A stretch of DNA of 64,000 nucleotides, taken from Rhizobiales bacterium IMCC20636. Its GTDB lineage: Bacteria; Pseudomonadota; Alphaproteobacteria; Rhizobiales; GCA-2746425. Within the stretch, counting starts at the first letter, position 1; the number at the start of each line of letters is the position of its first letter. The notes beneath the pieces are model-generated. The model saw only the letters and a list, made by a program, of their open reading frames with translations, had not been told where the DNA came from and ran no database searches. This document shows positions 1 to 64,000 of the stretch, in pieces. The translations under genes and the position numbers were made by a program. The stretch covers positions 4,123,001 to 4,187,000 of the forward strand of contig CP018226.1 of assembly GCA_016865015.1 (NCBI GenBank), in the 5' to 3' direction.

Positions 1-720
1 AATGCGCTGATTGCTATTCTCGCCCAGATTGGCTCCTATGTGCCTGCGACACACGCCCATATCGGCATTGTGGATGCGCTGTACAGCCGCGTTGGCGCCT
101 CCGACGATCTGGCCCGTGGCCGCTCCACCTTCATGGTCGAGATGGTGGAAACGGCAGCGATTCTCAATCAGGCCGGACCAAAGGCACTGGTGATCCTGGA
201 TGAAATTGGCCGGGGCACAGCCACCTATGACGGGTTGGCGATTGCCTGGTCAGCCGTTGAGCATCTGCATGCCATCAATCGCTCACGCGCCCTGTTTGCC
301 ACCCATTACCACGAGCTGACAGCCCTGTCGCAAACACTGGAGCGGCTGTCCAATGCCACCGTCCGCGTCAAGGAATGGGACGGCAATGTTGTGTTCCTCC
401 ACGAGATCGTGCCCGGTGCTGCCACCAGTTCCTATGGTATTCAGGTGGCAAAATTGGCAGGTCTGCCGGAAGCTGCGCTGTCCCGCGCCCGCGATGTGTT
501 GAAACAGCTGGAAATGCAGGAACGGGAGCGCTCGAAAACAACTCTGGTTGATGATCTGCCGCTGTTTTCCATCGCCCCGGAACGCAAGCCATCCAAAACC
601 ATGGCAACACATGATGAAAAATTGCTGGCGGAACTGGATGCAACCGACCCCGATGATCTGACCCCGCGGGAAGCGCTTGAAGCGCTGTATCAATTGAAGA
701 AACTGAGGCAAAACCATTGA
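1..720 (+). CDS. mutS: DNA mismatch repair protein MutS, C-terminal part (5' end outside window)
   Basis: The frame is open from base 1 and ends at TGA 718-720, giving the last 239 residues of MutS, the ATPase that recognises mismatches. The fragment starts with NALIAILAQ, which in MutS lies just after the Walker A loop, so that loop is cut off by the window edge. Walker B (LDEIGRGT) and the downstream ATHYHEL motif are present, followed by the helix-rich C-terminal dimerisation tail. The next gene begins inside the mutS stop (ATTGA), so the two are translationally coupled. In many rhizobia mutS is followed by glnD; here glnD lies about 34 kb away. Confidence 0.97.
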
Positions 721-1478
721 GCAATGCCCCGCTTTCGCCCGATGAAATAGAGCGCTATGCGCGCCATCTGGTGTTGCCGGAAATCGGCGGATCCGGTCAG
801 CAAAAGCTGAAGGCGGCGCGTGTGTTGGTGGTGGGTGCCGGAGGCCTTGGTGCACCGGTGCTGCTCTATCTGGCTGCGGCAGGCGTCGGTCATCTGGGCC
901 TTGTCGATGATGATGAGGTGAGCCTCTCCAATTTGCAGAGGCAGATCATTCACACCACGCAGAATGTCGGCAAGAGCAAGGTGGACAGCGCAGCAGAATG
1001 CCTCACCGCCATCAACCCGCATCCGGTTCTGGAGCTGCACAATACGCGGATCGATGCAAACAACGCCTCGGACCTTGTGTCCCGATACGATATTGTGGTC
1101 GATGGCTGCGATAATTTCGCCACCCGTTTTCTCGTGGCAGATTGGTGTGAGGAGTTGGAAAAAACCCTGGTAACGGGAGCCGTGTCCCGCTTTGACGGCT
1201 CGATCACAACTCTCCAGCCATTCCTCACCGGCCCGGACGGCACGCCCAACCCGCGCTACCGTGACTTGTTTCCGGAAATACCGGATGACAGCACTGTGCT
1301 GAGCTGTGAAGAAGCCGGCATCATGGGCGCACTAACCGGCGTCATCGGCTCGCTGCAGGCACTGGAAGTCATCAAGGCCATCACCGGAACCGGCGAGCTA
1401 CTGATCGGCCGCCATTTGCTGTTCGATGCCGGATCCATGCTGTTCTACCCGGTAAAGTATGGGCGCAAGGCTGGTTGA
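717..1478 (+). CDS. moeB: HesA/MoeB/ThiF family adenylyltransferase
   Basis: A 253-residue E1-like enzyme that would adenylate the C-terminal Gly of a ubiquitin-like sulfur carrier (MoaD or ThiS type). Visible are the nucleotide-binding loop GAGGLGAP (residues 40-47), the SNLQRQ motif (71-76), the CDN motif (131-133) and the SCEEAG segment with Cys197. The paired zinc cysteines of classical MoeB are missing: the position of CxxC reads RYRD (180-183) and the protein ends at residue 253 before the second pair. The start is TTG at 717, overlapping the mutS stop by 4 bases. The last codons lie inside the first copy of a tandem repeat. MoeB versus ThiF cannot be decided from sequence alone. Confidence 0.88.
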
Positions 1479-1710
1479 AATTCAAAGCGTTGGTCGGCGC
1501 AAATGGACCCTCGGAACAAGTCCGAGGGTGACGGGTTGGGAGGTTGGTTCACACCCTCAATAGGAGGATCATCGACCTCCCAAGGTCGTCTTCCTCGGAC
1601 TTGTTCCGAGGATCCACACTGCCTCACCACCAATCCGCTCAGAAATTGGCGCAGCTGCGCATCCCGGCGCTGAGGGTGCCTTCAATCATTCCTGCGAGGA
1701 AGTGCACATC
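1459..1710. repeat. Tandem repeat unit A (moeB 3' end to recR-like 3' end)
   Basis: First of three consecutive units with a period of about 250 bp. It starts within the last codons of the MoeB-like gene (ATGGGCGCAAG), contains two oppositely oriented palindromes (CCTCGGAACAAGTCCGAGG and its relative near 1596-1615), and ends with a minus-strand copy of the recR 3' end. That copy reads GTLSAGMRSCANF-stop, close to the genuine RecR end [13 protein letters not shown]-stop. The palindromes resemble short dispersed palindromic elements common between convergent genes in Alphaproteobacteria and could terminate transcription in both directions. Confidence 0.9.
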
Positions 1711-1960
1711 ATGGGCGCAAGACTGGTTGAAACTGAGAGCGTTGCTCAGCGCAAATGGGCCCTCGGAACAAGTCCGAGGGTGACGAGTTTGGAGGTTGGA
1801 TCCTACACTCAATAGAGGATCACCAACCTCCCAAGGTCGTCTTCCTCGGATTTATTCCGAGGATCCACACTTCTTCACCACCAATCACTCAGAACTTGGT
1901 CCGGCAACGCATTTCAGCGTAGAGGGTGCCATCAATCATTCCTGCAATGAAGCGCGCGTC
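1711..1960. repeat. Tandem repeat unit B
   Basis: Second unit, 250 bp. It begins with ATGGGCGCAAGACTGGTTGA, which in the moeB frame reads GRKTG-stop against GRKAG-stop in the gene. It ends with a minus-strand recR-like tail reading GTLYAEMRCRTKF-stop. The same pair of palindromes is present, the second with a TTTATT loop variant (CTCGGATTTATTCCGAG). No gene of its own is visible, and open frames here are by-products of the repeat. Confidence 0.9.
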
Positions 1961-2186
1961 ATGGGCGCAAGACTGGTTGAAACTGAGAGCGTTGCTCAGC
2001 GCAAATGGGCCCTCGGAACAAGTCCGAGGGTGACGGGATTGGAGGTTGGGTCATACCTCCAATAGGAGGATCACCGACTTTCCAAAGGTCGTCATCCTCG
2101 GATTTATTCCGAGGATCCACACTTCCTCACCCGCAATCCACTCAGAACTTAGTCCGGCTGCGCATCGCGGCGCTGAGGGTGCCTTC
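1961..2186. repeat. Tandem repeat unit C (runs into the true recR 3' end)
   Basis: Third unit, about 226 bp. Its first part is nearly identical to unit B (the stretch GGTTGAAACTGAGAGCGTTG is shared exactly). Its right end is the real recR terminus, with the stop at 2142-2144. With units A and B it accounts for the whole 1479-2141 interval between the convergent genes, and I see no gene in that interval. Confidence 0.88.
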
Positions 2187-2735
2187 GTCTAGATAGTCGA
2201 GTTCTCCGCCCACGGGCACGCCGTGGGCCAGGCGGGTTACTGCCACATCCAGACCCTGTATCTGATCGGTGATGTAGTGGGCCGTGGTGACGCCATCGAC
2301 TGTGGCGTTGACGGCCAGAATGATTTCGCTAACGTCCGGGTTGGCCGCCCGCTCCACCAGTTTGGAGATGAACAAATCATCCGGGCCGATGCCATCCAGC
2401 GGTGACAGGGTTCCGCCAAGCACGTGGTAGCGCCCGCGCGTGGCCGATGCGCGCTCCAGTGCCCACAGATCTGCGACATCCTCGACAACCACCAGCACGG
2501 AATCATCGCGCCTTGGGTCGGTGCAGATGGTGCAGGGATTGATCGTATCGACATTGCCGCAATTGCTGCACAACTGAACCTTGTCGACGGCAATAGCCAT
2601 CGCGTCGGCCAGCGGCACCAGCAACTCATCCTTTTTTTTGATCAGATGCAAGGCGGCACGACGGGCCGAGCGGGGGCCAAGCCCTGGCAGCCTTGCCAGA
2701 AGCTGGATCAGCCGCTCAATTTCAGAACCTATCAT
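2142..2735 (-). CDS. recR: Recombination mediator protein RecR
   Basis: A 197-residue protein of normal RecR length, acting with RecF/RecO to load RecA at gaps. It has an N-terminal helix-hairpin-helix region (around residues 10-30, [12 protein letters not shown]), a C4 zinc finger with Cys 56, 59, 68 and 71, and a Toprim domain ([11 protein letters not shown]). It sits downstream of ybaB and dnaX in the usual dnaX-ybaB-recR order. Its last 13 codons are duplicated twice, in degenerate form, in the adjacent tandem repeat. Confidence 0.97.
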
Positions 2736-2758
2736 CAGGGAAACCCAGGTTTTTAACC

Positions 2759-3082
2759 CTAAAAGGGGAGTTTCAAACCTTCTGGCAGATTAAGGCCGCC
2801 GGTCACGCTCTGCATTTTCTCGGCAATGACCGCTTCAGATTTTGACTTGGCATCATTGTGGGCCGCCATGATCAGATCTTCCAGCATTTCAGGGTCTTCC
2901 GGATTAATCAGCGAAGGGTCAATGGAAATGCCCTTGATGTCGCCCTTGCCGGACAGTTTGACCGTCACCAGACCGGCGCCGGCACTGCCTTCGATTTCCA
3001 GTTCGCCAATTTCAGCCTGCGCGTCCTGCATTTTCTGCTGCAGTTCCTGCGCCTGTTTCATCATACCCATGATATTTTTCAT
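2759..3082 (-). CDS. ybaB: YbaB/EbfC family nucleoid-associated protein
   Basis: A 107-residue protein starting [19 protein letters not shown], the typical YbaB N-terminal helix, followed by the compact beta core ([16 protein letters not shown]). The family forms dimers that bind DNA. It lies 3 bp downstream of dnaX and 23 bp upstream of recR, so the three form one operon in the order conserved across bacteria. Confidence 0.95.
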
Positions 3083-3085
3083 GAT

Positions 3086-4885
3086 CTAGTCCTGTTCGTT
3101 CGTGTCAGAATCTTGTTCGGTGTTGCGGTCTACCACATCAACAATGCGCGCGCCTGGAAAGGTTTCCAATGCGGCAGCGACCAAGGGATGTGCCCGTATC
3201 TCGTCCATCTTTCGGGCCTTTTCCGCCTCGGCCTGCTCATGCAGGGTCGCAGCGCCCTCGGCCTGGACCACCGAGACCATCCAGCGAAGGCCTGTCCAGT
3301 CAGACAGTTTCTTGCCCAAATCCCCGGCAATGCCTGCAGGAGCGCCAGGTGTCATGGCAACTTCAATCCGGCCGACTTCAAACCGAACCGGGCGCATATA
3401 GCGCTCCACTGCCATTTTCAGCATCAGATCGCGTTTGTCGGACGCCAAGGCGGCAATGGCAGCCAGAGAATCCGGCTGTTCCGCAAGTTCCACTTCCGGA
3501 ACTGGATCAGCAACAGGTTTGGACAGCTCACTGCGTCCCTCGACGACTGGCAGCGGCTCGGTGACAACCGCGCGCAGTTGCGCACCACCGGAAGAAATGG
3601 CCTGGACGGATCGCGTGCCTTGCGCATTGACTGAGCCGCCTGATGGACCGGCGCTTGCACCCGAACCGGCTGGCGTGCCCTGCGCTGCGCCTGAGTGGTC
3701 TTTCAACTGCCTCAGCGCTTCATCCGGACTTGGCAAATCGGCCGCATAGGCCAGACGCACCAGCACCATATCGGCGGCGGCCAGGGGCTTTGGCGCATTG
3801 GCGACTTCCTGCAGGCCACGCAGCAGGATTTGCCATGTCGAGGAGAGCACCCGCATCGACAACTGGGCTGCAAGTTCGGCACCGCGTTCTTTTTCGCGTG
3901 GCGATAATGCGCCCTGATCGGCCACATCCGGTGCCGCTTTGAGACGGGTCAGCAAATGGCAGAACTCTGACAGATCGGTCAGAACAACCGCCGGATCGGC
4001 TCCCGCATTGTATTGTTCGTTAAACTCCGCGAGTGCTTCAGCGATCTTGCCGGACATGAGAAGCTCGAACAGATCGATGATGCGCGCCCGGTCTGCCAGA
4101 CCCAGCATATCGCGCAGATCTTTTTCGCCAATGTCACCGCCGCCCTTGACCGTACCATGTGCAATGGCCTGATCCATCAAAGACAGCGCATCACGCGCAG
4201 AGCCTTCGCTGGCACGCGCCAGAAGCTGAAAAGCCTCATCGGCAATCTGCACGCCTTCCTTCTCGGCAATGCCCTTCAGATAGGTCATCATGGTGTCGGC
4301 ATCGATGCGGCGCAGATCAAAGCGCTGGCAGCGGGACAGAACGGTGACCGGAACCTTTCGGATTTCCGTGGTGGCGAAGATGAATTTGACGTGGGCCGGA
4401 GGCTCTTCCAATGTTTTCAGCAGGCCATTGAAGGCCGCTGTGGAGAGCATGTGGACCTCATCGATGATGTAGACCTTGTAGCGCGCGCTGGCTGGCTTGT
4501 AGCGGGACGCTTCGATGATTTCACGAATATCGTTGATGGATGTATGGGAGGCCGCGTCCATTTCGATGACATCGACATGGCGGCTCTCGATGATCGCGGC
4601 GCAATGCGCGCCAAGTTCCTGCATATCGATGGTCGGCGTATCGATTGCTTCCTGGCCGTCTTTCGCCGACAGTTCATAATTCAGCGCACGCGCCAGAATT
4701 CTGGCTGTTGTTGTTTTACCCACACCCCGCACGCCGGTCAGCATATAGGCCTGCGCAATGCGGCCCAGCTTGAAAGCGTTGGTCAGCGTCTGCACCATCG
4801 GTGCCTGACCAATCAGATCATCAAATGTGGAAGGGCGGTACTTTCTGGCAAGAACGCGATAAGCGGTGTTTTCCTGATCGCTCAT
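3086..4885 (-). CDS. dnaX: DNA polymerase III subunit gamma/tau
   Basis: A 599-residue clamp-loader ATPase. The start ATG at 4885 gives MSDQENTAYRVLARKYRP, the normal beginning. A longer open frame to 5092 runs through the SRP RNA and is not coding. Walker A is GVRGVGKTT (51-59), and the IDEVHML box and the LSRCQRF sensor region are present. The zinc module retains a single Cys (GAHC), which I believe is usual in this order. The C-terminal third is a low-complexity Ser/Gly/Ala linker plus the tau domain. No programmed-frameshift A-tract was noticed. It heads the dnaX-ybaB-recR operon. Confidence 0.97.
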   Translation of the reverse strand: MSDQENTAYRVLARKYRPSTFDDLIGQAPMVQTLTNAFKLGRIAQAYMLTGVRGVGKTTTARILARALNYELSAKDGQEAIDTPTIDMQELGAHCAAIIESRHVDVIEMDAASHTSINDIREIIEASRYKPASARYKVYIIDEVHMLSTAAFNGLLKTLEEPPAHVKFIFATTEIRKVPVTVLSRCQRFDLRRIDADTMMTYLKGIAEKEGVQIADEAFQLLARASEGSARDALSLMDQAIAHGTVKGGGDIGEKDLRDMLGLADRARIIDLFELLMSGKIAEALAEFNEQYNAGADPAVVLTDLSEFCHLLTRLKAAPDVADQGALSPREKERGAELAAQLSMRVLSSTWQILLRGLQEVANAPKPLAAADMVLVRLAYAADLPSPDEALRQLKDHSGAAQGTPAGSGASAGPSGGSVNAQGTRSVQAISSGGAQLRAVVTEPLPVVEGRSELSKPVADPVPEVELAEQPDSLAAIAALASDKRDLMLKMAVERYMRPVRFEVGRIEVAMTPGAPAGIAGDLGKKLSDWTGLRWMVSVVQAEGAATLHEQAEAEKARKMDEIRAHPLVAAALETFPGARIVDVVDRNTEQDSDTNEQD

Positions 4886-4922
4886 GGTTCTTTGCCAACA
4901 ATCCGCTTCTGAAAACCGCTGC

Positions 4923-4938
4923 AAAATCCCGCCGGGAT
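4923..4938 (-). terminator. Rho-independent terminator of the SRP RNA
   Basis: On the minus strand the sequence reads ATCCCGGCGGGATTTT, a short GC stem followed by a T run, 19 bp after the closing stem of the SRP RNA and before the dnaX start. It would separate ffs from dnaX transcription. Confidence 0.75.
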
Positions 4939-4956
4939 CAGCAGCGTTGTTTGAAA

Positions 4957-5058
4957 GGTGGGAGGCTGAACTGAAGACCCGAACCGGAATCTCGTTGGGG
5001 CTGCTTCCTTCCGGACCTGACCCGGTTGGCGAGTGGTTCGTCCTACGCCAACCTCCCA
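4957..5058 (-). ncRNA. ffs: Signal recognition particle RNA (small, 4.5S type)
   Basis: The minus strand holds the near-invariant SRP core GGTCAGGTCCGGAAGGAAGC, which forms the GGAA tetraloop and the asymmetric loop that bind Ffh. Outer strands GGGAGGTTGGCG and CAGCCTCCCACC pair to close the helix, giving an RNA of about 100 nt. Location just upstream of dnaX on the same strand is the usual alphaproteobacterial arrangement. End positions are estimated from the closing stem. Confidence 0.93.
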
Positions 5059-5110
5059 CACTCCATATCGTCCGAAATGCAGGAGATTGCAAGGTGCCGT
5101 TTAAAGCATT

Positions 5111-5542
5111 TTATTCAGACGCATCACGGCTGGCCATGAATTTGTCGAACTCTTTCTGATCTTTGGCACGACGCACATTGTCGACGAACTCGTCAAACTC
5201 GGCGCGCATCTCGTTGAGTTTGCGGCGTTCTTCTTCCAATCGGGCCAGTTCGGCGGACCGATATTCGTCAAACGCGGCATTGCCGGTTGCGTGTGCGTGA
5301 TGGTGCGGACGACGTTCCCGGCTGAACTTTGAGCCAAAGCCATCCATTTTATCGCGCGCTGTTGCAAGATTTCCAGTCATTCTATCACCCCATACAATGT
5401 AAGCCAGCATCGCCAGGCCAAGTGGCCAGAACAGGACAAAGCCCAGAATCATGCCGACGGTGTTGAAAGGCGTCCAGCGGCGGCTGCGAAACGGCCCTGA
5501 ACAATTTCTTTGGTCTGCTGTCGTTGCGTGTATCATTTTCAC
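5111..5542 (-). CDS. DUF2852 domain-containing membrane protein
   Basis: A 143-residue protein with one clear membrane segment (GMILGFVLFWPLGLAMLAYI, about residues 29-48). A His-rich linker (RRPHHHAHATG) follows, then a charged C-terminal coiled coil (EEERRKLNEMRAEFDEFV). This layout matches the DUF2852 family, which is common in Hyphomicrobiales and of unknown function. It lies upstream of ffs and dnaX on the same strand and appears to have its own promoter in the AT-rich 5543-5700 region. Confidence 0.85.
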   Translation of the reverse strand: MKMIHATTADQRNCSGPFRSRRWTPFNTVGMILGFVLFWPLGLAMLAYIVWGDRMTGNLATARDKMDGFGSKFSRERRPHHHAHATGNAAFDEYRSAELARLEEERRKLNEMRAEFDEFVDNVRRAKDQKEFDKFMASRDASE

Positions 5543-5809
5543 CCTCTCGTTGTGTTGATGAGTTTGAGGTGGTGAGTTTTACGCCCCGTTCAAGGTGATT
5601 TTGACCGATTTTGTGACGATTTCTGAAAAATCCAAGTCCATTTTTCTATCACAAGATATTGGTTTCATTATCTTATTTTTATGTTTTCAGAAAATCGCTG
5701 ATTTCTATCGAATTTTCTGAAACAAAACATCCACGCGCCAGAATCCGTCCCAAAAGGTGACTTATCGACGGGCATTGTCCACAAAAATGCGCGAAATCAG
5801 CGATCCTGA

Positions 5810-6538
5810 TCAGCGAATAACCGCGAGGATTTCCTGCAGAAACTCGGTCAGATCATCTGTTACAAAATCCACCGGGTCACCATCCTGCTTTTCCAGTTCC
5901 CACTCTTCGTGGAACACTTCACGGGTTCCTTGCGGGACAAGCAGGGTTGTTACCATGCCTTCATTCTTGGGCACGCGCAGATTCTTTGGCAGATCTTCGA
6001 ACATGGCAGCGCGTGTGGGATCGACACCCATCACTGAAAAAAACTTCGCATAGGGGCCGGGATCAGGCTTGGGCTCCAGATCAGCGGCCACAATGTCGAA
6101 AATATCTTCGAAATGCTCCGAGATGCCCAACCGGTCCGCGACCGATTCAGCGTGTTTGCGTGAGCCGTTGGTGTAAATCAGTTTGCGGCCCGGCAATGCC
6201 TTGATGGCCCGTGCAAGTTCGGGATTCGGCTCGATCGGCGAATGGTCGATATCGTGGACAAATTCCAGAAATTCATCCGTATCGATCTGTTGCTCCAGCA
6301 TCAGGCCGCGCAATGTGGTGCCGTGACGGTGATAGAAATCCTTCTGGATGATCCTGGCTTCGTCGCGTCCAAGGTTCATCAGACGCGCCACATAAGTGGT
6401 CATGCGTTTGTCGATCTGGTCGAACAAGTTGGAATGACGCGGATAGAGCGTATTGTCGAGATCAAAGACCCATTCGCTGATGTGGTCAAAAGCAAGCAAA
6501 TCATCCGCATCATGCGGCTCGGTTTTTTCAACGGTCAT
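5810..6538 (-). CDS. HAD family pyrimidine 5'-nucleotidase
   Basis: A 242-residue HAD hydrolase. Motif I is DLDNT (26-30, in WVFDLDNTLYPR), motif II is IYTNGSRKH, and motif IV is FEDLPKN. This matches the pyrimidine 5'-nucleotidase subfamily (SDT1/YjjG-like) that dephosphorylates UMP or CMP. It lies 43 bp downstream of argB on the same strand, an association seen in rhizobia, so co-transcription is likely. The exact substrate is inferred from the family. Confidence 0.85.
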   Translation of the reverse strand: MTVEKTEPHDADDLLAFDHISEWVFDLDNTLYPRHSNLFDQIDKRMTTYVARLMNLGRDEARIIQKDFYHRHGTTLRGLMLEQQIDTDEFLEFVHDIDHSPIEPNPELARAIKALPGRKLIYTNGSRKHAESVADRLGISEHFEDIFDIVAADLEPKPDPGPYAKFFSVMGVDPTRAAMFEDLPKNLRVPKNEGMVTTLLVPQGTREVFHEEWELEKQDGDPVDFVTDDLTEFLQEILAVIR

Positions 6539-6581
6539 TGGGTCTCGATCTGTTTGGAGGCGGGGTCGGATCTTGTTTTAT

Positions 6582-7487
6582 TTAGCCGGGCACGAACAAG
6601 GTGCCTGCGCCATGTTCGGTGAAGAGTTCCAGCAAAACCGCATGTCTGGTCTTGCCGTTGAGGATGACCACACCGGACACACCCTGGCCCAATGCGTCAA
6701 TGCAGGTTTCCACCTTCGGGATCATGCCTCCGGAAATGGTGCCATCAGCGATCAATGCTCTGGCTTCAGAGACAGTGAGTTGCTTGATCAGGTTGCCATC
6801 CTTGTCCAGAACGCCCGGCACGTCGGTCAGAAACAGCAGCCGTCTTGCGGAGAGGGCTCCGGCGATAGCGCCGGCACAGGTGTCTGCGTTGACATTATAT
6901 GTCTCGCCATGTTCGCCGGGTGCAACCGGAGCAATGACAGGGATGAGCTTGCTTTGCGCCAGCATCTGCAGAACGGTGCTGTCCACCTTGACCGGTTCAC
7001 CCACAAAGCCAAGATCGATGACCCGCTCGATATTGCTGTCAGGGTCCATCATGGTTCGTGTGAGTTTTCGGGCTGTGAGCAGATTGCCGTCCTTGCCACA
7101 CAGGCCAACGGCGCGGCCACCTTCGCTGTTGATGGAGGCCACGATGTCCTTGTTGATGGACCCGGCCAGGACCATTTCCACCACTTCGACAGTGGCTTCA
7201 TCGGTGACCCGCAAGCCACCTTCAAATTTGCTCTCAATGCCAAGACGATCCAGCATCTGACCGATCTGCGGTCCGCCGCCATGGACCACCACAGGCAGAA
7301 CGCCAGACTGGTGCAGCAATGTGATGTCGCGCGCAAAAGCGCGGGACAAAGACGCATCGCCCATGGCGTGGCCGCCATATTTTACGACGACGGTCTGACC
7401 ATCATAGCGCTGCATGAAGGGAAGCGCTTTGGACAAAAGTTGCGCCTGGGCGCTGGGTGAGGAAAGAAGTTGATCGCTATCGGTCAT
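6582..7487 (-). CDS. argB: Acetylglutamate kinase
   Basis: A 301-residue enzyme of the second step of arginine synthesis, phosphorylating N-acetyl-L-glutamate. Family motifs are clear: [11 protein letters not shown] (about 34-44) for the nucleotide site, [14 protein letters not shown] for substrate binding, and the C-terminal [10 protein letters not shown] segment. The N-terminal helix is longer than in the E. coli enzyme, as in arginine-inhibited hexameric forms, so feedback inhibition is plausible. The HAD nucleotidase follows at 43 bp. Confidence 0.97.
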
Positions 7488-7688
7488 GGAACTCGGGCAA
7501 GAAAATGTGAATACAGTCGTCAGCTATAGGCGTTTTCCTGATTTGGTGCCAGTGGACATTCAGGCGTTTTAATATGATGATTTGAACCAAGAATATGGAC
7601 GGGCGTTTGGTTTTCAATGCGAACCGGTTGTATCTTGCACTTTGGGGCCTGCAGCCAAACCCCATCAGCCCAATCGGAGTGATCACCT

Positions 7689-8573
7689 ATGCCATCTGAG
7701 TTGCCTGTCGCCAAACGGTTTGAAAGCACTGCCGATGGCAAACCGTCGCCGAAAATGCTGAGTTTCTATGAAGAGAACGGTTTTCTCATTCTGGAAAATT
7801 TCGCAAGCCATGCAGCGTGTGACGCGCTGAAGGCCCGGATCGCAGAACTGGTGGAGGGCTTTGATCCGGAAAGTGTCCGCAGCACCTTTTCGACCGATGA
7901 TCAGTCTCATGCACAGGATTTTTATTTCAAGGATTCTGGCGACAAGATCCGCTTCTTTTTTGAAACAGGCGCTTTTGACAGCAAGGGTGATCTGGTCAAG
8001 CCAAAGCATCAGGCACTCAACAAGATCGGCCATGCGCTGCATGATCTTGACCCCGAATTCGACCGGTTTTCGCGCTCAGACAAATTGTCCAATCTGGCGA
8101 CGGCGCTGGGACTGGAAGACCCTGCTCTGGTGCAATCCATGGTGATCATGAAGCAACCCTTTATTGGCGGCGAGGTGGGTATGCATCAGGATTCAAGCTT
8201 TCTTTACACCACACCCATGACCACCACGGGTTTCTGGTTCGCGCTTGAAGATGCAGATCAGAGCAATGGCTGTCTGATCGGACAGGCAGGCGGGCACAAA
8301 GCCGGTCTGCTGGAACGGTTTCATTATGATGGTGACTCTCTGGTCATGGAGAAAACATCTGACGCCGAGCCGCAGGGGCCCTATGAAGCGCTGGCAGCAC
8401 CCAAGGGGACGTTGGTTGTGATCCATGGACTTGTGCCACACAGCTCTGCAGCCAATACAAGTGCGCGCTCACGCGAAGCCTATGCCCTTCACATGTTTGA
8501 CCGGAATGCTGAATGGGCGGCAGACAATTGGTTGAAGCGTGCACCGGACATGCCGGTGAAGGGGTTTGCATGA
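7689..8573 (+). CDS. Phytanoyl-CoA dioxygenase family protein
   Basis: A 294-residue Fe(II)/2-oxoglutarate oxygenase fold. The metal triad is visible as H166-x-D168 (MHQDSS) and distal His251 (VPHSSAANTS), with an Arg nearby (SAR or SREAY) to hold 2-oxoglutarate. The family hydroxylates fatty acyl-CoAs and many small molecules, and the substrate here is unknown. Its stop overlaps the start of the adenosine-deaminase-like gene (ATGA), so the two are coupled and may act on related metabolites. Confidence 0.87.
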   Translation: MPSELPVAKRFESTADGKPSPKMLSFYEENGFLILENFASHAACDALKARIAELVEGFDPESVRSTFSTDDQSHAQDFYFKDSGDKIRFFFETGAFDSKGDLVKPKHQALNKIGHALHDLDPEFDRFSRSDKLSNLATALGLEDPALVQSMVIMKQPFIGGEVGMHQDSSFLYTTPMTTTGFWFALEDADQSNGCLIGQAGGHKAGLLERFHYDGDSLVMEKTSDAEPQGPYEALAAPKGTLVVIHGLVPHSSAANTSARSREAYALHMFDRNAEWAADNWLKRAPDMPVKGFA

Positions 8574-9544
8574 TGGTCCTGAAAGCGGAACTGCACTGCC
8601 ACATTGAAGGCGCTGCCTCCCCTGCCCTGGTGCAACGGAAAGCAGCACAGAACGGGATTTCGATTGAGGGTCTGATTGACAGCGACGGTCATTATATCTG
8701 GCATGATTTTACCAGCTTCCTGAACGCTTATGACAGGGCAGCAGCGGTGTTCATCAGCGAGCAGGATTACAGTGACCTGTCTTACGATTATTTCAGCAGT
8801 GCTGCCGCGCAGGGCATGATCTATGGAGAAATCTTCGCATCACCCGATCATGCAGAACTGGCTGGGCTCAGCTACACCGCTTACATCGGGGCGCTGGCAG
8901 ATGGTATTGAGCGGGCGCGCCGTGAAAGCGGTGTTGAAGGCCGGATCATCGTCACCTGTGTGCGCCATTTCGGACCGGAACGGGCAGAACCCGTGGCTCG
9001 GCTGCTGCACACCCATCCCCACCCCATGGTCACCGGATTTGGCATTGGTGGAGATGAGCGCATGTTCCACCCGGCGGATTTTGCCAAAGCGTTCCAGACG
9101 GCTGCCGATGCCGGAATGGGTCTGACTGCCCATGCCGGAGAATTTGCAGGGCCGGAAAGTGTGCGCGCCGCACTTGATGAGCTGAACGTAAAGCGCATAG
9201 GCCATGGCGTGCGCTCGGTCGAAGACCCGGATCTGCTGCATCGACTGCGGGCGGAGAATATCGTTCTGGAGGTCTGCCCCGGCTCGAATGTCTCGCTGGG
9301 CCTGTGCAGCGGCCGGGACACGCATCCGTTCAAGGCACTTCGAACGGCCGGCGTCCGCATGACACTCAACTCGGATGATCCGCCATTTTTCCGGACCAGT
9401 ATCGGTCTGGAATATGACGAAGCTGCAAAAGCATTTCGGCTTTCCGATGTGGACCTGTTGGCGATCACCCATCAGGCGATTGAAGCGGCTTTTGTGGATG
9501 AATCGACGCGGCAGCGCCTGTTTCAACGTCTGTTTGAAGATTAA
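8570..9544 (+). CDS. Adenosine deaminase family protein
   Basis: A 324-residue amidohydrolase. Zinc ligands appear as HCH (residues 9 and 11) and in AHAGEF, with the GHGVRS motif and the LNSDDPPFF segment carrying the catalytic Asp pair. It therefore probably deaminates adenosine or adenine, but close paralogues include adenine deaminase and aminofutalosine deaminase. The start is taken as ATG 8570, overlapping the dioxygenase stop; ATG 8573 is equally possible. upp follows after 117 bp, which suggests a small salvage group. Confidence 0.85.
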   Translation: MMVLKAELHCHIEGAASPALVQRKAAQNGISIEGLIDSDGHYIWHDFTSFLNAYDRAAAVFISEQDYSDLSYDYFSSAAAQGMIYGEIFASPDHAELAGLSYTAYIGALADGIERARRESGVEGRIIVTCVRHFGPERAEPVARLLHTHPHPMVTGFGIGGDERMFHPADFAKAFQTAADAGMGLTAHAGEFAGPESVRAALDELNVKRIGHGVRSVEDPDLLHRLRAENIVLEVCPGSNVSLGLCSGRDTHPFKALRTAGVRMTLNSDDPPFFRTSIGLEYDEAAKAFRLSDVDLLAITHQAIEAAFVDESTRQRLFQRLFED

Positions 9545-9554
9545 CAGTGTAAAA

Positions 9555-9574
9555 CCTGACGGAATCCTGTCAGG
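9555..9574 (+). terminator. Possible weak terminator after the deaminase gene
   Basis: CCTGAC and GTCAGG form a 6-bp stem with an 8-base loop, followed by CCTGTTGTTT, a poor T tract. It lies 10 bp after the stop at 9544. Attenuation rather than full termination is possible. Confidence 0.35.
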
Positions 9575-9661
9575 CCTGTTGTTTCAGCGGGCCAAAGGGT
9601 TTTTCCGCTCGCTGTGCGCTGCTAAGAATTTTGAAATACGTTTTGTTCAGGGAAGTTTACA

Positions 9662-10324
9662 ATGGTTACCGAGGTTACCGACGCCAATAATCTGCCAGCA
9701 CCGTTTACAATTGTTGATCATCCACTGATCAAGCACAAGCTGACCATCATGCGGGACAAGAAGACATCGACCGCCGGCTTTCGCCGCCTGCTGCGCGAGA
9801 TATCATTGTTGCTGTGCTATGAGGTGACACGCGATCTGACGCTGACCACCAAGCGTATTCAGACGCCGATGCAGGAAATGGATGCGCCCATTCTGGAAGG
9901 CAAGAAGCTGGTCTTCGCGTCCATCCTGCGCGCTGGCAATGGCCTTTTGGAAGGCATGCTGGATCTGGTGCCTGCCGCCCGCGTCGCCCATATCGGTATG
10001 TATCGCGATCATGATACGCTGGAGCCGGTCGAGTATTACTTCAAGGCTCCGGAAAACCTGGGGGACCGACTGGTGATTGTGGTGGACCCGATGCTGGCAA
10101 CGTCCAATTCAGCCACAGCTGCCATTGAAAAACTGAAAGAGCGCGGCGCAAAGCAGATCCGCTTCCTGTGTCTTCTGGCGGCACCGGAAGGCGTCAAGAA
10201 ATTCCGCGAAAGCCATCCCGATGTACCGATTTATACGGCCGCCCTTGATGAGCGGTTGAACGAGAAGGGCTACATCATGCCCGGCCTTGGGGATGCCGGT
10301 GACCGCATGTACGGCACGAAGTAA
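9662..10324 (+). CDS. upp: Uracil phosphoribosyltransferase
   Basis: A 220-residue enzyme converting uracil and PRPP to UMP. Typical segments are [30 protein letters not shown], the PRPP loop [11 protein letters not shown] and the C-terminal [13 protein letters not shown], which contacts uracil. The PRPP loop has SN where the E. coli type has GG; to my knowledge many alphaproteobacterial enzymes already have GN there. The stop overlaps the start of the following SDR gene by one base (TAATG), so the two may be co-transcribed. Confidence 0.96.
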
Positions 10325-11085
10325 TGAGTTCTGCCCGATTTCCCGATCTTGAGGACAAGGTTGTGCTGGTCACAGGTGGCGGCAGTGGTATTGGCGCGCA
10401 TCTGGTGCGTGGCTTTGCCGAACAGGGCGCCAGGGTTGCGTTCTTCGATATTGCTGATGCGCCCAGTCAGGCACTGGAACAGGAACTGACCGATGCCGGG
10501 CATTCGGTTGCCTTCCTGCATTGTGACCTCACCGATATTCCCGCACTTCAGGCCAGCATTGCAAAAGTGCGCGAACGCTTCGGCCTGATCGGTGTGCTGG
10601 TCAACAATGCAGCTCATGATCAGCGCCATGACATCAAGGATGTCACATCGGACTATTGGGATGAGCGCTTCGCCGTCAATTTGAAGCATCAGTTCTTCTG
10701 CGCGCAGGCAGTGCAGGATGACATGAAGCAACTGGGCGGCGGGTCGATCATCAATATGGGGTCGATCTCCTGGATCATGGGCGCTGGAAACATGCCTTGT
10801 TACACCACGGCAAAATCGGCTGTTGAAGGTCTGACGCGGTCGCTGGCAAGCGTCATGGGCCCGGACAATATTCGCGTGAATACGGTTCTGCCGGGCTGGA
10901 TCATCACCAAGCGGCAGGAAGAATTGTGGCTGGATGATGAGGGTGAAAAATCAATCCTTGAAAACCAGTGCCTGAAACGCAAACTGGTGCCTGATGACAT
11001 GGTTGGTCCGATTTTGTTTCTGTCATCCGATGCGGCTGCAGCCTGCACCAATCAGCGCTTTATTGTGGATGGTGGTTGGGTCTAG
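10324..11085 (+). CDS. SDR family oxidoreductase, aldose 1-dehydrogenase-like
   Basis: A 253-residue short-chain dehydrogenase. It has TGGGSGIG (17-24) for NAD(P), NNAAHD (94-99), and the catalytic Ser149, Tyr160 and Lys164 (YTTAK). Overall it resembles Caulobacter D-xylose 1-dehydrogenase, including the shared MSSA start, the CDL segment, GSISW and the C-terminal VDGGW. It would oxidise an aldose to the lactone. The aldose 1-epimerase just downstream fits that role. Exact sugar specificity is not readable from the sequence. Confidence 0.82.
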   Translation: MSSARFPDLEDKVVLVTGGGSGIGAHLVRGFAEQGARVAFFDIADAPSQALEQELTDAGHSVAFLHCDLTDIPALQASIAKVRERFGLIGVLVNNAAHDQRHDIKDVTSDYWDERFAVNLKHQFFCAQAVQDDMKQLGGGSIINMGSISWIMGAGNMPCYTTAKSAVEGLTRSLASVMGPDNIRVNTVLPGWIITKRQEELWLDDEGEKSILENQCLKRKLVPDDMVGPILFLSSDAAAACTNQRFIVDGGWV

Positions 11086-11195
11086 GCACGTTCGTGTAAC
11101 CGGCCCTGAAACGCCTGACCCGTTTCCTAAGATGATGATCTGCGCTAACACGGACGGCAGACATATCGTCATTGATTCGATTGAAGGTGGGGTTC

Positions 11196-12209
11196 ATGAA
11201 TTTCAAGCGACCGTTTGGCAAATTGGAAGATCGCACCGAGATCAACGAAGTTGAAATCGGCGCAGGCGCATTACGTGCAAAGATACTGACCTGGGGCACT
11301 GTCCTGCGGGATTTGCGACTGGATGGATTTGACCATCCACTGGTACTGGGTTTTGACCGGCTTGAGGATTATACAAATCACTCGCCGTTTTTTGGCGCAA
11401 CTGCGGGGCGCTATGCCAACCGCATCGCCTATGGCCGGTTCCCGCTGGATGGCCGCATGCATCAATTGAGCCAGAATACGGAACCGCATCATTTGCATGG
11501 TGGCCATGCCAGTTTTGGCAAACGACTATGGACCGTGGGCTCGATTGCACCTGATTCCATTCGTCTGACTCTGGTCTCTCCCGATGGCGAGGATGGTTAT
11601 CCCGGCCGGGTGATGGTCAGTTGCACCTACAAGATTGTGCCGCCTGCGTCGCTGCATGTGATTTTTGAAGCAACCACGAATGCGCCAACCTTGATGAATC
11701 TGGCGCATCATTCCTATTTCAATCTGGATGGGTCGCCGGATATTCTAGAGCACTTGCTGCAGATTGAAGCAGATGCCTATACACCGGTCACGCAGGATAT
11801 GATCCCGACCGGAGCCGTGCTGCCGGTAAAGGACACCTTGTTTGATTTCCGCGAGACGCGGCCGGTGCGCACGCTTCATGATGGCCGCCGCATTGCGTTT
11901 GATACAAACTATGTGCTTGCGCTTGCACCACGTCCCCGGCCGGTCCATGCAGCCAGGTTGAGCAGCCCGCGCAATGGATTGTCGATGGATGTTCTGACCA
12001 CAGAGCCCGGCCTGCAATTCTATGACGGGTACAAGCTCAACGTGCCCGTGCCAGGTTTGGACGGACGCACATACGGCGTGAGTGCCGGGCTGTGTCTGGA
12101 GCCACAGCGCTGGCCTGACAGTCCGAACCATCGGCACTTTACGGACTCAACCCTACGGCCAGGCGAAACCTATGTTCAGGAAACCATCTATCGTTTCAAC
12201 ATGTCCTGA
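11196..12209 (+). CDS. Aldose 1-epimerase (galactose mutarotase family)
   Basis: A 337-residue beta-sandwich mutarotase. It shows the substrate and catalytic segments GRYANRI, HHLHGG, the catalytic His in NLAHHSYFNLDG, and the late Glu in GLCLEPQRWPDSPNH. It interconverts alpha and beta anomers of aldoses. ATG 11196 is preferred over upstream TTG 11172 because GGTGGGG lies 6-12 bases ahead of it. The 3' end overlaps the convergent GH116 gene by 22 bp. Together with the SDR it forms a sugar-oxidation pair. Confidence 0.88.
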   Translation: MNFKRPFGKLEDRTEINEVEIGAGALRAKILTWGTVLRDLRLDGFDHPLVLGFDRLEDYTNHSPFFGATAGRYANRIAYGRFPLDGRMHQLSQNTEPHHLHGGHASFGKRLWTVGSIAPDSIRLTLVSPDGEDGYPGRVMVSCTYKIVPPASLHVIFEATTNAPTLMNLAHHSYFNLDGSPDILEHLLQIEADAYTPVTQDMIPTGAVLPVKDTLFDFRETRPVRTLHDGRRIAFDTNYVLALAPRPRPVHAARLSSPRNGLSMDVLTTEPGLQFYDGYKLNVPVPGLDGRTYGVSAGLCLEPQRWPDSPNHRHFTDSTLRPGETYVQETIYRFNMS

Positions 12210-14542
12210 GCCGGGTTAGCCAGTTCCCAGGGTGCTGCATACCAAGCGGCGAGCGGGCGCATGTTCATGGTCGCCCGGAACTTCAATCCGCTTTCCATAT
12301 CTGCCACATCATAAGCGGCGGGTGTGCGGGCAAACATGCCGCGCTGGTAGAGATTGCGGTAAAGCGCCTTGCGGATTTCGTGCCCCTCCTGCTTCAGCCC
12401 CCAGCTTTCCAGTTGCGCGGCGAAGCTGAAGTTGAAGCCGACAATGCTTTCTGAAATCTGGAACGCAATGTGATGATCCGCTTCTACCGCATGTACAGCT
12501 GCTGGCTGCATATTTGCCAGAGTGATAACACCCTCGCCACGTCCGGCTTTTTGAAAGTTTTCGCGGTAGAGTGTTTTCAATGCCAGGACGGCGTGGGTGT
12601 CAGGAACCACAGTTCCAAACCCATAACGCCGCGCCAGAAAAGCGCCGAAGAGCTGCTCTATCAAAAGGCATTGCGAAAACGGGCCGTCCCGGTCCAGTCG
12701 ATAATGCGTGCCCGTCCACAATGCGGTTTCAAAAGCCGCACGCGCTGCGATGGCCTGCTCGTGATAGGCTTTGCCCGCGCCTCTATCTCCAAGCCGATTG
12801 GCTGCTTCCGCCATTGCAAACAGGGCGGCAATCCACAGCCCACCGCAATAGGCGCTGGGGCCTTTCATCGGAATGTTGTCAAAGGTCTGATCCGGAAAGC
12901 CGTCATTTTCGATCAGCCCATCGCCGTCTCTGTCATATTGGTTGAGATGTGCGCAGGCAGCGCGGGCGTGCTCCCAATGATCCCTCAGCCACGGCAAACC
13001 AAAAATCCGCGCATCGCGCACCAGGCCGATCAGGAATTGGGAATTGAGATCTTTCCACTGTGTCGAATCCTGCCAGGCATAGCCATTATTGACGACAAAG
13101 GGGTCTTCGTCCGGACTGCCCTGATCATGGGGCAATGCACCAGCCCGTTTCACAGGGAAGATAGTGTTTGAGCGCATGTGGCGTCGCAACCGGTCATCGT
13201 GCTGCGACACGCTGCAGGCAAAATCATCCATCACCAGACGAGCGGACTGCGGCCAAAGGCGCAGCACGGATTCCGATGCATAAATCCACAAATCAAGAGT
13301 GTTGTAATAGGGATAATCCGGGCATTCGATGATGCCGAAATGGCCTTTATCGGCATCCGTTTCAGCTGTGAAAACCGTCATGCCATCAACCAGCAGATAC
13401 AGCTCGTTCAACATCATGCCGGTGACCTCGGGACGATTTCCAAACTGGGCAGAAATCGTGTCATGCCAGGCATCGATCTGCTGTGACCAATGCTCTGCGC
13501 GCACCAAGGCCTGCTCAACCATCGCAAGTGCGTTGTTGCCGCTTTTGCCCCAAGACTGGGTGTATTTGCGGGCATGGCGACGACCGGACCCGAAGCGAAC
13601 GATCGGCAGATCCCAACTCAGTGCGAAAGTTATGGTTCTGCTTTCACCCGGCGCCAATTCACATTTTGCCGAGACAGCTCCCGCGGGCCGGTTTGTCTCG
13701 ACTTCCTGAAAGCCGGCATCCGCGATCCAGTCGATCGATGGGTCCAGCGTGCCAGTGGCGGAAAAAGAGGGCCAAAAATCGCTGCCATCTGCAGCGGCAT
13801 CAAAGGTTGCGCATTCTGTCAGCACCAGACCGTCATCTCTTGCAACGGATATGGCCATCTGCCCGTCCCCCATATCGGGGGTTTTGGTATTCAGCGAGGC
13901 AGTTTGTCGGTCAAACACAATGCTGTGTGCTGTCTCGTCTGCTACCATTGTGTTGAAGCAACCGGCATGACGCCGATACGGCTTTCCCTTTTCCCGGAAC
14001 GCTCCCACCAGATTGGGGAAATGGAACATCAAGGCTGCCGAAACAGCAGTCTTGGAAGGGTTGTGCAAATGCCATTTGAAGACGGCAACCGGCAGCGTGC
14101 TGGATTCCAGATCGCCCGGAATCAGTGGTGAAAAACTTTCGCAGCGGAACCGGATCGGTCCGGGACATCCGGCATAGTCGTGCCAGGCTTTTGGAAACAG
14201 GGCCGCATACTGGTTGGCCGCTTCTTCCTTGCGCCATGTTGCAGCGGATAGAGAGCCATCTTGCGGGATGGGTTGCAGCATGCAGGAGATCGGGTCTTGC
14301 CCGGCTTGCTGTTGCCACATGGCAAAACCGGCAGATGCTTCATGATGGTGCAGGACCTGTTGCAGGTTCACTGTCCAGCGGGTGAACCGGCCTGATCTGG
14401 ACAACACCATACCGCCGGTTCCAAGGCCGCCGAGTGGCAAGCCGACATCTGAAGTGCCTCCGGTCTGGGTTGAAATTTTTCGTTGCGGTTCAGGACCGGG
14501 CCAGTCCATGGCAGTCCTGAAAGCGGCATCTGAAACACTCAC
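12188..14542 (-). CDS. GH116 family glycosidase (GBA2/beta-glucosidase-like)
   Basis: A 784-residue protein with the two-domain GH116 layout: an N-terminal beta domain starting at GGTSDVGLPLGGLGTGG and a C-terminal (alpha/alpha)6 domain. The likely nucleophile Glu lies in GIIECPDYPYYNTLD, and the acid/base Asp in ENDGFPDQTFD. The family includes bacterial beta-glucosidases and beta-xylosidases and the human glucosylceramidase GBA2. The GTG start at 14542 has AGGAG 6 bases upstream and overlaps the EamA stop (GTGA). No signal peptide is seen, so it acts in the cytoplasm on imported glycosides. Confidence 0.87.
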   Translation of the reverse strand: MSVSDAAFRTAMDWPGPEPQRKISTQTGGTSDVGLPLGGLGTGGMVLSRSGRFTRWTVNLQQVLHHHEASAGFAMWQQQAGQDPISCMLQPIPQDGSLSAATWRKEEAANQYAALFPKAWHDYAGCPGPIRFRCESFSPLIPGDLESSTLPVAVFKWHLHNPSKTAVSAALMFHFPNLVGAFREKGKPYRRHAGCFNTMVADETAHSIVFDRQTASLNTKTPDMGDGQMAISVARDDGLVLTECATFDAAADGSDFWPSFSATGTLDPSIDWIADAGFQEVETNRPAGAVSAKCELAPGESRTITFALSWDLPIVRFGSGRRHARKYTQSWGKSGNNALAMVEQALVRAEHWSQQIDAWHDTISAQFGNRPEVTGMMLNELYLLVDGMTVFTAETDADKGHFGIIECPDYPYYNTLDLWIYASESVLRLWPQSARLVMDDFACSVSQHDDRLRRHMRSNTIFPVKRAGALPHDQGSPDEDPFVVNNGYAWQDSTQWKDLNSQFLIGLVRDARIFGLPWLRDHWEHARAACAHLNQYDRDGDGLIENDGFPDQTFDNIPMKGPSAYCGGLWIAALFAMAEAANRLGDRGAGKAYHEQAIAARAAFETALWTGTHYRLDRDGPFSQCLLIEQLFGAFLARRYGFGTVVPDTHAVLALKTLYRENFQKAGRGEGVITLANMQPAAVHAVEADHHIAFQISESIVGFNFSFAAQLESWGLKQEGHEIRKALYRNLYQRGMFARTPAAYDVADMESGLKFRATMNMRPLAAWYAAPWELANPAQDMLKR

Positions 14543-15465
14543 CGATATCTCCTGCGATACAGGGTATAGACATGCGGCAGCATGACACCAGCGATGATGA
14601 TTGTCATGCCAATCCAATCAAACAGGCGGGGGACATCACCCAGAATGATGATTGCGGCAACGGACCCGAGAACGGGACTCAAGGCCGCATAGATCGATAC
14701 CCAGGCCACCTGTAGATGTCGCAATGCGAAATTGAATATCGCATAATTCAACACCGTCATGGCCAGCACCAGATACGCCATTGCAAAGATTTGAAGGGGC
14801 GTACCCAGCACGATGGCAGACAAGGTGTTGGTCGCCAGTGCCAGACAGAAAACTGCGATCAGAGCACCTGTGACTTGGAGGGTTGCCACCTGAAACCAGG
14901 GCACATCCCCACTGTTCATTCTTCGACCAATGATCTGACTGAAACTGGCGCACATGACGGCTAACAACACCAATGCATTGCCGATCAAATCCCCCTCGCC
15001 TGCCGCTTCCCGACTGAGACTGACGATGAGCAGACCGCCAAACCCGATACAACTGCCAATCGCCAGCGACCAATGGGCGTTTTCCCGCAAGATCAGATAG
15101 CCGAGAGCTGAGGCTATCAGCGGTAACAGTCCCCACATCAGAGCCAAAGAAACACCGTCTGTTCTGGCACCTCCATGGATACTCAATGCCAAAACCGCAC
15201 CCGGCGCCATAATGCCCCACAGCAGGGTTTTCCCGAAACGCCGGTTGAGGGTCGGGAGCTGATGTCGGGCAAGACAGATTGCCCACATAATCAAAGTGGC
15301 TCCGAAAAACTGCCACAGGAGGACAGTTGTCGGTGCGAAATCAACCACCAAAGTTTGCTGCAGCATGAAGCCGCTCGAAAAAATTGCAACTGAGGAAAGC
15401 TGCGCCAGATGCGCAAGCAAAATACATCTTTGGGTCGTGCGTTCGTCCAAAATCAATCCACCCAA
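14539..15465 (-). CDS. DMT superfamily transporter, EamA family
   Basis: A 308-residue integral membrane protein with ten predicted hydrophobic segments in two EamA halves (the second around QVTGALIAVFCLALAT to IIIAGVMLPHVYTLY). Members are exporters or metabolite permeases. The start is uncertain: TTG 15465 or TTG 15450, the latter with GGTGGA upstream. It is the first gene of an operon with the GH116 enzyme, divergent from the TRAP operon. The shared 23-base operator candidate lies directly upstream, so it may be in the same regulon and could export a catabolic end product. Confidence 0.85.
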   Translation of the reverse strand: MGGLILDERTTQRCILLAHLAQLSSVAIFSSGFMLQQTLVVDFAPTTVLLWQFFGATLIMWAICLARHQLPTLNRRFGKTLLWGIMAPGAVLALSIHGGARTDGVSLALMWGLLPLIASALGYLILRENAHWSLAIGSCIGFGGLLIVSLSREAAGEGDLIGNALVLLAVMCASFSQIIGRRMNSGDVPWFQVATLQVTGALIAVFCLALATNTLSAIVLGTPLQIFAMAYLVLAMTVLNYAIFNFALRHLQVAWVSIYAALSPVLGSVAAIIILGDVPRLFDWIGMTIIIAGVMLPHVYTLYRRRYR

Positions 15466-15469
15466 CGTC

Positions 15470-15492
15470 GAGTCTTGTAAAAGACATAAGAC
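15470..15492. promoter_or_regulatory. Shared operator candidate, copy 1 (EamA/TRAP divergent promoter)
   Basis: The 23 bases here are identical to 19368-19390. The core is a 14-bp inverted repeat GTCTTgtaaAAGAC followed by atAAGAC, so three half-sites of the GTCTT/AAGAC type are present. It is followed in both places by (C/T)TG and TTAGG. GntR-type repressors often use such GTCTT arms. No regulator gene is adjacent. Confidence 0.75.
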
Positions 15493-15594
15493 CTGTTAGG
15501 GTCATGGAAGGGAAGAAATAAATTGACCGCAGCGGCGGTATCGTCTTGCATAATGAGGTCCGGTGAGGATCGGTGGGGCGTTGCAGGGGGAAGC

Positions 15595-16149
15595 ATGATG
15601 GCAGCCTTGACTGGCTTTATAGCATTTCTGACGCGAATCAATGACGCAGTCTTCTGGGTTGGCAGACAACTCTCATGGATGGCAATCGGGGTGATGGTTT
15701 TGATCATCCTTGCTCAGGTATTTGCGCGCTATATCCTCAATGATGCCCTGCCATGGTCTGAAGAACTGGCCCGCGTCCTGATGTTGTGGTTGACCGGATT
15801 GATGGCGCCATCGGCCTATCGCTGGGGTGCCTTTGTTGCAATCGACATGTTTCGAGACCTGCTGCCGCGCTGGCCGCGCGCGATTCTGACCCTCTGTCTG
15901 TTTGGCATTTCACTGATCGTGCTGATCGTGCTGACCTATTATGGCTGGAAACACATCAATAGCGGCTGGTTGTTCGGCTCGGCCACTTTGAAAATCAAAC
16001 TGGCCTGGGTTTACATGGCGCTTCCTGTCGGATTCCTGTTGATGATTTCGGCCTGTATCGAGCTGATTGCCAAGGAAATACATGAGGCGCTTGATCCCGA
16101 TGTCAAATATATGTCCGGCGATAACACGCCAGAATTTGTCGCGGAGTAA
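15595..16149 (+). CDS. TRAP transporter small permease subunit (DctQ type)
   Basis: A 184-residue protein with four membrane segments (first about MAIGVMVLIILAQVFARYIL) and the DctQ signature LPWSEELARVLMLWLT. It is the small membrane subunit of a tripartite ATP-independent periplasmic transporter. The start is placed at ATG 15595 with AGGGGG upstream; the open frame extends further but has no support. The large subunit follows after 5 bp and the binding protein after that. Confidence 0.92.
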   Translation: MMAALTGFIAFLTRINDAVFWVGRQLSWMAIGVMVLIILAQVFARYILNDALPWSEELARVLMLWLTGLMAPSAYRWGAFVAIDMFRDLLPRWPRAILTLCLFGISLIVLIVLTYYGWKHINSGWLFGSATLKIKLAWVYMALPVGFLLMISACIELIAKEIHEALDPDVKYMSGDNTPEFVAE

Positions 16150-16154
16150 AGCCC

Positions 16155-17492
16155 ATGCTTGTGTTGTTCCTGCCTCTCTTTCTGGTGCTTTTGATGATCG
16201 GCCTGCCGGTGTTTTTCGGCCTGCTGTTTGCGCCCGGTTTTCTGCTTTGGATGAATGGACAGGAGCGCGATCTGGCGCTGCTCTACCGCAACGTCTTCAA
16301 CGGCATTGACTCCTTTCCATTGATGGCCATTCCGTTCTTCATGCTGGCCGGTGAAATGATGAACCGCGGCGGTATCACCATGCGCCTGGTGGAGTTCAGC
16401 CAGTCGATGATGGGGCATTTCCGGGGCGGCCTTGCCCATGTCAATATTCTGTCCTCCATGTTGTTTGCCGGGCTGTCCGGTTCGGCGGTGGCTGACACCT
16501 CGGCACTGGGGTCGATGCTGATTCCTGCCATGGAAAAACAGGGCTATACGCGCCGTTTTGCGGCTGCCATTACTGCGGCTTCGTCAGTCATTGGGCCAAT
16601 CATCCCACCCTCGGGCATCATGATCATTTACGCCTATGTGATGGGCGAGTCGGTTGCAGCGCTGTTTTTGGCAGGAATAGTTCCGGGCATTCTGGTGGGG
16701 GTCGGCCTGATGGTTGTGACCGGCATGATGGCACAGCGCTACAATTATCCGGTCGCCAGCGAGCGCGCCAATTGGGGGCAACGCTGGCAAGCGCTGGTCA
16801 AGGCGTTTTTCCCGCTGCTGACGCCCGTCATCATTCTTGGCGGCATTCTGGGCGGCGTGATGACACCGACCGAAGCTTCTGCAGTTGCCGCAGCCTATGC
16901 GTTCTTTGTCGGCATGTTCCTGTTGAAGACGATCAGTTTCAAAGACCTTCCTTCAATCCTGACCAAGGCCGCACTCACCTCGTCGGTTGTACTGTTGCTG
17001 GTCGGAGCGGCGATGGCTTTCAAAACCGTGGTCAGCCTGTCCCGCGCCCCTGAAGCACTTGCAGAAATGATCCTGACCCTGTCCAGCGATCCGTTGATGT
17101 TGCTGTTTCTGATCAATATCCTGCTGTTCATCGTCGGCATGTTTCTGGATGCCGGTCCCGCGATCATCATTCTGGGGCCAATCCTTGGACCGATCTTCAT
17201 CAATATGGGCATTGATCCCGTTCACTTTGCGATCATCATGAGCGTCAACCTGACAGTTGGCCTGGCAACACCGCCGATGGGGCTGGTGTTGTTTGTTGCC
17301 TCAAGCGTCTCCGGCGAGAAGGTTGAGGCTATCTCAAGGGCGATCCTGCCATTCCTTGCTGTTGAAGTTGTTGTAATTTTTCTGATCACCTATTTTCCGG
17401 TAATCTCCATGGGCGTGCCATGGCTGACCGGGTTCGTGTCGCCGGATTCCGATCTTTTGGGACCGGTTCTGAGACTGTTTTTCGGCAGCTAG
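16155..17492 (+). CDS. TRAP transporter large permease subunit (DctM type)
   Basis: A 445-residue membrane protein of about 12 segments, the ion-coupled channel subunit of a TRAP transporter. Typical stretches are FPLMAIPFFMLAGEMMNRGG, SGSAVADTSALGSMLIP and the second-repeat counterpart MLFLINILLFIVGMFLDAG. It is directly downstream of the DctQ gene and upstream of the binding protein, in the order Q-M-P. Its substrate is set by the binding protein, probably the monosaccharide or glycoside processed by neighbouring enzymes. Confidence 0.95.
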   Translation: MLVLFLPLFLVLLMIGLPVFFGLLFAPGFLLWMNGQERDLALLYRNVFNGIDSFPLMAIPFFMLAGEMMNRGGITMRLVEFSQSMMGHFRGGLAHVNILSSMLFAGLSGSAVADTSALGSMLIPAMEKQGYTRRFAAAITAASSVIGPIIPPSGIMIIYAYVMGESVAALFLAGIVPGILVGVGLMVVTGMMAQRYNYPVASERANWGQRWQALVKAFFPLLTPVIILGGILGGVMTPTEASAVAAAYAFFVGMFLLKTISFKDLPSILTKAALTSSVVLLLVGAAMAFKTVVSLSRAPEALAEMILTLSSDPLMLLFLINILLFIVGMFLDAGPAIIILGPILGPIFINMGIDPVHFAIIMSVNLTVGLATPPMGLVLFVASSVSGEKVEAISRAILPFLAVEVVVIFLITYFPVISMGVPWLTGFVSPDSDLLGPVLRLFFGS

Positions 17493-17521
17493 TTTGCGGA
17501 ATTCAGAGAATTGACATTCGC

Positions 17522-17550
17522 TTGACACATCTGGGCGAATAAACTGAGAT
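17522..17550 (+). promoter_or_regulatory. Possible sigma-70-type promoter for the DctP gene
   Basis: TTGACA at 17522-17527 is followed after 17 bases by TGAGAT at 17545, in the 80-bp gap before the binding-protein gene. GGGAGGA just before its ATG is a strong ribosome site. A separate promoter would give the usual excess of binding protein over permease. The -10 match is weak. Confidence 0.35.
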
Positions 17551-17572
17551 TCATTGTAAAGGGAGGACTTCC

Positions 17573-18661
17573 ATGAAACTCAAATCCTTACTGTCAACCT
17601 TCGCGGCTTTGGCCGTTGGAGCCGCCTTTATGGGCAGCGGCATAATATCCGATGCTCAGGCCGCTTCGCATGCCGAGAAAATCACTTTGCGTGCAACTGC
17701 CAATTCCAACGAAAATGATGAAGACTATGATGGTCTGGTCGTTTTCAAGAACTATGTTGAAAACGCATCCAATGGTGCCATAGCGGTTGATTTGTTCATC
17801 GGCACTCAATTGTGCTCGAAAGGCGCTGAATGTCTGCAGGGCATCGCAGACGGATCGATTGATATCTACATCTCGACATCTGGCGGTGCCGCTGGCATCT
17901 TCCCGTATGTGCAGGTGCTTGATCTGCCTTATCTGCTGCGTGATGACCGTATTGCCGAAGAAGTTCTGCAGGGTGACTTCGTGCGCCAGATGCGTGCCCA
18001 GATGCTGGCCGATTCCGGTGACACCATTCGCCTGATGACAATTGGCAACACCGGTGGCTGGCGGAACTTTGCCAACACACAGCGTCCCATTCAGAAACCT
18101 TCCGATATGAAGGGTCTGAAAATTCGGACCGTGGTGGCTGACCTGCCGCAGGAACTGGTCAAGGCACTGGGTGCCAGCCCGACGCCAATTCCCTGGCCTG
18201 AACTTTTCACATCCTTTCAGACTGGAGTTGTTGAAGGGTCGAAAAACGGCATCACCGATGTCATGGGCATGAAGTTCCCGGATGCCGGCCTGCAGTATAT
18301 GACACTTGATGGCCATGCTTACATGGGCGCGTTGTGGTTCATGAACAATGATCGTTTCATGAGCATGGACGAAGGCATGCGCCGCGTCATCGTTGACGGT
18401 TTCGCAGCCTTGCAACAGGCAACCTTTGCCTCACCGAAGCGTAAATCCATTGCCGCCTATGAAGAATTTGTCGCCGGTGGCGGCAACCTTTATGTGCCGA
18501 CCCCTGAAGAAAAAGCCATGTTCCGGGACGCAGCAGCGCCTGTGTTCGACTGGTTCAAGAGCAATATTCGTGAAGGCGAAACCTTCTATCAGGCTCTGGT
18601 TGAAGCCGCAGCGGATGCTGAAGCTAAAATCGATGGTGCCGCAATGATGGATGTCAAATAG
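17573..18661 (+). CDS. TRAP transporter substrate-binding protein (DctP family)
   Basis: A 362-residue secreted protein with a signal peptide of about 31 residues ending in DAQAAS. The DctP fold is recognisable from ITLRATANS, the GLKIRT segment whose Arg binds the ligand acid group in most family members, ALGASPTPIPWPELFTSFQTGVVEG, and the C-terminal helices. Retention of that Arg suggests an acidic ligand, although sugar-specific TRAP proteins exist. A strong terminator follows at 18716. Confidence 0.94.
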   Translation: MKLKSLLSTFAALAVGAAFMGSGIISDAQAASHAEKITLRATANSNENDEDYDGLVVFKNYVENASNGAIAVDLFIGTQLCSKGAECLQGIADGSIDIYISTSGGAAGIFPYVQVLDLPYLLRDDRIAEEVLQGDFVRQMRAQMLADSGDTIRLMTIGNTGGWRNFANTQRPIQKPSDMKGLKIRTVVADLPQELVKALGASPTPIPWPELFTSFQTGVVEGSKNGITDVMGMKFPDAGLQYMTLDGHAYMGALWFMNNDRFMSMDEGMRRVIVDGFAALQQATFASPKRKSIAAYEEFVAGGGNLYVPTPEEKAMFRDAAAPVFDWFKSNIREGETFYQALVEAAADAEAKIDGAAMMDVK

Positions 18662-18715
18662 TCCAGTCGCCAAAAACTGACGGACCTTGCGGTCCGGCAT
18701 GCCAAACCTGAATCA

Positions 18716-18750
18716 GGCCGCTTCGACACAATGTTGAAGCGGCCTTTTTT
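18716..18750 (+). terminator. Rho-independent terminator of the TRAP operon
   Basis: A 9-bp stem GGCCGCTTC/GAAGCGGCC with an 11-base loop is followed by six T residues. A smaller hairpin CGGACC-TTGC-GGTCCG lies just upstream at 18681-18696. The next gene is on the other strand. Confidence 0.93.
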
Positions 18751-18765
18751 ATGCGTGATAGACCC

Positions 18766-19284
18766 TCAATATTCCGGGTAGAGGTGATCCTTGTAATCCT
18801 CGATCAGCAATTCAGCCTTGGCGATTTGCCCCGGGGTCATTTTCTTGACCACTTCATTCATGGAGATTGCTGCATCCGGATCTCCGCCAATGGCCGACAG
18901 TGTGTACCAGGCAAAGGCGCGGGGCAGATCTGGCGCCGGTATTCCGCGGCCGACCTCATAATACCAGCCAATGCCGGATTGCGCGCCTGGGTGCCCCTTG
19001 AGCGAGGCCCGCAGATACCAGTCGAATGCGCGTTCATCATCACGCTCCACACCCAGTCCCATGGCATACATCACACCAATCAGTTCTTCGGCATCTGCGT
19101 TCCCGCCCTGGGCAAGTGGCAGAAAAATCTCGCGCGCTTCCTCGAATTTGTTGGCTTTCATCGCGGTCAAACCATCAAACAGATCGGCCGCAAAAGCACC
19201 TGATGTCGCCATTCCGGCCATTGCGAGCACACCGATCATGCAATTGCGTAGTCCGGTTTTTCGGGGAAGATGGTCTTTGATCAT
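18766..19284 (-). CDS. Sel1-like/TPR repeat secreted protein
   Basis: A 172-residue protein with a signal peptide ending in SGAFAADLF. Two to three Sel1-type repeats follow (AEELIGVMYAMGLGVERDDERAFDWYL and AQSGIGWYYEVGRG are the consensus-like parts). Such repeats mediate protein contacts. ATG 19284 is chosen because AGGAG lies 6 bases ahead. It faces the TRAP operon end and is divergent from the kinase operon. Its role in the sugar locus, if any, is unknown. Confidence 0.8.
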   Translation of the reverse strand: MIKDHLPRKTGLRNCMIGVLAMAGMATSGAFAADLFDGLTAMKANKFEEAREIFLPLAQGGNADAEELIGVMYAMGLGVERDDERAFDWYLRASLKGHPGAQSGIGWYYEVGRGIPAPDLPRAFAWYTLSAIGGDPDAAISMNEVVKKMTPGQIAKAELLIEDYKDHLYPEY

Positions 19285-19367
19285 TTCGTTCTCCTTGCAG
19301 CTCATCTTCTACAATAGAAATGCAGCGCGGAAACGCAATGCATCACGTGTTTGATTTGCGACAGTGT

Positions 19368-19390
19368 GAGTCTTGTAAAAGACATAAGAC
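19368..19390. promoter_or_regulatory. Shared operator candidate, copy 2 (kinase operon promoter)
   Basis: Identical over 23 bases to 15470-15492, with GTCTTgtaaAAGAC plus atAAGAC. It ends 64 bp before the kinase start. Downstream TTGATTAGGAT is also similar to the other copy. The repetition at two promoters of functionally related operons is the main evidence for regulation. Confidence 0.75.
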
Positions 19391-19454
19391 TTGATTAGGA
19401 TTGAAAACGGGCAAAACAATGCCCAATCCACACCCTGAATTTCGGGAACAATTC

Positions 19455-20387
19455 ATGGCCACGGTCATCACACTTGGCGTTGCAGTGCAGGATTTTGTCT
19501 TTTCCGTAGATGAAATGCCGACTGAGCCACGCAAATACAGAGCAAAAGATCTTGCGGTCATCGGTGGTGGATGCGGCGCAACCGCTGCTGTGGCTGTGGC
19601 ACGTCTGGGCGGTGATAGCCGTCTGATCTCCCGGCTTGGGAATGACATGACGGCCCAGATCATCATCGGCGAGCTTGAAGCTGACGGCGTCGACTGTTCC
19701 GGCATGAAACGCTTTGAGGGCTACAAATCGTCTCTGTCAGCGATCATGGTCGACAGCAGCGGCGAGCGGCTGGTCATGGGCTTTCGCGACGATGCAATGC
19801 CGACGGATCCGGGTTTTGTGGCAGATCATTTTGCAACGGTAGAAACAGCAGATGTGGTGCTGGCCGACAGCCGATGGGCCGAAGGTGCGTTGCGCCTGTT
19901 TGAATTGGCGAACGCCAAGGGCATTCCAGCGGTTCTGGACGGCGAGATGCCGTTTGGTGATACAGAACGTAAAGCGGCACGCCTGGCGACGCACCCGGTT
20001 TTCTCGGCTCAGGGGCTGCAAGACCATACGCATGAAACCGAGCTTCTGACCGGATTGCTGGCGGCCAGCGCCATGCGCGAAGGCCGCTGGACTGCCGTGA
20101 CCGACGGACCCAATGGCGTCTATGTTGCGCGCAATGGCAGGCTCAGCCGATTGCCCGGACACCAGATCGATGTGGTCGACACACTCGGAGCCGGTGATGT
20201 GTGGCATGGGGCTTTTGCCCTTGCCTTGGCGGAACGCCAGAGCGACGAGGATGCAATGATATTCGCCTCCGGCGCTGCCGCCCTGAAATGCACCCAGTTT
20301 GGCGGCCGGAAAGGCACGCCGACCCGGCAGGCACTTAACAAATTTATTCAATCACACCCACTCCAGATGGAGCCTATCTCCTTATGA
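19455..20387 (+). CDS. PfkB family carbohydrate kinase, YihV (sulfofructose kinase)-like
   Basis: A 310-residue ribokinase-fold kinase with the catalytic GAGD motif (Asp248, VVDTLGAGDVWHGA). It aligns throughout with E. coli YihV: PTExxKYxAK (22-31), GGGxxATAAVAxARLG (37-52), SAIMVD (95-100), LADxRW (136-141) and the C-terminal ASGxAALKCT. Lys27 and Arg140 match YihV Lys27 and Arg138, which I recall as sulfonate ligands; the third, Asn109, is not conserved (Gly109 here). It probably phosphorylates a ketose at C1. ATG 19455 is preferred; ATG 19419 is possible. The stop overlaps the aldolase start (ATGA). Confidence 0.85.
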   Translation: MATVITLGVAVQDFVFSVDEMPTEPRKYRAKDLAVIGGGCGATAAVAVARLGGDSRLISRLGNDMTAQIIIGELEADGVDCSGMKRFEGYKSSLSAIMVDSSGERLVMGFRDDAMPTDPGFVADHFATVETADVVLADSRWAEGALRLFELANAKGIPAVLDGEMPFGDTERKAARLATHPVFSAQGLQDHTHETELLTGLLAASAMREGRWTAVTDGPNGVYVARNGRLSRLPGHQIDVVDTLGAGDVWHGAFALALAERQSDEDAMIFASGAAALKCTQFGGRKGTPTRQALNKFIQSHPLQMEPISL

Positions 20388-21439
20388 CACATTCACTTTC
20401 CGCCGGTAAATTATGGGGCCTGCGCCGGATGGCCGATGCTCAGGGCCGTTTTAAAATGCTTGCCGTCGATCAGCGTCCGCCCATCAAGAACCCGATCGCC
20501 AAACATTATGGCACCGCAGAAGCGCCTTACAAGGATGTCACCAAATTCAAGCTGATGCTTCTTGAAGAACTGCAGAGCAGTTCAACAGCGATGTTGCTGG
20601 ACCCCCATTTTGCCCTGCCCAAGGGCCTGCGCATGATCGACCCGACGAACGGTCTGATCGTGACGCTGGAAGATTCTCTGTTCGAAGAGACTGATGGCGG
20701 GCGCATGTCAGCTGAAATTGACAATTGGAGTGTTGAGAAAATCAAGCGCGTCGGCGGTGACGCGGTCAAGGTTCTCGCCTGGTATCGCCCGGATGCGTCG
20801 CCCCAAGTGTGTCAGGCGCAGAAAGACTTCACCAAGCGTATTGGTGATGCCTGTGCCCGTTTTGATATTCCGTTTCTGTTTGAACTGCTGGTCTATCCAC
20901 TGCCCGATGATGCGCATCAAACCAAGGATTATGTGGAGATGCAGGGCAAGGATTCAGCCCATGTGCTGGAGAGCGTCGCCGAGTTTGCTCATGCGGATTA
21001 TGGCGTTGACGTTTTCAAGCTGGAAAGCCCTGTCAGTGCCGCTGTTGCCGCCGGAAACGGATCAATGGGGGCTGACGCCGTTCAGGCTCTGTTTGATGAA
21101 ATGGGGCGCCTGTCAGCGCGGCCATGGGTGATGTTGTCGGCTGGTGCCGACAAGGCTGCATTTACAAAGATTCTCGGCCATGCCTATCAAGCCGGTGCAT
21201 CGGGATATCTGGCAGGACGGGCTATCTGGCTGGATGCCTTTGGAGCGTTTCCGGACTGGGATGCTGTGCGTGCCGGATTGCAGTCCGATGCTGTTCCGTA
21301 CATGCAGTCGATCAACACCTTGACCGACACAGAGGCACTTCCCTGGTTTGATCATGCACGCTTTGGCGGGACAACAGGGCCGAATTTTGCTATTGAAGAT
21401 GACGATGCAAATTTCCGGACCTCATACTCCGGCTTTTAA
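20384..21439 (+). CDS. Class I aldolase, YihT/LacD family
   Basis: A 351-residue (beta/alpha)8 aldolase. The start region FKMLAVDQR matches YihT and LacD. The Schiff-base lysine is Lys212 (VFKLESPV, equivalent to YihT Lys193), and GASGYLAGRAIW carries Arg279, equivalent to YihT Arg253. It should split a ketose 1-phosphate or bisphosphate into DHAP and an aldehyde. The protein is about 60 residues longer than YihT, mostly at the C-terminus. It is coupled to the kinase by a 4-base overlap and followed by the isomerase after 11 bp. Confidence 0.85.
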   Translation: MTHSLSAGKLWGLRRMADAQGRFKMLAVDQRPPIKNPIAKHYGTAEAPYKDVTKFKLMLLEELQSSSTAMLLDPHFALPKGLRMIDPTNGLIVTLEDSLFEETDGGRMSAEIDNWSVEKIKRVGGDAVKVLAWYRPDASPQVCQAQKDFTKRIGDACARFDIPFLFELLVYPLPDDAHQTKDYVEMQGKDSAHVLESVAEFAHADYGVDVFKLESPVSAAVAAGNGSMGADAVQALFDEMGRLSARPWVMLSAGADKAAFTKILGHAYQAGASGYLAGRAIWLDAFGAFPDWDAVRAGLQSDAVPYMQSINTLTDTEALPWFDHARFGGTTGPNFAIEDDDANFRTSYSGF

Positions 21440-21450
21440 GGGGTTTCCGC

Positions 21451-22836
21451 ATGTCCAGCATTGGTGTTCTGGCCCTCGGCCGCCCCACATTTGATGTCGC
21501 GTTTGCAGAACAATTGCTGGCCGAAGCGCGCGTCGAACTGCTGGCAAGTGGCCATGAGATTATCGGCGGCGAAACATTACTGTTTGACGCCGATGCGACA
21601 GTGTCGGCGCTGGACGATCTGAAATCCCGCAAGCTGGACCTTGTTCTGATCCTGCAGGTAACCTTTACCGATTCCAGCATGACGGTGCGGATCGCCAGTG
21701 AATTGAATGCGCCTCTGGCGCTGTGGGCGTTTCCGGAACCGCGTCTCGGCGGACGGTTGCGGTTGAATGCATTTTGTGGCCTGAACCTTGCCGCGCATGC
21801 GTTAGGTTTGAATAACACTGCATATTCCTATGCCTATTCCGCACCATCGGAAACAGATGTAAAGGCTTTGCTGAAGGACTTTCTGTCCGGCAAACGCCAG
21901 GCTTCGCCCCGGTTTGGCGAAGATGTCACCGCTGATACGAGTGCCGTGCGCGCTGCCATTGATCGTCTTAAAGGGAAGCGCATCGGTCGTATTGGAGAGC
22001 GTCCCGAAGGGTTTGCGACCTGTCGTTATAACCCTAAGACCGTCGAACGGCTGACCGGCGTGACCATTGATGAAATCACACTTGATAATTTGTTCCAGTC
22101 GGCCCGCAAGGTGCCTGCCGAAACCATATCCAAAAGCCGGAAGACGGTGTCTGGCCTTGGCGGCCTTGCAGACGTTGATCAACCGCAACTGGATCGGTCA
22201 CTGGCTTTGCATGGCGCGTTGCAAACCATGCAGAAAAGTCAGGACTACAGTGCATTTGCCATTCGTTGCTGGCCAGAGACTTTTACCGAATATGGTGGTG
22301 CCATCTGCGGACCAGTGGGCATGATGGGAGAAGCCAAAGTACCATGCGCCTGCGAAGCCGATGTCTATGGTGCCCTGACGAACCTGCTTGTTCAGGAACT
22401 AACCGGTCTTCCACCGTTTCTGGTTGATCTGGTCGATCTGGATGAGGCCAGCGACACCGGCGTGGTCTGGCATTGTGGCCAGGCCCCGATATCGATGTGT
22501 GATCCGGAGTTCGAGGCTCGGGCGAGCATTCACTCCAACCGGAAAATGCCGCTGCTGTTCGAATTTCCATTGAAACCGGGGCGGGTGACGCTTGCGCGCA
22601 TCAGTCAAGCGCGGGGCAAGCAAAGCCTGTTTCTGGCAACCGGAGACATGCAGACAGCACCACTGGCTTTTTCCGGAACAGCTGGCGTCATGAAATTTGA
22701 TGCTGGCGTCAGGACAACTCTCAAAGCTGTGATGGATGCCGGACTGGAACACCACACGACCCTCGCCTATGGCGATCATGCGGAAGCATTGACGGCAGCG
22801 GCCAGCGCTCTCGGTCTTCCTGTGATCATGGTTTGA
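21451..22836 (+). CDS. L-fucose/L-arabinose isomerase-like sugar isomerase
   Basis: A 461-residue protein of the COG2407 type. The metal and catalytic region is visible in IRCWPETF, CACEADVYGALT (Glu302), LVDLDEASDTGVVWHCG (Asp331 region) and the late GLEHHTTLAYGDH. The family interconverts aldoses and ketoses with a divalent metal; sulfoquinovose isomerases of some Gram-positive pathways also belong here, as I recall. In this operon it would supply the ketose to the kinase. The exact substrate is not identified. Confidence 0.82.
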   Translation: MSSIGVLALGRPTFDVAFAEQLLAEARVELLASGHEIIGGETLLFDADATVSALDDLKSRKLDLVLILQVTFTDSSMTVRIASELNAPLALWAFPEPRLGGRLRLNAFCGLNLAAHALGLNNTAYSYAYSAPSETDVKALLKDFLSGKRQASPRFGEDVTADTSAVRAAIDRLKGKRIGRIGERPEGFATCRYNPKTVERLTGVTIDEITLDNLFQSARKVPAETISKSRKTVSGLGGLADVDQPQLDRSLALHGALQTMQKSQDYSAFAIRCWPETFTEYGGAICGPVGMMGEAKVPCACEADVYGALTNLLVQELTGLPPFLVDLVDLDEASDTGVVWHCGQAPISMCDPEFEARASIHSNRKMPLLFEFPLKPGRVTLARISQARGKQSLFLATGDMQTAPLAFSGTAGVMKFDAGVRTTLKAVMDAGLEHHTTLAYGDHAEALTAAASALGLPVIMV

Positions 22837-22847
22837 AGGAGACCGGG

Positions 22848-24953
22848 ATGAGTGCTCTTCCGCAAATCACCAAGATTGATGACGCCGTTCCGTTTGATGT
22901 TCTGAACCCCAATTGGAGTGCCTGCCGCCAGACGGAAATACTGGGCGCAGCCACCATCGTGTCGCCGGGGCAATTGATCCTCGACACGACCGATGGCCCG
23001 TTCCAGATCACGACGCTGGAGAACGGAGTCCGGTTGAGTCTGGGTCCACAAGACAAACCGGATTACGGTATTCTGGATGGCGACCCGGCCCCCTTTCCGG
23101 CGGAGGTGACCCAGGCTGATGGCCAAACCACCATCAGTTGGGGCTGGTTTACACTGACCGTGCGGCACCATCCGATGGCGATTGATTTCCACAGATGGGA
23201 CCGCCCCATTCTGGAATCAGCCCGCGATGGACATTTCGTGCGTGAGTTCCGCCTTCCTCCCTTTGCACGTGTCGACAAGGGCTGGCTGGTCAATTTCGAT
23301 CTGACCAGCCAGGACCCGGTTTATGGACTTGGCGAAAAATGGGGTCCGCTGGACAAGCGTGGGCAACTTGTCCACTCCTTTACTCATGACGCTTTGGGTG
23401 TGAATTCGGAGCGATCCTACAAAAACTGCCCATTTGCCTGGTCGCCGGCAGGCTGGGGCATTTTCGTTCATACGCCCGCACCGGTTTTGCATGCGATCGG
23501 CTTCTCGCAATGGTCACACCGATCCTATGGGCTGCTGGTGGAGGATGAAGCTCTCGATCTCTTCCTCATAGCCGGCAAGACACCGGAGCGCATACTCGAA
23601 CGCTACACGCGCCTGACCGGACGTCCCGTCATGCCACCGCTCTGGAGCCTTGGGGCGATCTTGTCGAAAGCCTATTACCAGACGCCGTCCGAGTTTCTGG
23701 AAGCTGCCCGCACTGTGCGCAGCTACGGGATGCCTTGCGACACGATCACATTTGACGGCCGCGCCTGGCAGGACACGGATACACGGTTCCATTTCGATTT
23801 CGACCCGAAGCGGTTCGACGATCCCAAGGCGGTGATTGATCAGGTCAAGGAGATGGGGTTCCATGTGTGCTGCTGGGAATATCCTCTGGTTTCGGTCAAC
23901 AGCCCGATATATGAAGAGTTAAGCGAGAAAGGCTACTTTCTGACGGACCGGCGCACTGACCTGCCCTATCGCTATGAATGGGATATGGAGCCCTTTGGCC
24001 AGGTGCTGACGCCGTTGCCGGATTCCAGCCTGATCGATTTCACCAATCCGGCTGCCTATGAGTGGTGGCGTGATCAGCACAAGGACCTGTTCGCGCTGGG
24101 CGTCGATATGATCAAGAGTGATTTTGGTGAGCAGGTAGAGCCAGACTGCAAGGCCTTCAATGGCGACACTGGCCACAGACTGCACAATGTCTATCCGCTG
24201 CTGTATAACAAATGCGTCTATGAGGCCTCGGAAATGTATTCGGCGGACGGCGCTTGTCTTCTGGCGCGCGCGGGCTGGGCCGGTTCCCAGCGCTATCCGG
24301 CCCAATGGGGCGGTGATCCACAGGCCGACTGGGAAGGACTGGCCGCATCGTTGCGTGGCGGTTTGTCCTGGGCCAATTCAGGCGCTGCCTGTTATGCGAC
24401 GGATATTGGTGGCTTTTACGGCGATACACGTGATGCAGAATTGTTCGTGCGCTGGACTCAGGCGGCGGTCTTCTCATCCCATATGCGGTTCCACGGCATT
24501 GGTGACCGCGCACCATGGTCTTATGGGGACCGCGCGGCCAATGCGGTTATGGCTGCGCTGAAACTGCGCTACAGATTGCTGCCCTATCTTTGGAAGGCTT
24601 TGAAGCAAGCCTGTGAAACCGGCCTGCCTGTCCAGCGTCCCATGGCGGTGGCCTTTCCAGACGACCCGGCGGCCTGGGGCTTTGAACTGCAATTCATGTT
24701 CGGGGCTGATATTCTGGTCTCCCCGATCGTGCGGGCACACGGCATTGGCAAGACCTATCTGCCTGCTGGCAACTGGCGTCATCTAGTGACGCATGAGCTT
24801 ATTGCCGGTGGCCGGGTCATCAATCATCAACTTGATCTGGAAAGCATGGCCGTTTATGTGCAAGAAGGAGCAACAATTGCTTTTGGTCCTGCTGTTCAGC
24901 ATACAGGACAGATCGGGGATATTCCTCTGATTGAGGAAACCTGCAAGTATTGA
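22848..24953 (+). CDS. GH31 family alpha-glycosidase, YicI-like
   Basis: A 701-residue cytoplasmic enzyme with N-terminal beta domain, catalytic barrel and C-terminal beta domain. The nucleophile is Asp425 (MIKSDFGE) and the acid/base Asp490 (AQWGGD), both in YicI-like context, as are SLRGGLS and DIGGFYGDT. The YicI specificity pair Cys307-Phe308 is replaced by Gly304-Arg305 (TFDGRAW), and a second Arg follows at 313. This suggests a substrate with a polar or charged C5/C6 group rather than xylose. ATG 22848 has AGGAG 7 bases upstream. It is the last gene of the kinase-aldolase-isomerase operon. Confidence 0.9.
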   Translation: MSALPQITKIDDAVPFDVLNPNWSACRQTEILGAATIVSPGQLILDTTDGPFQITTLENGVRLSLGPQDKPDYGILDGDPAPFPAEVTQADGQTTISWGWFTLTVRHHPMAIDFHRWDRPILESARDGHFVREFRLPPFARVDKGWLVNFDLTSQDPVYGLGEKWGPLDKRGQLVHSFTHDALGVNSERSYKNCPFAWSPAGWGIFVHTPAPVLHAIGFSQWSHRSYGLLVEDEALDLFLIAGKTPERILERYTRLTGRPVMPPLWSLGAILSKAYYQTPSEFLEAARTVRSYGMPCDTITFDGRAWQDTDTRFHFDFDPKRFDDPKAVIDQVKEMGFHVCCWEYPLVSVNSPIYEELSEKGYFLTDRRTDLPYRYEWDMEPFGQVLTPLPDSSLIDFTNPAAYEWWRDQHKDLFALGVDMIKSDFGEQVEPDCKAFNGDTGHRLHNVYPLLYNKCVYEASEMYSADGACLLARAGWAGSQRYPAQWGGDPQADWEGLAASLRGGLSWANSGAACYATDIGGFYGDTRDAELFVRWTQAAVFSSHMRFHGIGDRAPWSYGDRAANAVMAALKLRYRLLPYLWKALKQACETGLPVQRPMAVAFPDDPAAWGFELQFMFGADILVSPIVRAHGIGKTYLPAGNWRHLVTHELIAGGRVINHQLDLESMAVYVQEGATIAFGPAVQHTGQIGDIPLIEETCKY

Positions 24954-24981
24954 ACCTCGCCAAACTCTAATGAGGCCTGTC

Positions 24982-25983
24982 ATGAGATTTGCCACCAGAA
25001 TTCACCGTTTCTGCATGGCAATACTGGTTCTTCTTTTATTTTCAACGCATGTATCGGCGCAAGGCACGCGCCCGATTTCCACTTTGCGCATCGGCGTGGT
25101 GGTGGGTGACAATCTGAGCTACACATTGCGGCGGATGGAGCCGTTTCGGCTTTATCTGGAAGACCGCCTCAATCGCCGGGTTACCATCGAGGGCACTCAC
25201 AGTTTCCAAAATCTGATGGAGGTACATGCGCAAGGGCGAATTCACTACGCCATCTATTCCGCTTCAGCCTATGCAAGAGCCTGGGCCAGTTGCCGATGCC
25301 TGGTACCGCTTGCAGCTCCCAAATCTCCTGGCGGTGGACACGGGATGTATTCCGTGCTGCTGGTGGCGGCTGATACCAATTTTCATTCTCTCGATGATCT
25401 GAATAACCAGCGTGTCCTGTACACCTCTCCTTCGACACTGGCCGGGCACCTGATACCAGCCAGAGCCATGTCCTTGCTGAGCGGCCAGGAACGGTTTGTG
25501 TTTGCCGATGCGGATATGGCGCGTAACGCCACAGCCGGTCTGGAAGCTCTTAAATCGGGAACTGCCGATGGTGTGTTTGCCTGGGAGGGAGAGGAAGGGG
25601 TTCAGCGCGGGACGGTCGCATCAGCCGAAAAAAGAGGGCTGATAGAGCCCGGATTCACACGAACTGTCTGGCGCTCAGCGCTGTTGCCACATGGGCCACA
25701 TGCTGTCTTGAAAGACCTTCCGGAGAATCTGATCAGAGATCTGCGGGCAGCGTTGATCAGTCTTGACCCAACGGATGATAGTATTGCGCTCAATGTTCAA
25801 AGCACCGTGACATCCAACAACAACCAGCAGGTGTTTGAGACCGGTTTCACCGCCGCGGACATTCTGCATTCAATCGACAGCATGTTTGGTGGAGGGTTCA
25901 CCCCGGTTGACCATTATGACTATCTGCCCGTGCTGAATGTGCTGGGGTGGGGTACGGAGAACAAAGTGCCTGCCTGGCCCTGA
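24982..25983 (+). CDS. PhnD-like phosphate/phosphonate-type periplasmic binding protein
   Basis: A 333-residue protein with a signal peptide (MRFATRIHRFCMAILVLLLF, cleavage near VSAQG) and a PhnD-type fold starting LRIGVVVGDNLSYTLRRMEPF. The start ATG 24982 has TGAGG upstream; ATG 24970 is possible. No permease or ATPase gene is nearby. Instead it converges with a membrane sensor-like protein, so a ligand-sensing partner role is more likely than transport. It lies only 28 bp after the GH31 gene and may be read through from that operon. Confidence 0.78.
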   Translation: MRFATRIHRFCMAILVLLLFSTHVSAQGTRPISTLRIGVVVGDNLSYTLRRMEPFRLYLEDRLNRRVTIEGTHSFQNLMEVHAQGRIHYAIYSASAYARAWASCRCLVPLAAPKSPGGGHGMYSVLLVAADTNFHSLDDLNNQRVLYTSPSTLAGHLIPARAMSLLSGQERFVFADADMARNATAGLEALKSGTADGVFAWEGEEGVQRGTVASAEKRGLIEPGFTRTVWRSALLPHGPHAVLKDLPENLIRDLRAALISLDPTDDSIALNVQSTVTSNNNQQVFETGFTAADILHSIDSMFGGGFTPVDHYDYLPVLNVLGWGTENKVPAWP

Positions 25984-26026
25984 ATATCTGGACGTGTCAG
26001 CCCAATAGTTGCGGGTGAGCCGGTTT

Positions 26027-27817
26027 TTATCCGGCCCGTCGCAACGCCCCATCGCCAGCCGACGATGAAGAGCCGCCATAACTTGCGGTTCTGAAGGCAG
26101 GCAATTGCATGACTATCTGGAACGGCACCGCATTTGGATCGAATGAAACCAATTGCCCACCGGCTTCCTTGAGCGCTTTCTGGAAGGCTTTGAAATTGTG
26201 CGTCCAGTTCATGATATCGTCATCATAATCTGCTTTTGGTGCGCTGGGTTGAGGCTCATGTTCGATACAGAATTCTGCAACTCCGCCGCGTGCCAGTTTC
26301 GATGAAACCAATATCCGGGGCGTCAATTCTCCGCTTTTGCAGAAAACCGTATTGAAAGCCTGTCTGACAACAATCCGCACGACTTCCGGATCGCCACTCA
26401 CGGCCTCAAGTGCGGTTTCCTCAAAGTCACCAGGCCTTTCACCCATATCCGAATTCTCCTGATACCACTCGTTGATCAGCCGTTCCATGCTGATGAAGAC
26501 GGATTTTTCTGGTTGACCGTTGGTCTTGTCCGGCAATGGCCTGGACATGCTGGCAAGAGCTTCCAGTTGCCGTTGCAGCATCAATTGATGTCTGTTTCCC
26601 TCACGATTGAAAACTTCAAGTGATTCAGCTTCCCGCTCTTTCCTGACAAGGCGTGTGAAGAAGGTCGTGGCATCTGCAAGTGTCACCAGAATAGCAGCGT
26701 TTTTTCGAGCCTCTGCGGAGGACATTGTGGTGATGTCGGCAAAGCAGATCTTGTTCTCACCCTTGTCGGTTTGGACCATGATCTGCCCCTGAAAATTTCC
26801 GTTTTCACTGGCGCGGCTCAGGGCCAGCGGCGTTCCCTGAGTCTGTTCGGCAATCGCGGTGAACTGGAAATCGAAATCCTTCAATTGTGAGCAGTTTTCC
26901 TTGTCAAAGAAACGGGCCGCCGCTTCATTGGCATCACTCAGGCGCCCATTGGCGTTGAATTTCAAGATCGGAAAACCGGATTTATGAAATGCGTGCGTCA
27001 GCGGCGCCAGTTCGCTTTCCCGCAGATAGTGTATACGAGCGATCAGCATATCAATGGCTTTGGCCGTCATCCCGATTGTATCGTTTCTGCGCCATTTCAA
27101 ACGCGCAAACGCCACATTCTTGGGAGCCGAAGCAGCTATGGACGCGGCCTTTTGGAGCTGTGCATGAGGCCTCAAGATGAAAGCTAGAAAAAGCAATCCG
27201 AAGGCCACTGCACCAAAAGCTGCGACAATGGCATCATTAAGCAATGTGTCCGAAAGGAGGACTGCAGGCCCCTGTTTGGACAGGGGGTGGCCAGGACCTG
27301 GAATACGCAGGATGACCTGATGTACCAAACCGGTATCTGATGGAGCCAGGGAAACATCTATGGTCTTTTCCCCGGGGTCATGACGATAGGTTTCACCCTT
27401 CAGTTCCACGTCTTCCCAACTCAGGGTCGGCGGGCGACCAAAACTCGACAGTTCATCCCCGGTGGGACTTAAAATCATTCCGCCCAAAATAACATCGCGA
27501 ATGATAAACTCCTTGCCTATTTCCCCAAGATGTTCGGCATCGAGAAAAGCCTGAACCGTGGCCGTTGCCTGCCAGCGGATCAGGACCCGATCTATCAATT
27601 CTTCAATCGTCGCTTTTGTTTTTTGTTCCTGAGTTAGGGCATCCCATATTCCCAATCCGAAGAAACCTATGATAGCAACGCTTATCCAGACCCTGAAAAA
27701 CAGGCGGATAGCAGGGAATAATTGATTCAATTCGGGCGTGAAAAGGCGGGTGCCGTCTGACTGAAGATGCGATTCAGTCCCATGTTTTTGGGTATCAAAT
27801 GGGGCATTTGACGGCAT
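26027..27817 (-). CDS. Membrane HAMP-PAS sensor with degenerate kinase-like C-terminus
   Basis: A 596-residue protein. A membrane segment (about 40-58) is followed by a periplasmic domain to about 190, a second membrane segment (AIVAAFGAVAFGLLFLAFIL), a HAMP-like linker and a PAS domain (FPILKFNANGRLSDANEAAARFF). The C-terminal part has a weak N-box resemblance (SGDPEVVRIVVRQAFNTVF, Phe where the Asn would be) and a last-strand resemblance (EAGGQLVSF). It lacks an H-box with a phospho-acceptor His and lacks clear G boxes. It probably signals by contact rather than phosphorylation. It faces the PhnD-like gene across 43 bp. Confidence 0.7.
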   Translation of the reverse strand: MPSNAPFDTQKHGTESHLQSDGTRLFTPELNQLFPAIRLFFRVWISVAIIGFFGLGIWDALTQEQKTKATIEELIDRVLIRWQATATVQAFLDAEHLGEIGKEFIIRDVILGGMILSPTGDELSSFGRPPTLSWEDVELKGETYRHDPGEKTIDVSLAPSDTGLVHQVILRIPGPGHPLSKQGPAVLLSDTLLNDAIVAAFGAVAFGLLFLAFILRPHAQLQKAASIAASAPKNVAFARLKWRRNDTIGMTAKAIDMLIARIHYLRESELAPLTHAFHKSGFPILKFNANGRLSDANEAAARFFDKENCSQLKDFDFQFTAIAEQTQGTPLALSRASENGNFQGQIMVQTDKGENKICFADITTMSSAEARKNAAILVTLADATTFFTRLVRKEREAESLEVFNREGNRHQLMLQRQLEALASMSRPLPDKTNGQPEKSVFISMERLINEWYQENSDMGERPGDFEETALEAVSGDPEVVRIVVRQAFNTVFCKSGELTPRILVSSKLARGGVAEFCIEHEPQPSAPKADYDDDIMNWTHNFKAFQKALKEAGGQLVSFDPNAVPFQIVMQLPAFRTASYGGSSSSAGDGALRRAG

Positions 27818-27972
27818 GTCGACCCAGTGGTGTTAATGTGAAACTTCTACCAATGGTATCGAAAATGTATTGACAAACTATTTCCCAAGTTGGCGGACCG
27901 GTGACATTCAGGCTTTGGGAAATTCGGACCTGATGCTAGAGCATTCCCAGATTTAACCCAGTGGGCACATTC

Positions 27973-29418
27973 ATGACCAATCCATCTTATGCATTTCAGA
28001 CCTTTGACCCTGGATTTACGGGGACCACGCCATCAGCACAGTGCACACCGATCTATTTGTTGACTGCCGACAGCATCACATTTGAGGATGAGCAGTTCGA
28101 AGCGATCAGCCTGCGCGCGAAAAACTGGATCAAGGCATCCAACTTTGTCGGTGCGGGTGGTGCAACTCTGCTTGTGCCGGATGATGAAGGCCTGCTGTCT
28201 TGCGTTGTGCTTGGTCTTGGGCCTGCTCAGATCAAGGATCAGGATCCCCTCATTGTTGGCGTCCTGCCTCAGACCCTGCCAAATGGCGACTATCGAATAG
28301 CCTATGGCGAAAATTCTGTCCGTGATCATGGCCGTGACGCTCTGGCATGGGCGTTGGGGAGTTACCGGTTTGATCGCTACAAGAAGATGGCGACAGCTCA
28401 TCCTAAATTGCGGATCGACCATGGTGTCGCGAATCTTGAAGAGCTGCTTGCATTGGCGCGCGCAACCGCTTTTGGCCGCGATCTCATCAGCACACCCACC
28501 AATGATATGGGGCCGCAGCAGATTGCCGAAGCTGCGCAGGCACTGGCCGGAACCTATGATGTGCCATGCCGCACAATCGTTGGCGACGATTTGCTGACTG
28601 AGAACTTTCCGATGATCCACGCCGTAGGACGCGCCAGCGACCAGGCTCCCAGACTGGTGGATTTTTCATGGGGCTCCAAGAGCAATCCAAAAGTAACCCT
28701 TGTTGGCAAGGGCGTGGCCTTCGATACCGGCGGCCTCGACATAAAGTCAGCTGCAGGCATGTTGCTGATGAAAAAGGATATGGGCGGCGCTGCCAATGTT
28801 CTGGCACTGGCGTCAGCGATTATGGCGACGGATCTGCCGGTTCGATTGCGCGTCATCATTCCCTGCGTGGAGAATGCCATTTCCGGCTCGGCTTTCCGGC
28901 CGGGTGATGTTCTGACCAGTCGATCCGGTCGTACGGTAGAAATTGGCAACACCGATGCGGAAGGCCGTCTGATCCTTGCGGATGCTTTGACACTGGCTGG
29001 AGAAGACGAGCCGGATCTGATCGTTGATATGGCAACGCTGACCGGCGCGGCGCGGGTTGCTCTTGGCACTGATATTGCCGGACTATTTTCCAATGATGAC
29101 GGGTTCGCAGCCGGTTTGCAGGCAGCTTCTCTGGCCGAGGCCGATCCACTTTGGCACATGCCTTTATGGCAGCCTTACAAGAAATTGCTCGACAGCAAGA
29201 TCGCGGATATCAACCATATTGCTTCCGGTGGATATGGCGGCGCCATAACGGCCGCGCTGTTTCTATCGACCTTTGTCGGCGCCGAAACAAAGTGGGCTCA
29301 TATTGATCTGATGGCCTTCAATCCAACAGCTAAGCCTGGCAAACCGATTGGCGGCGAGACGCAGGGCATGCGTGCATTGTACAGCCATCTGAAACAGCTT
29401 TACGCCCACGGCCAATAA
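27973..29418 (+). CDS. Leucyl aminopeptidase family protein (M17)
   Basis: A 481-residue cytosolic two-metal aminopeptidase. The signature NTDAEGRLILADAL and the metal-site segment VGKGVAFDTGGLDIKSA are complete, with MKKDMGGAA between them. It removes N-terminal residues from peptides. ATG 27973 is chosen over the in-frame GTG 27961. It is followed by a MarR-like regulator and an NlpC/P60 peptidase gene, suggesting joint processing of peptides, possibly from the cell wall. Confidence 0.92.
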   Translation: MTNPSYAFQTFDPGFTGTTPSAQCTPIYLLTADSITFEDEQFEAISLRAKNWIKASNFVGAGGATLLVPDDEGLLSCVVLGLGPAQIKDQDPLIVGVLPQTLPNGDYRIAYGENSVRDHGRDALAWALGSYRFDRYKKMATAHPKLRIDHGVANLEELLALARATAFGRDLISTPTNDMGPQQIAEAAQALAGTYDVPCRTIVGDDLLTENFPMIHAVGRASDQAPRLVDFSWGSKSNPKVTLVGKGVAFDTGGLDIKSAAGMLLMKKDMGGAANVLALASAIMATDLPVRLRVIIPCVENAISGSAFRPGDVLTSRSGRTVEIGNTDAEGRLILADALTLAGEDEPDLIVDMATLTGAARVALGTDIAGLFSNDDGFAAGLQAASLAEADPLWHMPLWQPYKKLLDSKIADINHIASGGYGGAITAALFLSTFVGAETKWAHIDLMAFNPTAKPGKPIGGETQGMRALYSHLKQLYAHGQ

Positions 29419-29465
29419 AGATACGGTCCCGAAACGAAATCTATTTGTGGACAGTCATCACAGAA

Positions 29466-29816
29466 ATGCCGGTTAATCTGCGCCCTGCTCAAGCGCTCTA
29501 TCTTTGGCACAAGGCTAATCTCGCCATGGTGCTGGATGACGAGCCTGATCTCTCCCAGCGGCAATGGGCTGTGCTGCTGTCCATCTATCTTGAGCCGCCA
29601 CCCCATACGGTGCGGGGTCTGGCACAAAAACTTGCGGTCACAAAACCGGTGATCACGCGCGCTTTGGACACAATGGGCGGCTGGGGCCTTGTGTCGAGAC
29701 GCCGCGATCCGGAAGACCGGCGCAATGTGGTGATCCAGCGCACTGTTGAGGGATCGCTGTTTCTGGAACGAGCGGGCGATGTCATCGCCAAACAGGCAGA
29801 GGATGTTCCAAGATGA
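29466..29816 (+). CDS. MarR-like winged helix regulator
   Basis: A 116-residue protein with a winged helix: LSQRQWAVLLSIY, the recognition region GLAQKLAVTKPVITRALDTM and the wing VSRRRDPEDRRNVVIQ, which is typical of MarR. It is shorter than most MarR proteins because the outer dimerisation helices are brief. The start may instead be TTG 29445 (123 residues). Its stop overlaps the NlpC/P60 start by 4 bases, so it probably regulates or is co-regulated with that operon. Confidence 0.8.
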   Translation: MPVNLRPAQALYLWHKANLAMVLDDEPDLSQRQWAVLLSIYLEPPPHTVRGLAQKLAVTKPVITRALDTMGGWGLVSRRRDPEDRRNVVIQRTVEGSLFLERAGDVIAKQAEDVPR

Positions 29817-30700
29817 ATGACATGTCAGATCTGGACCGCAGATTGCATGCTTTCCGCCCGGACCTTGCCGATGAGCGGTTGAAGGATCGCGTCCAGGCAG
29901 CAGCCTATGTGCGCGGCCGGGATCATGTTGTCTGCACGTCAACGGCACCAATTCACAGACACCCTGATGTGACCTCCACGATGGAAACCGAGGCCCTGAT
30001 GGGTGAGGTTTTTTCGGTATTCGACCAAAGCGGAGACTGGTGCTGGGGACAATTGGCAAGCGACAATTATGTCGGCTATTTACCCACCAGTGCACTCACA
30101 CCCAAAGGCAGCTCTGTCGCCACCGATACTCAGGTGGTCGTGCAACGCAGTTTCATCTATCCCAAGGCCGAGTTGAGGGACCCTCCGCTGATGCAGATCT
30201 CCATGGGTGCGCGGTTGCAGGCGACCGGAATGGCTGAAACACGTGGCACGCAGTATCAGTTGGTAAATCTGCCGGATGGACGTGAAGGCGCTGTCATTGC
30301 CCGCCATGTACAATCGCTGGACACACCTGTTGACGACTGGGTATCCTGTGCCGAGCAGTTTCTTTATGTGCCCTATCTGTGGGGCGGACGGTCCAGCATC
30401 GGGCTTGATTGTTCCGCTCTGGTGCAGATCGCACGCCAAACCGCTGGCAAAACGGCCTTGCGGGATTCCGACATGCAGGGAAAAATGGGGCATCCGCTGG
30501 AACTCACGGCGGATTTTTCCGGCTTGCAGCGCGGTGACCTGATCTTCTGGCCGGGCCATGTCGCCATCATGCTGGACGACACCAACATCATTCATTCCAA
30601 CGGATTTCACATGGCAACGGCCATCGAACCGCTTGCACAGGCAGAAGCCCGGATCGCAGCCCATTACGGAAAAATAAGCCATGCCATGCGGCCTGATTAA
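29813..30700 (+). CDS. NlpC/P60 family peptidase with SH3b domains
   Basis: A 295-residue protein with two bacterial SH3-like regions (about 45-95 and 105-165) and a C-terminal NlpC/P60 domain. The catalytic Cys is in GLDCSALVQIA, the His in WPGHVAIMLDD, and the third residue probably His in NIIHSNGFH. The family cuts gamma-D-Glu-diaminoacid bonds in murein peptides. No signal peptide is seen, which fits a cytoplasmic murein-peptide recycling enzyme, as does the neighbouring aminopeptidase. Confidence 0.9.
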   Translation: MNDMSDLDRRLHAFRPDLADERLKDRVQAAAYVRGRDHVVCTSTAPIHRHPDVTSTMETEALMGEVFSVFDQSGDWCWGQLASDNYVGYLPTSALTPKGSSVATDTQVVVQRSFIYPKAELRDPPLMQISMGARLQATGMAETRGTQYQLVNLPDGREGAVIARHVQSLDTPVDDWVSCAEQFLYVPYLWGGRSSIGLDCSALVQIARQTAGKTALRDSDMQGKMGHPLELTADFSGLQRGDLIFWPGHVAIMLDDTNIIHSNGFHMATAIEPLAQAEARIAAHYGKISHAMRPD

Positions 30701-30731
30701 GTCTGCGAACCGACAGGGTTTGTCAGATAGG

Positions 30732-30760
30732 TTTGCAGCCCCGACCGAAATGACTACATA
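30732..30760 (+). promoter_or_regulatory. Possible heat-shock (RpoH-type) promoter of hslV
   Basis: TTTGCAG and CTACATA are separated by 15 bases, about 80 bp before hslV. This roughly resembles alphaproteobacterial RpoH promoters (CTTG... and CYTAT...). The match is imperfect. hslVU is a classic heat-shock operon, which is the main reason for proposing it. Confidence 0.3.
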
Positions 30761-30837
30761 CAGCACCTAAGAGTGTTCGGTGGTGGATGCGATATCGCTT
30801 CTCTCGCCCGGACTGGCTCAAAAAAGTGGAGCATTAT

Positions 30838-31395
30838 ATGAGTGAAGCAAACGCCATGCCGTTATGGCACGGGACAACCATTTTGACTGTTCGCAAGGGT
30901 GGCAAGGTTGTGATTGCCGGTGATGGTCAGGTCAGTCTTGGACAGACCGTGATCAAGCACAATGCCAAGAAAGTCCGTCCGCTTGGCCGCGGGCAGGTTA
31001 TTGCCGGTTTTGCCGGAGCAACGGCCGATGCCTTCACCCTGTTTGAACGACTGGAAGCAAAGCTGGAGCAATATCCAGATCAGCTGACCCGCGCCTGTGT
31101 TGATCTTGCCAAGGACTGGCGAACCGACCGCTATTTGCGTCGGCTGGAAGCAATGATGCTGGTGGCTGACAGATCGGTTTCACTGGTCCTGACAGGAACC
31201 GGCGACGTGCTGGAACCACCGGGTGGCGTGATGGGTATCGGCTCTGGCGGCAATTATGCGCTGTCTGCTGCAAAAGCCCTGATTGACATGGACCTGACTG
31301 CCGAAGAGATTGCGCGCAAATCAATGGCGATTGCGGCTGACATCTGCGTTTACACCAACGATCAGGTGATCGTGGAAAGCCTCGATAGCGAGTAG
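30838..31395 (+). CDS. hslV: ATP-dependent protease subunit HslV
   Basis: A 185-residue proteasome-like peptidase. The catalytic Thr is the first of HGTTILTV (residue 13), and [27 protein letters not shown] and [13 protein letters not shown] are diagnostic. ATG 30838 has GGAG 6 bases upstream; the open frame extends to 30787 without support. Two extra genes separate it from its ATPase partner hslU, but all four are on the same strand with small gaps. Confidence 0.96.
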
Positions 31396-31416
31396 AGCAG
31401 ACCGGACTGGGCCAAG

Positions 31417-32577
31417 ATGACACATCAGATTGATCTTTCGGCAGCTGTTAAAGCCGGGATTATCCGCCCTGAACAGGCGGCTGACCTTGTTGCATTCAGC
31501 AACCGCGACCTGTTGAAGACGGTGGCAGATACCAGCCGGGCAACCGATGATCGCGAAGCGTTCCGGCTAATCGGTGGCTTCAATGATATTTTCGTGACCA
31601 TCGGGATCGTCCTGCTGTTGGCAGGATTGGCGTTTTCACTTGGCTCCGTACTTGAGCAATCGATGGTGGCCCAGTTCGCCACCATGGCAGCTGTCATCTG
31701 GTTGCTTGCGGAATATATCAGCCGCGTCAAACGGATGAAATTGCCAAGCACGGTTCTGGCTCTTGGGTTTCTGTTTTGCATCGGCAGTCTGCTGCAAATA
31801 TGGCTTGATCAACGGTTCGATTTTGTCGAACCGGACAATGCGCTGGCCGCACTGGTGTTGCTTGATCAGGGCCAGACGGCAGGTCTGATCGGGTTTTCTG
31901 TCATTCTGGCGGTATCGGTTGTCTATTTCTGGCGGTTCCGTGTGCCCGTCGAAGCGGCCATCATAGCACTGGCGGCAACGGGTCTTGTGACTGTCGGTGC
32001 CAGCGAATTGTTCATGGATGAAGTTGCACAGGGACAAGTGCGACTGTCCAGCGTTACCGATGTGCTGGACCTGATCCAGCGTCTTCTGGTTCTGCCGTTG
32101 GTGTGTGGATTGGTGATTTTTTTCACCGGCATCTATCTCGACTTCAAGGATCGCAACCGCCTCACCACACTGTCCGACGCAGCATTCTGGTTGCACCTGA
32201 TTTCCGCACCGATGATCGTCCATCCGCTGTTTATTCTTTCCAGTGGACAGGATGTCGGTTTTGGCTCCATCGAGCCTGGCACATTTGCCACGGCCGGCCT
32301 GATTGCGCTGATGGTGATCATTGTGCTGATTTCACTGGCGATTGACCGCCGCGCGCTGCTGATCCCGACGCTGACCTATTTTGGTGCGCTGGGCATTTAC
32401 CGCATTGTGGAAAATGCGTCAGATAATACGGGCATCCCACCGTTTGCTCTGATTCTGCTGGTGATTGGTGCGCTGATCATCATATTCGGCATGGGCTGGC
32501 AACGCATCCGCCAGATGGTCATCGGAAGCATTTTGCCCAATCGCTGGCTGGCAGCTTTACCTCCGATCAAAGCATAG
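31417..32577 (+). CDS. Multi-pass membrane protein of unknown function
   Basis: A 386-residue protein with about ten hydrophobic segments, for example IFVTIGIVLLLAGLAFSLGS and ALIAL plus VIIVLISLAI near the C-terminus, and a soluble N-terminus of about 55 residues (AAVKAGIIRPEQAADLVAF). The N-terminal part looks like the start of DUF2157-type membrane proteins, but I cannot assign the family firmly. It lies 21 bp after hslV and 5 bp before a GNAT gene, inside what is normally the hslVU operon. Confidence 0.75.
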   Translation: MTHQIDLSAAVKAGIIRPEQAADLVAFSNRDLLKTVADTSRATDDREAFRLIGGFNDIFVTIGIVLLLAGLAFSLGSVLEQSMVAQFATMAAVIWLLAEYISRVKRMKLPSTVLALGFLFCIGSLLQIWLDQRFDFVEPDNALAALVLLDQGQTAGLIGFSVILAVSVVYFWRFRVPVEAAIIALAATGLVTVGASELFMDEVAQGQVRLSSVTDVLDLIQRLLVLPLVCGLVIFFTGIYLDFKDRNRLTTLSDAAFWLHLISAPMIVHPLFILSSGQDVGFGSIEPGTFATAGLIALMVIIVLISLAIDRRALLIPTLTYFGALGIYRIVENASDNTGIPPFALILLVIGALIIIFGMGWQRIRQMVIGSILPNRWLAALPPIKA

Positions 32578-32582
32578 GATCA

Positions 32583-33113
32583 GTGCACTTGTCTTTGGCT
32601 GCGCCAACCATAACGTTTCAACCGCTAAGCGAATCTGCACTGCCAATGTTGCGGAATTGGTTGAAAGCGCCACATGTACGTATGTGGTGGGGTGACCCGG
32701 AGCACGAAATCGAGTTGATGCGGCAGACCATGGCACATCCGCTCGAACAGGGTTTTGTCACCTCAATCGAGCTACAGGAATTTGGCTACATCCAGCAATG
32801 GCGACCATCCGACTATCTGGTTGAGGAACCCTGGACAGCCGATTTACCGCAGAACACGATTGGAATAGACACATTTATCGGCGATGTCACGATGCTGGGC
32901 AAAGGGCTGGGGCCAGCTATGATCCATGCATTTTGCGCAAAGCTTTTCGATGAAGGTGCTGACTATCTGGTTATCGATCCGGATGCCAAAAATACGAACG
33001 CTGTCAAAGCATATCGAAAAGCAGGGTTTAAACACCTGCTGGATCACACTACGTCAGACGGAGTGACACATGTGATGGACCTAACAAGAAGCCGTTTTCA
33101 GAGGACTTTATGA
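32583..33113 (+). CDS. GNAT family N-acetyltransferase
   Basis: A 176-residue acetyltransferase of the type often annotated as aminoglycoside 6'-acetyltransferase-like (Acetyltransf_8). It has HVRMWWGDP near the N-terminus and the acetyl-CoA loop [11 protein letters not shown] with the later [16 protein letters not shown] 32583 is the start. The stop overlaps the hslU start (ATGA). A GNAT between hslV and hslU is common in this order, to my knowledge. Drug resistance should not be inferred from the family name. Confidence 0.85.
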
Positions 33114-34417
33114 CCAATTTTTCTCCACGCGAGATCGTTTCCGAACTGGATCGCCATATTATCGGGCAAAAAGACGCAAAGCGGGCTGTTGCCGTTGCCC
33201 TGCGCAACCGCTGGCGTCGTATGCAATTGGAAGGGGTGATGCGCGAGGAAGTGCTGCCCAAGAACATTTTGATGATTGGGCCAACCGGCGTCGGCAAGAC
33301 CGAGATCGCACGGCGACTGGCCAAGCTGGCACATGCGCCCTTCATCAAGATCGAGGCCACCAAATTCACCGAAGTTGGCTATGTCGGCCGTGATGTGGAG
33401 CAGATCATCCGCGATCTGATTGAAGTAGCGATTTCCCTGACACGGGACAAAAGCCGGAAGACCGTGGAAGCCAAGGCGCAACTGCAGGCTGAAGAACGGG
33501 TGCTGGATGCATTGGTGGGCGACACGGCCAGCCCGTCGACCCGGGAATCGTTTCGCAAGAAATTGCGTGATGGCAGCATGGATGAAAAGGAAATCGAGAT
33601 CGATGTGCGTGACACCTCGAACCCGCTGGGTGGAATGGATATTCCAGGCATGCCCGGTGGCAGTGTGGGCGTCATGAACCTCAATGATCTGTTCGGCAAA
33701 GCCATGGGTGGGCGCACGAAAAAGCGCCGCGTGTCCGTGCGTGACAGCTATGCGCTGCTGATCAGTGAAGAAGCCGACAAGATGCTTGATGAAGAGCAGG
33801 TGGTCACGGAAGCGATTGCCATGGTGGAGAATGACGGCATCGTGTTCCTTGATGAAATCGACAAGATTTGCGCACGGGCAGATCGCGGTGGCGCCGAAGT
33901 TTCCCGCGAGGGTGTGCAACGCGATCTTCTGCCATTGATTGAAGGTACGACAGTCGCAACCAAACACGGACCGGTGAAGACTGACCATATTCTGTTCATC
34001 GCTTCCGGTGCCTTTCATGTGGCCAAACCATCAGACCTTCTGCCGGAACTTCAGGGCCGTTTGCCAATTCGGGTTGAATTGCGCGCGCTGGAACAAAATG
34101 ATTTCGAGCGCATTCTGACGGAAACCGAAGCAAGCCTGATCAAGCAGTACAAGGCATTGCTGGCAACGGAAGATGTCACGTTGGAATTCACAGATGATTC
34201 CATAACGGAGATTGCCCGCCTGGCAGTTCAGATCAACGCATCGGTGGAAAATATCGGAGCCAGACGACTGCAGACAATTTTGGAAAAACTGCTCGAGGAA
34301 ATCAGTTTTACTGCAACAGATCGCGGCGGCGAGACCATTCAGATCGACGCCGAACTGGTGCGCACCAATGTGGCCGAATTGGCAAAGGACACCGATCTCA
34401 GCCGCTTCATCCTCTAG
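33110..34417 (+). CDS. hslU: HslUV protease ATPase subunit HslU
   Basis: A 435-residue AAA+ unfoldase (ClpY) that feeds substrates to HslV. The N-terminus [16 protein letters not shown], Walker A (GPTGVGKTE), the I domain in the middle, Walker B (VFLDEIDKI) and the C-terminal segment ending DLSRFIL are all typical. The last residues insert into HslV to activate it. It is coupled to the GNAT gene by a 4-base overlap. Confidence 0.97.
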
Positions 34418-34500
34418 CGGCTGCACTCGGTGGGCAAGCTGAACTTGGTTGAAAGCCTGGCCTTTGCTGTGCAGTGGCTGGCATACTCTCGCGGGTTAGG

Positions 34501-34517
34501 GTCTGTCCTTGACAGAC
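34501..34517 (+). terminator. Possible terminator or leader hairpin between hslU and glnD
   Basis: A perfect 7-bp stem GTCTGTC-CTT-GACAGAC lies 83 bp after hslU and is followed by AGGCCCTTTAAT. The T tract is poor. It sits just ahead of the preferred glnD start and would be inside the coding region if the TTG at 34509 were used, which argues against that start. Confidence 0.4.
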
Positions 34518-34544
34518 AGGCCCTTTAATCTGAAAAGCGACACC

Positions 34545-37403
34545 ATGGCCACACACAAAAAAACTTCTGCGCTGATCGACAGCAAAGCACTGAGTGAAAA
34601 GCTCAACAGCATCGTTGCAGACAATGGCGGCAAGGGTGACGCTCTAGCTGTGCGCACAAAGGTGCTTGCGACACTGAAAGAAACCTACCAGGCCGGTTGC
34701 GAGACCGCGAAGGAGGAATTGAACGAGCACGGCAGTGGCACGGCCTGTGCCAAACGCCTGTCGGACATGCAGGATTTGTTGATGCGCTGCATTCTGGACT
34801 TCGCGCTGCTTCATGTGTTCCCCACCGGAACGCCATCCATGGCAGAAAAACTGTCGGTTGTGGCCGTTGGCGGCTATGGCCGCGGGACTCTGGCGCCGGG
34901 CTCCGACATCGATTTGCTGTTTGTGCTGCCTTACAAACAGACGCCCTGGGGCGAAAGCGTCGTTGAATATCTGCTGTATCTGTTGTGGGATATGGGTTTC
35001 AAAGTTGGCCATGCCACGCGCAACATCGATGAATGTGTACGCCTCTCCAAGGCAGATATCACCATCCGGACATCCATTCTGGAAGCCCGTCATGTGTGCG
35101 GCGACCGTGACCTGTTCGAGGAATTGGAACAGCGCTTTGAAAAGGATGTCGTGCGCGGGACCGCGAAGGAATTCATTGCCGCAAAACTGGAAGAGCGTGA
35201 CGACCGGCACAAGCGCTCCGGGGCCTCACGTTACAGGGTCGAGCCGAATATCAAGGAAGGTAAGGGCGGGCTTCGCGATCTGCACACATTGTTCTGGATT
35301 GCCAAATATTTCTACGGTGTTTCCAAAACAGATGAGTTGATCAAGCTCGGTGTTTTCACCCGCAAGGAACACAATCTGTTCCGGAAGTGCGAGGATTTCC
35401 TGTGGGCTGTCCGATGCCATCTGCATTTTCTGACCGGCCGACCTGAAGAGCGCCTGTCTTTCGATGTTCAGGCCGAACTTGCACGGCGGCTTGGCTATCA
35501 GGAACATGGCGGACTGGTTGCCGTCGAGCGCTTCATGAAACACTATTTTCTGATCGCCAAGGATGTCGGCGACCTGACACGTATTTTCTGCGCGCAACTG
35601 GAAGAAGCAGATGCAAAAGATACGCCTGACCTCAATCGGTTGTTCCTCAATCTGACCGGCCGAAACAGGAGAAAAATTCGTGGCACGACAGATTTCGTTC
35701 TGGAGACAAAACGAATTGCCGTGGCCAACGATCACATCTTTGAACGCGATCCGGTTAATCTGATCCGCCTGTTCTGGCTCGCCGACAAACACAATCTGTC
35801 TTTCCATCCCGATACGATTCAACTGGTTCGCAGGTCACTGAAATTCATCACCAAGAAAGTGCGCGAAGACCCGGAAGCCAATCGCCTGTTTCTGGACATT
35901 CTGACCAGCAAGAACCAACCCGAAATCGTGCTGCGCCGGATGAATGAAGCCGGAGTTCTGGGCCGTTTCGTCCCGGATTTCGGACGCGTTGTGGCGATGA
36001 TGCAATTCAATATGTATCATCACTTCACGGTTGATGAGCACTTGTTGCGATCCATCGGCATTCTGGCAGAAATCGAGCGTGGCGACCTGGAAGCCGAGCA
36101 TCCGCTTGCCAATGAGATTTTTCCGGAAATCAAAGACCGAGTGGTGCTTTATGTGGCGCTGTTCCTGCACGATATCGCCAAGGGTCGTAAGGAAGATCAC
36201 TCGATTGCCGGTGCCAAGGTTGCCCGCAAATTATGCCCCCGCTTTGGCCTGACAGCCGCGCAGACCGATCTGGTTGCGTGGCTGATCAAAGAGCATTTGA
36301 CCATGTCCTCGATTGCCCAGTCTCGGGATCTGGCAGACCGCAAGACGATTCAGGATTTCTTTGCCCTGGTTCAAACCACCGAGCGGATGAAGATGCTGCT
36401 GATACTGACTGTCTGTGACATCAAGGCAGTTGGCCCTGGTGTCTGGAATGGCTGGAAAGGTCAGCTTCTGCGCACGCTTTACTATGAAACAGAGCCGTTG
36501 CTGACCGGTGGCTTCACACAGGTTGCGCAAAGTGATCGGGTCAATCGTGCCAAGGAGCAACTGGCCGATGTGCTGATGCAAGAACAGCGCGATGACGAGA
36601 AACCCTGGAATCAACGTCAGGTCAAAGCCTATCAGAAACTGCATTATTCGGCTTACTGGATGCGGGTGGACCCGGATGCGATGGTGCGCCATGCGCGCTT
36701 TATCTCGGATGCAGAAGCTGAAAAACGCACCTTTGCGACCACTGCCCATACCAAATCATTTGAAGAGATCACAGAGATTACGGTCTATGCGCCCGACCAT
36801 CCAAGGCTGCTGGCCTATGTCACCGGAGCCTGCGCCGTGGCTGGTGCCAATATTGTCGACGCTCAGATTTTCACGACGACCAATGGCAAGGCGCTGGATT
36901 CCATTTACGTAAGACGGGAATTCAACAATGATGCCGATGAACTGCGCCGCGGAGCGCGCATTGGCGAGTTGATTGAAGAAGTCCTGAATGGATCGCTGCA
37001 TCTGCCCGCAGTGTTGGCGAACAAGAGCCAGAAGACGCGTCGCCAGAAGGCGTTCTCACTGGAACCATCGGTTTCCATTGACAATACGGTATCCAATCTG
37101 TTTTCGGTGATCGAAGTTTCGGGCCTTGACCGGCTTGGTCTGTTGTATGATCTGACAACAGCTTTGGCTGATCTCAATCTGGACATTGCCTCGGCTCATA
37201 TTGCCACCTTTGGTGAGCGCGCACTGGATGGGTTTTACGTGACAGATCTGATCGGCGAAAAAGTCACTGGTGCTGCCAAACACAGAGCCATCGAAGAGCG
37301 GTTGATACGGGTCTTCTCGACAAAACCCGGTACAGCGGGCCATGTTCCAAACAAAAGCAAACGCAATACAGTGCCACTGAACAAAAAGAGCTTGACCGTG
37401 TGA
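34545..37403 (+). CDS. glnD: Bifunctional [PII] uridylyltransferase/uridylyl-removing enzyme
   Basis: A 952-residue nitrogen sensor that uridylylates PII proteins when glutamine is low and removes UMP when it is high. The nucleotidyltransferase motif GGYGRGTLAPGSDIDLLF is followed by the linker EPNIKEGKGGLRDLHTL, the HD domain (LYVALFLHDIAKGRKEDH) and two C-terminal ACT domains (EITVYAPDHPRLLAYVTGA and IEVSGLDRLGLLYDLTTAL). ATG 34545 is preferred over TTG 34509. murJ overlaps its stop. Confidence 0.96.
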   Translation: MATHKKTSALIDSKALSEKLNSIVADNGGKGDALAVRTKVLATLKETYQAGCETAKEELNEHGSGTACAKRLSDMQDLLMRCILDFALLHVFPTGTPSMAEKLSVVAVGGYGRGTLAPGSDIDLLFVLPYKQTPWGESVVEYLLYLLWDMGFKVGHATRNIDECVRLSKADITIRTSILEARHVCGDRDLFEELEQRFEKDVVRGTAKEFIAAKLEERDDRHKRSGASRYRVEPNIKEGKGGLRDLHTLFWIAKYFYGVSKTDELIKLGVFTRKEHNLFRKCEDFLWAVRCHLHFLTGRPEERLSFDVQAELARRLGYQEHGGLVAVERFMKHYFLIAKDVGDLTRIFCAQLEEADAKDTPDLNRLFLNLTGRNRRKIRGTTDFVLETKRIAVANDHIFERDPVNLIRLFWLADKHNLSFHPDTIQLVRRSLKFITKKVREDPEANRLFLDILTSKNQPEIVLRRMNEAGVLGRFVPDFGRVVAMMQFNMYHHFTVDEHLLRSIGILAEIERGDLEAEHPLANEIFPEIKDRVVLYVALFLHDIAKGRKEDHSIAGAKVARKLCPRFGLTAAQTDLVAWLIKEHLTMSSIAQSRDLADRKTIQDFFALVQTTERMKMLLILTVCDIKAVGPGVWNGWKGQLLRTLYYETEPLLTGGFTQVAQSDRVNRAKEQLADVLMQEQRDDEKPWNQRQVKAYQKLHYSAYWMRVDPDAMVRHARFISDAEAEKRTFATTAHTKSFEEITEITVYAPDHPRLLAYVTGACAVAGANIVDAQIFTTTNGKALDSIYVRREFNNDADELRRGARIGELIEEVLNGSLHLPAVLANKSQKTRRQKAFSLEPSVSIDNTVSNLFSVIEVSGLDRLGLLYDLTTALADLNLDIASAHIATFGERALDGFYVTDLIGEKVTGAAKHRAIEERLIRVFSTKPGTAGHVPNKSKRNTVPLNKKSLTV

Positions 37404-38977
37404 AACTGTTTTCCAACTTCTTCACTGTCGGGTTTGCAACGCTGTTAAGCCGTCTGCTTGGTTTCGTGCGCGACCTGCTGTTGGCGGCGTTTGTCGGAAC
37501 CGGGCCTGTTGCAGATGCATTTCTGGTGGCCTTCCGACTGCCAAACCTGTTTCGCAGACTGTTTGCTGAAGGCGCGTTCAACGCTGCCTTTGTGCCGCTG
37601 TTTGCGCGCTCGCTTGAAGAAGGCGAAGATGAGAAAAATCCAGACAAGGCGAGCAATTTTGCCAGCGATATTCTGGCCGTATTCCTGTTTACGCTGTTGC
37701 TGCTGACGGCACTTGCAGAAATTGCCACACCGATGTTTGTGTCAATCCTGGCACCCGGCTTTATGGATGACACAGCAAAATTTGATCTCGCGGTCTGGCT
37801 GACCCGCATCACCTTCCCCTATCTGCTTTGCATGTCGCTGATTGCGATGCTCAGTGGCATGTTGAACACATTCGGTCATTTCCGCGCAGCGGCCTATGGT
37901 CCAATCCTGTTGAACGTCATCATGGTTGGGGTACTGGCCGTCATTGGCATGCGCGGCTTTGGCGACACACCGATTTCCGGATTCTGGCTGGCCTGGGGTG
38001 TTTTTACCGCCGGGTTTGTTCAGTTGGGGGTGTTGTACTGGGCCTTTCGCAGAACCGGGTTCAATCTGCGCCTGAAACGGCCCCGCCTGACGAAATCGGT
38101 CAAACGCCTGTTGTCACTGGGCATTCCAGGTGTGATTGCCGGCGGCATCACCCAGTTGAACATTCTCGTTGGAACCATCATCGCCTCGACCCAGGACAGT
38201 GCGGTTTCATTTCTGTATTACGCTGATCGACTGTATCAGTTTCCCCTGGGCATTGTCGGCATCGCCATGGGCGTGGTTTTGCTGCCTGTGCTGTCACGGC
38301 ATATCAGACGCGATGAATTGCAGATCGCCAGCGACACCCAGAACCGCGCCATGGAATTGGCTCTTGCCCTCACAATGCCAGCGGCAATGGCGTTGTTCCT
38401 GATACCCGATGACGTCATCCGACTGATGTTTGAACGCGGCAACTTCAGCGCGTCCGACACACTCGCAACCGGGGCCGCTTTGGCCGCCTATGCCTGGGGG
38501 CTGCCGGCATTTGTGCTGATCAAGGTGTTCTCACCGGGTTACTTTGCCCGTGAAGACACCAAAACACCGATGTATTTTGCAGGCGTCAGCGTTGCTGTGA
38601 ATGTGGCATTCTCGCTGGCTCTGTTCCCACTTTTCCAGCATGTGGGCATTGCGATTGCCACGTCACTTGCCGGTTGGACCAATGCCTGCTGCCTTGGCTT
38701 TGTGTTGTGGAAACGCGGGCATTTCCTCCCCGATGACCGTCTCTATCGACGGACGCCGCGCCTTGTGCTGGCAACCCTTCTGACCGGCGTCTGGATTTAT
38801 TTTGGTGCCGACTGGCTCAACCCTCTTCTCACGAATGCTACATTCGTGCAGAAATTTCTTGGCATGGCGATCATTGGCAGTGTCAGTCTGGCGCTGTTCG
38901 GTCTGGTCTGTCAGATCACCGGCGTGTTCAATGCTCTGACCATCGCGACGCGGATCCGACGCCGCTCGAAAGGTTGA
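37400..38977 (+). CDS. murJ: Lipid II flippase MurJ
   Basis: A 525-residue inner-membrane protein with about 14 segments. It translocates lipid II for peptidoglycan synthesis. The family signatures are TLLSRLLGFVRDLLLAAFVG, ADAFLVAFRLPNLFRRLFAEGAF and the central YYADRLYQFPLGIVGIAMG. GTG 37400 is the start and overlaps the glnD stop (GTGA), the same arrangement as in rhizobia. Confidence 0.96.
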   Translation: MKLFSNFFTVGFATLLSRLLGFVRDLLLAAFVGTGPVADAFLVAFRLPNLFRRLFAEGAFNAAFVPLFARSLEEGEDEKNPDKASNFASDILAVFLFTLLLLTALAEIATPMFVSILAPGFMDDTAKFDLAVWLTRITFPYLLCMSLIAMLSGMLNTFGHFRAAAYGPILLNVIMVGVLAVIGMRGFGDTPISGFWLAWGVFTAGFVQLGVLYWAFRRTGFNLRLKRPRLTKSVKRLLSLGIPGVIAGGITQLNILVGTIIASTQDSAVSFLYYADRLYQFPLGIVGIAMGVVLLPVLSRHIRRDELQIASDTQNRAMELALALTMPAAMALFLIPDDVIRLMFERGNFSASDTLATGAALAAYAWGLPAFVLIKVFSPGYFAREDTKTPMYFAGVSVAVNVAFSLALFPLFQHVGIAIATSLAGWTNACCLGFVLWKRGHFLPDDRLYRRTPRLVLATLLTGVWIYFGADWLNPLLTNATFVQKFLGMAIIGSVSLALFGLVCQITGVFNALTIATRIRRRSKG

Positions 38978-39044
38978 GTCTTGCCAGCACCGTCTGGCTT
39001 CGTCATAAGGACGCAGCAATTCTTTCCAGTAACAAGAGTAAATC

Positions 39045-40103
39045 ATGACGACGGCAGCTTCCGGTTTTGAACCTCGGGTATTCTCTGGCATCCAGCCCAG
39101 TGGCAATGTGCATCTCGGCAACTATCTGGGCGCAATCAAGCGCTTTGTTGCGATGCAGGAGAGCCATAATTGCGTTTACTGTGTGGTTGATCTGCACGCT
39201 GTCACGGTGTGGCAGGACCCCGTTGTGCTGCGACAAAAGACGCGGGAAGTGACATCGGCATTTCTGGCGGCTGGTATTGATCCAGGCAAACATATTGTGT
39301 TCAACCAGAGTCAGGTGAAAGAACACGCCGAACTGGCTTGGCTGATCAATTGCGTTGCCCGCATGGGGTGGCTCAGCCGCATGACCCAGTTCAAGGACAA
39401 GGCAGGCAAGAACCGTGAAAACGCATCGGTTGGTCTGTTTGCCTATCCCAGCCTGATGGCAGCAGACATTCTGGCCTACCGCGCCACGCATGTGCCGGTT
39501 GGCGAGGATCAGAAGCAACATCTTGAACTCACTCGCGACGTCGCGCAGAAATTCAACATGGATTTTGCAGCCGAGATTGATCGTCTTGGTTTGGGTGTTG
39601 GTCCGGACAAGGCCTATTTCCCATTGCCGGAACCTTTGATTACGGGCGCTGGAACACGGGTAATGTCGCTGCGGGACGGTTCGAAAAAGATGTCGAGTTC
39701 AGATGCGTCCGATCTGTCGCGGCTGAATTTGACCGATGATGCTGATGAATTGGCCAAAAAGGTGCGCAAGGCGAAAACAGATGCTGATCCGCTGCCGGAC
39801 AATATGGATGATCTGGCTGACAGACCGGAAGCGCGCAATCTCATCAACATCTTTTCCGGCCTGTCTGACCGTGCGCCGCAAGATGTGCTGGCAGAATATG
39901 CTGGCTCGGAATTTTCAAAATTCAAACCGGCTCTGGCTGATCTGGCCGTGGCAACCCTGTCCCCGATAACCTTGGAGATGCGCCGTCTGATGGATGATAC
40001 GGATCATGTGGACGCGGTGCTGCGCAAGGGGGCCGAGCAGGCACGCGCTCTGGCGGAGCCGGTTCTACGCGATGCCAAAGCCATTTTCGGCTTTGTGTCG
40101 TAG
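39045..40103 (+). CDS. trpS: Tryptophanyl-tRNA synthetase
   Basis: A 352-residue class I synthetase. The HIGH-equivalent is [12 protein letters not shown], and the KMSKS loop reads KKMSSSD. The segments [16 protein letters not shown] and [17 protein letters not shown] are typical of bacterial TrpRS. It follows murJ by 67 bp and precedes a universal stress protein gene, as in other Hyphomicrobiales. Confidence 0.97.
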
Positions 40104-40186
40104 CGCATTTCCCGTGATTTCTAAATGCTGGGAAGCCCTTCAACAAAACGCTTGCCGCAAATGGCAACCAATGGCAGAATCTGCAC

Positions 40187-40678
40187 ATGATGAAGCAGCG
40201 CAAAAGTAAAGAAGAAGGTCACCGCCGCAAGTTTCTGGTGGTGATCGATGACACACCGGAGTGCCACCGTGCCCTCATCTATGCCGCACGGCGTGCAGAG
40301 AGCACTGGCGGTGGTCTGGTGCTGCTTTATGTGATTTCCACCGGTGAATTCCAGCACTGGATTGGCGTGGAAGACATCATGCGGGCCGAAGCGCGCGAAG
40401 AGGCCGAAGGCATCCTTGCGCGCTACGAGAACGAGGTCAACTCGGTCTCCACGGTGCGTCCGGAGCTTGTCATTCTGGAAGGCCAGCGCGCACCGCAAAT
40501 TCTGGAGTTGATTGAGGAAGACGAAGATATTGCCATCCTCGTCCTGGCCGCAGCCTCTGGTTCAGAAGGGCCCGGCCCGCTGATTACCTCACTTGCGACC
40601 AAGAATGATGCCTTTCCAATCCCCGTCACCATTGTTCCCGGTGATCTGGCAGATGAAGATATGGACGCGATTGTCTGA
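40187..40678 (+). CDS. Universal stress protein family protein
   Basis: A 163-residue UspA-fold protein. It has the N-terminal strand FLVVIDDTPECHRALIYAARRA and the C-terminal GSEGPGPLITSLATK, where ATP-binding members have GxxGxxxxxxG(S/T); here the glycine pattern is partial, so nucleotide binding is uncertain. It lies between trpS and the convergent AHSA1 gene. Function beyond family membership is unknown. Confidence 0.88.
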   Translation: MMKQRKSKEEGHRRKFLVVIDDTPECHRALIYAARRAESTGGGLVLLYVISTGEFQHWIGVEDIMRAEAREEAEGILARYENEVNSVSTVRPELVILEGQRAPQILELIEEDEDIAILVLAAASGSEGPGPLITSLATKNDAFPIPVTIVPGDLADEDMDAIV

Positions 40679-40694
40679 AGCCTGATTCCAATTT

Positions 40695-41120
40695 CTAGCT
40701 TGCAGCAGACCGCAAGCGTCCCAGATGTTCGTCCCAGCCCTTGTCGAGCGCCAGTATCAGGCCCATTGCAGCATCCCCTGCGGCCGCGCTGATGCCCTCG
40801 TGGGTGAGCGACAGTTTTGTCCCACCCTCCAATGCTTCCAATTCCCAGGTCACATTGGTGAATGCGCCGTTGAGCGGCTTGATGGTGAACGAGCATTTCA
40901 GGCGGCTGGGCGCGTCCATCTCGAGAACGGTTCCCCAGCAAACCCGATCCACAGTGCCATCGTCATTGGTGGTGATCAGCGCGTAATCCTGCTTGTCGGC
41001 AAGATCGGCTTCGGCTGGATGAAACCATAAGGCAAGCTTGTCCTTGTCGGTCAGAAACGACCAGACGGTCTCGCGCGAGGCAGGCAGAAAAATGGATTTG
41101 TTCAATGTGTCATTGCTCAT
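40695..41120 (-). CDS. SRPBCC/AHSA1 domain protein
   Basis: A 141-residue START-like fold (NKSIFLPASRETVWSFLTDKDKLALWF, then VTWELEALEGGTKLSLTHEG). ATG 41120 starts inside the end of the upstream ArsR gene; 41138 is an alternative. Pairs of ArsR regulator and AHSA1 protein are common, and the AHSA1 partner may bind a hydrophobic ligand. It is the last gene of a three-gene operon. Confidence 0.88.
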   Translation of the reverse strand: MSNDTLNKSIFLPASRETVWSFLTDKDKLALWFHPAEADLADKQDYALITTNDDGTVDRVCWGTVLEMDAPSRLKCSFTIKPLNGAFTNVTWELEALEGGTKLSLTHEGISAAAGDAAMGLILALDKGWDEHLGRLRSAAS

Positions 41121-41457
41121 TGTCTTGATCGCTTTCATTGGCTTGTTGGTTTTCTATTGCAGTTTGCAGCGCGCCCAGTTTTTCATCCCAGAAGCGGTTG
41201 AAGTAATTGAGCCAGTCTGCTGCAGCCCTGATCCCGTCAGGTGCCAGCCGATTGATCCGCTCTCGCCCTCTGGGATGGACCGAAATCAGATTGCCTTCTT
41301 CCAGAATGGTGAGATGTTTCCTGACCGCGCCTCTGGTCATGTCGAATTGATCCGACACTTCGGCAATTGTCATGTCGGACGCCCCCAGATGCATGAGGAT
41401 CTGTCGGCGCGTGGGGTCTGCGAGGGCACGAAATGCACCCTGCTCTGCCGACATCAT
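41110..41457 (-). CDS. ArsR family transcriptional regulator
   Basis: A 115-residue winged-helix repressor (AFRALADPTRRQILMHLGASDMTIAEV, then DMTRGAVRKHLTILEEGNLI). No metal-binding cysteines are present, so it is of the SdpR/AHSA1-associated kind rather than a metal sensor. It overlaps the cupin gene upstream and the AHSA1 gene downstream. The palindromes at 41910-41950 upstream of the operon are its likely operators. Confidence 0.9.
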   Translation of the reverse strand: MMSAEQGAFRALADPTRRQILMHLGASDMTIAEVSDQFDMTRGAVRKHLTILEEGNLISVHPRGRERINRLAPDGIRAAADWLNYFNRFWDEKLGALQTAIENQQANESDQDNEQ

Positions 41458-41894
41458 TGGTCAATCGGCAGGAAATCAAACCCACCATCCTGATAAAGAA
41501 ATGTCACACATTCGATATCGGACACGCATTTACTGACATGAGCCAGCCCCGCGGGAATCTTGTAGTAAGAACCGGCAGGCAGCGCGATCTCATCATCGAG
41601 ACCGGTATCGACTGCCTGGTGGGTGATTGTACCGCTGACAACCAGGCCATACATGTTTGCTGATTTGACGTGCGCCGGGCTGACCAGCCCAGCTGGCAAT
41701 TTGACCATCGCCATATAAACTTCTGTAAAACGATCCCCCTGAAGCGCGGCGAACTGAACGCCTTCACCTGTTGCCTCCCAGTTCAACTCCGAGGCTGGCT
41801 TGTTGACAATCTGACTTTCAGCGAAGGCCGAGCTTGCCATGAGTGCAATTGTGGCAAGACATGTGAAATGCATAGATAATCTGGAAATCACCAT
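41454..41894 (-). CDS. Secreted cupin-like protein (DUF4437 type)
   Basis: A 146-residue protein with a signal peptide ending near SSAFAESQ and a single cupin-like beta barrel (SPAHVKSANMYGLVVSGTIT, then LPAGSYYKIPAGLAHVSKC). Metal-binding is uncertain. ATG 41894 is chosen because GGAG lies 6 bases ahead and because longer frames run into the operator. It is the first gene of the operon with the ArsR and AHSA1 genes. Confidence 0.8.
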   Translation of the reverse strand: MVISRLSMHFTCLATIALMASSAFAESQIVNKPASELNWEATGEGVQFAALQGDRFTEVYMAMVKLPAGLVSPAHVKSANMYGLVVSGTITHQAVDTGLDDEIALPAGSYYKIPAGLAHVSKCVSDIECVTFLYQDGGFDFLPIDQ

Positions 41895-41909
41895 TTTAAC
41901 TCCGTAATA

Positions 41910-41950
41910 ATACCAAAAGGTATCATTTATAAATATCACCAAATGGTATT
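41910..41950 (-). promoter_or_regulatory. Two palindromic operator candidates of the cupin-ArsR-AHSA1 operon
   Basis: ATACCAAAAGGTAT (41910-41923) is a near-perfect palindrome, and ATCACCAAATGGTATT (41935-41950) repeats the ACC-AAAW-GGT core 27 bases further upstream. Both lie just ahead of the cupin start. Direct autoregulation by the operon's ArsR protein is the simplest reading. Confidence 0.65.
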
Positions 41951-42003
41951 ATGTCAACAGCAAATTGAGAAATGTAATTCAATTGCGGAATATCGCATTC
42001 CAG

Positions 42004-42020
42004 TCTAGAATAATTCTAAA
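42004..42020 (+). promoter_or_regulatory. Irr box (iron control element) candidate upstream of nfuA
   Basis: TCTAGAATAATTCTAAA differs at one base from the rhizobial Irr/ICE consensus TTTAGAA-N3-TTCTAAA. It lies 96 bp before the NfuA-type gene, whose product handles Fe-S clusters. Irr-dependent iron control of this gene would be expected in Hyphomicrobiales. Confidence 0.7.
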
Positions 42021-42115
42021 TTAGGCCTTTCACATCTGCGGATTATGCTTATATCGGTGTCCAACGATGATGTTTTCTACGGTGCAATCGGGCACCTCTT
42101 CGGGAGTTCGTTTCC

Positions 42116-42679
42116 ATGTTTATCCAGACAGAAGCCACACCAAATCCAGCCACGCTGAAGTTTCTGCCGGGACAGACAGTTCTGGCGCAGGAAACGCGTG
42201 ATTATCGCGATGTGACGGACGCTGATGATTCTCCGCTTGCGCAGAAACTGTTTTCTGTTGAGGGCGTTGAGGGCGTGTTCTTTGGTCAGGAATTCATTTC
42301 GGTTACCAAATCAGATGTGGAATGGGCTCATATCAAGCCGGCCATTCTGGGTGCCATCATGGAGCATTTCATGTCCGGTCAGCCGGTGATTGACGGGACC
42401 GGTGTTGCGGATGCAGAAAGCAGCGGCGAGTTCTTTGAGGAAAGCGATGCCGAGACTGTGAAAGTCATCAAGGAATTGCTGGAAACGCGTGTGCGTCCGG
42501 CAGTCGCCAATGATGGTGGTGACATCACCTTCCAGGGCTTCAAGGACGGCGTGGTTTTCCTGCATATGCGCGGTGCCTGTGCCGGTTGTCCATCCTCCAC
42601 GGCAACCCTGAAACATGGCATCGAAAATCTGTTGCGCCATTTCGTACCGGATGTTCAGGAAGTGCGCCCGGTTACTTGA
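42116..42679 (+). CDS. nfuA: NfuA-type Fe-S cluster carrier (NifU family)
   Basis: A 187-residue protein with an N-terminal Nfu domain (FIQTEATPNPATLKFLPG) and a C-terminal NifU-like domain whose CAGCPSS motif binds a bridging 4Fe-4S cluster. It delivers clusters to apo-proteins and is unrelated to nitrogen fixation despite the family name. An Irr-box candidate lies upstream and a strong terminator downstream. Confidence 0.95.
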   Translation: MFIQTEATPNPATLKFLPGQTVLAQETRDYRDVTDADDSPLAQKLFSVEGVEGVFFGQEFISVTKSDVEWAHIKPAILGAIMEHFMSGQPVIDGTGVADAESSGEFFEESDAETVKVIKELLETRVRPAVANDGGDITFQGFKDGVVFLHMRGACAGCPSSTATLKHGIENLLRHFVPDVQEVRPVT

Positions 42680-42704
42680 TGATCCTGCGAGAAACAACAT
42701 TTAT

Positions 42705-42731
42705 TGCCGGGTGATTGCGCCCGGCATTTTT
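42705..42731 (+). terminator. Rho-independent terminator after nfuA
   Basis: A 7-bp stem TGCCGGG/CCCGGCA with an 8-base loop, followed by five T residues, located 25 bp after the nfuA stop. Confidence 0.9.
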
Positions 42732-42788
42732 GTTGATAATGCGACGAGAGACTTGGCAGCACCGCAAAACCCTTCTAACGAACAGTCC

Positions 42789-43514
42789 ATGGTCCAACTC
42801 AGTATAGATACCTGTAATGCGCTTTGTGCGGTCGCGCTTTCCAAATGGGAAGATGGCCGCCTTCTGCTTGTGGCGCAGGACACACTGAACCCTGGCCGTG
42901 GCCATGCGGAGATTCTGACCGGACAGATTGCAGACCTGCTGGTTTCCAACGGTTTGAAACCTGCTGATATTGACCGGATTGCCGTCACAAAGGGCCCCGG
43001 CTCCTTTACCGGCCAGCGCGTTGGCCTGGCTGCGGCCCGTGTTCTGGCAGCAACGCTCAAGATTGAGGCTGTTGGCGTGGATGTGCTGGACGGTCTGCTG
43101 CTGGAAGCAAGGTCACACAACAAAACCGCCCAATCCTTTTGCGCCATCAATGACGCCCGGCGCGGAGCTGCCTATGTCAAAGCGGTTGATCAAAACGGCA
43201 CTGTGCTGATTGAAGACAGTCTGATCCCGGTTGAAGCGCTTGGCGAAACGCTGGCAACACTGCCCTCTCCGCTCTGTCTGATCGGCTCCGGAGCCGAACT
43301 GCTGGATAGCGCCGAGCGTACCGACTTACAGATCATCGACATCGCTCTGCCGGATATTGCCAGCATTGCGGAACTTGGCCACACACTCAGCCCAGAAACC
43401 AATCCGGCAGAACCGCTCTATCTGCGCGGCGCCGATGCAAAACCGCAATCTGGAAAACATGTCCTCCGGTCCGTCCCGAAAGAACAGGCCAAGGCTTCAG
43501 AGGTGGCATTGTGA
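42789..43514 (+). CDS. tsaB: tRNA threonylcarbamoyladenosine biosynthesis protein TsaB
   Basis: A 241-residue ASKHA-fold protein that partners TsaD in making t6A in tRNAs. It starts MVQLSIDTCNALCAVAL and has the characteristic VTKGPGSFTGQRVGLAAARV. The open frame extends upstream through the nfuA terminator, so ATG 42789 is the only sensible start. rimI overlaps its stop (GTGA), the usual pairing. Confidence 0.95.
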   Translation: MVQLSIDTCNALCAVALSKWEDGRLLLVAQDTLNPGRGHAEILTGQIADLLVSNGLKPADIDRIAVTKGPGSFTGQRVGLAAARVLAATLKIEAVGVDVLDGLLLEARSHNKTAQSFCAINDARRGAAYVKAVDQNGTVLIEDSLIPVEALGETLATLPSPLCLIGSGAELLDSAERTDLQIIDIALPDIASIAELGHTLSPETNPAEPLYLRGADAKPQSGKHVLRSVPKEQAKASEVAL

Positions 43515-44026
43515 TATCCTTTCTCAATCCGGCCCGTCTGATGCACCGGGAAATCCTGTTGCGCCCGCTGGAAGAACAGGACTGTGTGGTGATGTCCGAT
43601 ATTCACGTCACCGGCTTTGACCCAGCCTGGGGACCCGAGGACATGATGGGCCTGCTGCGCCAGAGCAATGTGTTCGGCTTTCTGGCTGTTGAAACAGGCG
43701 CGCTCATCCGCCACCGCCCGGTCGGCTTTGTGCTGGTGCGCCATGCTGCCGATGAAGCAGAAATTCTGACAATTGCTGTCACATCCCAAACCAGAGGCCG
43801 GGGTGTCGGCCGAAAATTGATGGTTGAAACGCTTCGGAAACTCTATGCAGACCGCATCGACAGGCTGATCCTGGAAGTTGACGAAAACAATCAATCAGCC
43901 TTGCATCTTTACCGCCAATTGGGCTTTGAACAGGTTGGCGTGCGCAAGGGCTATTATACCCATGCGGAAAAACGCAAAGGCGTGTCCGGCGGAACCGCGC
44001 TTGTCATGGCCTGCAATGTTCGCTAG
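43511..44026 (+). CDS. rimI: Ribosomal protein S18-alanine N-acetyltransferase-like GNAT
   Basis: A 171-residue GNAT. The acetyl-CoA loop is TSQTRGRGVGRKLM and the second half has EVDENNQSALHLYRQLGFEQVGVRKGYY, the RimI signature. It acetylates the N-terminus of S18, or possibly other proteins. GTG 43511 overlaps the tsaB stop. The fur/mur-type gene follows after 37 bp. Confidence 0.92.
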   Translation: MISFLNPARLMHREILLRPLEEQDCVVMSDIHVTGFDPAWGPEDMMGLLRQSNVFGFLAVETGALIRHRPVGFVLVRHAADEAEILTIAVTSQTRGRGVGRKLMVETLRKLYADRIDRLILEVDENNQSALHLYRQLGFEQVGVRKGYYTHAEKRKGVSGGTALVMACNVR

Positions 44027-44063
44027 ATCGATTCTCAGTGCATAGTAATGGCGAGCGGCTGAC

Positions 44064-44522
44064 ATGGCGCAGAAACTGATCGACGCCGGCAGGAAGTCCC
44101 AGCTGGAGACGCAATGCAGCGACAAGGGCTTGCGGCTGACGGGCCAGCGCCGGATTATCGCCCGCATTCTTGAACAATCCAATGACCATCCCGATGTGGA
44201 AGAGCTCTATGCAAGGGCATCGGCGATTGATGCCAATATCTCGGTTTCGACCGTCTACCGCACCATGCGTCTGTTTGAGGAAGAGGGCATCATCGAGCGC
44301 CATGATTTCCGCGATGGCCGATCACGTTATGAAACTGTTCCCGATGAGCATCATGACCATTTGATTGACGTCAAGAACGGGCGCGTCATCGAGTTCCGCA
44401 ATGAACGCATTGAGCAATTGCAGGAACTGATTGCGCAGGAGTTGGGCTACCGGCTTGTAGACCACAGGCTGGAACTCTATGCGGTTCCGCTGACACAGGT
44501 CGACCCGGATCAGCAGGACTGA
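44064..44522 (+). CDS. fur: Fur family metal regulator (probably Mur, manganese-responsive)
   Basis: A 152-residue Fur protein with the winged helix (LRLTGQRRIIARILEQS, then ISVSTVYRTMRLFEEEGII) and the regulatory metal site DEHHDHLIDVKNGRVIEF. The structural CxxC zinc cysteines are absent. In Hyphomicrobiales this orthologue, at this genomic position, usually acts as the Mn(II) sensor Mur while Irr and RirA handle iron. The assignment to Mur is therefore by context. Confidence 0.92.
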   Translation: MAQKLIDAGRKSQLETQCSDKGLRLTGQRRIIARILEQSNDHPDVEELYARASAIDANISVSTVYRTMRLFEEEGIIERHDFRDGRSRYETVPDEHHDHLIDVKNGRVIEFRNERIEQLQELIAQELGYRLVDHRLELYAVPLTQVDPDQQD

Positions 44523-44530
44523 TTGCACCC

Positions 44531-45313
44531 ATGTCCTCCATCCTAGCCAGTGTCCGCATTGTTCTGCTGGCTCTGTTCACACTGCTGTTGGTGCCGGTCC
44601 AACTGGTGTTGCTGGCCGCAGCCCCAAAGCGCGCCGATCAATTGGCGTATCTGTGGCACTTCGCTTCAAGATGGGTGCTGGGGGTTCAGGTCACCATAGA
44701 GGGCACACCGGCCCGGGCTGCGGTGTTGTATCTCAGCAATCATGTGTCCTGGCTTGATATTGTCATTCTGTCGCGGGCCGCACCGCTGTCCTTCGTGGCC
44801 AAGGCTGATGTGGCCACTTGGCCGGTGTTTTCCTGGTTGGCGAAATGGCAGCGCACCATCTTTGTGGAGCGAGACCGGCGCAGCAAAACCGGCATCGCTG
44901 TCGGTGCCATGTCAGATCGGCTTGAAAGCGGGGCCGCGCTGGTGCTGTTTCCCGAAGGCACCAGCAGCGAAGGCTGGGGCATTCTGCCCTTCAAGAGCGC
45001 CCTGATTGGCGCAGTCGTGGCTACCGCAACGCGGATGGAGGATCACGATGTTGATCTGTTCGTCCAGCCGGTCGCGCTGGCCTATACACGTCTGCGCGGC
45101 ATATCCCTTGGCCGCATGGAAGCTGACCGGACTGCCTGGATCGGCGATATCGATCTGCTGCCGCATTTATGGTCGGTCCTCACCACCGGAGGCCTAGAAG
45201 CGAGGATCGTGTTTGGCCAACCGGTTGAGGTGAACCCGGATACAAACCGCAAGACACTGGCCAAAGAGATGGAAGCGAACGTTTTGACATTGCTGGAACA
45301 GGCACGATCCTAA
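44531..45313 (+). CDS. plsC: 1-acyl-sn-glycerol-3-phosphate acyltransferase
   Basis: A 260-residue membrane-associated acyltransferase. After an N-terminal hydrophobic segment come the HX4D motif (NHVSWLDIVI) and the FPEGTSSEGWGILPF motif that binds the phosphate. It would make phosphatidic acid or, as an OlsA-like enzyme, ornithine lipid; these cannot be separated here. It lies 8 bp after the fur/mur gene. Confidence 0.9.
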   Translation: MSSILASVRIVLLALFTLLLVPVQLVLLAAAPKRADQLAYLWHFASRWVLGVQVTIEGTPARAAVLYLSNHVSWLDIVILSRAAPLSFVAKADVATWPVFSWLAKWQRTIFVERDRRSKTGIAVGAMSDRLESGAALVLFPEGTSSEGWGILPFKSALIGAVVATATRMEDHDVDLFVQPVALAYTRLRGISLGRMEADRTAWIGDIDLLPHLWSVLTTGGLEARIVFGQPVEVNPDTNRKTLAKEMEANVLTLLEQARS

Positions 45314-45413
45314 CTCTGGCCTTTGCCCGCGCCACAAAACGCGCTAGAACGCCCGCTAATTGTATCCAGACATGATTTTTAGGCGCTCAAGCGCCGCACG
45401 GCAGGACACTCGC

Positions 45414-46841
45414 ATGGTTGAAACCAGCACACAGCAGACAGACATCAGCCCGGCTCCGGAACAGGGCGCAGGCAAGGATTCCAAAAAGGTATTTGTCAAA
45501 ACCTATGGCTGCCAGATGAATGTCTATGATTCCACGCGCATGACCGATGTGCTGGCGCCGGAAGGCTATGCCGAAACCACTGTTATTGAAGATGCTGACC
45601 TGGTTATTCTCAACACTTGTCACATTCGTGAAAAGGCTGCGGAAAAGGTCTATTCGGAAATTGGCCGTATCCGGAAAATCCGCGATGCACGGGGCGCAGA
45701 TGCCAAGCCGATGAAAATTGGTGTGGCCGGTTGTGTAGCCCAGGCAGAGGGCGAGGAGATCATGCGCCGCGCGCCGATTGTCGATCTGGTGTTCGGTCCG
45801 CAAAGCTATCATCGGCTGCCGAGCCTTTTGAAAAGCGTCGCAGCCGGAGAGCAGGTGGTTGAAACCGAGTTTCCCGAAGAAGACAAGTTCAAGCATCTGC
45901 CAGCCGCAAAATCAGCTGTCACCAAAGCGCGCGGCTTCACATCATTTCTGACCGTTCAGGAAGGCTGTGACAAATTCTGCACCTTCTGTGTTGTGCCCTA
46001 TACGCGCGGTGCGGAAGTCTCGCGCCCGGCGGGCGATATTGTGGCCGAAGCCCGCTCGCTGGTGGCTGCCGGTGTCAAGGAAATCACGCTGCTAGGGCAG
46101 AACGTCAATGCCTATCACGGCAAGGGCGAAGACCAGACCAGTTGGGGGCTGGGACGCTTGCTCGAAGAATTATCCGGCATAGAAGGCCTGGCGCGGTTGC
46201 GCTACACCACCAGCCACCCGCGTGACATGGATGACAGCCTGATTGCCGCGCACCGTGATATCCCGTCAGTGATGCCGTATCTTCACCTGCCGATACAATC
46301 CGGATCAGACCGCATGCTGGCGGCCATGAACCGGCGCCATACTCGGCGCGACTATGTGGAACTGATTGCAAAAATTCGTGCCGGACGGCCAGACCTTGCA
46401 CTGTCGGGTGATTTCATTGTCGGCTTTCCGGGCGAGACCGAGGCCGACTTTGAAGACACCATGTCGATCATACGGGAGGTGGGTTATGCACAAGCCTATT
46501 CCTTCAAATACAGCCCACGCCCCGGCACACCTGCCGCTTCGCACGACGACCAGGTGCCGGAAGAGGTGAAGTCAGAGCGGCTGCAACGATTGCAGGAATT
46601 GTTGAATGCGCAGCAGATTGCCTTCAATGCCTCCAAAGTCGGCGACACGATGGATATTCTTCTGGAGCGCAAAGGGCGGGAGCCGGGTCAATTGGGCGGT
46701 CGTTCGCCCTGGCTTCAACCGGTTCATCTGATGGCACCTGATGATCTGATCGGCACGTTGCAGACAGTCCGGATTACAGGTATCACAAAATACAGCTTGT
46801 CTGCGGAGCTGATCGCGCCTTCTAATGCAAATGCGGCCTGA
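45414..46841 (+). CDS. miaB: tRNA-2-methylthio-N6-dimethylallyladenosine synthase MiaB
   Basis: A 475-residue radical SAM methylthiotransferase. The N-terminal cluster cysteines are in [22 protein letters not shown] and AGCVAQAEG. The radical SAM motif is CDKFCTFC, and a C-terminal TRAM domain follows. ATG 45414 with AGGA upstream is preferred; ATG 45372 and TTG 45360 are in frame. It is followed by phoH and ybeY in the usual order. Confidence 0.96.
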
Positions 46842-46882
46842 ATGGCGAACTGTGAGTCGCCCACAAACAGCGAGTTTTTGAT

Positions 46883-47968
46883 TTGAATCCAAAGCCTCTC
46901 TTCGCCCCCGCTGACATGCGCGGTGATGCGATTCGTGATCTGACAACTCAGGCAACCGAGCTTGATCAGATCGTTCTGGTGTTTGACGATAATCGTCTGG
47001 TTGGTGACCTGTTCGGACAATTTGACCAAAACCTGGCGCTGCTTGAACAGCTTTTGAGTGTGGAAGCACTGGCGCGCGGAAATCAGGTGACATTGCGCGG
47101 CAGCAAGGATGCCTGTGCTGAGGCACGGGACGTGCTGGAGACGCTGTATCAGCGCCTGGCGGCTGGGGACGAATTGTCTCCGGGCGATGTGGATGGTGTG
47201 GTTCGTATGGTGCGCGCAGAAACGGCACAACCATCATTGCCAACGCTGGAGGAAGACAAGACCGGCAAGGGCAGTCGGGTGGCCATGTCGCAGATTTCGA
47301 CGCGCCGCAAAACCGTGATTGCCCGCACACCTACACAAGATGCCTATATAAGGGCGATGCAACGCAATGAACTGGTGTTTGGGCTGGGGCCTGCTGGCAC
47401 CGGCAAGACCTATCTTGCGGTCGCCTATGCTGCAGCACTCCTTGAGCGCGGCGAGGCTTCGCGCCTGATCTTGTCACGTCCGGCTGTGGAAGCTGGCGAA
47501 CGGCTTGGCTTTCTGCCCGGCGACATGCGTGAAAAGGTCGATCCCTATCTGCGGCCGCTCTATGATGCGCTGTATGACATGATGCCGCCGGAACGGGTCG
47601 AACGCGGTCTGCAATCCGGCATGATCGAAGTGGCACCGCTTGCCTTCATGCGTGGCCGGACCCTGGCGGATGCGATTGTCATTCTGGATGAGGCACAGAA
47701 CACTACATCGATGCAGATGAAAATGTTCCTCACCCGGCTTGGGGAAAACTCAAAGATGATCGTGACCGGCGATGCCAGCCAGGTTGATCTGCCGCCGGGA
47801 CAGATGTCCGGTCTGGTGGAAGCGACAAAATTGCTGGACGGTGTGGAAGGCGTTTCCATGATCCGCTTCAATGACCGCGATGTGGTGCGCCATCAACTGG
47901 TTGCCCGTATTGTGCGCGCTTATGACAAGGCTGGCGCTGATGCGTCGCGCCGCAAGACCCATGGCTGA
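46883..47968 (+). CDS. phoH: PhoH family ATPase (YbeZ type)
   Basis: A 361-residue protein with an N-terminal KH-like region (to about residue 130) and a PhoH ATPase domain. Walker A is GLGPAGTGKTYLA and Walker B is AIVILDEAQNTTS, followed by the TGDASQVDLP sensor. It works with YbeY in RNA maturation. The start is probably TTG 46883, as no ATG with a ribosome site is seen until residue 12. ybeY overlaps its 3' end by 8 bp. Confidence 0.94.
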   Translation: MNPKPLFAPADMRGDAIRDLTTQATELDQIVLVFDDNRLVGDLFGQFDQNLALLEQLLSVEALARGNQVTLRGSKDACAEARDVLETLYQRLAAGDELSPGDVDGVVRMVRAETAQPSLPTLEEDKTGKGSRVAMSQISTRRKTVIARTPTQDAYIRAMQRNELVFGLGPAGTGKTYLAVAYAAALLERGEASRLILSRPAVEAGERLGFLPGDMREKVDPYLRPLYDALYDMMPPERVERGLQSGMIEVAPLAFMRGRTLADAIVILDEAQNTTSMQMKMFLTRLGENSKMIVTGDASQVDLPPGQMSGLVEATKLLDGVEGVSMIRFNDRDVVRHQLVARIVRAYDKAGADASRRKTHG

Positions 47969-48455
47969 AACCACATCACCAGACTTTGCGCTGGATTGTG
48001 TCGTTGAGGATGCACGCTGGAACGCTGTTCCCGAGGTGGCTGATCTTTGCACAAAAATTGCGGCGGCCTGTCTGCCTGCAGTCAATCATGATGGCGCACT
48101 GGCGGCGACTGTCCTGCTGACCAATGATGCGCATGTTCGGGATTTGAACGCACGCTTTCGCGATCAGGACAAACCGACCAATGTCCTGTCATTTCCCAAT
48201 GATGATGAAGAGCCAGATCCGGACACAGGTGCACTGTATCTGGGCGATATTGCTGTCAGCTACGAAACCGTTCTGCGCGAGGCCACAGAGGCCGAAAAAC
48301 CGCTTCAGAACCACCTGACCCATATGATTGTTCACGGGGTTCTGCATCTTGCAGGGTTTGATCATCTGGACGATGCAGAGGCAGAAGAAATGGAAAGTAT
48401 GGAAGTGAATATTCTAAATGAGTTTGGAATTTCCGATCCCTATACCCAAATCTGA
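47961..48455 (+). CDS. ybeY: Endoribonuclease/rRNA maturation factor YbeY
   Basis: A 164-residue metalloprotein with the three-His zinc site HGVLHLAGFDH and the upstream NVLSFP segment. It takes part in 16S rRNA 3'-end processing and ribosome quality control. ATG 47961 lies inside the end of phoH (8-bp overlap), which supports coupled expression. Confidence 0.96.
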   Translation: MAETTSPDFALDCVVEDARWNAVPEVADLCTKIAAACLPAVNHDGALAATVLLTNDAHVRDLNARFRDQDKPTNVLSFPNDDEEPDPDTGALYLGDIAVSYETVLREATEAEKPLQNHLTHMIVHGVLHLAGFDHLDDAEAEEMESMEVNILNEFGISDPYTQI

Positions 48456-48545
48456 ACCAAGAAACAGAAATCTGCCATAAAGCGCGTGTCAAAACGCGGC
48501 AAATGGACTACAAGAAGTTGAACAATTACATTGAGAACCGCAGAA

Positions 48546-49751
48546 ATGCCCGCCTCCCCCAATTCTGTCAGCCAATCTGACAGCTCTGCTGAGAGTTCCT
48601 CAGATCAACCCAGCGAACAGTCTGGCGAGGAAACCGGCGAACCTGAGCCCGGTTTGAGCACGCCTTCACAAACACTCCAGCAGCATAATGGATCTGAGAC
48701 TGCGCTGAATGGTAACAACCGCGACGGTCTGATGAACCGTCTGAAGAAAATTCTTGGCATCAGAAACGGCAGCATCCGCCAGGATCTGCAATTCGCCCTG
48801 TCTGAAGACAATCTCGATGAAGGCCATTTCAGCGCTGATGAACGCATGTTCCTTAGCAATATTCTGGCCTTGCGTGACGTGCGCGTGGAACATGTCATGG
48901 TGCCACGGGCCGATGTGGATGCGGTTTCAATCACCACAAATCTGGCTGAATTGCTACATTTGTTTCACAATGCCGGCCATTCAAGAATGCCGGTTTTTGG
49001 CGATACGCTGGATGACCCGCGTGGCATGGTCCATATCAAGGACGTATTGGTCTACATGACCAAGACCGCGCAGTATAATCCAGGACCGGAAGTCAAACGT
49101 CGGCGCAAGATGGCCGGCGATCTGGATTTGCGACAAATTGATCTGGGCATGGCTTTGGAAGAGACATCTCTGATTCGCCCCGTCTTGTTTGTTCCACCGT
49201 CCATGAAAGCCTCTGCGCTTCTGGCAAAGATGCAGGTTGCTCGTATTCAGATGGCACTGGTTATCGATGAATATGGTGGCACCGACGGTCTGGTATCACT
49301 GGAAGATCTGGTTGAAACCATCGTTGGCGACATTGAAGACGAGCACGATGAAGACGAAAAACCAACCATCGTCGCAGATAGCGAGACCAGTTTTGTTGCC
49401 GATGCCAAAACCGATCTGGACGAAGTTGTGGCTGTTATTGGACCGGAGTTCACGCTTGGTGAGTATTCTGAAGATGCCGATACGCTTGGTGGCCTCGTCT
49501 ATGGTCTGGTTGGACGCATTCCCATTCGTGGTGAGCTTATTCCGGCACCGGGACCTTTTGAAATTGAGGTTCTGGAAGCAGATCCACGACGTATCAAAAG
49601 GCTGCGCATCCATCGCAGACGCAGAAAGATCGGCAGCAAGATCGCAACAAATCGCAGCCGTGATCAGGCCGGACCTGAAACCACGACAACCGACAGTGCG
49701 CCAATGGAAGCTGCCGGCCAGATTTCTTTTGATCCACAAAACCAGTCTTAG
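48546..49751 (+). CDS. CorC/TlyC-type CBS-domain protein
   Basis: A 401-residue cytosolic protein. A Ser/Glu-rich disordered N-terminus (about 55 residues) is followed by two CBS domains (MVPRADVDAVS and VIDEYGGTDGLVSLEDLVETIVGDI) and a CorC_HlyC domain (LGGLVYGLVGRIPIRGELI). No membrane segments are present. The gene sits between ybeY and lnt, where E. coli has ybeX (corC). A role in ion homeostasis or ribosome-related stress is proposed for the family. The start may also be TTG 48531. Confidence 0.9.
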   Translation: MPASPNSVSQSDSSAESSSDQPSEQSGEETGEPEPGLSTPSQTLQQHNGSETALNGNNRDGLMNRLKKILGIRNGSIRQDLQFALSEDNLDEGHFSADERMFLSNILALRDVRVEHVMVPRADVDAVSITTNLAELLHLFHNAGHSRMPVFGDTLDDPRGMVHIKDVLVYMTKTAQYNPGPEVKRRRKMAGDLDLRQIDLGMALEETSLIRPVLFVPPSMKASALLAKMQVARIQMALVIDEYGGTDGLVSLEDLVETIVGDIEDEHDEDEKPTIVADSETSFVADAKTDLDEVVAVIGPEFTLGEYSEDADTLGGLVYGLVGRIPIRGELIPAPGPFEIEVLEADPRRIKRLRIHRRRRKIGSKIATNRSRDQAGPETTTTDSAPMEAAGQISFDPQNQS

Positions 49752-49769
49752 CAGGCAGGAATTCGGATC

Positions 49770-51440
49770 ATGATCCGCCCGGCTCTTGATTTTCTGCTGG
49801 GCCTGCGTGGAAAATCGCGTGCAGCCATTGTGTTTCTATTGGGCGCTTTGGCGGCACTTGCCATGGCACCGGTGCATTTGTCTCCGGTGCTGTTTGTGTC
49901 GTTCCCCGGGTTCTTTCTTATCCTGAATGCGAGCCTGACCGACAAAACACCCCGTCAGCAAAAATGGATGGCTCTCTGGCTGGGCTGGTGTTTCGGCTTT
50001 GGCTATTTTCTGGCGGGCCTTTGGTGGATTGGAGCTGCGGTTCTGGTCGATGGAGCCACCTTTGCCTGGGCCCTGCCCTTCGCAGTTGCAGGATTTCCAG
50101 CTGCCCTGGCGCTATTCTGGGCATTGGCCTCTGCCACTGCCTTGATGTTCTGGCAGTCAAACACTCTGAAAATCATCAGCCTGGTATTTTTTCTCAGCTT
50201 CGCGGAGTTTCTGCGCGGTTTCATCCTGACCGGTTTTCCCTGGAACACCATTGGCTATGCTGCCATGCCCAGTGTTCTGTTCATGCAAAGCGCAAGCTTG
50301 GTTGGACTGTGGGGTGTGACCGCCTTCACGTTTCTGGCCGCTTTCAGTCCCGCTCTTCTGGTCCTGCCCAGTACAGGTGCGGAACGACGGCGCGCGCATG
50401 CGCTGCTGCTCTGCGTGGCCATCAGTCTGGTTGCTCATACCGGTTTTGGGGCGATGCGCCTGTCACAAGCCAATCCTGATAGCGTTGCTGAGCCCCCGGT
50501 CATGCTTAGGTTGGTGCAGCCCAATATCACACAGCAGGACAAATGGCGGCAGGGCAATGAAGAGGCTGTCTTTCAGACCTATCTTGATCTCAGCGCGGCC
50601 CCGGGGCTGAGTGATATTGATGCGTTGATCTGGCCTGAATCTGCCTTTCCGTTCCTGATCCTGCAAAGGCCCGATGCGCTTGCGCGGATCGATGCCTTGT
50701 TGCCAGATGGGGTCAGGCTGCTGAGCGGTGCGGTCCGGGTCAAACCACCAGAGCCGGTCTTTTCTGACACGCCACCCAAGCTGAAATTTTACAATGGCCT
50801 GATCGAATTCAACGATCGCGCCGAACCTGTCGGGTTTTACGACAAGCAGCGTCTGGTGCCTTTTGGTGAGTTTGTTCCGTTCGCCGATATTGTCGAACGG
50901 TTTGGCATTACCAATCTGGTGAATATGCCAGGTGGATTCGAGCCGGGCATCAACAGTAACGATTTTCGCTTCGATCCGTCTGGAACTTCGGAAAGAGCGC
51001 TGCCACCTGCCCAGATTCTGATTTGCTATGAGGCGATATTCCCGAACTTCTCATCGCGAATGCCCCAGACAAATCAGGATTCAACCCGGGTGGCCAGTCC
51101 GGCAGAATGGATCCTGAACGTCACAAATGATGCCTGGTTTGGTCCACTTGCCGGACCGTATCAGCATTTTCATCAGGCCAGATTACGAGCAGTTGAAGAG
51201 GGTCTTCCCATGATCCGGGTGGCCAATACCGGGATCAGCGCAGCTATTGACGCATATGGCCGCATTGAAAAAAGCCTGGCTCTGGGCACCGCTGGCACTA
51301 TCGACATTGCGCTGCCAGCTGCATTGCCATCGACTCTTCAAAAACGCTTCAGGGATATTCCCTTCGCCATTTTCATGATGCTTTTGGGAGTGATGCTGCT
51401 GGCTGGCAGGGTTCTTGTGAAGCCACCAAATATTAGCTAG
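49770..51440 (+). CDS. lnt: Apolipoprotein N-acyltransferase
   Basis: A 556-residue inner-membrane enzyme that adds the third acyl chain to lipoproteins. About six hydrophobic segments precede a nitrilase-fold domain whose catalytic residues are expected at Glu in IWPESAFPF, Lys in DKQRLVPFGEFVP and Cys in ILICYEAIFP. It lies 18 bp after the CBS-domain gene. Confidence 0.95.
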   Translation: MIRPALDFLLGLRGKSRAAIVFLLGALAALAMAPVHLSPVLFVSFPGFFLILNASLTDKTPRQQKWMALWLGWCFGFGYFLAGLWWIGAAVLVDGATFAWALPFAVAGFPAALALFWALASATALMFWQSNTLKIISLVFFLSFAEFLRGFILTGFPWNTIGYAAMPSVLFMQSASLVGLWGVTAFTFLAAFSPALLVLPSTGAERRRAHALLLCVAISLVAHTGFGAMRLSQANPDSVAEPPVMLRLVQPNITQQDKWRQGNEEAVFQTYLDLSAAPGLSDIDALIWPESAFPFLILQRPDALARIDALLPDGVRLLSGAVRVKPPEPVFSDTPPKLKFYNGLIEFNDRAEPVGFYDKQRLVPFGEFVPFADIVERFGITNLVNMPGGFEPGINSNDFRFDPSGTSERALPPAQILICYEAIFPNFSSRMPQTNQDSTRVASPAEWILNVTNDAWFGPLAGPYQHFHQARLRAVEEGLPMIRVANTGISAAIDAYGRIEKSLALGTAGTIDIALPAALPSTLQKRFRDIPFAIFMMLLGVMLLAGRVLVKPPNIS

Positions 51441-51607
51441 GATGTGGTTGTTGAAGTCCGATTTCTGAATTCGAATCAAGTGAGAATTATTGTCTCATCG
51501 GACATCTGGCTGACAGATTGCACATCTACAGGGTGCTATTTTACTAGATACTACTAAAGAGCGTATTTTACAACTAGTTAAATGCCAGTATCGCAGTTTT
51601 TTCATTG

Positions 51608-51628
51608 ATCGTGCGAATTTCGCACGAT
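51608..51628. promoter_or_regulatory. 21-bp perfect palindrome upstream of the HTH gene
   Basis: Arms ATCGTGCGAA and TTCGCACGAT flank a single T. It is not followed by a T run, so it is more likely an operator than a terminator. It lies 107 bp before the HTH regulator and is a natural candidate for autoregulation. Confidence 0.65.
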
Positions 51629-51664
51629 AGACATATGGCTTATGGTCAGGGCGCTGCTCTTTTT

Positions 51665-51696
51665 GCTCAAAATATTACTTTTGTGAAATTTTGAGC
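51665..51696. promoter_or_regulatory. Inverted repeat in the HTH gene leader
   Basis: Arms GCTCAAAAT and ATTTTGAGC are separated by 14 bases. This lies between the 21-bp palindrome and the start codon, so it could be a second operator or a leader RNA hairpin. No T run follows. Confidence 0.45.
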
Positions 51697-51735
51697 TGAA
51701 ATGGAGGCGGTTTTGACACCAAAGACCTGAAAAGT

Positions 51736-52176
51736 ATGTGCCCCATGGAAATCAAGCCGAAACCAATCAACAAAAAGCGTCCGAACCCTATCGATGCTCA
51801 TGTGGGCAGTCGCGTCAGGCTGCGTCGTATGATGCTCAACATGAGCCAGGAAAAACTTGGCGAGCAACTGGGTATTACGTTTCAGCAGGTTCAGAAATAC
51901 GAAAAAGGAACCAACCGCATCGGAGCAAGCCGGCTGCATGCGATTGCCAATATTCTCCAGGTCCAGGTTGCGTTCTTCTTTGAAGACGCACCTGATGTTG
52001 CCCCGATTGCCACAGCCGATTTTGTCGAATCCGGTGCCACAAGCCATGTCATGGAGTTTCTCTCGACCAATGAAGGGCTTCAGCTAAACCGGGCTTTTGT
52101 GCAAATCAAAGATCCGAAGCTGCGCAAATCTGTTGTCGATCTGGTGCGCTCCATGACAGGTGAAACCGACGATTAG
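51736..52176 (+). CDS. XRE-type helix-turn-helix regulator (PraR-like)
   Basis: A 146-residue protein with an N-terminal XRE domain (VGSRVRLRRMMLNMSQEKLG, then QQVQKYEKGTNRIG) and a C-terminal tail ending VDLVRSMTGE. It closely resembles the regulator located before metK in rhizobia, which I recall as PraR/PhrR, a repressor of quorum-sensing and R-body genes. ATG 51745 is an alternative start. Two inverted repeats lie in its 295-bp upstream region. Confidence 0.88.
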   Translation: MCPMEIKPKPINKKRPNPIDAHVGSRVRLRRMMLNMSQEKLGEQLGITFQQVQKYEKGTNRIGASRLHAIANILQVQVAFFFEDAPDVAPIATADFVESGATSHVMEFLSTNEGLQLNRAFVQIKDPKLRKSVVDLVRSMTGETDD

Positions 52177-52264
52177 TCGCCTGACACCGCTTTCTCTCAT
52201 TCAAATCAGTCACCGCAATTATCACGGCGCTTCATGCCTTGACGATTCAGACAAAAACCGGCAC

Positions 52265-52280
52265 ATAAGGAATTCCTTAT
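52265..52280. promoter_or_regulatory. 16-bp perfect palindrome upstream of metK
   Basis: ATAAGGAATTCCTTAT is self-complementary. The wider context (ACATAAGG and CCTTATATG) extends the symmetry imperfectly. It lies 105 bp before metK. ArsR-type methionine/SAH regulators of Alphaproteobacteria (SahR/SamR) are reported to use palindromes in this position; the match to their motif is from memory. Confidence 0.5.
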
Positions 52281-52283
52281 ATG

Positions 52284-52306
52284 GCCTCGCATGTTCTGTG
52301 CGGGGC
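52284..52306 (+). other. Stable hairpin in the metK leader
   Basis: GCCTCGCA and TGCGGGGC pair over 8 bp with one G-U and a 7-base loop. It begins three bases after the palindrome and about 80 bp before metK. There is no T run, so simple termination is unlikely. I could not match the leader to the SAM-II, SAM/SAH or other SAM riboswitch consensus. Confidence 0.45.
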
Positions 52307-52384
52307 TCAATTGTTATGTGCGCACCCTACGGGCTGCGATGAATGTAAAGGCAGCGATTTCGTATCTCTGATCTCTGAGAAATT

Positions 52385-53548
52385 ATGAAAAACTATCTTT
52401 TCACAAGTGAATCCGTTTCCGAAGGGCATCCTGACAAGGTCTGTGATCGCATCTCTGATGAGATCGTCGATGCATATCTGGGAGCCTTTGACCAGTCACG
52501 CGTAGCCGTCGAAACCCTGGCGACGACAAATCGGGTTGTAATTGCAGGCGAATCCCGTGGCCCGGAAGAAGTGAACAGCGACGTAATGGCTGCGGTGGCG
52601 CGAAAAGCCATCCGTGATATTGGCTATGAGCAGGACGGATTTCACTGGGAAACCTGTGATATCGAGGTCCTGGTTCACAAGCAGTCCGAGCAAATTGCGC
52701 AAGGCGTCGATGCCCGTGACAACAAGGATGAGGGCGCTGGTGATCAGGGGATCATGTTTGGCTATGCCTGCTCGGAAACGCCAGAACTGATGCCGGCACC
52801 GATTCACTACGCACATCGCGTATTGCAGAATTTGGCGCATGCGCGCAAAAGCGGCGCGGTCTCTGCGTTGGGTCCCGATGCGAAAAGCCAGATTACACTG
52901 GCGTATGAAAACAACCGTCCAGTCCGTGCCACATCACTGGTGCTGTCGACACAACATCTCGATGAGAGCCTGACGTCGCATGATGTCCGCGCCATTGTGG
53001 AGCCATACATCCGGGATACGCTGCCAGATGGCTGGATCACAGATGCAACCGAATGGCACGTGAACCCGACGGGGAAATTCGTGATCGGTGGACCTGATGG
53101 GGATTGCGGGCTGACAGGCCGGAAAATCATCGTCGATACCTATGGCGGTGCCGCCCCACATGGTGGTGGTGCCTTTTCCGGCAAGGATCCGACAAAGGTT
53201 GATCGATCCGCTGCCTACGCCGCACGCTATCTCGCCAAAAACGTGGTTGCCGCTGGAATGGCCGAACGCTGCACATTGCAGGTCGCCTATGCCATTGGCG
53301 TTTCGCAGCCATTGTCGCTTTATGTCAATTTGCACGATACCGGCGAAGTGGATGAGCAGAAGTTGGCGGACGTCCTTCGTGAATTGATGGATCTGACGCC
53401 GCGTGGCATTCGCGAACATCTGGCGCTCAACCGCCCGATCTATGCACGCTCTGCAGCCTATGGCCATTTTGGCCGGACACCGGACGAGGATGGCGGGTTT
53501 TCCTGGGAGCAGACCAATCTCGTGGACGCCCTGAAATCTGCCTTTTGA
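52385..53548 (+). CDS. metK: Methionine adenosyltransferase
   Basis: A 387-residue S-adenosylmethionine synthetase. It has [19 protein letters not shown] at the start, the [12 protein letters not shown] hexapeptide-type motif, and [19 protein letters not shown], the phosphate-binding loop. The length is normal. It is preceded by a possible operator and hairpin and followed after 7 bp by trmB. Confidence 0.97.
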
Positions 53549-53555
53549 CAATCCG

Positions 53556-54257
53556 ATGATGCATCGCACCAAAAAGAGCGACTTTATTGGACGGCGCAAA
53601 ACCAAGCCGCTCAAGCCGGGCCCTGCTGCGCTGGTCAAGGATTTGCTGCCGGATTTGCTGCTCGACACGTCGCAGCCAGCACCGGATGATTTGAGCCAAC
53701 TTTTCACCCAAGTGGACGACGTCTGGCTGGAAGTTGGCTTTGGCAATGGCGAGCATCTGGCACATCGGGCCGCATCCCAACGGGAAACCGGATTCATTGG
53801 GGTCGAGCCCTTCATCAACGGTCTCTCTCAGGCCCTGGTGCAAATCAGCGACTCCAACCTGACCAATGTCCGCCTGCATGATGATGATGCAGGCGCGTTG
53901 CTGGACTGGTTGCCCGCTGCATCGGTATCGCGTGTCTTTCTGCTGTATCCCGACCCATGGCCAAAATTCAAACACTGGAAACGACGGTTTGTTTCACAGC
54001 GCAATCTTGACCGTATTGCCCGGGTCTTAAAGCCGGGCGGGTTGTTTCTGTTTGCCAGCGACGTTGAGCATTATGTCGGCTGGGCGCTTTATCAGTGCCA
54101 CACACACACTGCTTTTTCGTGGAATACCAGCGGTACAGATGACTGGACCCAGACGGAAGGCGGAGCATTTTCCGACTGGCCAGGCACGCGTTATGAGGGC
54201 AAGGCGCGAAAGGCGGGCCGCCTGCCGACCTACCTGACTTTTCAGCGGAATTCATGA
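53556..54257 (+). CDS. trmB: tRNA (guanine-46-N7)-methyltransferase
   Basis: A 233-residue SAM-dependent methyltransferase. The SAM site is WLEVGFGNGEHLAHRA, the FIGVEPFINGLSQAL segment follows, and the catalytic region is LLYPDPWPKFKHWKRRFV. ATG 53556 is followed directly by a second ATG. In rhizobia rimP usually comes next; here lepA follows after 60 bp. Confidence 0.95.
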   Translation: MMHRTKKSDFIGRRKTKPLKPGPAALVKDLLPDLLLDTSQPAPDDLSQLFTQVDDVWLEVGFGNGEHLAHRAASQRETGFIGVEPFINGLSQALVQISDSNLTNVRLHDDDAGALLDWLPAASVSRVFLLYPDPWPKFKHWKRRFVSQRNLDRIARVLKPGGLFLFASDVEHYVGWALYQCHTHTAFSWNTSGTDDWTQTEGGAFSDWPGTRYEGKARKAGRLPTYLTFQRNS

Positions 54258-54317
54258 AACGCAACCTGCGTCACAAAAAGCTTTGCTGATATCATAAGCC
54301 GGTGTTAATTAGCCGCC

Positions 54318-56135
54318 ATGACAACACCTGTAGACACCATCCGAAATTTTTCCATCGTTGCCCATATTGATCATGGCAAATCGACCCTTGCCGACCGGCT
54401 GATTCAGCTCACCGGCGGGTTGCAAAACCGTGAGATGAAGGCCCAAGTGCTCGACAGTATGGATATCGAGCGTGAGCGCGGCATCACCATCAAGGCTCAG
54501 ACGGTCCGTCTGAGCTACAAGGCCGAAGACGGGATTACCTATACTCTCAATCTGATCGATACGCCCGGGCATGTGGATTTTGGCTACGAGGTCAGTCGCT
54601 CACTGGCTGCCTGCGAGGGCTCGCTGCTGGTGGTCGATGCAAGTCAGGGCGTGGAAGCCCAGACACTGGCAAATGTCTATCAGGCGATCGAGAATGATCA
54701 TGAGATTGTTCCTGTGCTCAACAAGGTTGATCTGCCTGCGGCTGATGTTGAGCGGGTCAAGGAACAGATTGAAGAAGTCATTGGCCTTGATGCTTCTGAT
54801 GCTATCGAGATTTCCGCCAAAACAGGCGTTGGCATCGACAAGGTTCTGGAAGCCATTGTGCACCGGCTGCCCTCGCCGCGGACCGGCAAGCTTGCGGGCG
54901 ATCCGGATGCCACGCTGAAAGCCATGCTGGTGGACAGTTATTATGATGCCTATCTTGGCGTCATCGTGCTTGTGCGTATCGTCGATGGCAAACTGAAAAA
55001 AGGCCAGAAAATCCGCATGATGGGCACGAATGCCGCCTATGATGTTGAACGTGTGGGGGTGTTTACGCCAAAACTGGTGACGGTGGATGAACTGGGGCCT
55101 GGTGAAATCGGATTTCTCACCGCTTCAATCAAGGAAGTGGCCGATACGCGCGTTGGCGATACCATCACCGAAGAGCGCCGCCCAACTGCGAAAGCTCTTG
55201 CTGGCTTCAAGCCCGCACAGCCAGTGGTGTTCTGTGGCCTTTTCCCGATTGATGCCGGTGATTTTGAAGATTTGCGCGCGGCAATGGGCAAGCTGCGCCT
55301 TAATGATGCGAGTTTTTCCTTCGAGATGGAAACCTCGGCAGCGCTTGGATTTGGCTTTCGCTGCGGGTTTCTGGGCCTGTTGCACCTTGAAATTATTCAG
55401 GAACGGCTTGAGCGCGAATTCAATCTGGACCTCATCGCAACCGCGCCAAGCGTGGTCTATGAGCTGACCATGATTGATGGGACGGAAACCCATTTGCACA
55501 ATCCTGCAGATTTGCCGGATGTGATGAAAATTGAAGAAATCCGGGAGCCATGGATTCACGCCACGATCATGACACCCGACGAGTATCTTGGCCCCATTCT
55601 GAAACTCTGTCAGGACCGTCGCGGTGTTCAGATTGATCTGTCCTATGTCGGAAGTCGGGCCATGGTCAAATATGATCTACCACTGAACGAAGTGGTGTTT
55701 GATTTCTATGACCGGTTGAAATCCATATCAAAGGGCTATGCCAGCTTTGATTATCAACTCAACGAGTATCGACCAGGCGATCTGGTGAAACTGTCCCTGC
55801 TGGTCAATTCAGAACCAGTTGACGCTCTGGCCATGCTGGTGCACCGGTCACAGTCTGAACGGCGCGGCCGGGATATGTGTGAGACGCTGAAAGAACTGAT
55901 CCCACGCCATATGTTCAAGATCCCGATTCAGGCAGCTATTGGGGGCAAGGTCATTGCCCGGGAAACCATTGCGGCCCTGCGCAAGGACGTGACTGCCAAA
56001 TGTTATGGCGGCGATGTCACCCGAAAACGCAAATTGCTGGAAAAGCAGAAAGCGGGCAAGAAGAAGATGCGTCAGTTCGGCAAGGTCGATATTCCGCAGG
56101 ACGCCTTCATCGCTGCTCTCAAAATGAGTGACTGA
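54318..56135 (+). CDS. lepA: Translation elongation factor 4 (LepA)
   Basis: A 605-residue translational GTPase that back-translocates or remodels ribosomes under stress. G1 is [10 protein letters not shown]2 lies in RERGITIK, G3 is DTPGHVDF, G4 is NKVDLPAAD and the SAKTG motif is present. The unique C-terminal domain is complete ([20 protein letters not shown]). A 10-bp-stem hairpin follows it. Confidence 0.97.
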
Positions 56136-56179
56136 CGCCACCCATTTGCGCCATGCGTGAACCTGAGTGACCAATATTT

Positions 56180-56206
56180 GCGGCCCTGAATTTGTCTCAG
56201 GGCCGC
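56180..56206 (+). terminator. Hairpin terminator after lepA
   Basis: A perfect 10-bp stem GCGGCCCTGA/TCAGGGCCGC with a 7-base loop, followed by AGTTTCAGCC. The T tract is weak, but the stem is very stable and the position, 44 bp after the stop, is right. Confidence 0.7.
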
Positions 56207-56323
56207 AGTTTCAGCCTATTCAGCTTCAAATAATCGATTTTTACGTTTTACGTGCGCTGTATTGTCGCAGTTTAAAGGTGTTAAATTGCCGTCTTCCGAT
56301 TGCGCCATATATCTCGTGTATGG

Positions 56324-56340
56324 TGTCGCAGGGTGCGACA
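56324..56340. promoter_or_regulatory. Inverted repeat upstream of the ActR/RegA-like gene
   Basis: TGTCGCA-GGG-TGCGACA, 25 bp ahead of the start codon. A further half-site TTGTCGCAG lies at 56262-56270. The GTCGC/GCGAC arms agree with the GCGNC half-sites described for RegA/ActR, so this may be an autoregulatory site. Confidence 0.55.
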
Positions 56341-56365
56341 TATTTTCCGCATAGGGATAGAACCT

Positions 56366-56929
56366 TTGGACTTTACGAAAGACGATTTAGCTCCAGGAAA
56401 GCAGTCATTCGGCAATCTCTTGCTGTTGGATGATGATACGATTTTTACCAATCGTATTGCACGCGCGCTTGAGGGGGACGGCTTTACGGTCAAGACGCTT
56501 GAGAGCATAGCCTATGCAATGGTCAGTCTGGAAAAAAATGCGCCCGATTTTGCTGTGGTCGACATCAGATTGCCGGATGGCAATGGTCTCGATTTCGTTG
56601 AACGGTTGCTCACGCTGAATCCAAAGGCCCGTGTCATCGTCCTGACAGGATATGGCAGCATTGCGACAGCAGTTGCGGCCATCAGGTTGGGCGCATTCGA
56701 TTATCTGGAAAAACCGGCGACCCCGGAACAATTGTTCAGCACCCTGACCCGAACAGAAGAACAAAAGCCGCTTCCGCCCGAGAACCCGATGTCTGCGGAC
56801 CGGGTGCGTTGGGAACATATTCAACGGATTTTCGAGACCTGTGACAGGAATGTGTCTGAAACAGCACGGCGGCTCTCCATGCACCGCCGGACGCTGCAAC
56901 GCATTCTTGCAAAACGCGCTCCGCGCTAG
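56366..56929 (+). CDS. ActR/RegA/PrrA-family response regulator
   Basis: A 187-residue response regulator with receiver domain (LLLLDDDTIF, phospho-acceptor Asp in FAVVDIRLPDG, Lys in YLEKPAT) and a Fis-type C-terminal helix-turn-helix (NVSETARRLSMHRRTLQRILAKR), the signature of the redox regulator RegA. TTG 56366 (MDFTKDDLAPG) gives the normal family length; the longer frame would include the inverted repeat. No cognate kinase (RegB/ActS) gene is adjacent, and the convergent neighbour is mmcB. Confidence 0.9.
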   Translation: MDFTKDDLAPGKQSFGNLLLLDDDTIFTNRIARALEGDGFTVKTLESIAYAMVSLEKNAPDFAVVDIRLPDGNGLDFVERLLTLNPKARVIVLTGYGSIATAVAAIRLGAFDYLEKPATPEQLFSTLTRTEEQKPLPPENPMSADRVRWEHIQRIFETCDRNVSETARRLSMHRRTLQRILAKRAPR

Positions 56930-56930
56930 C

Positions 56931-57413
56931 TTATAATCCGTTCAGACCTGGATCTGTGAGATGATGAAGCCGGTTGGCTGCCAGTGCTGCAAACCGCAGC
57001 ATGACGGCCTTGCGCCGGGCCGCCGGCAAGCGGTGCTCCGGCGCATCGCGCAAAATTTCTGCACCAAATGAATCGGCCATGATCAGACCCTGCTCAGCGG
57101 GAAACAAATCTGCCGGAACCTCCTCATGGCTGGCAAAGAACATGCGGTCACAATAGTCCTTGTAATCCGGCCACTTGGTGTCAGACCTGAAATCAGCGAT
57201 CGATGATTTGATCTCGATAATCCAGATATCGCCTTTTGCCGACAAAGCCATCAGATCTGCCCGGCGACCGGAGGCAAGCGTCAGTTCGCTCAGGACGGAA
57301 AAGCGCCGTCCGAACAGCATCCGCCCGACACCGCGCTGTATCATCAGCGCTGTGTCACTTTGGCGGCCATCGGCAAGTTGCCGAGCCAGCGAATCTTCTC
57401 CACGGACGAGCAT
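56931..57413 (-). CDS. mmcB: MmcB-type DNA repair protein
   Basis: A 160-residue protein with a PD-(D/E)xK-like nuclease core: the acidic residue in GRRADLMAL and the motif WIIEIKSS. MmcB is an SOS- or LexA-linked repair factor described in Caulobacter. It is a conserved neighbour of actR in Hyphomicrobiales. The two genes converge with one base between their stops. Confidence 0.85.
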   Translation of the reverse strand: MLVRGEDSLARQLADGRQSDTALMIQRGVGRMLFGRRFSVLSELTLASGRRADLMALSAKGDIWIIEIKSSIADFRSDTKWPDYKDYCDRMFFASHEEVPADLFPAEQGLIMADSFGAEILRDAPEHRLPAARRKAVMLRFAALAANRLHHLTDPGLNGL

Positions 57414-57431
57414 TTGCCGAGTTTAAAGCAG

Positions 57432-59480
57432 CTAGGCTGTGCTTTGAAGGCCCCGTTTTTCCAGCAACGCGTCAATTGCTGGCATCCGGCCGCGGAAACT
57501 TGTGTACAGCGCAGCGGGATCAGCGCTGTTGCCGGCGCTGTAGATGTATTGCTTCAGCTTGCTTGCCAGTTCCGGATCAAAGGCATCACCGGTTTCCTCA
57601 AATGCAACAAATGCATCTGCATCCATGACTTCCGACCACAGATAGGAATAATAGCCGGAGGAGTAGCCATCGCCAGAGAATACATGCATGAAATGCGGGC
57701 TGGCATGACGCATGGTGATCTGCTTGGGCATGCCAATCTGCGCCAGTATTCTGGCCTGGAATGCCAGCGGATCCTTCGCTGCCTCCAGCGCATTCAGATG
57801 CATTTCCAGATCGACAAGAGCCGATGACACATATTCGACGGTGGCAAACCCCTGATTGAAGGTGCTGGCCGCCAACAGACGCTCCATCAAATCCTGCGGC
57901 AAAGGTTTGCCAGTCTTTGCATGGAGCGCGTATTTGGTCAGGATTTCCGGCGTTGTCAGCCAGTGCTCAAACAACTGGCTCGGCAATTCAACAAAATCCC
58001 GGGCCACACTGGTGCCAGACAAGGTTGGATAGGTCACATCTGACAGAAGGCCATGCAATCCATGACCGAATTCATGAAACAGCGTATGTGCATCATCGAA
58101 TGTCAGCAGATTGGGTTCCCCGGCCGGAGCCTTGGCGAAGTTCATGACATTGACGATGATCGGACGAATATTACCGGCCAGCTTTTCCTGGGACCGGAAG
58201 GCGCTCATCCACGCTCCAGAGCGTTTTGACGGCCGTGCAAAATAATCTCCCAGGAACAGGCCGACATGGTGTCCGGCAGCATCCTTGACCTCCCAGGCGC
58301 GCACATCCGGATGATAGAGTTTCAGATCCGTCACTTCACGGAACCACACACCAAACAGGCGGTTGGCGACGGCGAAGGCCGCTTCGATCATGTTTTCCAG
58401 CTGGAAATAGGGCTTGATTTCAGCATCATCCAACGCATGGTCCCGCATGCGCAGTTTTTCTGAATAATAGCGCCAGTCCCACGGCGCAATTTCGGAATTA
58501 TCTCCCAGATCCTGGGCAAGTTCGGACAGGGCTTGCGCCTCCCGTTCTGCACGAGCTTTGGCCGGGACCCAGACATTTTCTAATAATTCGCGAACCGCAT
58601 CCGGCGTCTTCGCCATCTGATTGTCCAGCTTGAAATGGGCAAAGCCATCAAAGCCCAGCAGCTTTGCCCGTTCATCGCGCAAAGTCAGTGTTTCAGTAAT
58701 GATCTTCCGATTGTCATTGTCATCGGCATTTTCACCTCGGGCGATCCACGCCTTGAAGGCGGTCTCCCGCAAATCGCGGCGGCTGGAAAATTGTAAAAAC
58801 GGCTCAATCAGCGAGCGTGACAGCGTGATGACATACTTTCCGACAAGCCCACGTTCTTCTGCAGCGGACCGGGCAGCAGAAACCAGAAAATCGGGTAAGC
58901 CTGCAAGATCGGCCTCACCGTCCAGAACCAGTTGAAACGCCTTTTCATCTGCCAGAACATTTTGAGCAAACTGCGTGCCAAGCTCGGACAGTCTTGCTGA
59001 AATCTCGGACATGCGTTCGCGTGCATCACCGGCGAGAATGGCCCCTGCACGGACAAAATTCTCATGATATTTGGTCAGGACCCGGTACTGCTCGGCGTCC
59101 AGTTCAAGGCTCTCAATCTGGTCAAACAGGGCCTTGATACGGGCGAACAGTTTTGCATTCATCACTGTCGCGCTGGAATGGCGTGACAGTTTCGGGGCGA
59201 TCTCGCGTTCGATCTTCTGCAATTCATCATTGGTGTTTGACCCGGAGAGATTGAAAAAGATGCTGGCGACCTTGTTCAGATCATCGCCTGCAGCTTCCAG
59301 CGCACCAATCGTGTTTTCAAAACTTGGTGCCTCGGGATTGTCGGCGATTGCATCAATTTCTGCCCGGTTGGTGGCCATGGCCTTGTTGAACCCTTCACTG
59401 AAATGTGCCGGCTCAATGAGGTCGAAGGGCGGAATTTCAAAGGGAGTTGTCCATTTGGCGAGAAGCGGATTGTCGGACAT
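57432..59480 (-). CDS. M3 family metallopeptidase (oligopeptidase A/Dcp-like)
   Basis: A 682-residue zinc peptidase. The HExxH motif is TLFHEFGHGLHGLL, with the downstream metal Glu expected in the SQLFEHW region. It degrades oligopeptides in the cytoplasm, and no signal peptide is seen. ATG 59480 with AGGA upstream is chosen; an extra 10 codons upstream are unsupported. A dipeptidyl-carboxypeptidase (Dcp) assignment is equally possible. Confidence 0.93.
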   Translation of the reverse strand: MSDNPLLAKWTTPFEIPPFDLIEPAHFSEGFNKAMATNRAEIDAIADNPEAPSFENTIGALEAAGDDLNKVASIFFNLSGSNTNDELQKIEREIAPKLSRHSSATVMNAKLFARIKALFDQIESLELDAEQYRVLTKYHENFVRAGAILAGDARERMSEISARLSELGTQFAQNVLADEKAFQLVLDGEADLAGLPDFLVSAARSAAEERGLVGKYVITLSRSLIEPFLQFSSRRDLRETAFKAWIARGENADDNDNRKIITETLTLRDERAKLLGFDGFAHFKLDNQMAKTPDAVRELLENVWVPAKARAEREAQALSELAQDLGDNSEIAPWDWRYYSEKLRMRDHALDDAEIKPYFQLENMIEAAFAVANRLFGVWFREVTDLKLYHPDVRAWEVKDAAGHHVGLFLGDYFARPSKRSGAWMSAFRSQEKLAGNIRPIIVNVMNFAKAPAGEPNLLTFDDAHTLFHEFGHGLHGLLSDVTYPTLSGTSVARDFVELPSQLFEHWLTTPEILTKYALHAKTGKPLPQDLMERLLAASTFNQGFATVEYVSSALVDLEMHLNALEAAKDPLAFQARILAQIGMPKQITMRHASPHFMHVFSGDGYSSGYYSYLWSEVMDADAFVAFEETGDAFDPELASKLKQYIYSAGNSADPAALYTSFRGRMPAIDALLEKRGLQSTA

Positions 59481-59516
59481 TTTTTGTTCCTGAAACTGTT
59501 GAATTGTCAATGTAGG

Positions 59517-60722
59517 TCAGGCGTTCGCCTGTGCAAGAAATTCGACGGCTCCCTGCCCGGCCATTCGACCCGAGGCCAGCGCTGCCTGCAAAAGATAACC
59601 GCCTGTCGGCGCATCGAAATCAAGCATTTCACCAGCGGCAAAGAGGCCCGGCTTGCGGACGAACATGAAGGTGTCCGTCAGATCCTTGTCAGTGATGCCG
59701 CCCGCCGTTGATATGGCGCGGTCCAGCCCCTGCATACCCTCGACCCTGAGCGGCAGATGCTTGATGAGGGCTGCCAGTTCATCCGGCTGTCTGGGCGGCA
59801 CACCTGCCTCATGCAGCAAGGCGCGTTCGGTGGCGGAGAATTTCAGGGCACGGCGTAGGCGGGTTGCAACAGACTGTTTCACCGGCACATGTGACAGCCG
59901 CTCGGCAATGGCCTCTGCTGATAATGCAGGGCGCAAATCCAGGTGCAGCGTCGCGGGTCCCTGGCCCAGGGCTTGCCGCAGTTTTGCACTAAGTGCATAG
60001 ATGGCAGGGCCTTCCAGACCGTAACGGGTGATGACCGCTTCTCCCGACACATGCATGTCGTCGAGTTGCAGTTGGATGGCTTTCAGGGGCCCACCGGAAA
60101 AGCCGGATTTGATGAAGTCACTCCAGTTGATGTTGATGCCCATATTGGACGGCACCATCGGCTCGATCTGGGCATATTCCTTGAGATCATCCACCCATGC
60201 ACCATCGCTGCCAAGGCGCGGCCAGCTTGCGCCGCCCATTGCAAACACAGCAGCGGCACACTGCACAGCAATGCGATCCCCGTTGTCGGTCTGCATCAGC
60301 AGAGCGCCATCTTCATCCAGCCCGATCCATGTATGCCGGGTTTGCAACTGAACATTCTGGCTTTCCAACCGCCGCAACCAGGCCCGCAGCAGCGGGGACG
60401 TCTTGAAGCTGTGCGGAAAGATCTTGCCACTCGATCCGGTAAAGCCCGGCTCACCCAATCCAGCCATCCAGCTCGATACGGCCTCGGGTGGGAATGCATC
60501 AATCGCGTCCCTCAGAGCAGGGGACGCTTGAAAATAGGCCTCCTTCACCGCTTCCAGAGACCCGGCATGGGTGATGTTCAAACCACCAAGGCCCGCCATG
60601 AGAAACTTGCGCGCCGGGCTTGGCATTTTTTCATAGATCGTCACCTGATGGCCTGCCTCGGCCAAAACCTCGGCGGCCATCAATCCTGCTGGACCTGCAC
60701 CAATAACGGCAATCTTTGCCAT
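59517..60722 (-). CDS. NAD(P)/FAD-dependent oxidoreductase (HI0933/BaiN-type, TIGR03862-like)
   Basis: A 401-residue flavoprotein. The FAD loop is IGAGPAGLMAAEVLAEAGHQ (6-25), followed by ARKFLMAGLGGLNITH, the family hallmark, and FAMGGASWPRLGSDG. The C-terminal FAD contact is GLFAAGEMLDFDAPTGGYLLQ. The physiological substrate of this subgroup is unknown. It lies 5 bp downstream of the DUF2333 gene and 36 bp upstream of the M3 peptidase start. Confidence 0.9.
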   Translation of the reverse strand: MAKIAVIGAGPAGLMAAEVLAEAGHQVTIYEKMPSPARKFLMAGLGGLNITHAGSLEAVKEAYFQASPALRDAIDAFPPEAVSSWMAGLGEPGFTGSSGKIFPHSFKTSPLLRAWLRRLESQNVQLQTRHTWIGLDEDGALLMQTDNGDRIAVQCAAAVFAMGGASWPRLGSDGAWVDDLKEYAQIEPMVPSNMGININWSDFIKSGFSGGPLKAIQLQLDDMHVSGEAVITRYGLEGPAIYALSAKLRQALGQGPATLHLDLRPALSAEAIAERLSHVPVKQSVATRLRRALKFSATERALLHEAGVPPRQPDELAALIKHLPLRVEGMQGLDRAISTAGGITDKDLTDTFMFVRKPGLFAAGEMLDFDAPTGGYLLQAALASGRMAGQGAVEFLAQANA

Positions 60723-60727
60723 AGAAA

Positions 60728-61861
60728 CTAACGGTCAAGAATTGAGCGGAGCTCAATCAGATTGGAGCGAACACGCAAGATATAGAATCCGATGGTGGTC
60801 AGATGGGTTGGCATCAACCAGCCATCTTCCTTGCCATTGGATACGATGAAGGGGTCAAGATTGATGGCGCTCAGGGTCTGGTCTTCCATCTCGTCCCACA
60901 ATGCGCCAAGTCCGCGTGATTCTATGATGCCGGAAAAGTCTGCCCGAGCGCCTTTCAGGATACCGTAATAGGCATAAAGCTGCCCTTTGGCGTTCCAGAA
61001 AATATCATCCGCGCGGGTATCGAACCAACCGGCATTGTAACCTTCTGAGCGTGTTTTCAGGCTGGCTGACGTCGATCCGATATCATTCGCAATGCGATCG
61101 ATAAACTGCATCAGATTGTCAGCACGGGCATCAAATGTCGCTTTGCAAGCCACCAGATCGTTCTGGTAGGCTTCCAGAGACTCGATCCCCTGGCGATAAT
61201 AGGTCTGGCTTCTGGTGGTTGGACCAAAAGGCTGATCACCGAACGGGTTGATGAACCAGGTATATTGATTGAACTGCAGCGATCCACGAGCCGATTTCAG
61301 ATTGGGATCAATCTGCGATGTCCCACGCACCCGTCCAAGCCGGTCTGATACTTCAATCGCGGTCCGGCCAATGGCCTGGTGAATTCCGCGCTGAAATGCG
61401 GCCTTGTTGTCCAGTATCCAGGTGCGATCCCAGTCGATTCCGAAGAAGCCAAGCTTGTAGAGTGGATTGCTGGACATCCAGTTGTTGGTGTTGACGTTGA
61501 AATCGATCAGATAAGTAACAGCGTCAATGGTCTGGGAGCGACCGCAGGTCAATGTGGTATCGCTGCCACCTTCCACGGACACCTGATCGCCTGCAGCAAC
61601 CGTGGGCGTGGCCGTTTCAAACCTGTCGGGATAGCTCGGATCGTACCCCCTGATCCAGGCTGCGTTCCAGAAAAACAGCAAATAGCTGACAATGATTGGG
61701 AACACGATCAGACCGAGAGCAATGCGAATCCAGAGCTTGCGCCGCATCACGAACTGATGGGCAGACTGAAATGGCCACAAAATGGCCAGCCACACACCAA
61801 GGGCCAGCTTCACAAGACTGGCGATCAAGCCCTTAAACCCTTCAATCAATGGGTCCAGCAT
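60728..61861 (-). CDS. DUF2333 family membrane-anchored protein
   Basis: A 377-residue protein with a hydrophobic N-terminus (LIASLVKLALGVWLAILWPF) and a second membrane segment (IALGLIVFPIIVSYLLFFW), followed by a large region, probably periplasmic, with CGRSQTIDAVTYLIDF. It matches the DUF2333 family, whose function is not known. It appears to be the first gene of the operon with the flavoprotein and the M3 peptidase. Confidence 0.85.
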   Translation of the reverse strand: MLDPLIEGFKGLIASLVKLALGVWLAILWPFQSAHQFVMRRKLWIRIALGLIVFPIIVSYLLFFWNAAWIRGYDPSYPDRFETATPTVAAGDQVSVEGGSDTTLTCGRSQTIDAVTYLIDFNVNTNNWMSSNPLYKLGFFGIDWDRTWILDNKAAFQRGIHQAIGRTAIEVSDRLGRVRGTSQIDPNLKSARGSLQFNQYTWFINPFGDQPFGPTTRSQTYYRQGIESLEAYQNDLVACKATFDARADNLMQFIDRIANDIGSTSASLKTRSEGYNAGWFDTRADDIFWNAKGQLYAYYGILKGARADFSGIIESRGLGALWDEMEDQTLSAINLDPFIVSNGKEDGWLMPTHLTTIGFYILRVRSNLIELRSILDR

Positions 61862-62108
61862 CGGTCTGTCTTCCTTTTATAGATCATTGGCAAAGCCAAA
61901 CTGTTCATCCGTGATGCCATGCAAAAGCAGGCCTCACACATATGCATTGTAGATGACATAGGATTTTTGCCACTGATACACAAGAAAAGCCCAAAGCCAT
62001 CAACAATGATGAATAATCTGCCTTGGACCAATCTGACGCGCAAATGCTAAAGAGAAGACCGGCCAGGTCCACCTGCCAAAAAACGTTCGATCAAAAAGGA
62101 CAAGCACC

Positions 62109-62588
62109 ATGAGCAAGATTGATAGCAAACCGGCAATCAACGCGATGGATGTGGCCGTTCGATCAAGACCTTCAGTTTATCCGGACCCGTTTGCAGCGCG
62201 CATGGCGGGCCGCAGCAAGCGTCAATTGGGTAATTTCTTTGGCCTGCAAAATTTTGGCATCAATCTGACCGAGTTGCTACCCGGGGCGCAATCGGCATTG
62301 CTGCACCGACATTCCCGTCAAGATGAGATGATCTATGTGCTCGAAGGTACGCCGACATTGCGCACGGATGAAAGCGAACAGCTGCTTCATCCAGGTATGT
62401 GTGCAGGCTTTCCCGCCGGTGGTGCCGCGCACCATCTCATCAACCAGACAGAAGCCGTCGTGCGGTATCTTGAAATCGGGGACCGGACGCCGGGCGATGA
62501 AGGGTTTTATCCTGAAGATGATCTGCAGGCCATCATGGAAGACGGCAAATGGGCGTTCAAACATAAGGACGGAAGCCCGTATGATTAG
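62109..62588 (+). CDS. Cupin domain-containing protein
   Basis: A 159-residue single-domain cupin. Motif 1 is HRHSRQDEMIYVLEGTP (two His plus Glu) and motif 2 includes LHPGMCAGFPAGGAAHHLIN. The metal residues appear complete, so it may be an isomerase, epimerase or dioxygenase. Its substrate is unknown. It converges with the gene at 62597 and has a 247-bp upstream gap in which I see no other gene. Confidence 0.87.
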   Translation: MSKIDSKPAINAMDVAVRSRPSVYPDPFAARMAGRSKRQLGNFFGLQNFGINLTELLPGAQSALLHRHSRQDEMIYVLEGTPTLRTDESEQLLHPGMCAGFPAGGAAHHLINQTEAVVRYLEIGDRTPGDEGFYPEDDLQAIMEDGKWAFKHKDGSPYD

Positions 62589-62596
62589 GCGAGCCG

Positions 62597-63877
62597 TCAG
62601 GCTCCGAACAGCCTTTGCCAGTGCACTTCCTTGTCGCGAAAGTAAGTGCTCTCGATCAAGGCCACCACATAGTCACGCAGATTTTCCGGATAGGTTTCAT
62701 AGTCGCGATAGAACGCTTCCTTGTTGACCATGAAACGCAGCACGAAATCGAACGGGACAAACTCTGCAATAAGACGATTGATCAAGCCCGCATCTGCATG
62801 ATGCGGGTTGGCACGCTGCAGCAGAAAGCGAAGATCAGGGGCGACCCTGTCCAGATCGATGGTCTCTTTTGCGAGCAGTGATTTCTTGGTGCGGTTGAGG
62901 AAGGACAGGACCCGGTCATTGGTCATATCGCTGGCATGGGCATTGACCCATTTGCGCACATTGGCAGGGGTCAGTTTGCCAAGATCCGCGCCATTTCCGG
63001 ACAGGGCCATGACGGCCCGCATATGCTGGTCAATGCGGCTTTCCAGAACACCAGAATCCAGCAACCAGTCCGGGTTCAGAGGTTCCAGACGTTCTGTCTC
63101 TGACAGATAGGCGTGCAGTGTCTTGGGATCGGCCAGAGACAAATACCAGTTCACCGCCCGCTTCTTGCTGGGAAAGGGCGGTTCCTCCGGCTCGGCCACA
63201 ACCATATGGCCATCATCATCGCGCAGGATGTAAACACCACCAAAGTGATTTGCCCAAAAGGCGTTCTTGGTGAAGCGCACATTGCGCGGCACCGGGTCAT
63301 TCTTGCGAATATCCCCTGTCAGCGCGGCCAGATCAATGATCTGATCCATCAGCTTTTCGTTGTTCCACGACGTCGTTTCGCGCTCGAACCTTGCAATCAG
63401 ACCTTCCAGCTTGCGGGCCCCTTCCAGCACGCCATTGGCGCTGCTGAGGTCAAACACAACGTGGCGGATCGAGAGCAGATCCTCGATGGTTGTGACCGTA
63501 TAGGTGTCATCCTCGATCTCGCCAAAAATGACATCCTTCAAGGTCAGAATATCAAGTGCAATCCTGTTGCTTTCAAAGAACGACCGCATCAGTTCCGGCG
63601 TTGAGGAAAATGAAACCTGCGTGTAGGGCAAATCATGCTGCTTGGGGCTCAGAATGATGAAACGCGGATTGACCATATGAGGATTGAGGTAATGGGGGTC
63701 GTCCAGAATATCTGCGATTTGCGGCGAAAACCCCATGGCATCAATGAAGAATTTTTCCGGCGCAACCGGCTTGAAGCCAAACTGGGTCAGCGCTGTGTTG
63801 TAATTCTTCACCAGATGCGGCTGGGAGACTTCCATCAACCCGCCATAAATCATCTTGCTTTCGATCAGGCGCTCCAT
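62597..63877 (-). CDS. Uncharacterised conserved protein (possibly DUF6638)
   Basis: A 426-residue soluble protein with no signal peptide or membrane segment. It begins MERLIESKMIYGGLMEVSQPHLVKNY-like and is rich in aromatic and charged residues. The length and sequence fit an alphaproteobacterial family that I recall as DUF6638, but I am not certain. Its start overlaps the end of the upstream gene by 13 bp, so the two are coupled. Function unknown. Confidence 0.75.
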   Translation of the reverse strand: MERLIESKMIYGGLMEVSQPHLVKNYNTALTQFGFKPVAPEKFFIDAMGFSPQIADILDDPHYLNPHMVNPRFIILSPKQHDLPYTQVSFSSTPELMRSFFESNRIALDILTLKDVIFGEIEDDTYTVTTIEDLLSIRHVVFDLSSANGVLEGARKLEGLIARFERETTSWNNEKLMDQIIDLAALTGDIRKNDPVPRNVRFTKNAFWANHFGGVYILRDDDGHMVVAEPEEPPFPSKKRAVNWYLSLADPKTLHAYLSETERLEPLNPDWLLDSGVLESRIDQHMRAVMALSGNGADLGKLTPANVRKWVNAHASDMTNDRVLSFLNRTKKSLLAKETIDLDRVAPDLRFLLQRANPHHADAGLINRLIAEFVPFDFVLRFMVNKEAFYRDYETYPENLRDYVVALIESTYFRDKEVHWQRLFGA

Positions 63878-64000
63878 TTGCCGTCCCGCTTCAACTGTTC
63901 CATTTCGCGCGCAGCGCGTTCGCGTACGCGCTGATCACGCAATATCTTTTCTGTGGCAGCTTCATCCGACTTGTCAGAATAGCGGAACTCGGAAGAGGCA
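63865..64000 (-). CDS. C-terminal end of an unidentified gene (runs out of window)
   Basis: The minus strand is open from the window edge to TGA at 63865-63867 and encodes about 44 residues: ASSEFRYSDKSDEAATEKIL, then a charged helix with VRERAAREMEQLKRDGKW. The overlap with the downstream start and the codon pattern support a real gene. The fragment is too short to name. Confidence 0.6.
   Translation of the reverse strand, partial: ASSEFRYSDKSDEAATEKILRDQRVRERAAREMEQLKRDGKWSA

Follow-up and report, generated by a model that had tools for sequence, protein, structure and literature searches.

A 23-base element ahead of sulfosugar-type operons is a predicted operator of a remotely encoded GntR/HutC regulator in Rhizobiales bacterium IMCC20636

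Results

The window analyzed here is a 64,000-nucleotide stretch of contig CP018226.1 of Rhizobiales bacterium IMCC20636. It contains two exact copies of a 23-base element, GAGTCTTGTAAAAGACATAAGAC, both on the + strand and each within a divergent intergenic region. The features at this locus are as follows.

11172..12209, +, aldose 1-epimerase (galM), candidate mutarotase beside GH116 (PF01263)
12188..14617, -, GH116 glycosidase, behind eamA (PF04685, PF12215)
14539..15465, -, EamA-type transporter, divergent from operator 1 (PF00892)
15470..15492, +, predicted operator 1 (first copy of the 23-mer), flanked by eamA (-) and the TRAP operon (+), with its palindrome at 15472-15485 and its third half-site at 15488-15492; kept in three congeners
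15475..15502, +, putative TRAP promoter: TTGTAA (inside the operator), 16 bp, TAGGGT; downstream bases conserved
15523..16149, +, dctQ, TRAP small permease (PF04290); likely start ATG near 15595-15598 from alignment
16155..17492, +, dctM, TRAP large permease (PF06808, TIGR00786)
17573..18661, +, dctP, TRAP solute-binding protein (PF03480); PDB matches include isethionate-binding DctP 8t9t
18766..19305, -, Sel1-repeat protein, divergent from operator 2 (PF08238)
19368..19390, +, predicted operator 2 (second copy of the 23-mer), flanked by the sel1-like gene (-) and the kinase operon (+), with its palindrome at 19370-19383 and its third half-site at 19386-19390
19373..19401, +, putative kinase-operon promoter, read from the sequence: TTGTAA, 17 bp, TAGGAT
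19401..20387, +, sulfofructose-kinase-like PfkB kinase; the ORF opens with TTG, and ATG at 19419 or 19455 is the likely start
20384..21439, +, class-I DeoC/LacD-type aldolase, candidate sulfosugar-1-phosphate aldolase (PF01791, PRK12858; YihT matched too)
21451..22836, +, fucose-isomerase-type isomerase, SftI/SqvD-like (Fucose_iso_C)
22833..24953, +, GH31 glycosidase, without the YihQ signature
24931..25983, +, PhnD-like periplasmic binding protein (PF12974), at the end of the kinase operon

The two copies match letter for letter, as a preliminary description of this DNA had stated, and the three half-sites that it distinguished are present: a 14-bp palindrome (GTCTT-GTAA-AAGAC) is followed by two bases and then by a third AAGAC half-site. 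With up to three mismatches allowed, the number of matches to the 23-mer expected in shuffled sequence is 0.00. The repeat is far beyond chance, in agreement with the earlier judgment that chance identity was unlikely. The likeness of the bases 3' of the two copies, also remarked upon earlier, is real (CCTGTTAGGGT / CTTGATTAGGAT) and is kept in congeners. These conserved downstream bases would fit a -10-like TAGGRT placed 16-17 bp past a -35-like TTGTAA in the palindrome. A scan with the sigma-70 consensus returned no promoter-like site at either putative window promoter.

As a set, the window genes resemble a sulfosugar operon of the sulfo-EMP type, with a TRAP transporter, a YihV-like kinase, a class-I aldolase, a SqvD/SftI-like isomerase and a GH31 glycosidase. 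The best PDB match of the kinase is sulfofructose kinase 7ag6, and its identity to E. coli YihV is 41%. The isomerase matches the sulfoquinovose isomerase model NF048012 with 269 bits (E 5e-80), the model cutoff being 700 bits. The signature residues of a YihQ-type sulfoquinovosidase, which we take to be R301, W304 and Y508, were verified against the YihQ sequence, which contains all three. The window GH31 keeps the arginine and the catalytic D405 and D472, and has phenylalanine at the positions of W304 and Y508; given the absence of these two sulfonate-binding residues, we rejected it as a canonical YihQ. Profile matches revealed no SLA reductase or dehydrogenase among the window operon genes, and sulfolactaldehyde dehydrogenase was found neither in the window locus nor in the suyAB locus described below. 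In other families as well, the Sel1-repeat gene has TRAP and kinase genes as neighbors (loci L195 and L200).

Because the GH31 lacks W304 and Y508 and the isomerase scores under the SftI-model cutoff, sulfoquinovose is treated here as a candidate substrate. The sugar might instead be sulfofucose, another sulfohexose or a glycoside, with the regulator and operator as proposed below, and we hold this to be possible, if somewhat doubtful. The missing YihQ signature and the LacD/tagatose type of the aldolase would suit such a sugar, and sulfofucose has been discussed for a homologous pair of kinase and aldolase genes that Paracoccus wurundjeri has near suyAB (PMC12421959). Sulfoquinovose is favored by the identity of the kinase to YihV and the match of the isomerase to the sulfoquinovose isomerase model, by the occurrence of 42-46%-identical isomerases together with canonical YihQ, and by the presence of the same type of GH31 (54% identical) in sulfo-ASDO-like loci.

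We searched the organism's own genome (4.79 Mb) by pattern matching. With up to three mismatches, the 23-mer has three matches, all at promoters; the many unrelated copies that the preliminary description had named as the adverse outcome did not appear. The single match outside the window lies 3.6 Mb from it on the same chromosome, between a gene for a GntR/UTRA (HutC-type) regulator and a suyA-suyB-slcC-comC operon. The two transcription units are divergent, and the GntR gene has its own operator copy ahead of it, with a palindrome centre of ATAT as opposed to the GTAA of the window copies. The regulator combines an N-terminal GntR winged helix (PF00392, 78.9 bits, residues 34-97) with a C-terminal UTRA effector domain (PF07702, 101.9 bits, residues 125-259). 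The earlier expectation of a regulator encoded elsewhere, with the motif ahead of its own gene, thus led to this remote gene at the third match, and of the three families then named as candidates it is GntR that supplies the best one. The adjoining operon encodes a small subunit, a UxaA/galactarate-dehydratase-type large subunit, SlcC and ComC (PF04295, PF20629, 2-Hacid_dh, Ldh_2), and the ComC-like protein matches NF040650, L-sulfolactate dehydrogenase. These genes constitute a predicted sulfolactate sulfo-lyase set. Neither the sulfosugar/sulfolactate pathway nor the suyAB link figured in the preliminary description.

Core-only patterns with mismatches gave 40 matches in the same genome versus 109 for a reversed control, which is at or below background, and therefore single core matches were not counted. 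On this ground C1:1586834 and C1:1605363 were dropped; the latter match lies inside an apparent coding sequence. Core palindromes without the third half-site were also observed at the tctC and SoeA-like promoters, and these were retained because congeners conserve them. A molybdopterin subunit (6823-9825), an Fe-S subunit (9801-10637) and a DmsC-type anchor (10647-11561), all in locus L114, make up a candidate SoeABC-like sulfite dehydrogenase, judged by subunit composition. The genome scan placed no motif at the sdh promoters, its only sites being the suy, sulfosugar and core-only ones.

Conservation of the element was then assessed. Orthologous promoters, where a lack of conservation would, by the preliminary description, have counted against the element, retain both window sites in three congeners, as does the promoter of the GntR gene. 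Operator 2 is fully intact in congener G004 despite diverged flanks. A fourth congener, G001, lacks SuyB, the isomerase, the transporter (TctC), the Soe genes (SoeA) and any motif site, and it has no GntR ortholog (best match 33%).

In an order-wide survey of 398 genomes, with the motif counted at up to one mismatch, the motif was present in 28 of the 46 genomes that have the GntR gene and in 10 of the 352 that do not (Fisher 1e-22; 2e-19 with the organism's own genus excluded). When only SuyB-bearing genomes are considered, the counts are 25/42 with GntR and 1/38 without. Several of the 18 GntR-bearing genomes that lack a motif at this threshold have degenerate or separate sites, and in some none was seen. 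In the 10 motif-bearing genomes without GntR, the palindrome centres are mostly different and coding-like (e.g. GTCTTCNNGAAGAC). The GntR gene, suyAB and the sugar genes are neighbors in other families, where the motif recurs ahead of the sugar operon and, in most cases, close 5' of the GntR gene's own start; in most orthologs, the GntR gene is divergent from suyA. In G378, G287, G044 and G083 the motif precedes a kinase or TRAP-kinase operon that neighbors GntR-suyAB. No motif is present at the isomerase/TRAP/YihQ loci that family f44 has without GntR. A GntR protein encoded beside suyAB on Paracoccus versutus pTAV3 is 39% identical to the one studied here, and a scan for related loci across genome contigs gave only one true relative. 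Taken together, the genome scan and the comparative genomics support the original suggestion that the element connects the TRAP and kinase operons.

These data bear on two other explanations of the repeat. Its overlap with the putative -35 and the alike downstream bases at both promoters could reflect a promoter element common to both (e.g. one read by an alternative sigma factor) or the remnant of a local duplication. We find this scarcely credible for an element that has dyad symmetry with a conserved centre, whose two window copies have different flanks, which persists in G004 where the flanks have diverged, whose copy at the GntR gene has another palindrome centre, and whose occurrence in the 398 genomes follows that of one GntR gene. 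It is also very unlikely that a different, unlinked regulator recognizes the window sites and that the GntR-gene copy is merely one of its targets. A regulator gene need not adjoin its sites; however, the GntR gene of other families adjoins suyAB and sugar genes, mostly with the motif close 5', and the congener lacking GntR lacks the motif as well.

Discussion

We consider it highly probable, from the sequence comparisons above, that the 23-mer is the operator of the remotely encoded GntR/HutC protein, here named a SuyR-type regulator, and that this protein would act as the repressor of a predicted sulfosugar-sulfolactate-sulfite regulon. A dimer would occupy the 14-bp palindrome GTCTTRTAWAAGAC, and the AAGAC of the third half-site might accommodate one more subunit or another dimer. 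Since the palindrome overlaps the putative -35 box at both window promoters, binding should shut out RNA polymerase. Release of the regulator should follow when the UTRA domain takes up a sulfonated intermediate (sulfosugar, sulfolactate) or sulfite. The same protein could instead bind as an activator or dual regulator, given that regulator sites beside -35 boxes can activate and that CsqR of the E. coli sulfoquinovose cassette is annotated as a dual regulator. We regard this as unlikely, as the putative -35 lies under the palindrome at each of the two window promoters and the HutC-type regulators NagR and DasR are described as repressors.

With repression as the preferred reading, the predicted regulon comprises TRAP sulfosugar uptake, sulfo-EMP-type breakdown (kinase, aldolase, isomerase, GH31) and sulfolactate epimerization and desulfonation (SlcC, ComC, SuyAB). 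Through the core-only sites, it would extend to a TTT transporter, possibly a sulfolactate importer, and to the SoeABC-like sulfite dehydrogenase. Thus, every stage between sulfonated sugar and sulfite is probably under one predicted switch.

This class of operator is already known: for the GntR/HutC regulator SdhR, a 2015 paper gives a nearly identical predicted motif, TCTTATGTCTTATATAAGACATAAGA (PMC4494728). The window sites hold three of the four SdhR half-sites, both proteins share the recognition-helix signature VSQGTVRKA...RRQG.GTFV, and SdhR homologs encoded between mdh and sdhCDAB carry the motif. However, the proteins with SdhR context form their own 100/100 clade, without the GntR of this genome, which falls in a separate suyAB-linked clade and adjoins suyAB rather than sdh or mdh; tree and gene neighbors led us to reject SdhR orthology. 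A 14-bp palindrome is likewise bound by the HutC regulator NagR (PMC4333415). The name SuyR comes from a regulator gene that Chromohalobacter salexigens has next to its suyAB genes (Denger and Cook 2010, cited in PMC6018796); the position is the same, adjoining suyAB with slcC and comC, and the original SuyR is likely identical with this GntR group.

The E. coli sulfoquinovose cassette regulator CsqR (YihW), with sulfoquinovose as effector (PMC10991401), also governs a sulfo-EMP operon with a YihV-type kinase. It differs in belonging to the DeoR family, in being linked to its operon and in serving a cassette without sulfolactate desulfonation. A CsqR-type regulator was rejected here, as no similarity to this GntR was found. 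In Paracoccus wurundjeri, a tandem sulfofucolytic - sulfolactate sulfolyase pathway joins sulfosugar breakdown to SlcC/ComC/SuyAB, with a PfkB-DeoC/LacD pair in the cluster and the SLA-to-SL enzyme missing there too; its route is of the ED type, uptake is by an ABC transporter, and no regulator is discussed (PMC12421959). Compared with known sulfosugar gene sets, the window operon is a hybrid: its isomerase is of the fucose-isomerase type and SqvD-like, its PfkB kinase as in YihV and its class-I aldolase of the YihT family, while canonical YihQ and SLA reductase/dehydrogenase are absent and the sulfolactate genes lie elsewhere under the same predicted operator. A literature search, with subscription papers mostly outside its reach, found no work joining sulfolactate or sulfoquinovose with a GntR operator. 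What is new is the regulator-operator assignment and the predicted sulfoquinovose-sulfolactate-sulfite regulon.

We tentatively suggest that one operator-defined GntR/HutC group may have been recruited repeatedly to chemically different sulfonate pathways: sulfo-EMP-type with sulfolactate genes in the present genome, a sulfo-ED-like pathway (L238), sulfo-ASDO-like pathways (L239, L240) and an uncharacterized ComA/MmgE cluster (L241). The operator would have stayed fixed as the pathways under it changed and, for SdhR, the kind of metabolism as well. The inducer may then be shared, e.g. sulfite or the sulfonate group.

Sulfoquinovose and sulfolactate are major organic sulfur pools, and almost no regulation of their breakdown has been described in the surveyed literature outside E. 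coli CsqR. A regulator-operator pair linking sugar operons, sulfolactate desulfonation and sulfite oxidation would provide a motif with which to find sulfonate genes anywhere, and it would allow the survival of an operator through a change of its regulon to be put to the test.

A 23-base element shared by the window operons and a distant GntR gene

The 23-base element GAGTCTTGTAAAAGACATAAGAC is present in two exact copies in the window, and it consists of a 14-bp palindrome, GTCTT-GTAA-AAGAC, followed by two bases and a third AAGAC half-site. The features concerned are as follows.

15470-15492: copy 1; dctQ, dctM and dctP (TRAP) downstream; EamA transporter gene with GH116 divergent
18766-19305: Sel1-repeat gene, divergent from copy 2
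19368-19390: copy 2; PfkB kinase, DeoC/LacD-type class-I aldolase, fucose-isomerase-type isomerase, GH31 and PhnD-like binding protein genes downstream
C1:503049-503071 (own genome): CAGTCTTATATAAGACATAAGAC; GntR/UTRA gene on one strand; suyA, suyB, slcC-like and comC-like genes on the other

In dinucleotide-shuffled versions of the window, no match to the 23-mer was found with 3 mismatches allowed; this and the exact window matches confirm the repeat noted in the preliminary description. The whole genome (4,790,321 bases) holds only one further site at ≤3 mismatches, that between the GntR and suyAB genes, and the earlier interpretation, that the element ties the window operons together under a regulator encoded elsewhere, is supported.

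The window kinase is closest in the PDB to sulfofructose kinase and is 41% identical to E. coli YihV, while the isomerase matches the sulfoquinovose-isomerase model SftI (E 5e-80, under the model cutoff). The window genes are best described as a putative sulfo-EMP-type sulfosugar operon of mixed enzyme types, and such hybrid clusters are already known (PMC9594981). The GH31 was considered as a canonical YihQ and ruled out, having F at both the W304 and Y508 positions. In other families too (loci L195 and L200) a Sel1-repeat gene stands between the TRAP genes and the kinase gene, and this retained position suggests a role in the pathway. A 596-aa open reading frame at 26027-27817 (-) has zero Pfam matches.

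Sulfolactaldehyde, a product of sulfo-EMP breakdown, can be oxidised further to sulfolactate, and the distant suyAB operon can therefore be read as the metabolic continuation of the window genes. SuyAB splits (R)-sulfolactate into pyruvate and sulfite, and the sulfolactate enantiomers are interconverted by SlcC/ComC (PMC9594981). An enzyme oxidising sulfolactaldehyde was not found in the window or the suyAB loci, and the same gap is reported for Paracoccus wurundjeri (PMC12421959).

Distribution of the regulator and the motif

Congeners G002, G003 and G004 share the arrangement, with sites ahead of dctQ, the kinase gene and the GntR gene. In G004 the sequence flanking copy 2 has diverged, whereas the element itself and the stretch down to the putative -10 are largely kept. 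Congener G001 lacks the GntR ortholog, the motif, the isomerase, TctC, SoeA and SuyB; these are present or absent as a set among congeners. An extra 1-mismatch site in G004 (C1:992679; L090:4680-4700) lies between functionally unrelated flavodoxin-fold and extensin-like genes.

Across 398 genomes of the order, GntR (E ≤ 1e-50) was called in 46 and the motif (≤1 mismatch) in 38, with both in 28 (Fisher p ~1e-22; 2e-19 without the genus), p-values that overstate the evidence as related genomes are not independent. Among SuyB-bearing genomes, the motif is found in 25 of the 42 with GntR but in 1 of the 38 without it. In most cases it is found a short distance upstream of the GntR gene, on the same strand. 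In four genomes (G378 and G287 of family f42; G044 and G083 of f41) the sugar operon adjoins GntR-suyAB and has the motif upstream. Control family f44, with a 42-46% identical isomerase, TRAP genes and a canonical YihQ, has neither GntR nor motif. In G091 the 5' end of an operon for an ABC transporter (ATPase, SBP, permease) carries a perfect motif (L094:6417-6437); the transporter may be a sulfosugar importer there. The suyB match of G375 (L132, 9322-10473) is split into several overlapping pieces, as by a frameshift or misassembly.

Two sites with the core palindrome and no third half-site are weaker members, because the core alone occurs at background level in the genome. One (C1:2680606) precedes a TctC-TctAB transporter and is conserved in G002 and G003, with a slightly shifted palindrome in G004; a TTT transporter, SlcHFG, is the named sulfolactate uptake system in other bacteria (PMC5812351). 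The other (C1:4021746), conserved in 4/4 genomes, precedes a molybdopterin oxidoreductase with Fe-S and DmsC-type subunits, whose gene arrangement resembles SoeABC sulfite dehydrogenase.

Sites and clusters were also found on plasmids and in other classes. Paracoccus versutus pTAV3 encodes two GntR paralogs of the group (L110, 14977-15699 and 23751-24452); one adjoins a TTT transporter and slcC-comC, the other suyAB, and the latter has the core palindrome only, with one mismatch (24522-24535). On a Sinorhizobium mexicanum plasmid, a second 2-mismatch site (L108:17549-17569) lies upstream of unannotated genes, 2.6 kb away from the site at GntR-suyA; the strain is listed for sulfofucose catabolism (PMC12421959). 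In other classes, this regulator type and motif occur in a sulfo-ED-like cluster (L238: SDR, dehydratase, HpcH/HpaI aldolase, aldehyde dehydrogenase, TRAP, TauE) and in sulfo-ASDO-like clusters (L239 and L240: TauD dioxygenase, aldo/keto reductase, TauE, SSF, GH31; domains read in L239 only). The GH31 of the latter is 54% identical to that of the window. These proteins (window 22833-24953, L239:11085-13151, L240:6794-8809) form a clade with the signature DGRAWQDTDTRF, in sulfosugar clusters of different pathways; it lacks the YihQ sulfonate-binding residues and is a candidate second type of sulfosugar-releasing GH31. Locus L241 (G404, 6106-16837), likewise from outside the class, has GntR with the motif beside ComA (phosphosulfolactate synthase family), three MmgE/PrpD, a TTT transporter and TauE, possibly an uncharacterised sulfonate pathway. 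These clusters possibly have a common inducer, e.g. sulfite.

Relation to SdhR and a proposed mechanism

One paper already gives the motif TCTTATGTCTTATATAAGACATAAGA, of the same operator class, for SdhR, a HutC-subfamily regulator, and reports that additional half-sites next to GntR operators are common (PMC4494728). Homologs located between mdh and sdhCDAB also have the motif; they form a 100/100 clade, outside which the window's regulator falls. The recognition-helix stretch, VSQGTVRKA with RRQG.GTFV, is common to the SdhR-type and window-type groups; the 33% homolog in G001 departs from it. Given the shared stretch and the separate clades, DNA-binding specificity appears to be common to both groups and the regulon to differ. 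The regulator-operator pair is a new, specific assignment within an already known kind.

A HutC-type dimer would bind the palindrome; for comparison, the binding site of NagR is a 14-bp palindrome (PMC4333415). The bound dimer would block polymerase at a putative -35 box, TTGTAA, inside the palindrome, and the inducer would release it from the operator. The promoter reading is weak because a consensus scan at both window sites gave no match. The regulon is predicted to join sulfosugar uptake to sulfite release.

Follow-up and report, generated by a model that had tools for sequence, protein, structure and literature searches.

A probable hybrid sulfo-Embden-Meyerhof-Parnas operon for sulfoquinovose in an alphaproteobacterium, and its GH31 glycosidase from a distinct clade related to YicI

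Which sugar is degraded by a compact operon that joins a YihV-like kinase to a class I aldolase, a fucose-isomerase-like isomerase and a glycosidase of family GH31? The operon (19455-24953, plus strand) lies in a window of 64 kb, by which we mean the whole stretch of DNA analyzed here (C1:4123001-4187000 of an alphaproteobacterial host genome of 4.79 Mb in a single contig). The four genes are coupled, as the original prediction had it: all are on the plus strand, and their reading frames overlap or nearly abut. The kinase frame (19455-20387) overlaps the aldolase frame (20384-21439) by 4 bp, a gap of 11 bp separates the latter from the isomerase frame (21451-22836), and the GH31 frame, which starts at 22833 or 22848, ends at 24953. 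Their products fall into the Pfam families PfkB, DeoC/LacD, Fucose_iso_C and GH31. Two options had been proposed, a variant sulfoglycolysis and a DHAP-forming route for another C6-modified hexose. We favor the first because sister clusters carry GH188, sulfolactaldehyde (SLA) dehydrogenase-like, SlcC, ComC, SuyAB, ComDE or Hps genes, and because the host has SuyAB-SlcC-ComC. The operon is most probably a hybrid sulfo-Embden-Meyerhof-Parnas (sulfo-EMP) cluster for sulfoquinovose (SQ), a sulfur-containing sugar found in the membranes of plants and algae. Sulfoglycolysis as such is well supported by the genomics; from the same material we infer the substrate, the direction of the route, the specificity of the transporter, the activity of the GH31 enzyme and the use of genes outside the operon.

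The kinase more likely starts at ATG 19455 than at TTG 19401, and counted from the former its lysine is Lys27. It had been said to align with YihV along its length, and among solved structures YihV (PDB 7ag6) is indeed its closest homologue (40% identity; E = 1.8e-58, residues 21-317). Likewise as claimed, the alignment sets Lys and Arg against YihV K27 and R138 and Gly against N109, three residues that we take to be sulfonate ligands; the Gly counts against the SQ reading. We aligned 13 cluster kinases with YihV, Agrobacterium 2RBC and the PfkB paralogues of the host's own genome. Lys27 and Arg138 are kept in 12/12 close cluster kinases and both are lost in the paralogues; the Asn109 column is variable (N, G, A and others). 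The prediction had been staked on the kinase not falling among unrelated PfkB groups, and both the alignment and a tree place it with YihV, which stands among the cluster kinases and apart from the paralogues, in a topology with few well-supported inner branches. Because 2RBC also keeps Lys27 and Arg138, however, the pair marks a wider YihV-like group and is not proof of specificity for sulfofructose (SF).

The aldolase had been described as of the YihT type, with its Lys and Arg in place. The residues are there, since the Schiff-base Lys (in DVFKLE) and the Arg of AGRAIW are both conserved, but the subfamily is that of LacD. The protein scores 331 bits against the LacD-like NCBIfam model PRK12858 (cut-off 184) and 315 bits against PDB 8tnf, but no more than 69 bits against YihT, and so stands much closer to LacD/PRK12858. 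This greater likeness to tagatose-bisphosphate aldolases than to YihT counts against SQ as the substrate.

For the isomerase, the assignment to the COG2407 type agrees with its membership of PF02952. Its sole NCBIfam match is SftI, a sulfoquinovose isomerase, at 269 bits over the full length. That this model alone matches favors the SQ reading; the score, far below the equivalog cut-off of 700 bits, speaks against it. Because searches with the single sequence and with a profile found no solved relative, we used a fold model. The AlphaFold2 model, of good quality (pLDDT 87, pTM 0.89), has the fold of L-arabinose and L-fucose isomerases, which fits the account of SqvD as a FucI relative within PF02952 (PMC9594981).

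Much of the case for a sulfonated substrate comes from sister clusters. Isomerase relatives at E < 1e-80 occur in 6 of the 385 sampled alphaproteobacterial genomes besides the host, the weakest (L033) having 34% identity, and relatives were also found on 11 named contigs besides one (L016) whose locus ends early; reading frames of the GC-rich loci were called with codon scoring. Directly 3' of the isomerase, 12 alphaproteobacterial loci (L006-L010, L012-L015, L028-L030) have a gene for a Gfo/Idh/MocA protein, and the more distant L033 likewise has GH188. One member was compared with solved structures (the gene shared by L020 and L030), and it came nearest to 8zn9, 8qc3 and 8qc2; the two 8qc entries are NAD-dependent sulfoquinovosidases (GH188). 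The sulfonate-binding residues of GH188, R166, L170 and K172 (PMC10755693, PMC11465081), correspond to the motif EHRFPFLxK in all 12 loci and to EHREPFLVK in L033, and R...L.K together with EKCCHF is kept in 13/13 sister GH188 proteins.

Genes for the handling of sulfolactate or DHPS often accompany them. SuyB-SlcC-ComC is found in L006 and L008, and L015 has the end of SuyB with SlcC-ComC; L028-L030 carry SlcC and an SSADH/SLA dehydrogenase-like gene; L028 and L033 encode ComDE-like split TPP proteins; and histidinol-dehydrogenase-like (HpsN), SDR and ADH genes occur in L009 and L012-L014, the Hps and Com assignments being made from Pfam domains and gene order. Against the SQ reading, L009, L010 and L012-L015 have no kinase homologue beside the aldolase and isomerase. 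Outside the Alphaproteobacteria, plasmid pDEIPE01 of Deinococcus peraridilitoris carries, consecutively, an ABC transporter, an isomerase (27%), a PfkB kinase, a LacD-type aldolase and a GH31 (47%), with a SlaB-like gene near the cluster; its kinase has diverged, with no lysine in the column of Lys27.

Within the 64-kb window, searches for homologues of SLA dehydrogenase, SuyB, ComC and GH188 found none, consistent with the earlier remark that no SLA reductase or dehydrogenase is encoded here. Elsewhere, at C1:502214-506570 (8215-12571 of L050), the host has intact homologues of GntR-SuyA-SuyB-SlcC-ComC, about 1.15 Mb from the operon if the contig is circular; the SuyB gene (C1:503456-504607) is 82% identical to the in-cluster SuyB of L006. 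An apparent stop ('1 TAG') in the host ComC match was considered as a defect and rejected, the 331-aa reading frame being open. A genome search for an SLA dehydrogenase, as the original prediction proposed, gave a SlaB/GabD-like aldehyde dehydrogenase (C1:1245671-1247119; 76% identity to the in-cluster copy of L029) with the WNF tripeptide and both arginines (equivalents of Arg171 and Arg289) that have been proposed to bind SLA in Rhizobium GabD. Because such residues are common to ordinary SSADH, the assignment to this step is only suggestive. The location of the SLA dehydrogenase and SuyAB genes outside the operon counts against the SQ reading.

Upstream of the enzymes, on the same strand, Pfam identifies a TRAP transporter consisting of DctQ (small permease, 15523-16149), DctM (large permease, 16155-17492) and DctP (solute-binding protein, 17573-18661), which we predict to take up SQ or its glycosides, DctP being the putative binder of SQ or SQGro. 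An isethionate-binding DctP (8t9t) is among the solved relatives of the latter, and TRAP homologues lie near the operon in sister clusters L005-L008, L011, L028-L030 and L032. A terminator-like hairpin 3' of the TRAP genes (18715-18745, plus strand; a stem of 14 pairs with a run of T after it, identified by consensus match only) suggests that transporter and enzyme genes may form separate transcripts. Farther upstream is an aldose 1-epimerase gene (Pfam Aldose_epim; 11172-12209, plus strand), possibly for an SQ mutarotase. A galM homologue is found within or close to most sister clusters and directly 3' of GH188 in L007 and L028-L030. On the other side, a gene for a PhnD-like binding protein (24931-25983) flanks the operon.

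Taken together, these genes could support the following route. An SQ glycoside would enter through the TRAP transporter, and the GH31 enzyme would release SQ from alpha-glycosides of the SQ-glycerol type. The isomerase, by family a fucose isomerase and putatively of the SqvD/SftI type, would act as a metal-dependent enzyme converting SQ to SF; the YihV-type kinase, a predicted 6-deoxy-6-sulfofructose 1-kinase, would phosphorylate SF to SF 1-phosphate, and the LacD-type aldolase would cleave this to DHAP and SLA. The SlaB/GabD-like dehydrogenase encoded elsewhere would then oxidize SLA to sulfolactate, which SlcC and ComC may racemize and SuyAB may desulfonate to pyruvate and sulfite; these genes are present, and their link to the operon is presumed. 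Because sulfolactate would be desulfonated to pyruvate, all six carbons of SQ would be usable.

The GH31 protein had been called YicI-like rather than YihQ-like, and YicI is in fact its nearest solved and characterized relative; that it lacks a characterized close homologue counts against the SQ reading. The catalytic Asp pair is kept. In the columns of YihQ R301, W304 and Y508, presumably sulfonate-binding residues, the window protein has D, F and F, in a loop where the alignment is uncertain by 2-3 residues. The columns of YicI C307, F308 and W315, which we take to surround the -1 subsite close to C5/C6 and to set xylose specificity, hold G, (R)A and R in the clade to which the window protein belongs. 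Two arginines at this subsite would suit an anionic group at C6. The resulting motif, DGRAW...TR, is found in 10/10 aligned alphaproteobacterial members and in the Deinococcus protein, and is missing from YicI, YihQ-type and other GH31 proteins compared. Among the 385 genomes the clade has eight members at at least 50% identity to the window protein, after which identity drops to 40% and then to ~30%. In five loci (the window, L005, L011, L031 and L032) its gene stands directly 3' of the isomerase, the slot that GH188 occupies in other clusters; it also adjoins SDR and enolase-like genes (L101). No GH188 orthologue was found in the host genome, where the best match, at 29% identity, was rejected as a GH188.

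It could be argued that the route is sulfoglycolytic but can dispense with the GH31, which would then be a conventional alpha-xylosidase or alpha-glucosidase. The affinity to YicI and the unmatched YihQ residues are consistent with this, but the replaced pocket residues, the restricted motif and the shared slot argue otherwise, as does co-occurrence. Either GH188 or the GH31 clade is present in 7/7 isomerase-positive genomes versus 29/378 others (p = 3.5e-8, ignoring relatedness among genomes); no other finding speaks more strongly for placing the GH31 in the sulfoquinovosidase slot. SuyB occurs in 6/8 genomes with the clade versus 28/377 (p = 7.6e-6, a value that overstates the independence of related genomes), and even where the isomerase is absent it accompanies the clade in 4/5 genomes, again related ones (p = 2.4e-4). 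Two further comparisons over the 385 genomes were null: the GH31 clade and GH188 coincide in 0/8 where ~0.6 would be expected, which alone is not significant, and GH188 shows no association with SuyB (p = 0.23). On balance, an ordinary glycosidase seems rather unlikely. We lean, with some reserve, toward the view that the DGRAW...TR clade represents a third kind of sulfoquinovosidase with an origin of its own, a retaining, YicI-related enzyme whose C5/C6 pocket gained two arginines. On this view it would serve the hybrid sulfo-EMP clusters of Alphaproteobacteria and Deinococcus as well as further sulfosugar clusters from which the isomerase is absent.

A second possibility is that the operon serves another sulfosugar, such as sulfofucose or a differently linked sulfoglycoside, and still yields SLA. 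In its favor, LacD-type aldolases have relaxed stereochemistry at C4. Moreover, the sulfofucose cluster of Paracoccus wurundjeri has a PfkB/PF01791 pair, and the SDR and enolase-like neighbors of the GH31 clade recall its sulfofucose route; however, the P. wurundjeri kinase and aldolase are not induced on sulfofucose (PMC12421959), the window kinase is nearest to SF kinase, and sister clusters place a GH188 sulfoquinovosidase with an intact sulfonate site ahead of the same pathway. We consider this alternative improbable. Still less probable is a DHAP-forming route for a non-sulfonated C6-modified hexose such as a 6-deoxyhexose or uronate: the LacD-like and fucose-isomerase-like families do serve ordinary sugars, and none of the genes in the window is unambiguously specific to sulfonates, but sister clusters repeatedly carry GH188, SuyAB, SlcC, ComC, ComDE and Hps-type genes, the host has SuyAB-SlcC-ComC and the kinase keeps K27 and R138.

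If SQ is the substrate, one bacterium would take it to sulfite without excreting a C3 sulfonate. The GH31 assignment would have a practical consequence as well. Surveys of genomes and metagenomes recognize SQ-degrading clusters by their sulfoquinovosidase genes (PMC10755693), and a sulfoquinovosidase annotated as 'alpha-xylosidase YicI' would hide such clusters from them. The motif and the GH31/GH188 swap form a directly testable prediction.

How new is such a system? Its upper pathway mixes enzymes of sulfo-EMP and sulfo-EMP2, and hybrids of this kind are already known, in Yersiniaceae (PMC9594981), in Vibrio (PMC13372026) and, reportedly, across Proteobacteria and Actinobacteria (PMC12890257). 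Actinobacterial 'Y160' clusters with a fucose isomerase, SF kinase, SFP aldolase, SLA dehydrogenase and SuyAB have, moreover, been flagged as a possible new sulfoglycolysis (PMC11465081). Thus, the upper pathway is a variant of documented hybrids, and the GH31 clade is the most novel part of the system. The literature searched, in which subscription papers are thinly covered, held no account of TRAP-linked SQ uptake, the DGRAW...TR clade or the Deinococcus cluster.

Compared with the sulfo-EMP pathway of Escherichia coli (YihQ-YihR-YihS-YihV-YihT-YihU), the operon shares the predicted intermediates, a YihV-family kinase and a class I aldolase, but has a fucose-isomerase-type enzyme instead of YihS, an aldolase of LacD type, a GH31 other than YihQ and no YihU; its route would end in sulfolactate and SuyAB, where that of E. 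coli ends in DHPS export. With sulfo-EMP2 of Bacillus urumqiensis (SqvD-SqiK-SqiA) it probably shares an isomerase of the SqvD/SftI family (PMC9594981), whereas its kinase is PfkB (PF00294) rather than SqiK (PF00365) and its aldolase class I (PF01791) rather than class II SqiA (PF01116). The predicted steps are essentially those of the 'Y160' clusters (PMC11465081), here in Alphaproteobacteria, with GH31 for GH188, TRAP for ABC uptake and the downstream genes unlinked. The GntR-SuyA-SuyB-SlcC-ComC set is that of the extended sulfoglycolysis/SuyAB route of Paracoccus and Chromohalobacter, but lies outside the operon. Finally, the glycosidase shares its family and catalytic Asp pair with YihQ and its domain plan with YicI, its closest characterized relative, yet it differs from the former in the three unmatched residues and in carrying DGRAW...TR within a YicI-like frame, and from the latter in the replacement of C307, F308 and W315 and the addition of two arginines.

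Two features around the window operon invite comparison with L005, a close relative. On one side, a GH116-family glycosidase gene (window 12188-14617, minus strand) sits between galM, the aldose 1-epimerase gene, and EamA. Because galM and EamA adjoin in L005, with no GH116 gene between them, this gene was either gained by the window or lost from L005. On the other side, a gene for a PhnD-like binding protein of the phosphonate/phosphate type (window 24931-25983, plus strand) overlaps the end of the GH31 gene, a position that among the sister clusters it shares only with L005; no transporter partner was seen adjoining the window copy.

In five GH188-type clusters, a gene for a MauG-type di-haem cytochrome c peroxidase (L006 3915-5237, L008 5605-7290, L028 6547-8295, L029 6768-8069 and L030 6258-7973) lies upstream of the kinase gene, which follows it directly in L008 and L028-L030. 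The window operon has no such gene. Six loci (L009, L010 and L012-L015) combine aldolase, isomerase and GH188 with no kinase homologue nearby; either another kinase is used or the kinase is unlinked.

The GH31 clade also extends beyond the sister loci. Within Deinococcota, pDEIPE01 of Deinococcus peraridilitoris (L108 3337-14061) has a candidate sulfoquinovose cluster, in which ABC transporter, isomerase, kinase, aldolase and GH31 genes are accompanied by one that is SlaB-like. In L101 (8688-17932) a GH31-clade gene lies next to ABC transporter genes with 56-63% identity to those of the GH188-aldolase-isomerase clusters; SDR, enolase-like and GntR/FCD genes complete what is possibly a sulfosugar Entner-Doudoroff cluster.

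Plasmids hold other candidates. On Zymomonas mobilis pZZM402 (L109 128-11361), an isomerase (41% to the window isomerase) is encoded along with a class II aldolase, an epimerase, a GH188-like protein with EHRFPFLKK, a TonB receptor and SSADH; no kinase was seen in this stretch, which looks like a further sulfosugar cluster. A Candidatus Chlorohelix plasmid (L110 2419-18268) combines SSADH, nitrite/sulfite reductase, sirohaem, PFK (PF00365), SlcC-like and threonine-synthase-like genes with an isomerase gene (35%; 343 bits to the sulfoquinovose isomerase model SftI), and may be sulfo-EMP2-like with sulfite reduction. Finally, a Rhizobium plasmid cluster (L111 8076-18787), with a YihV-like kinase (44% to YihV), LacD-type aldolase, SDR, enolase-like, TSUP transporter and sulfatase genes, resembles the Paracoccus sulfofucose cluster.
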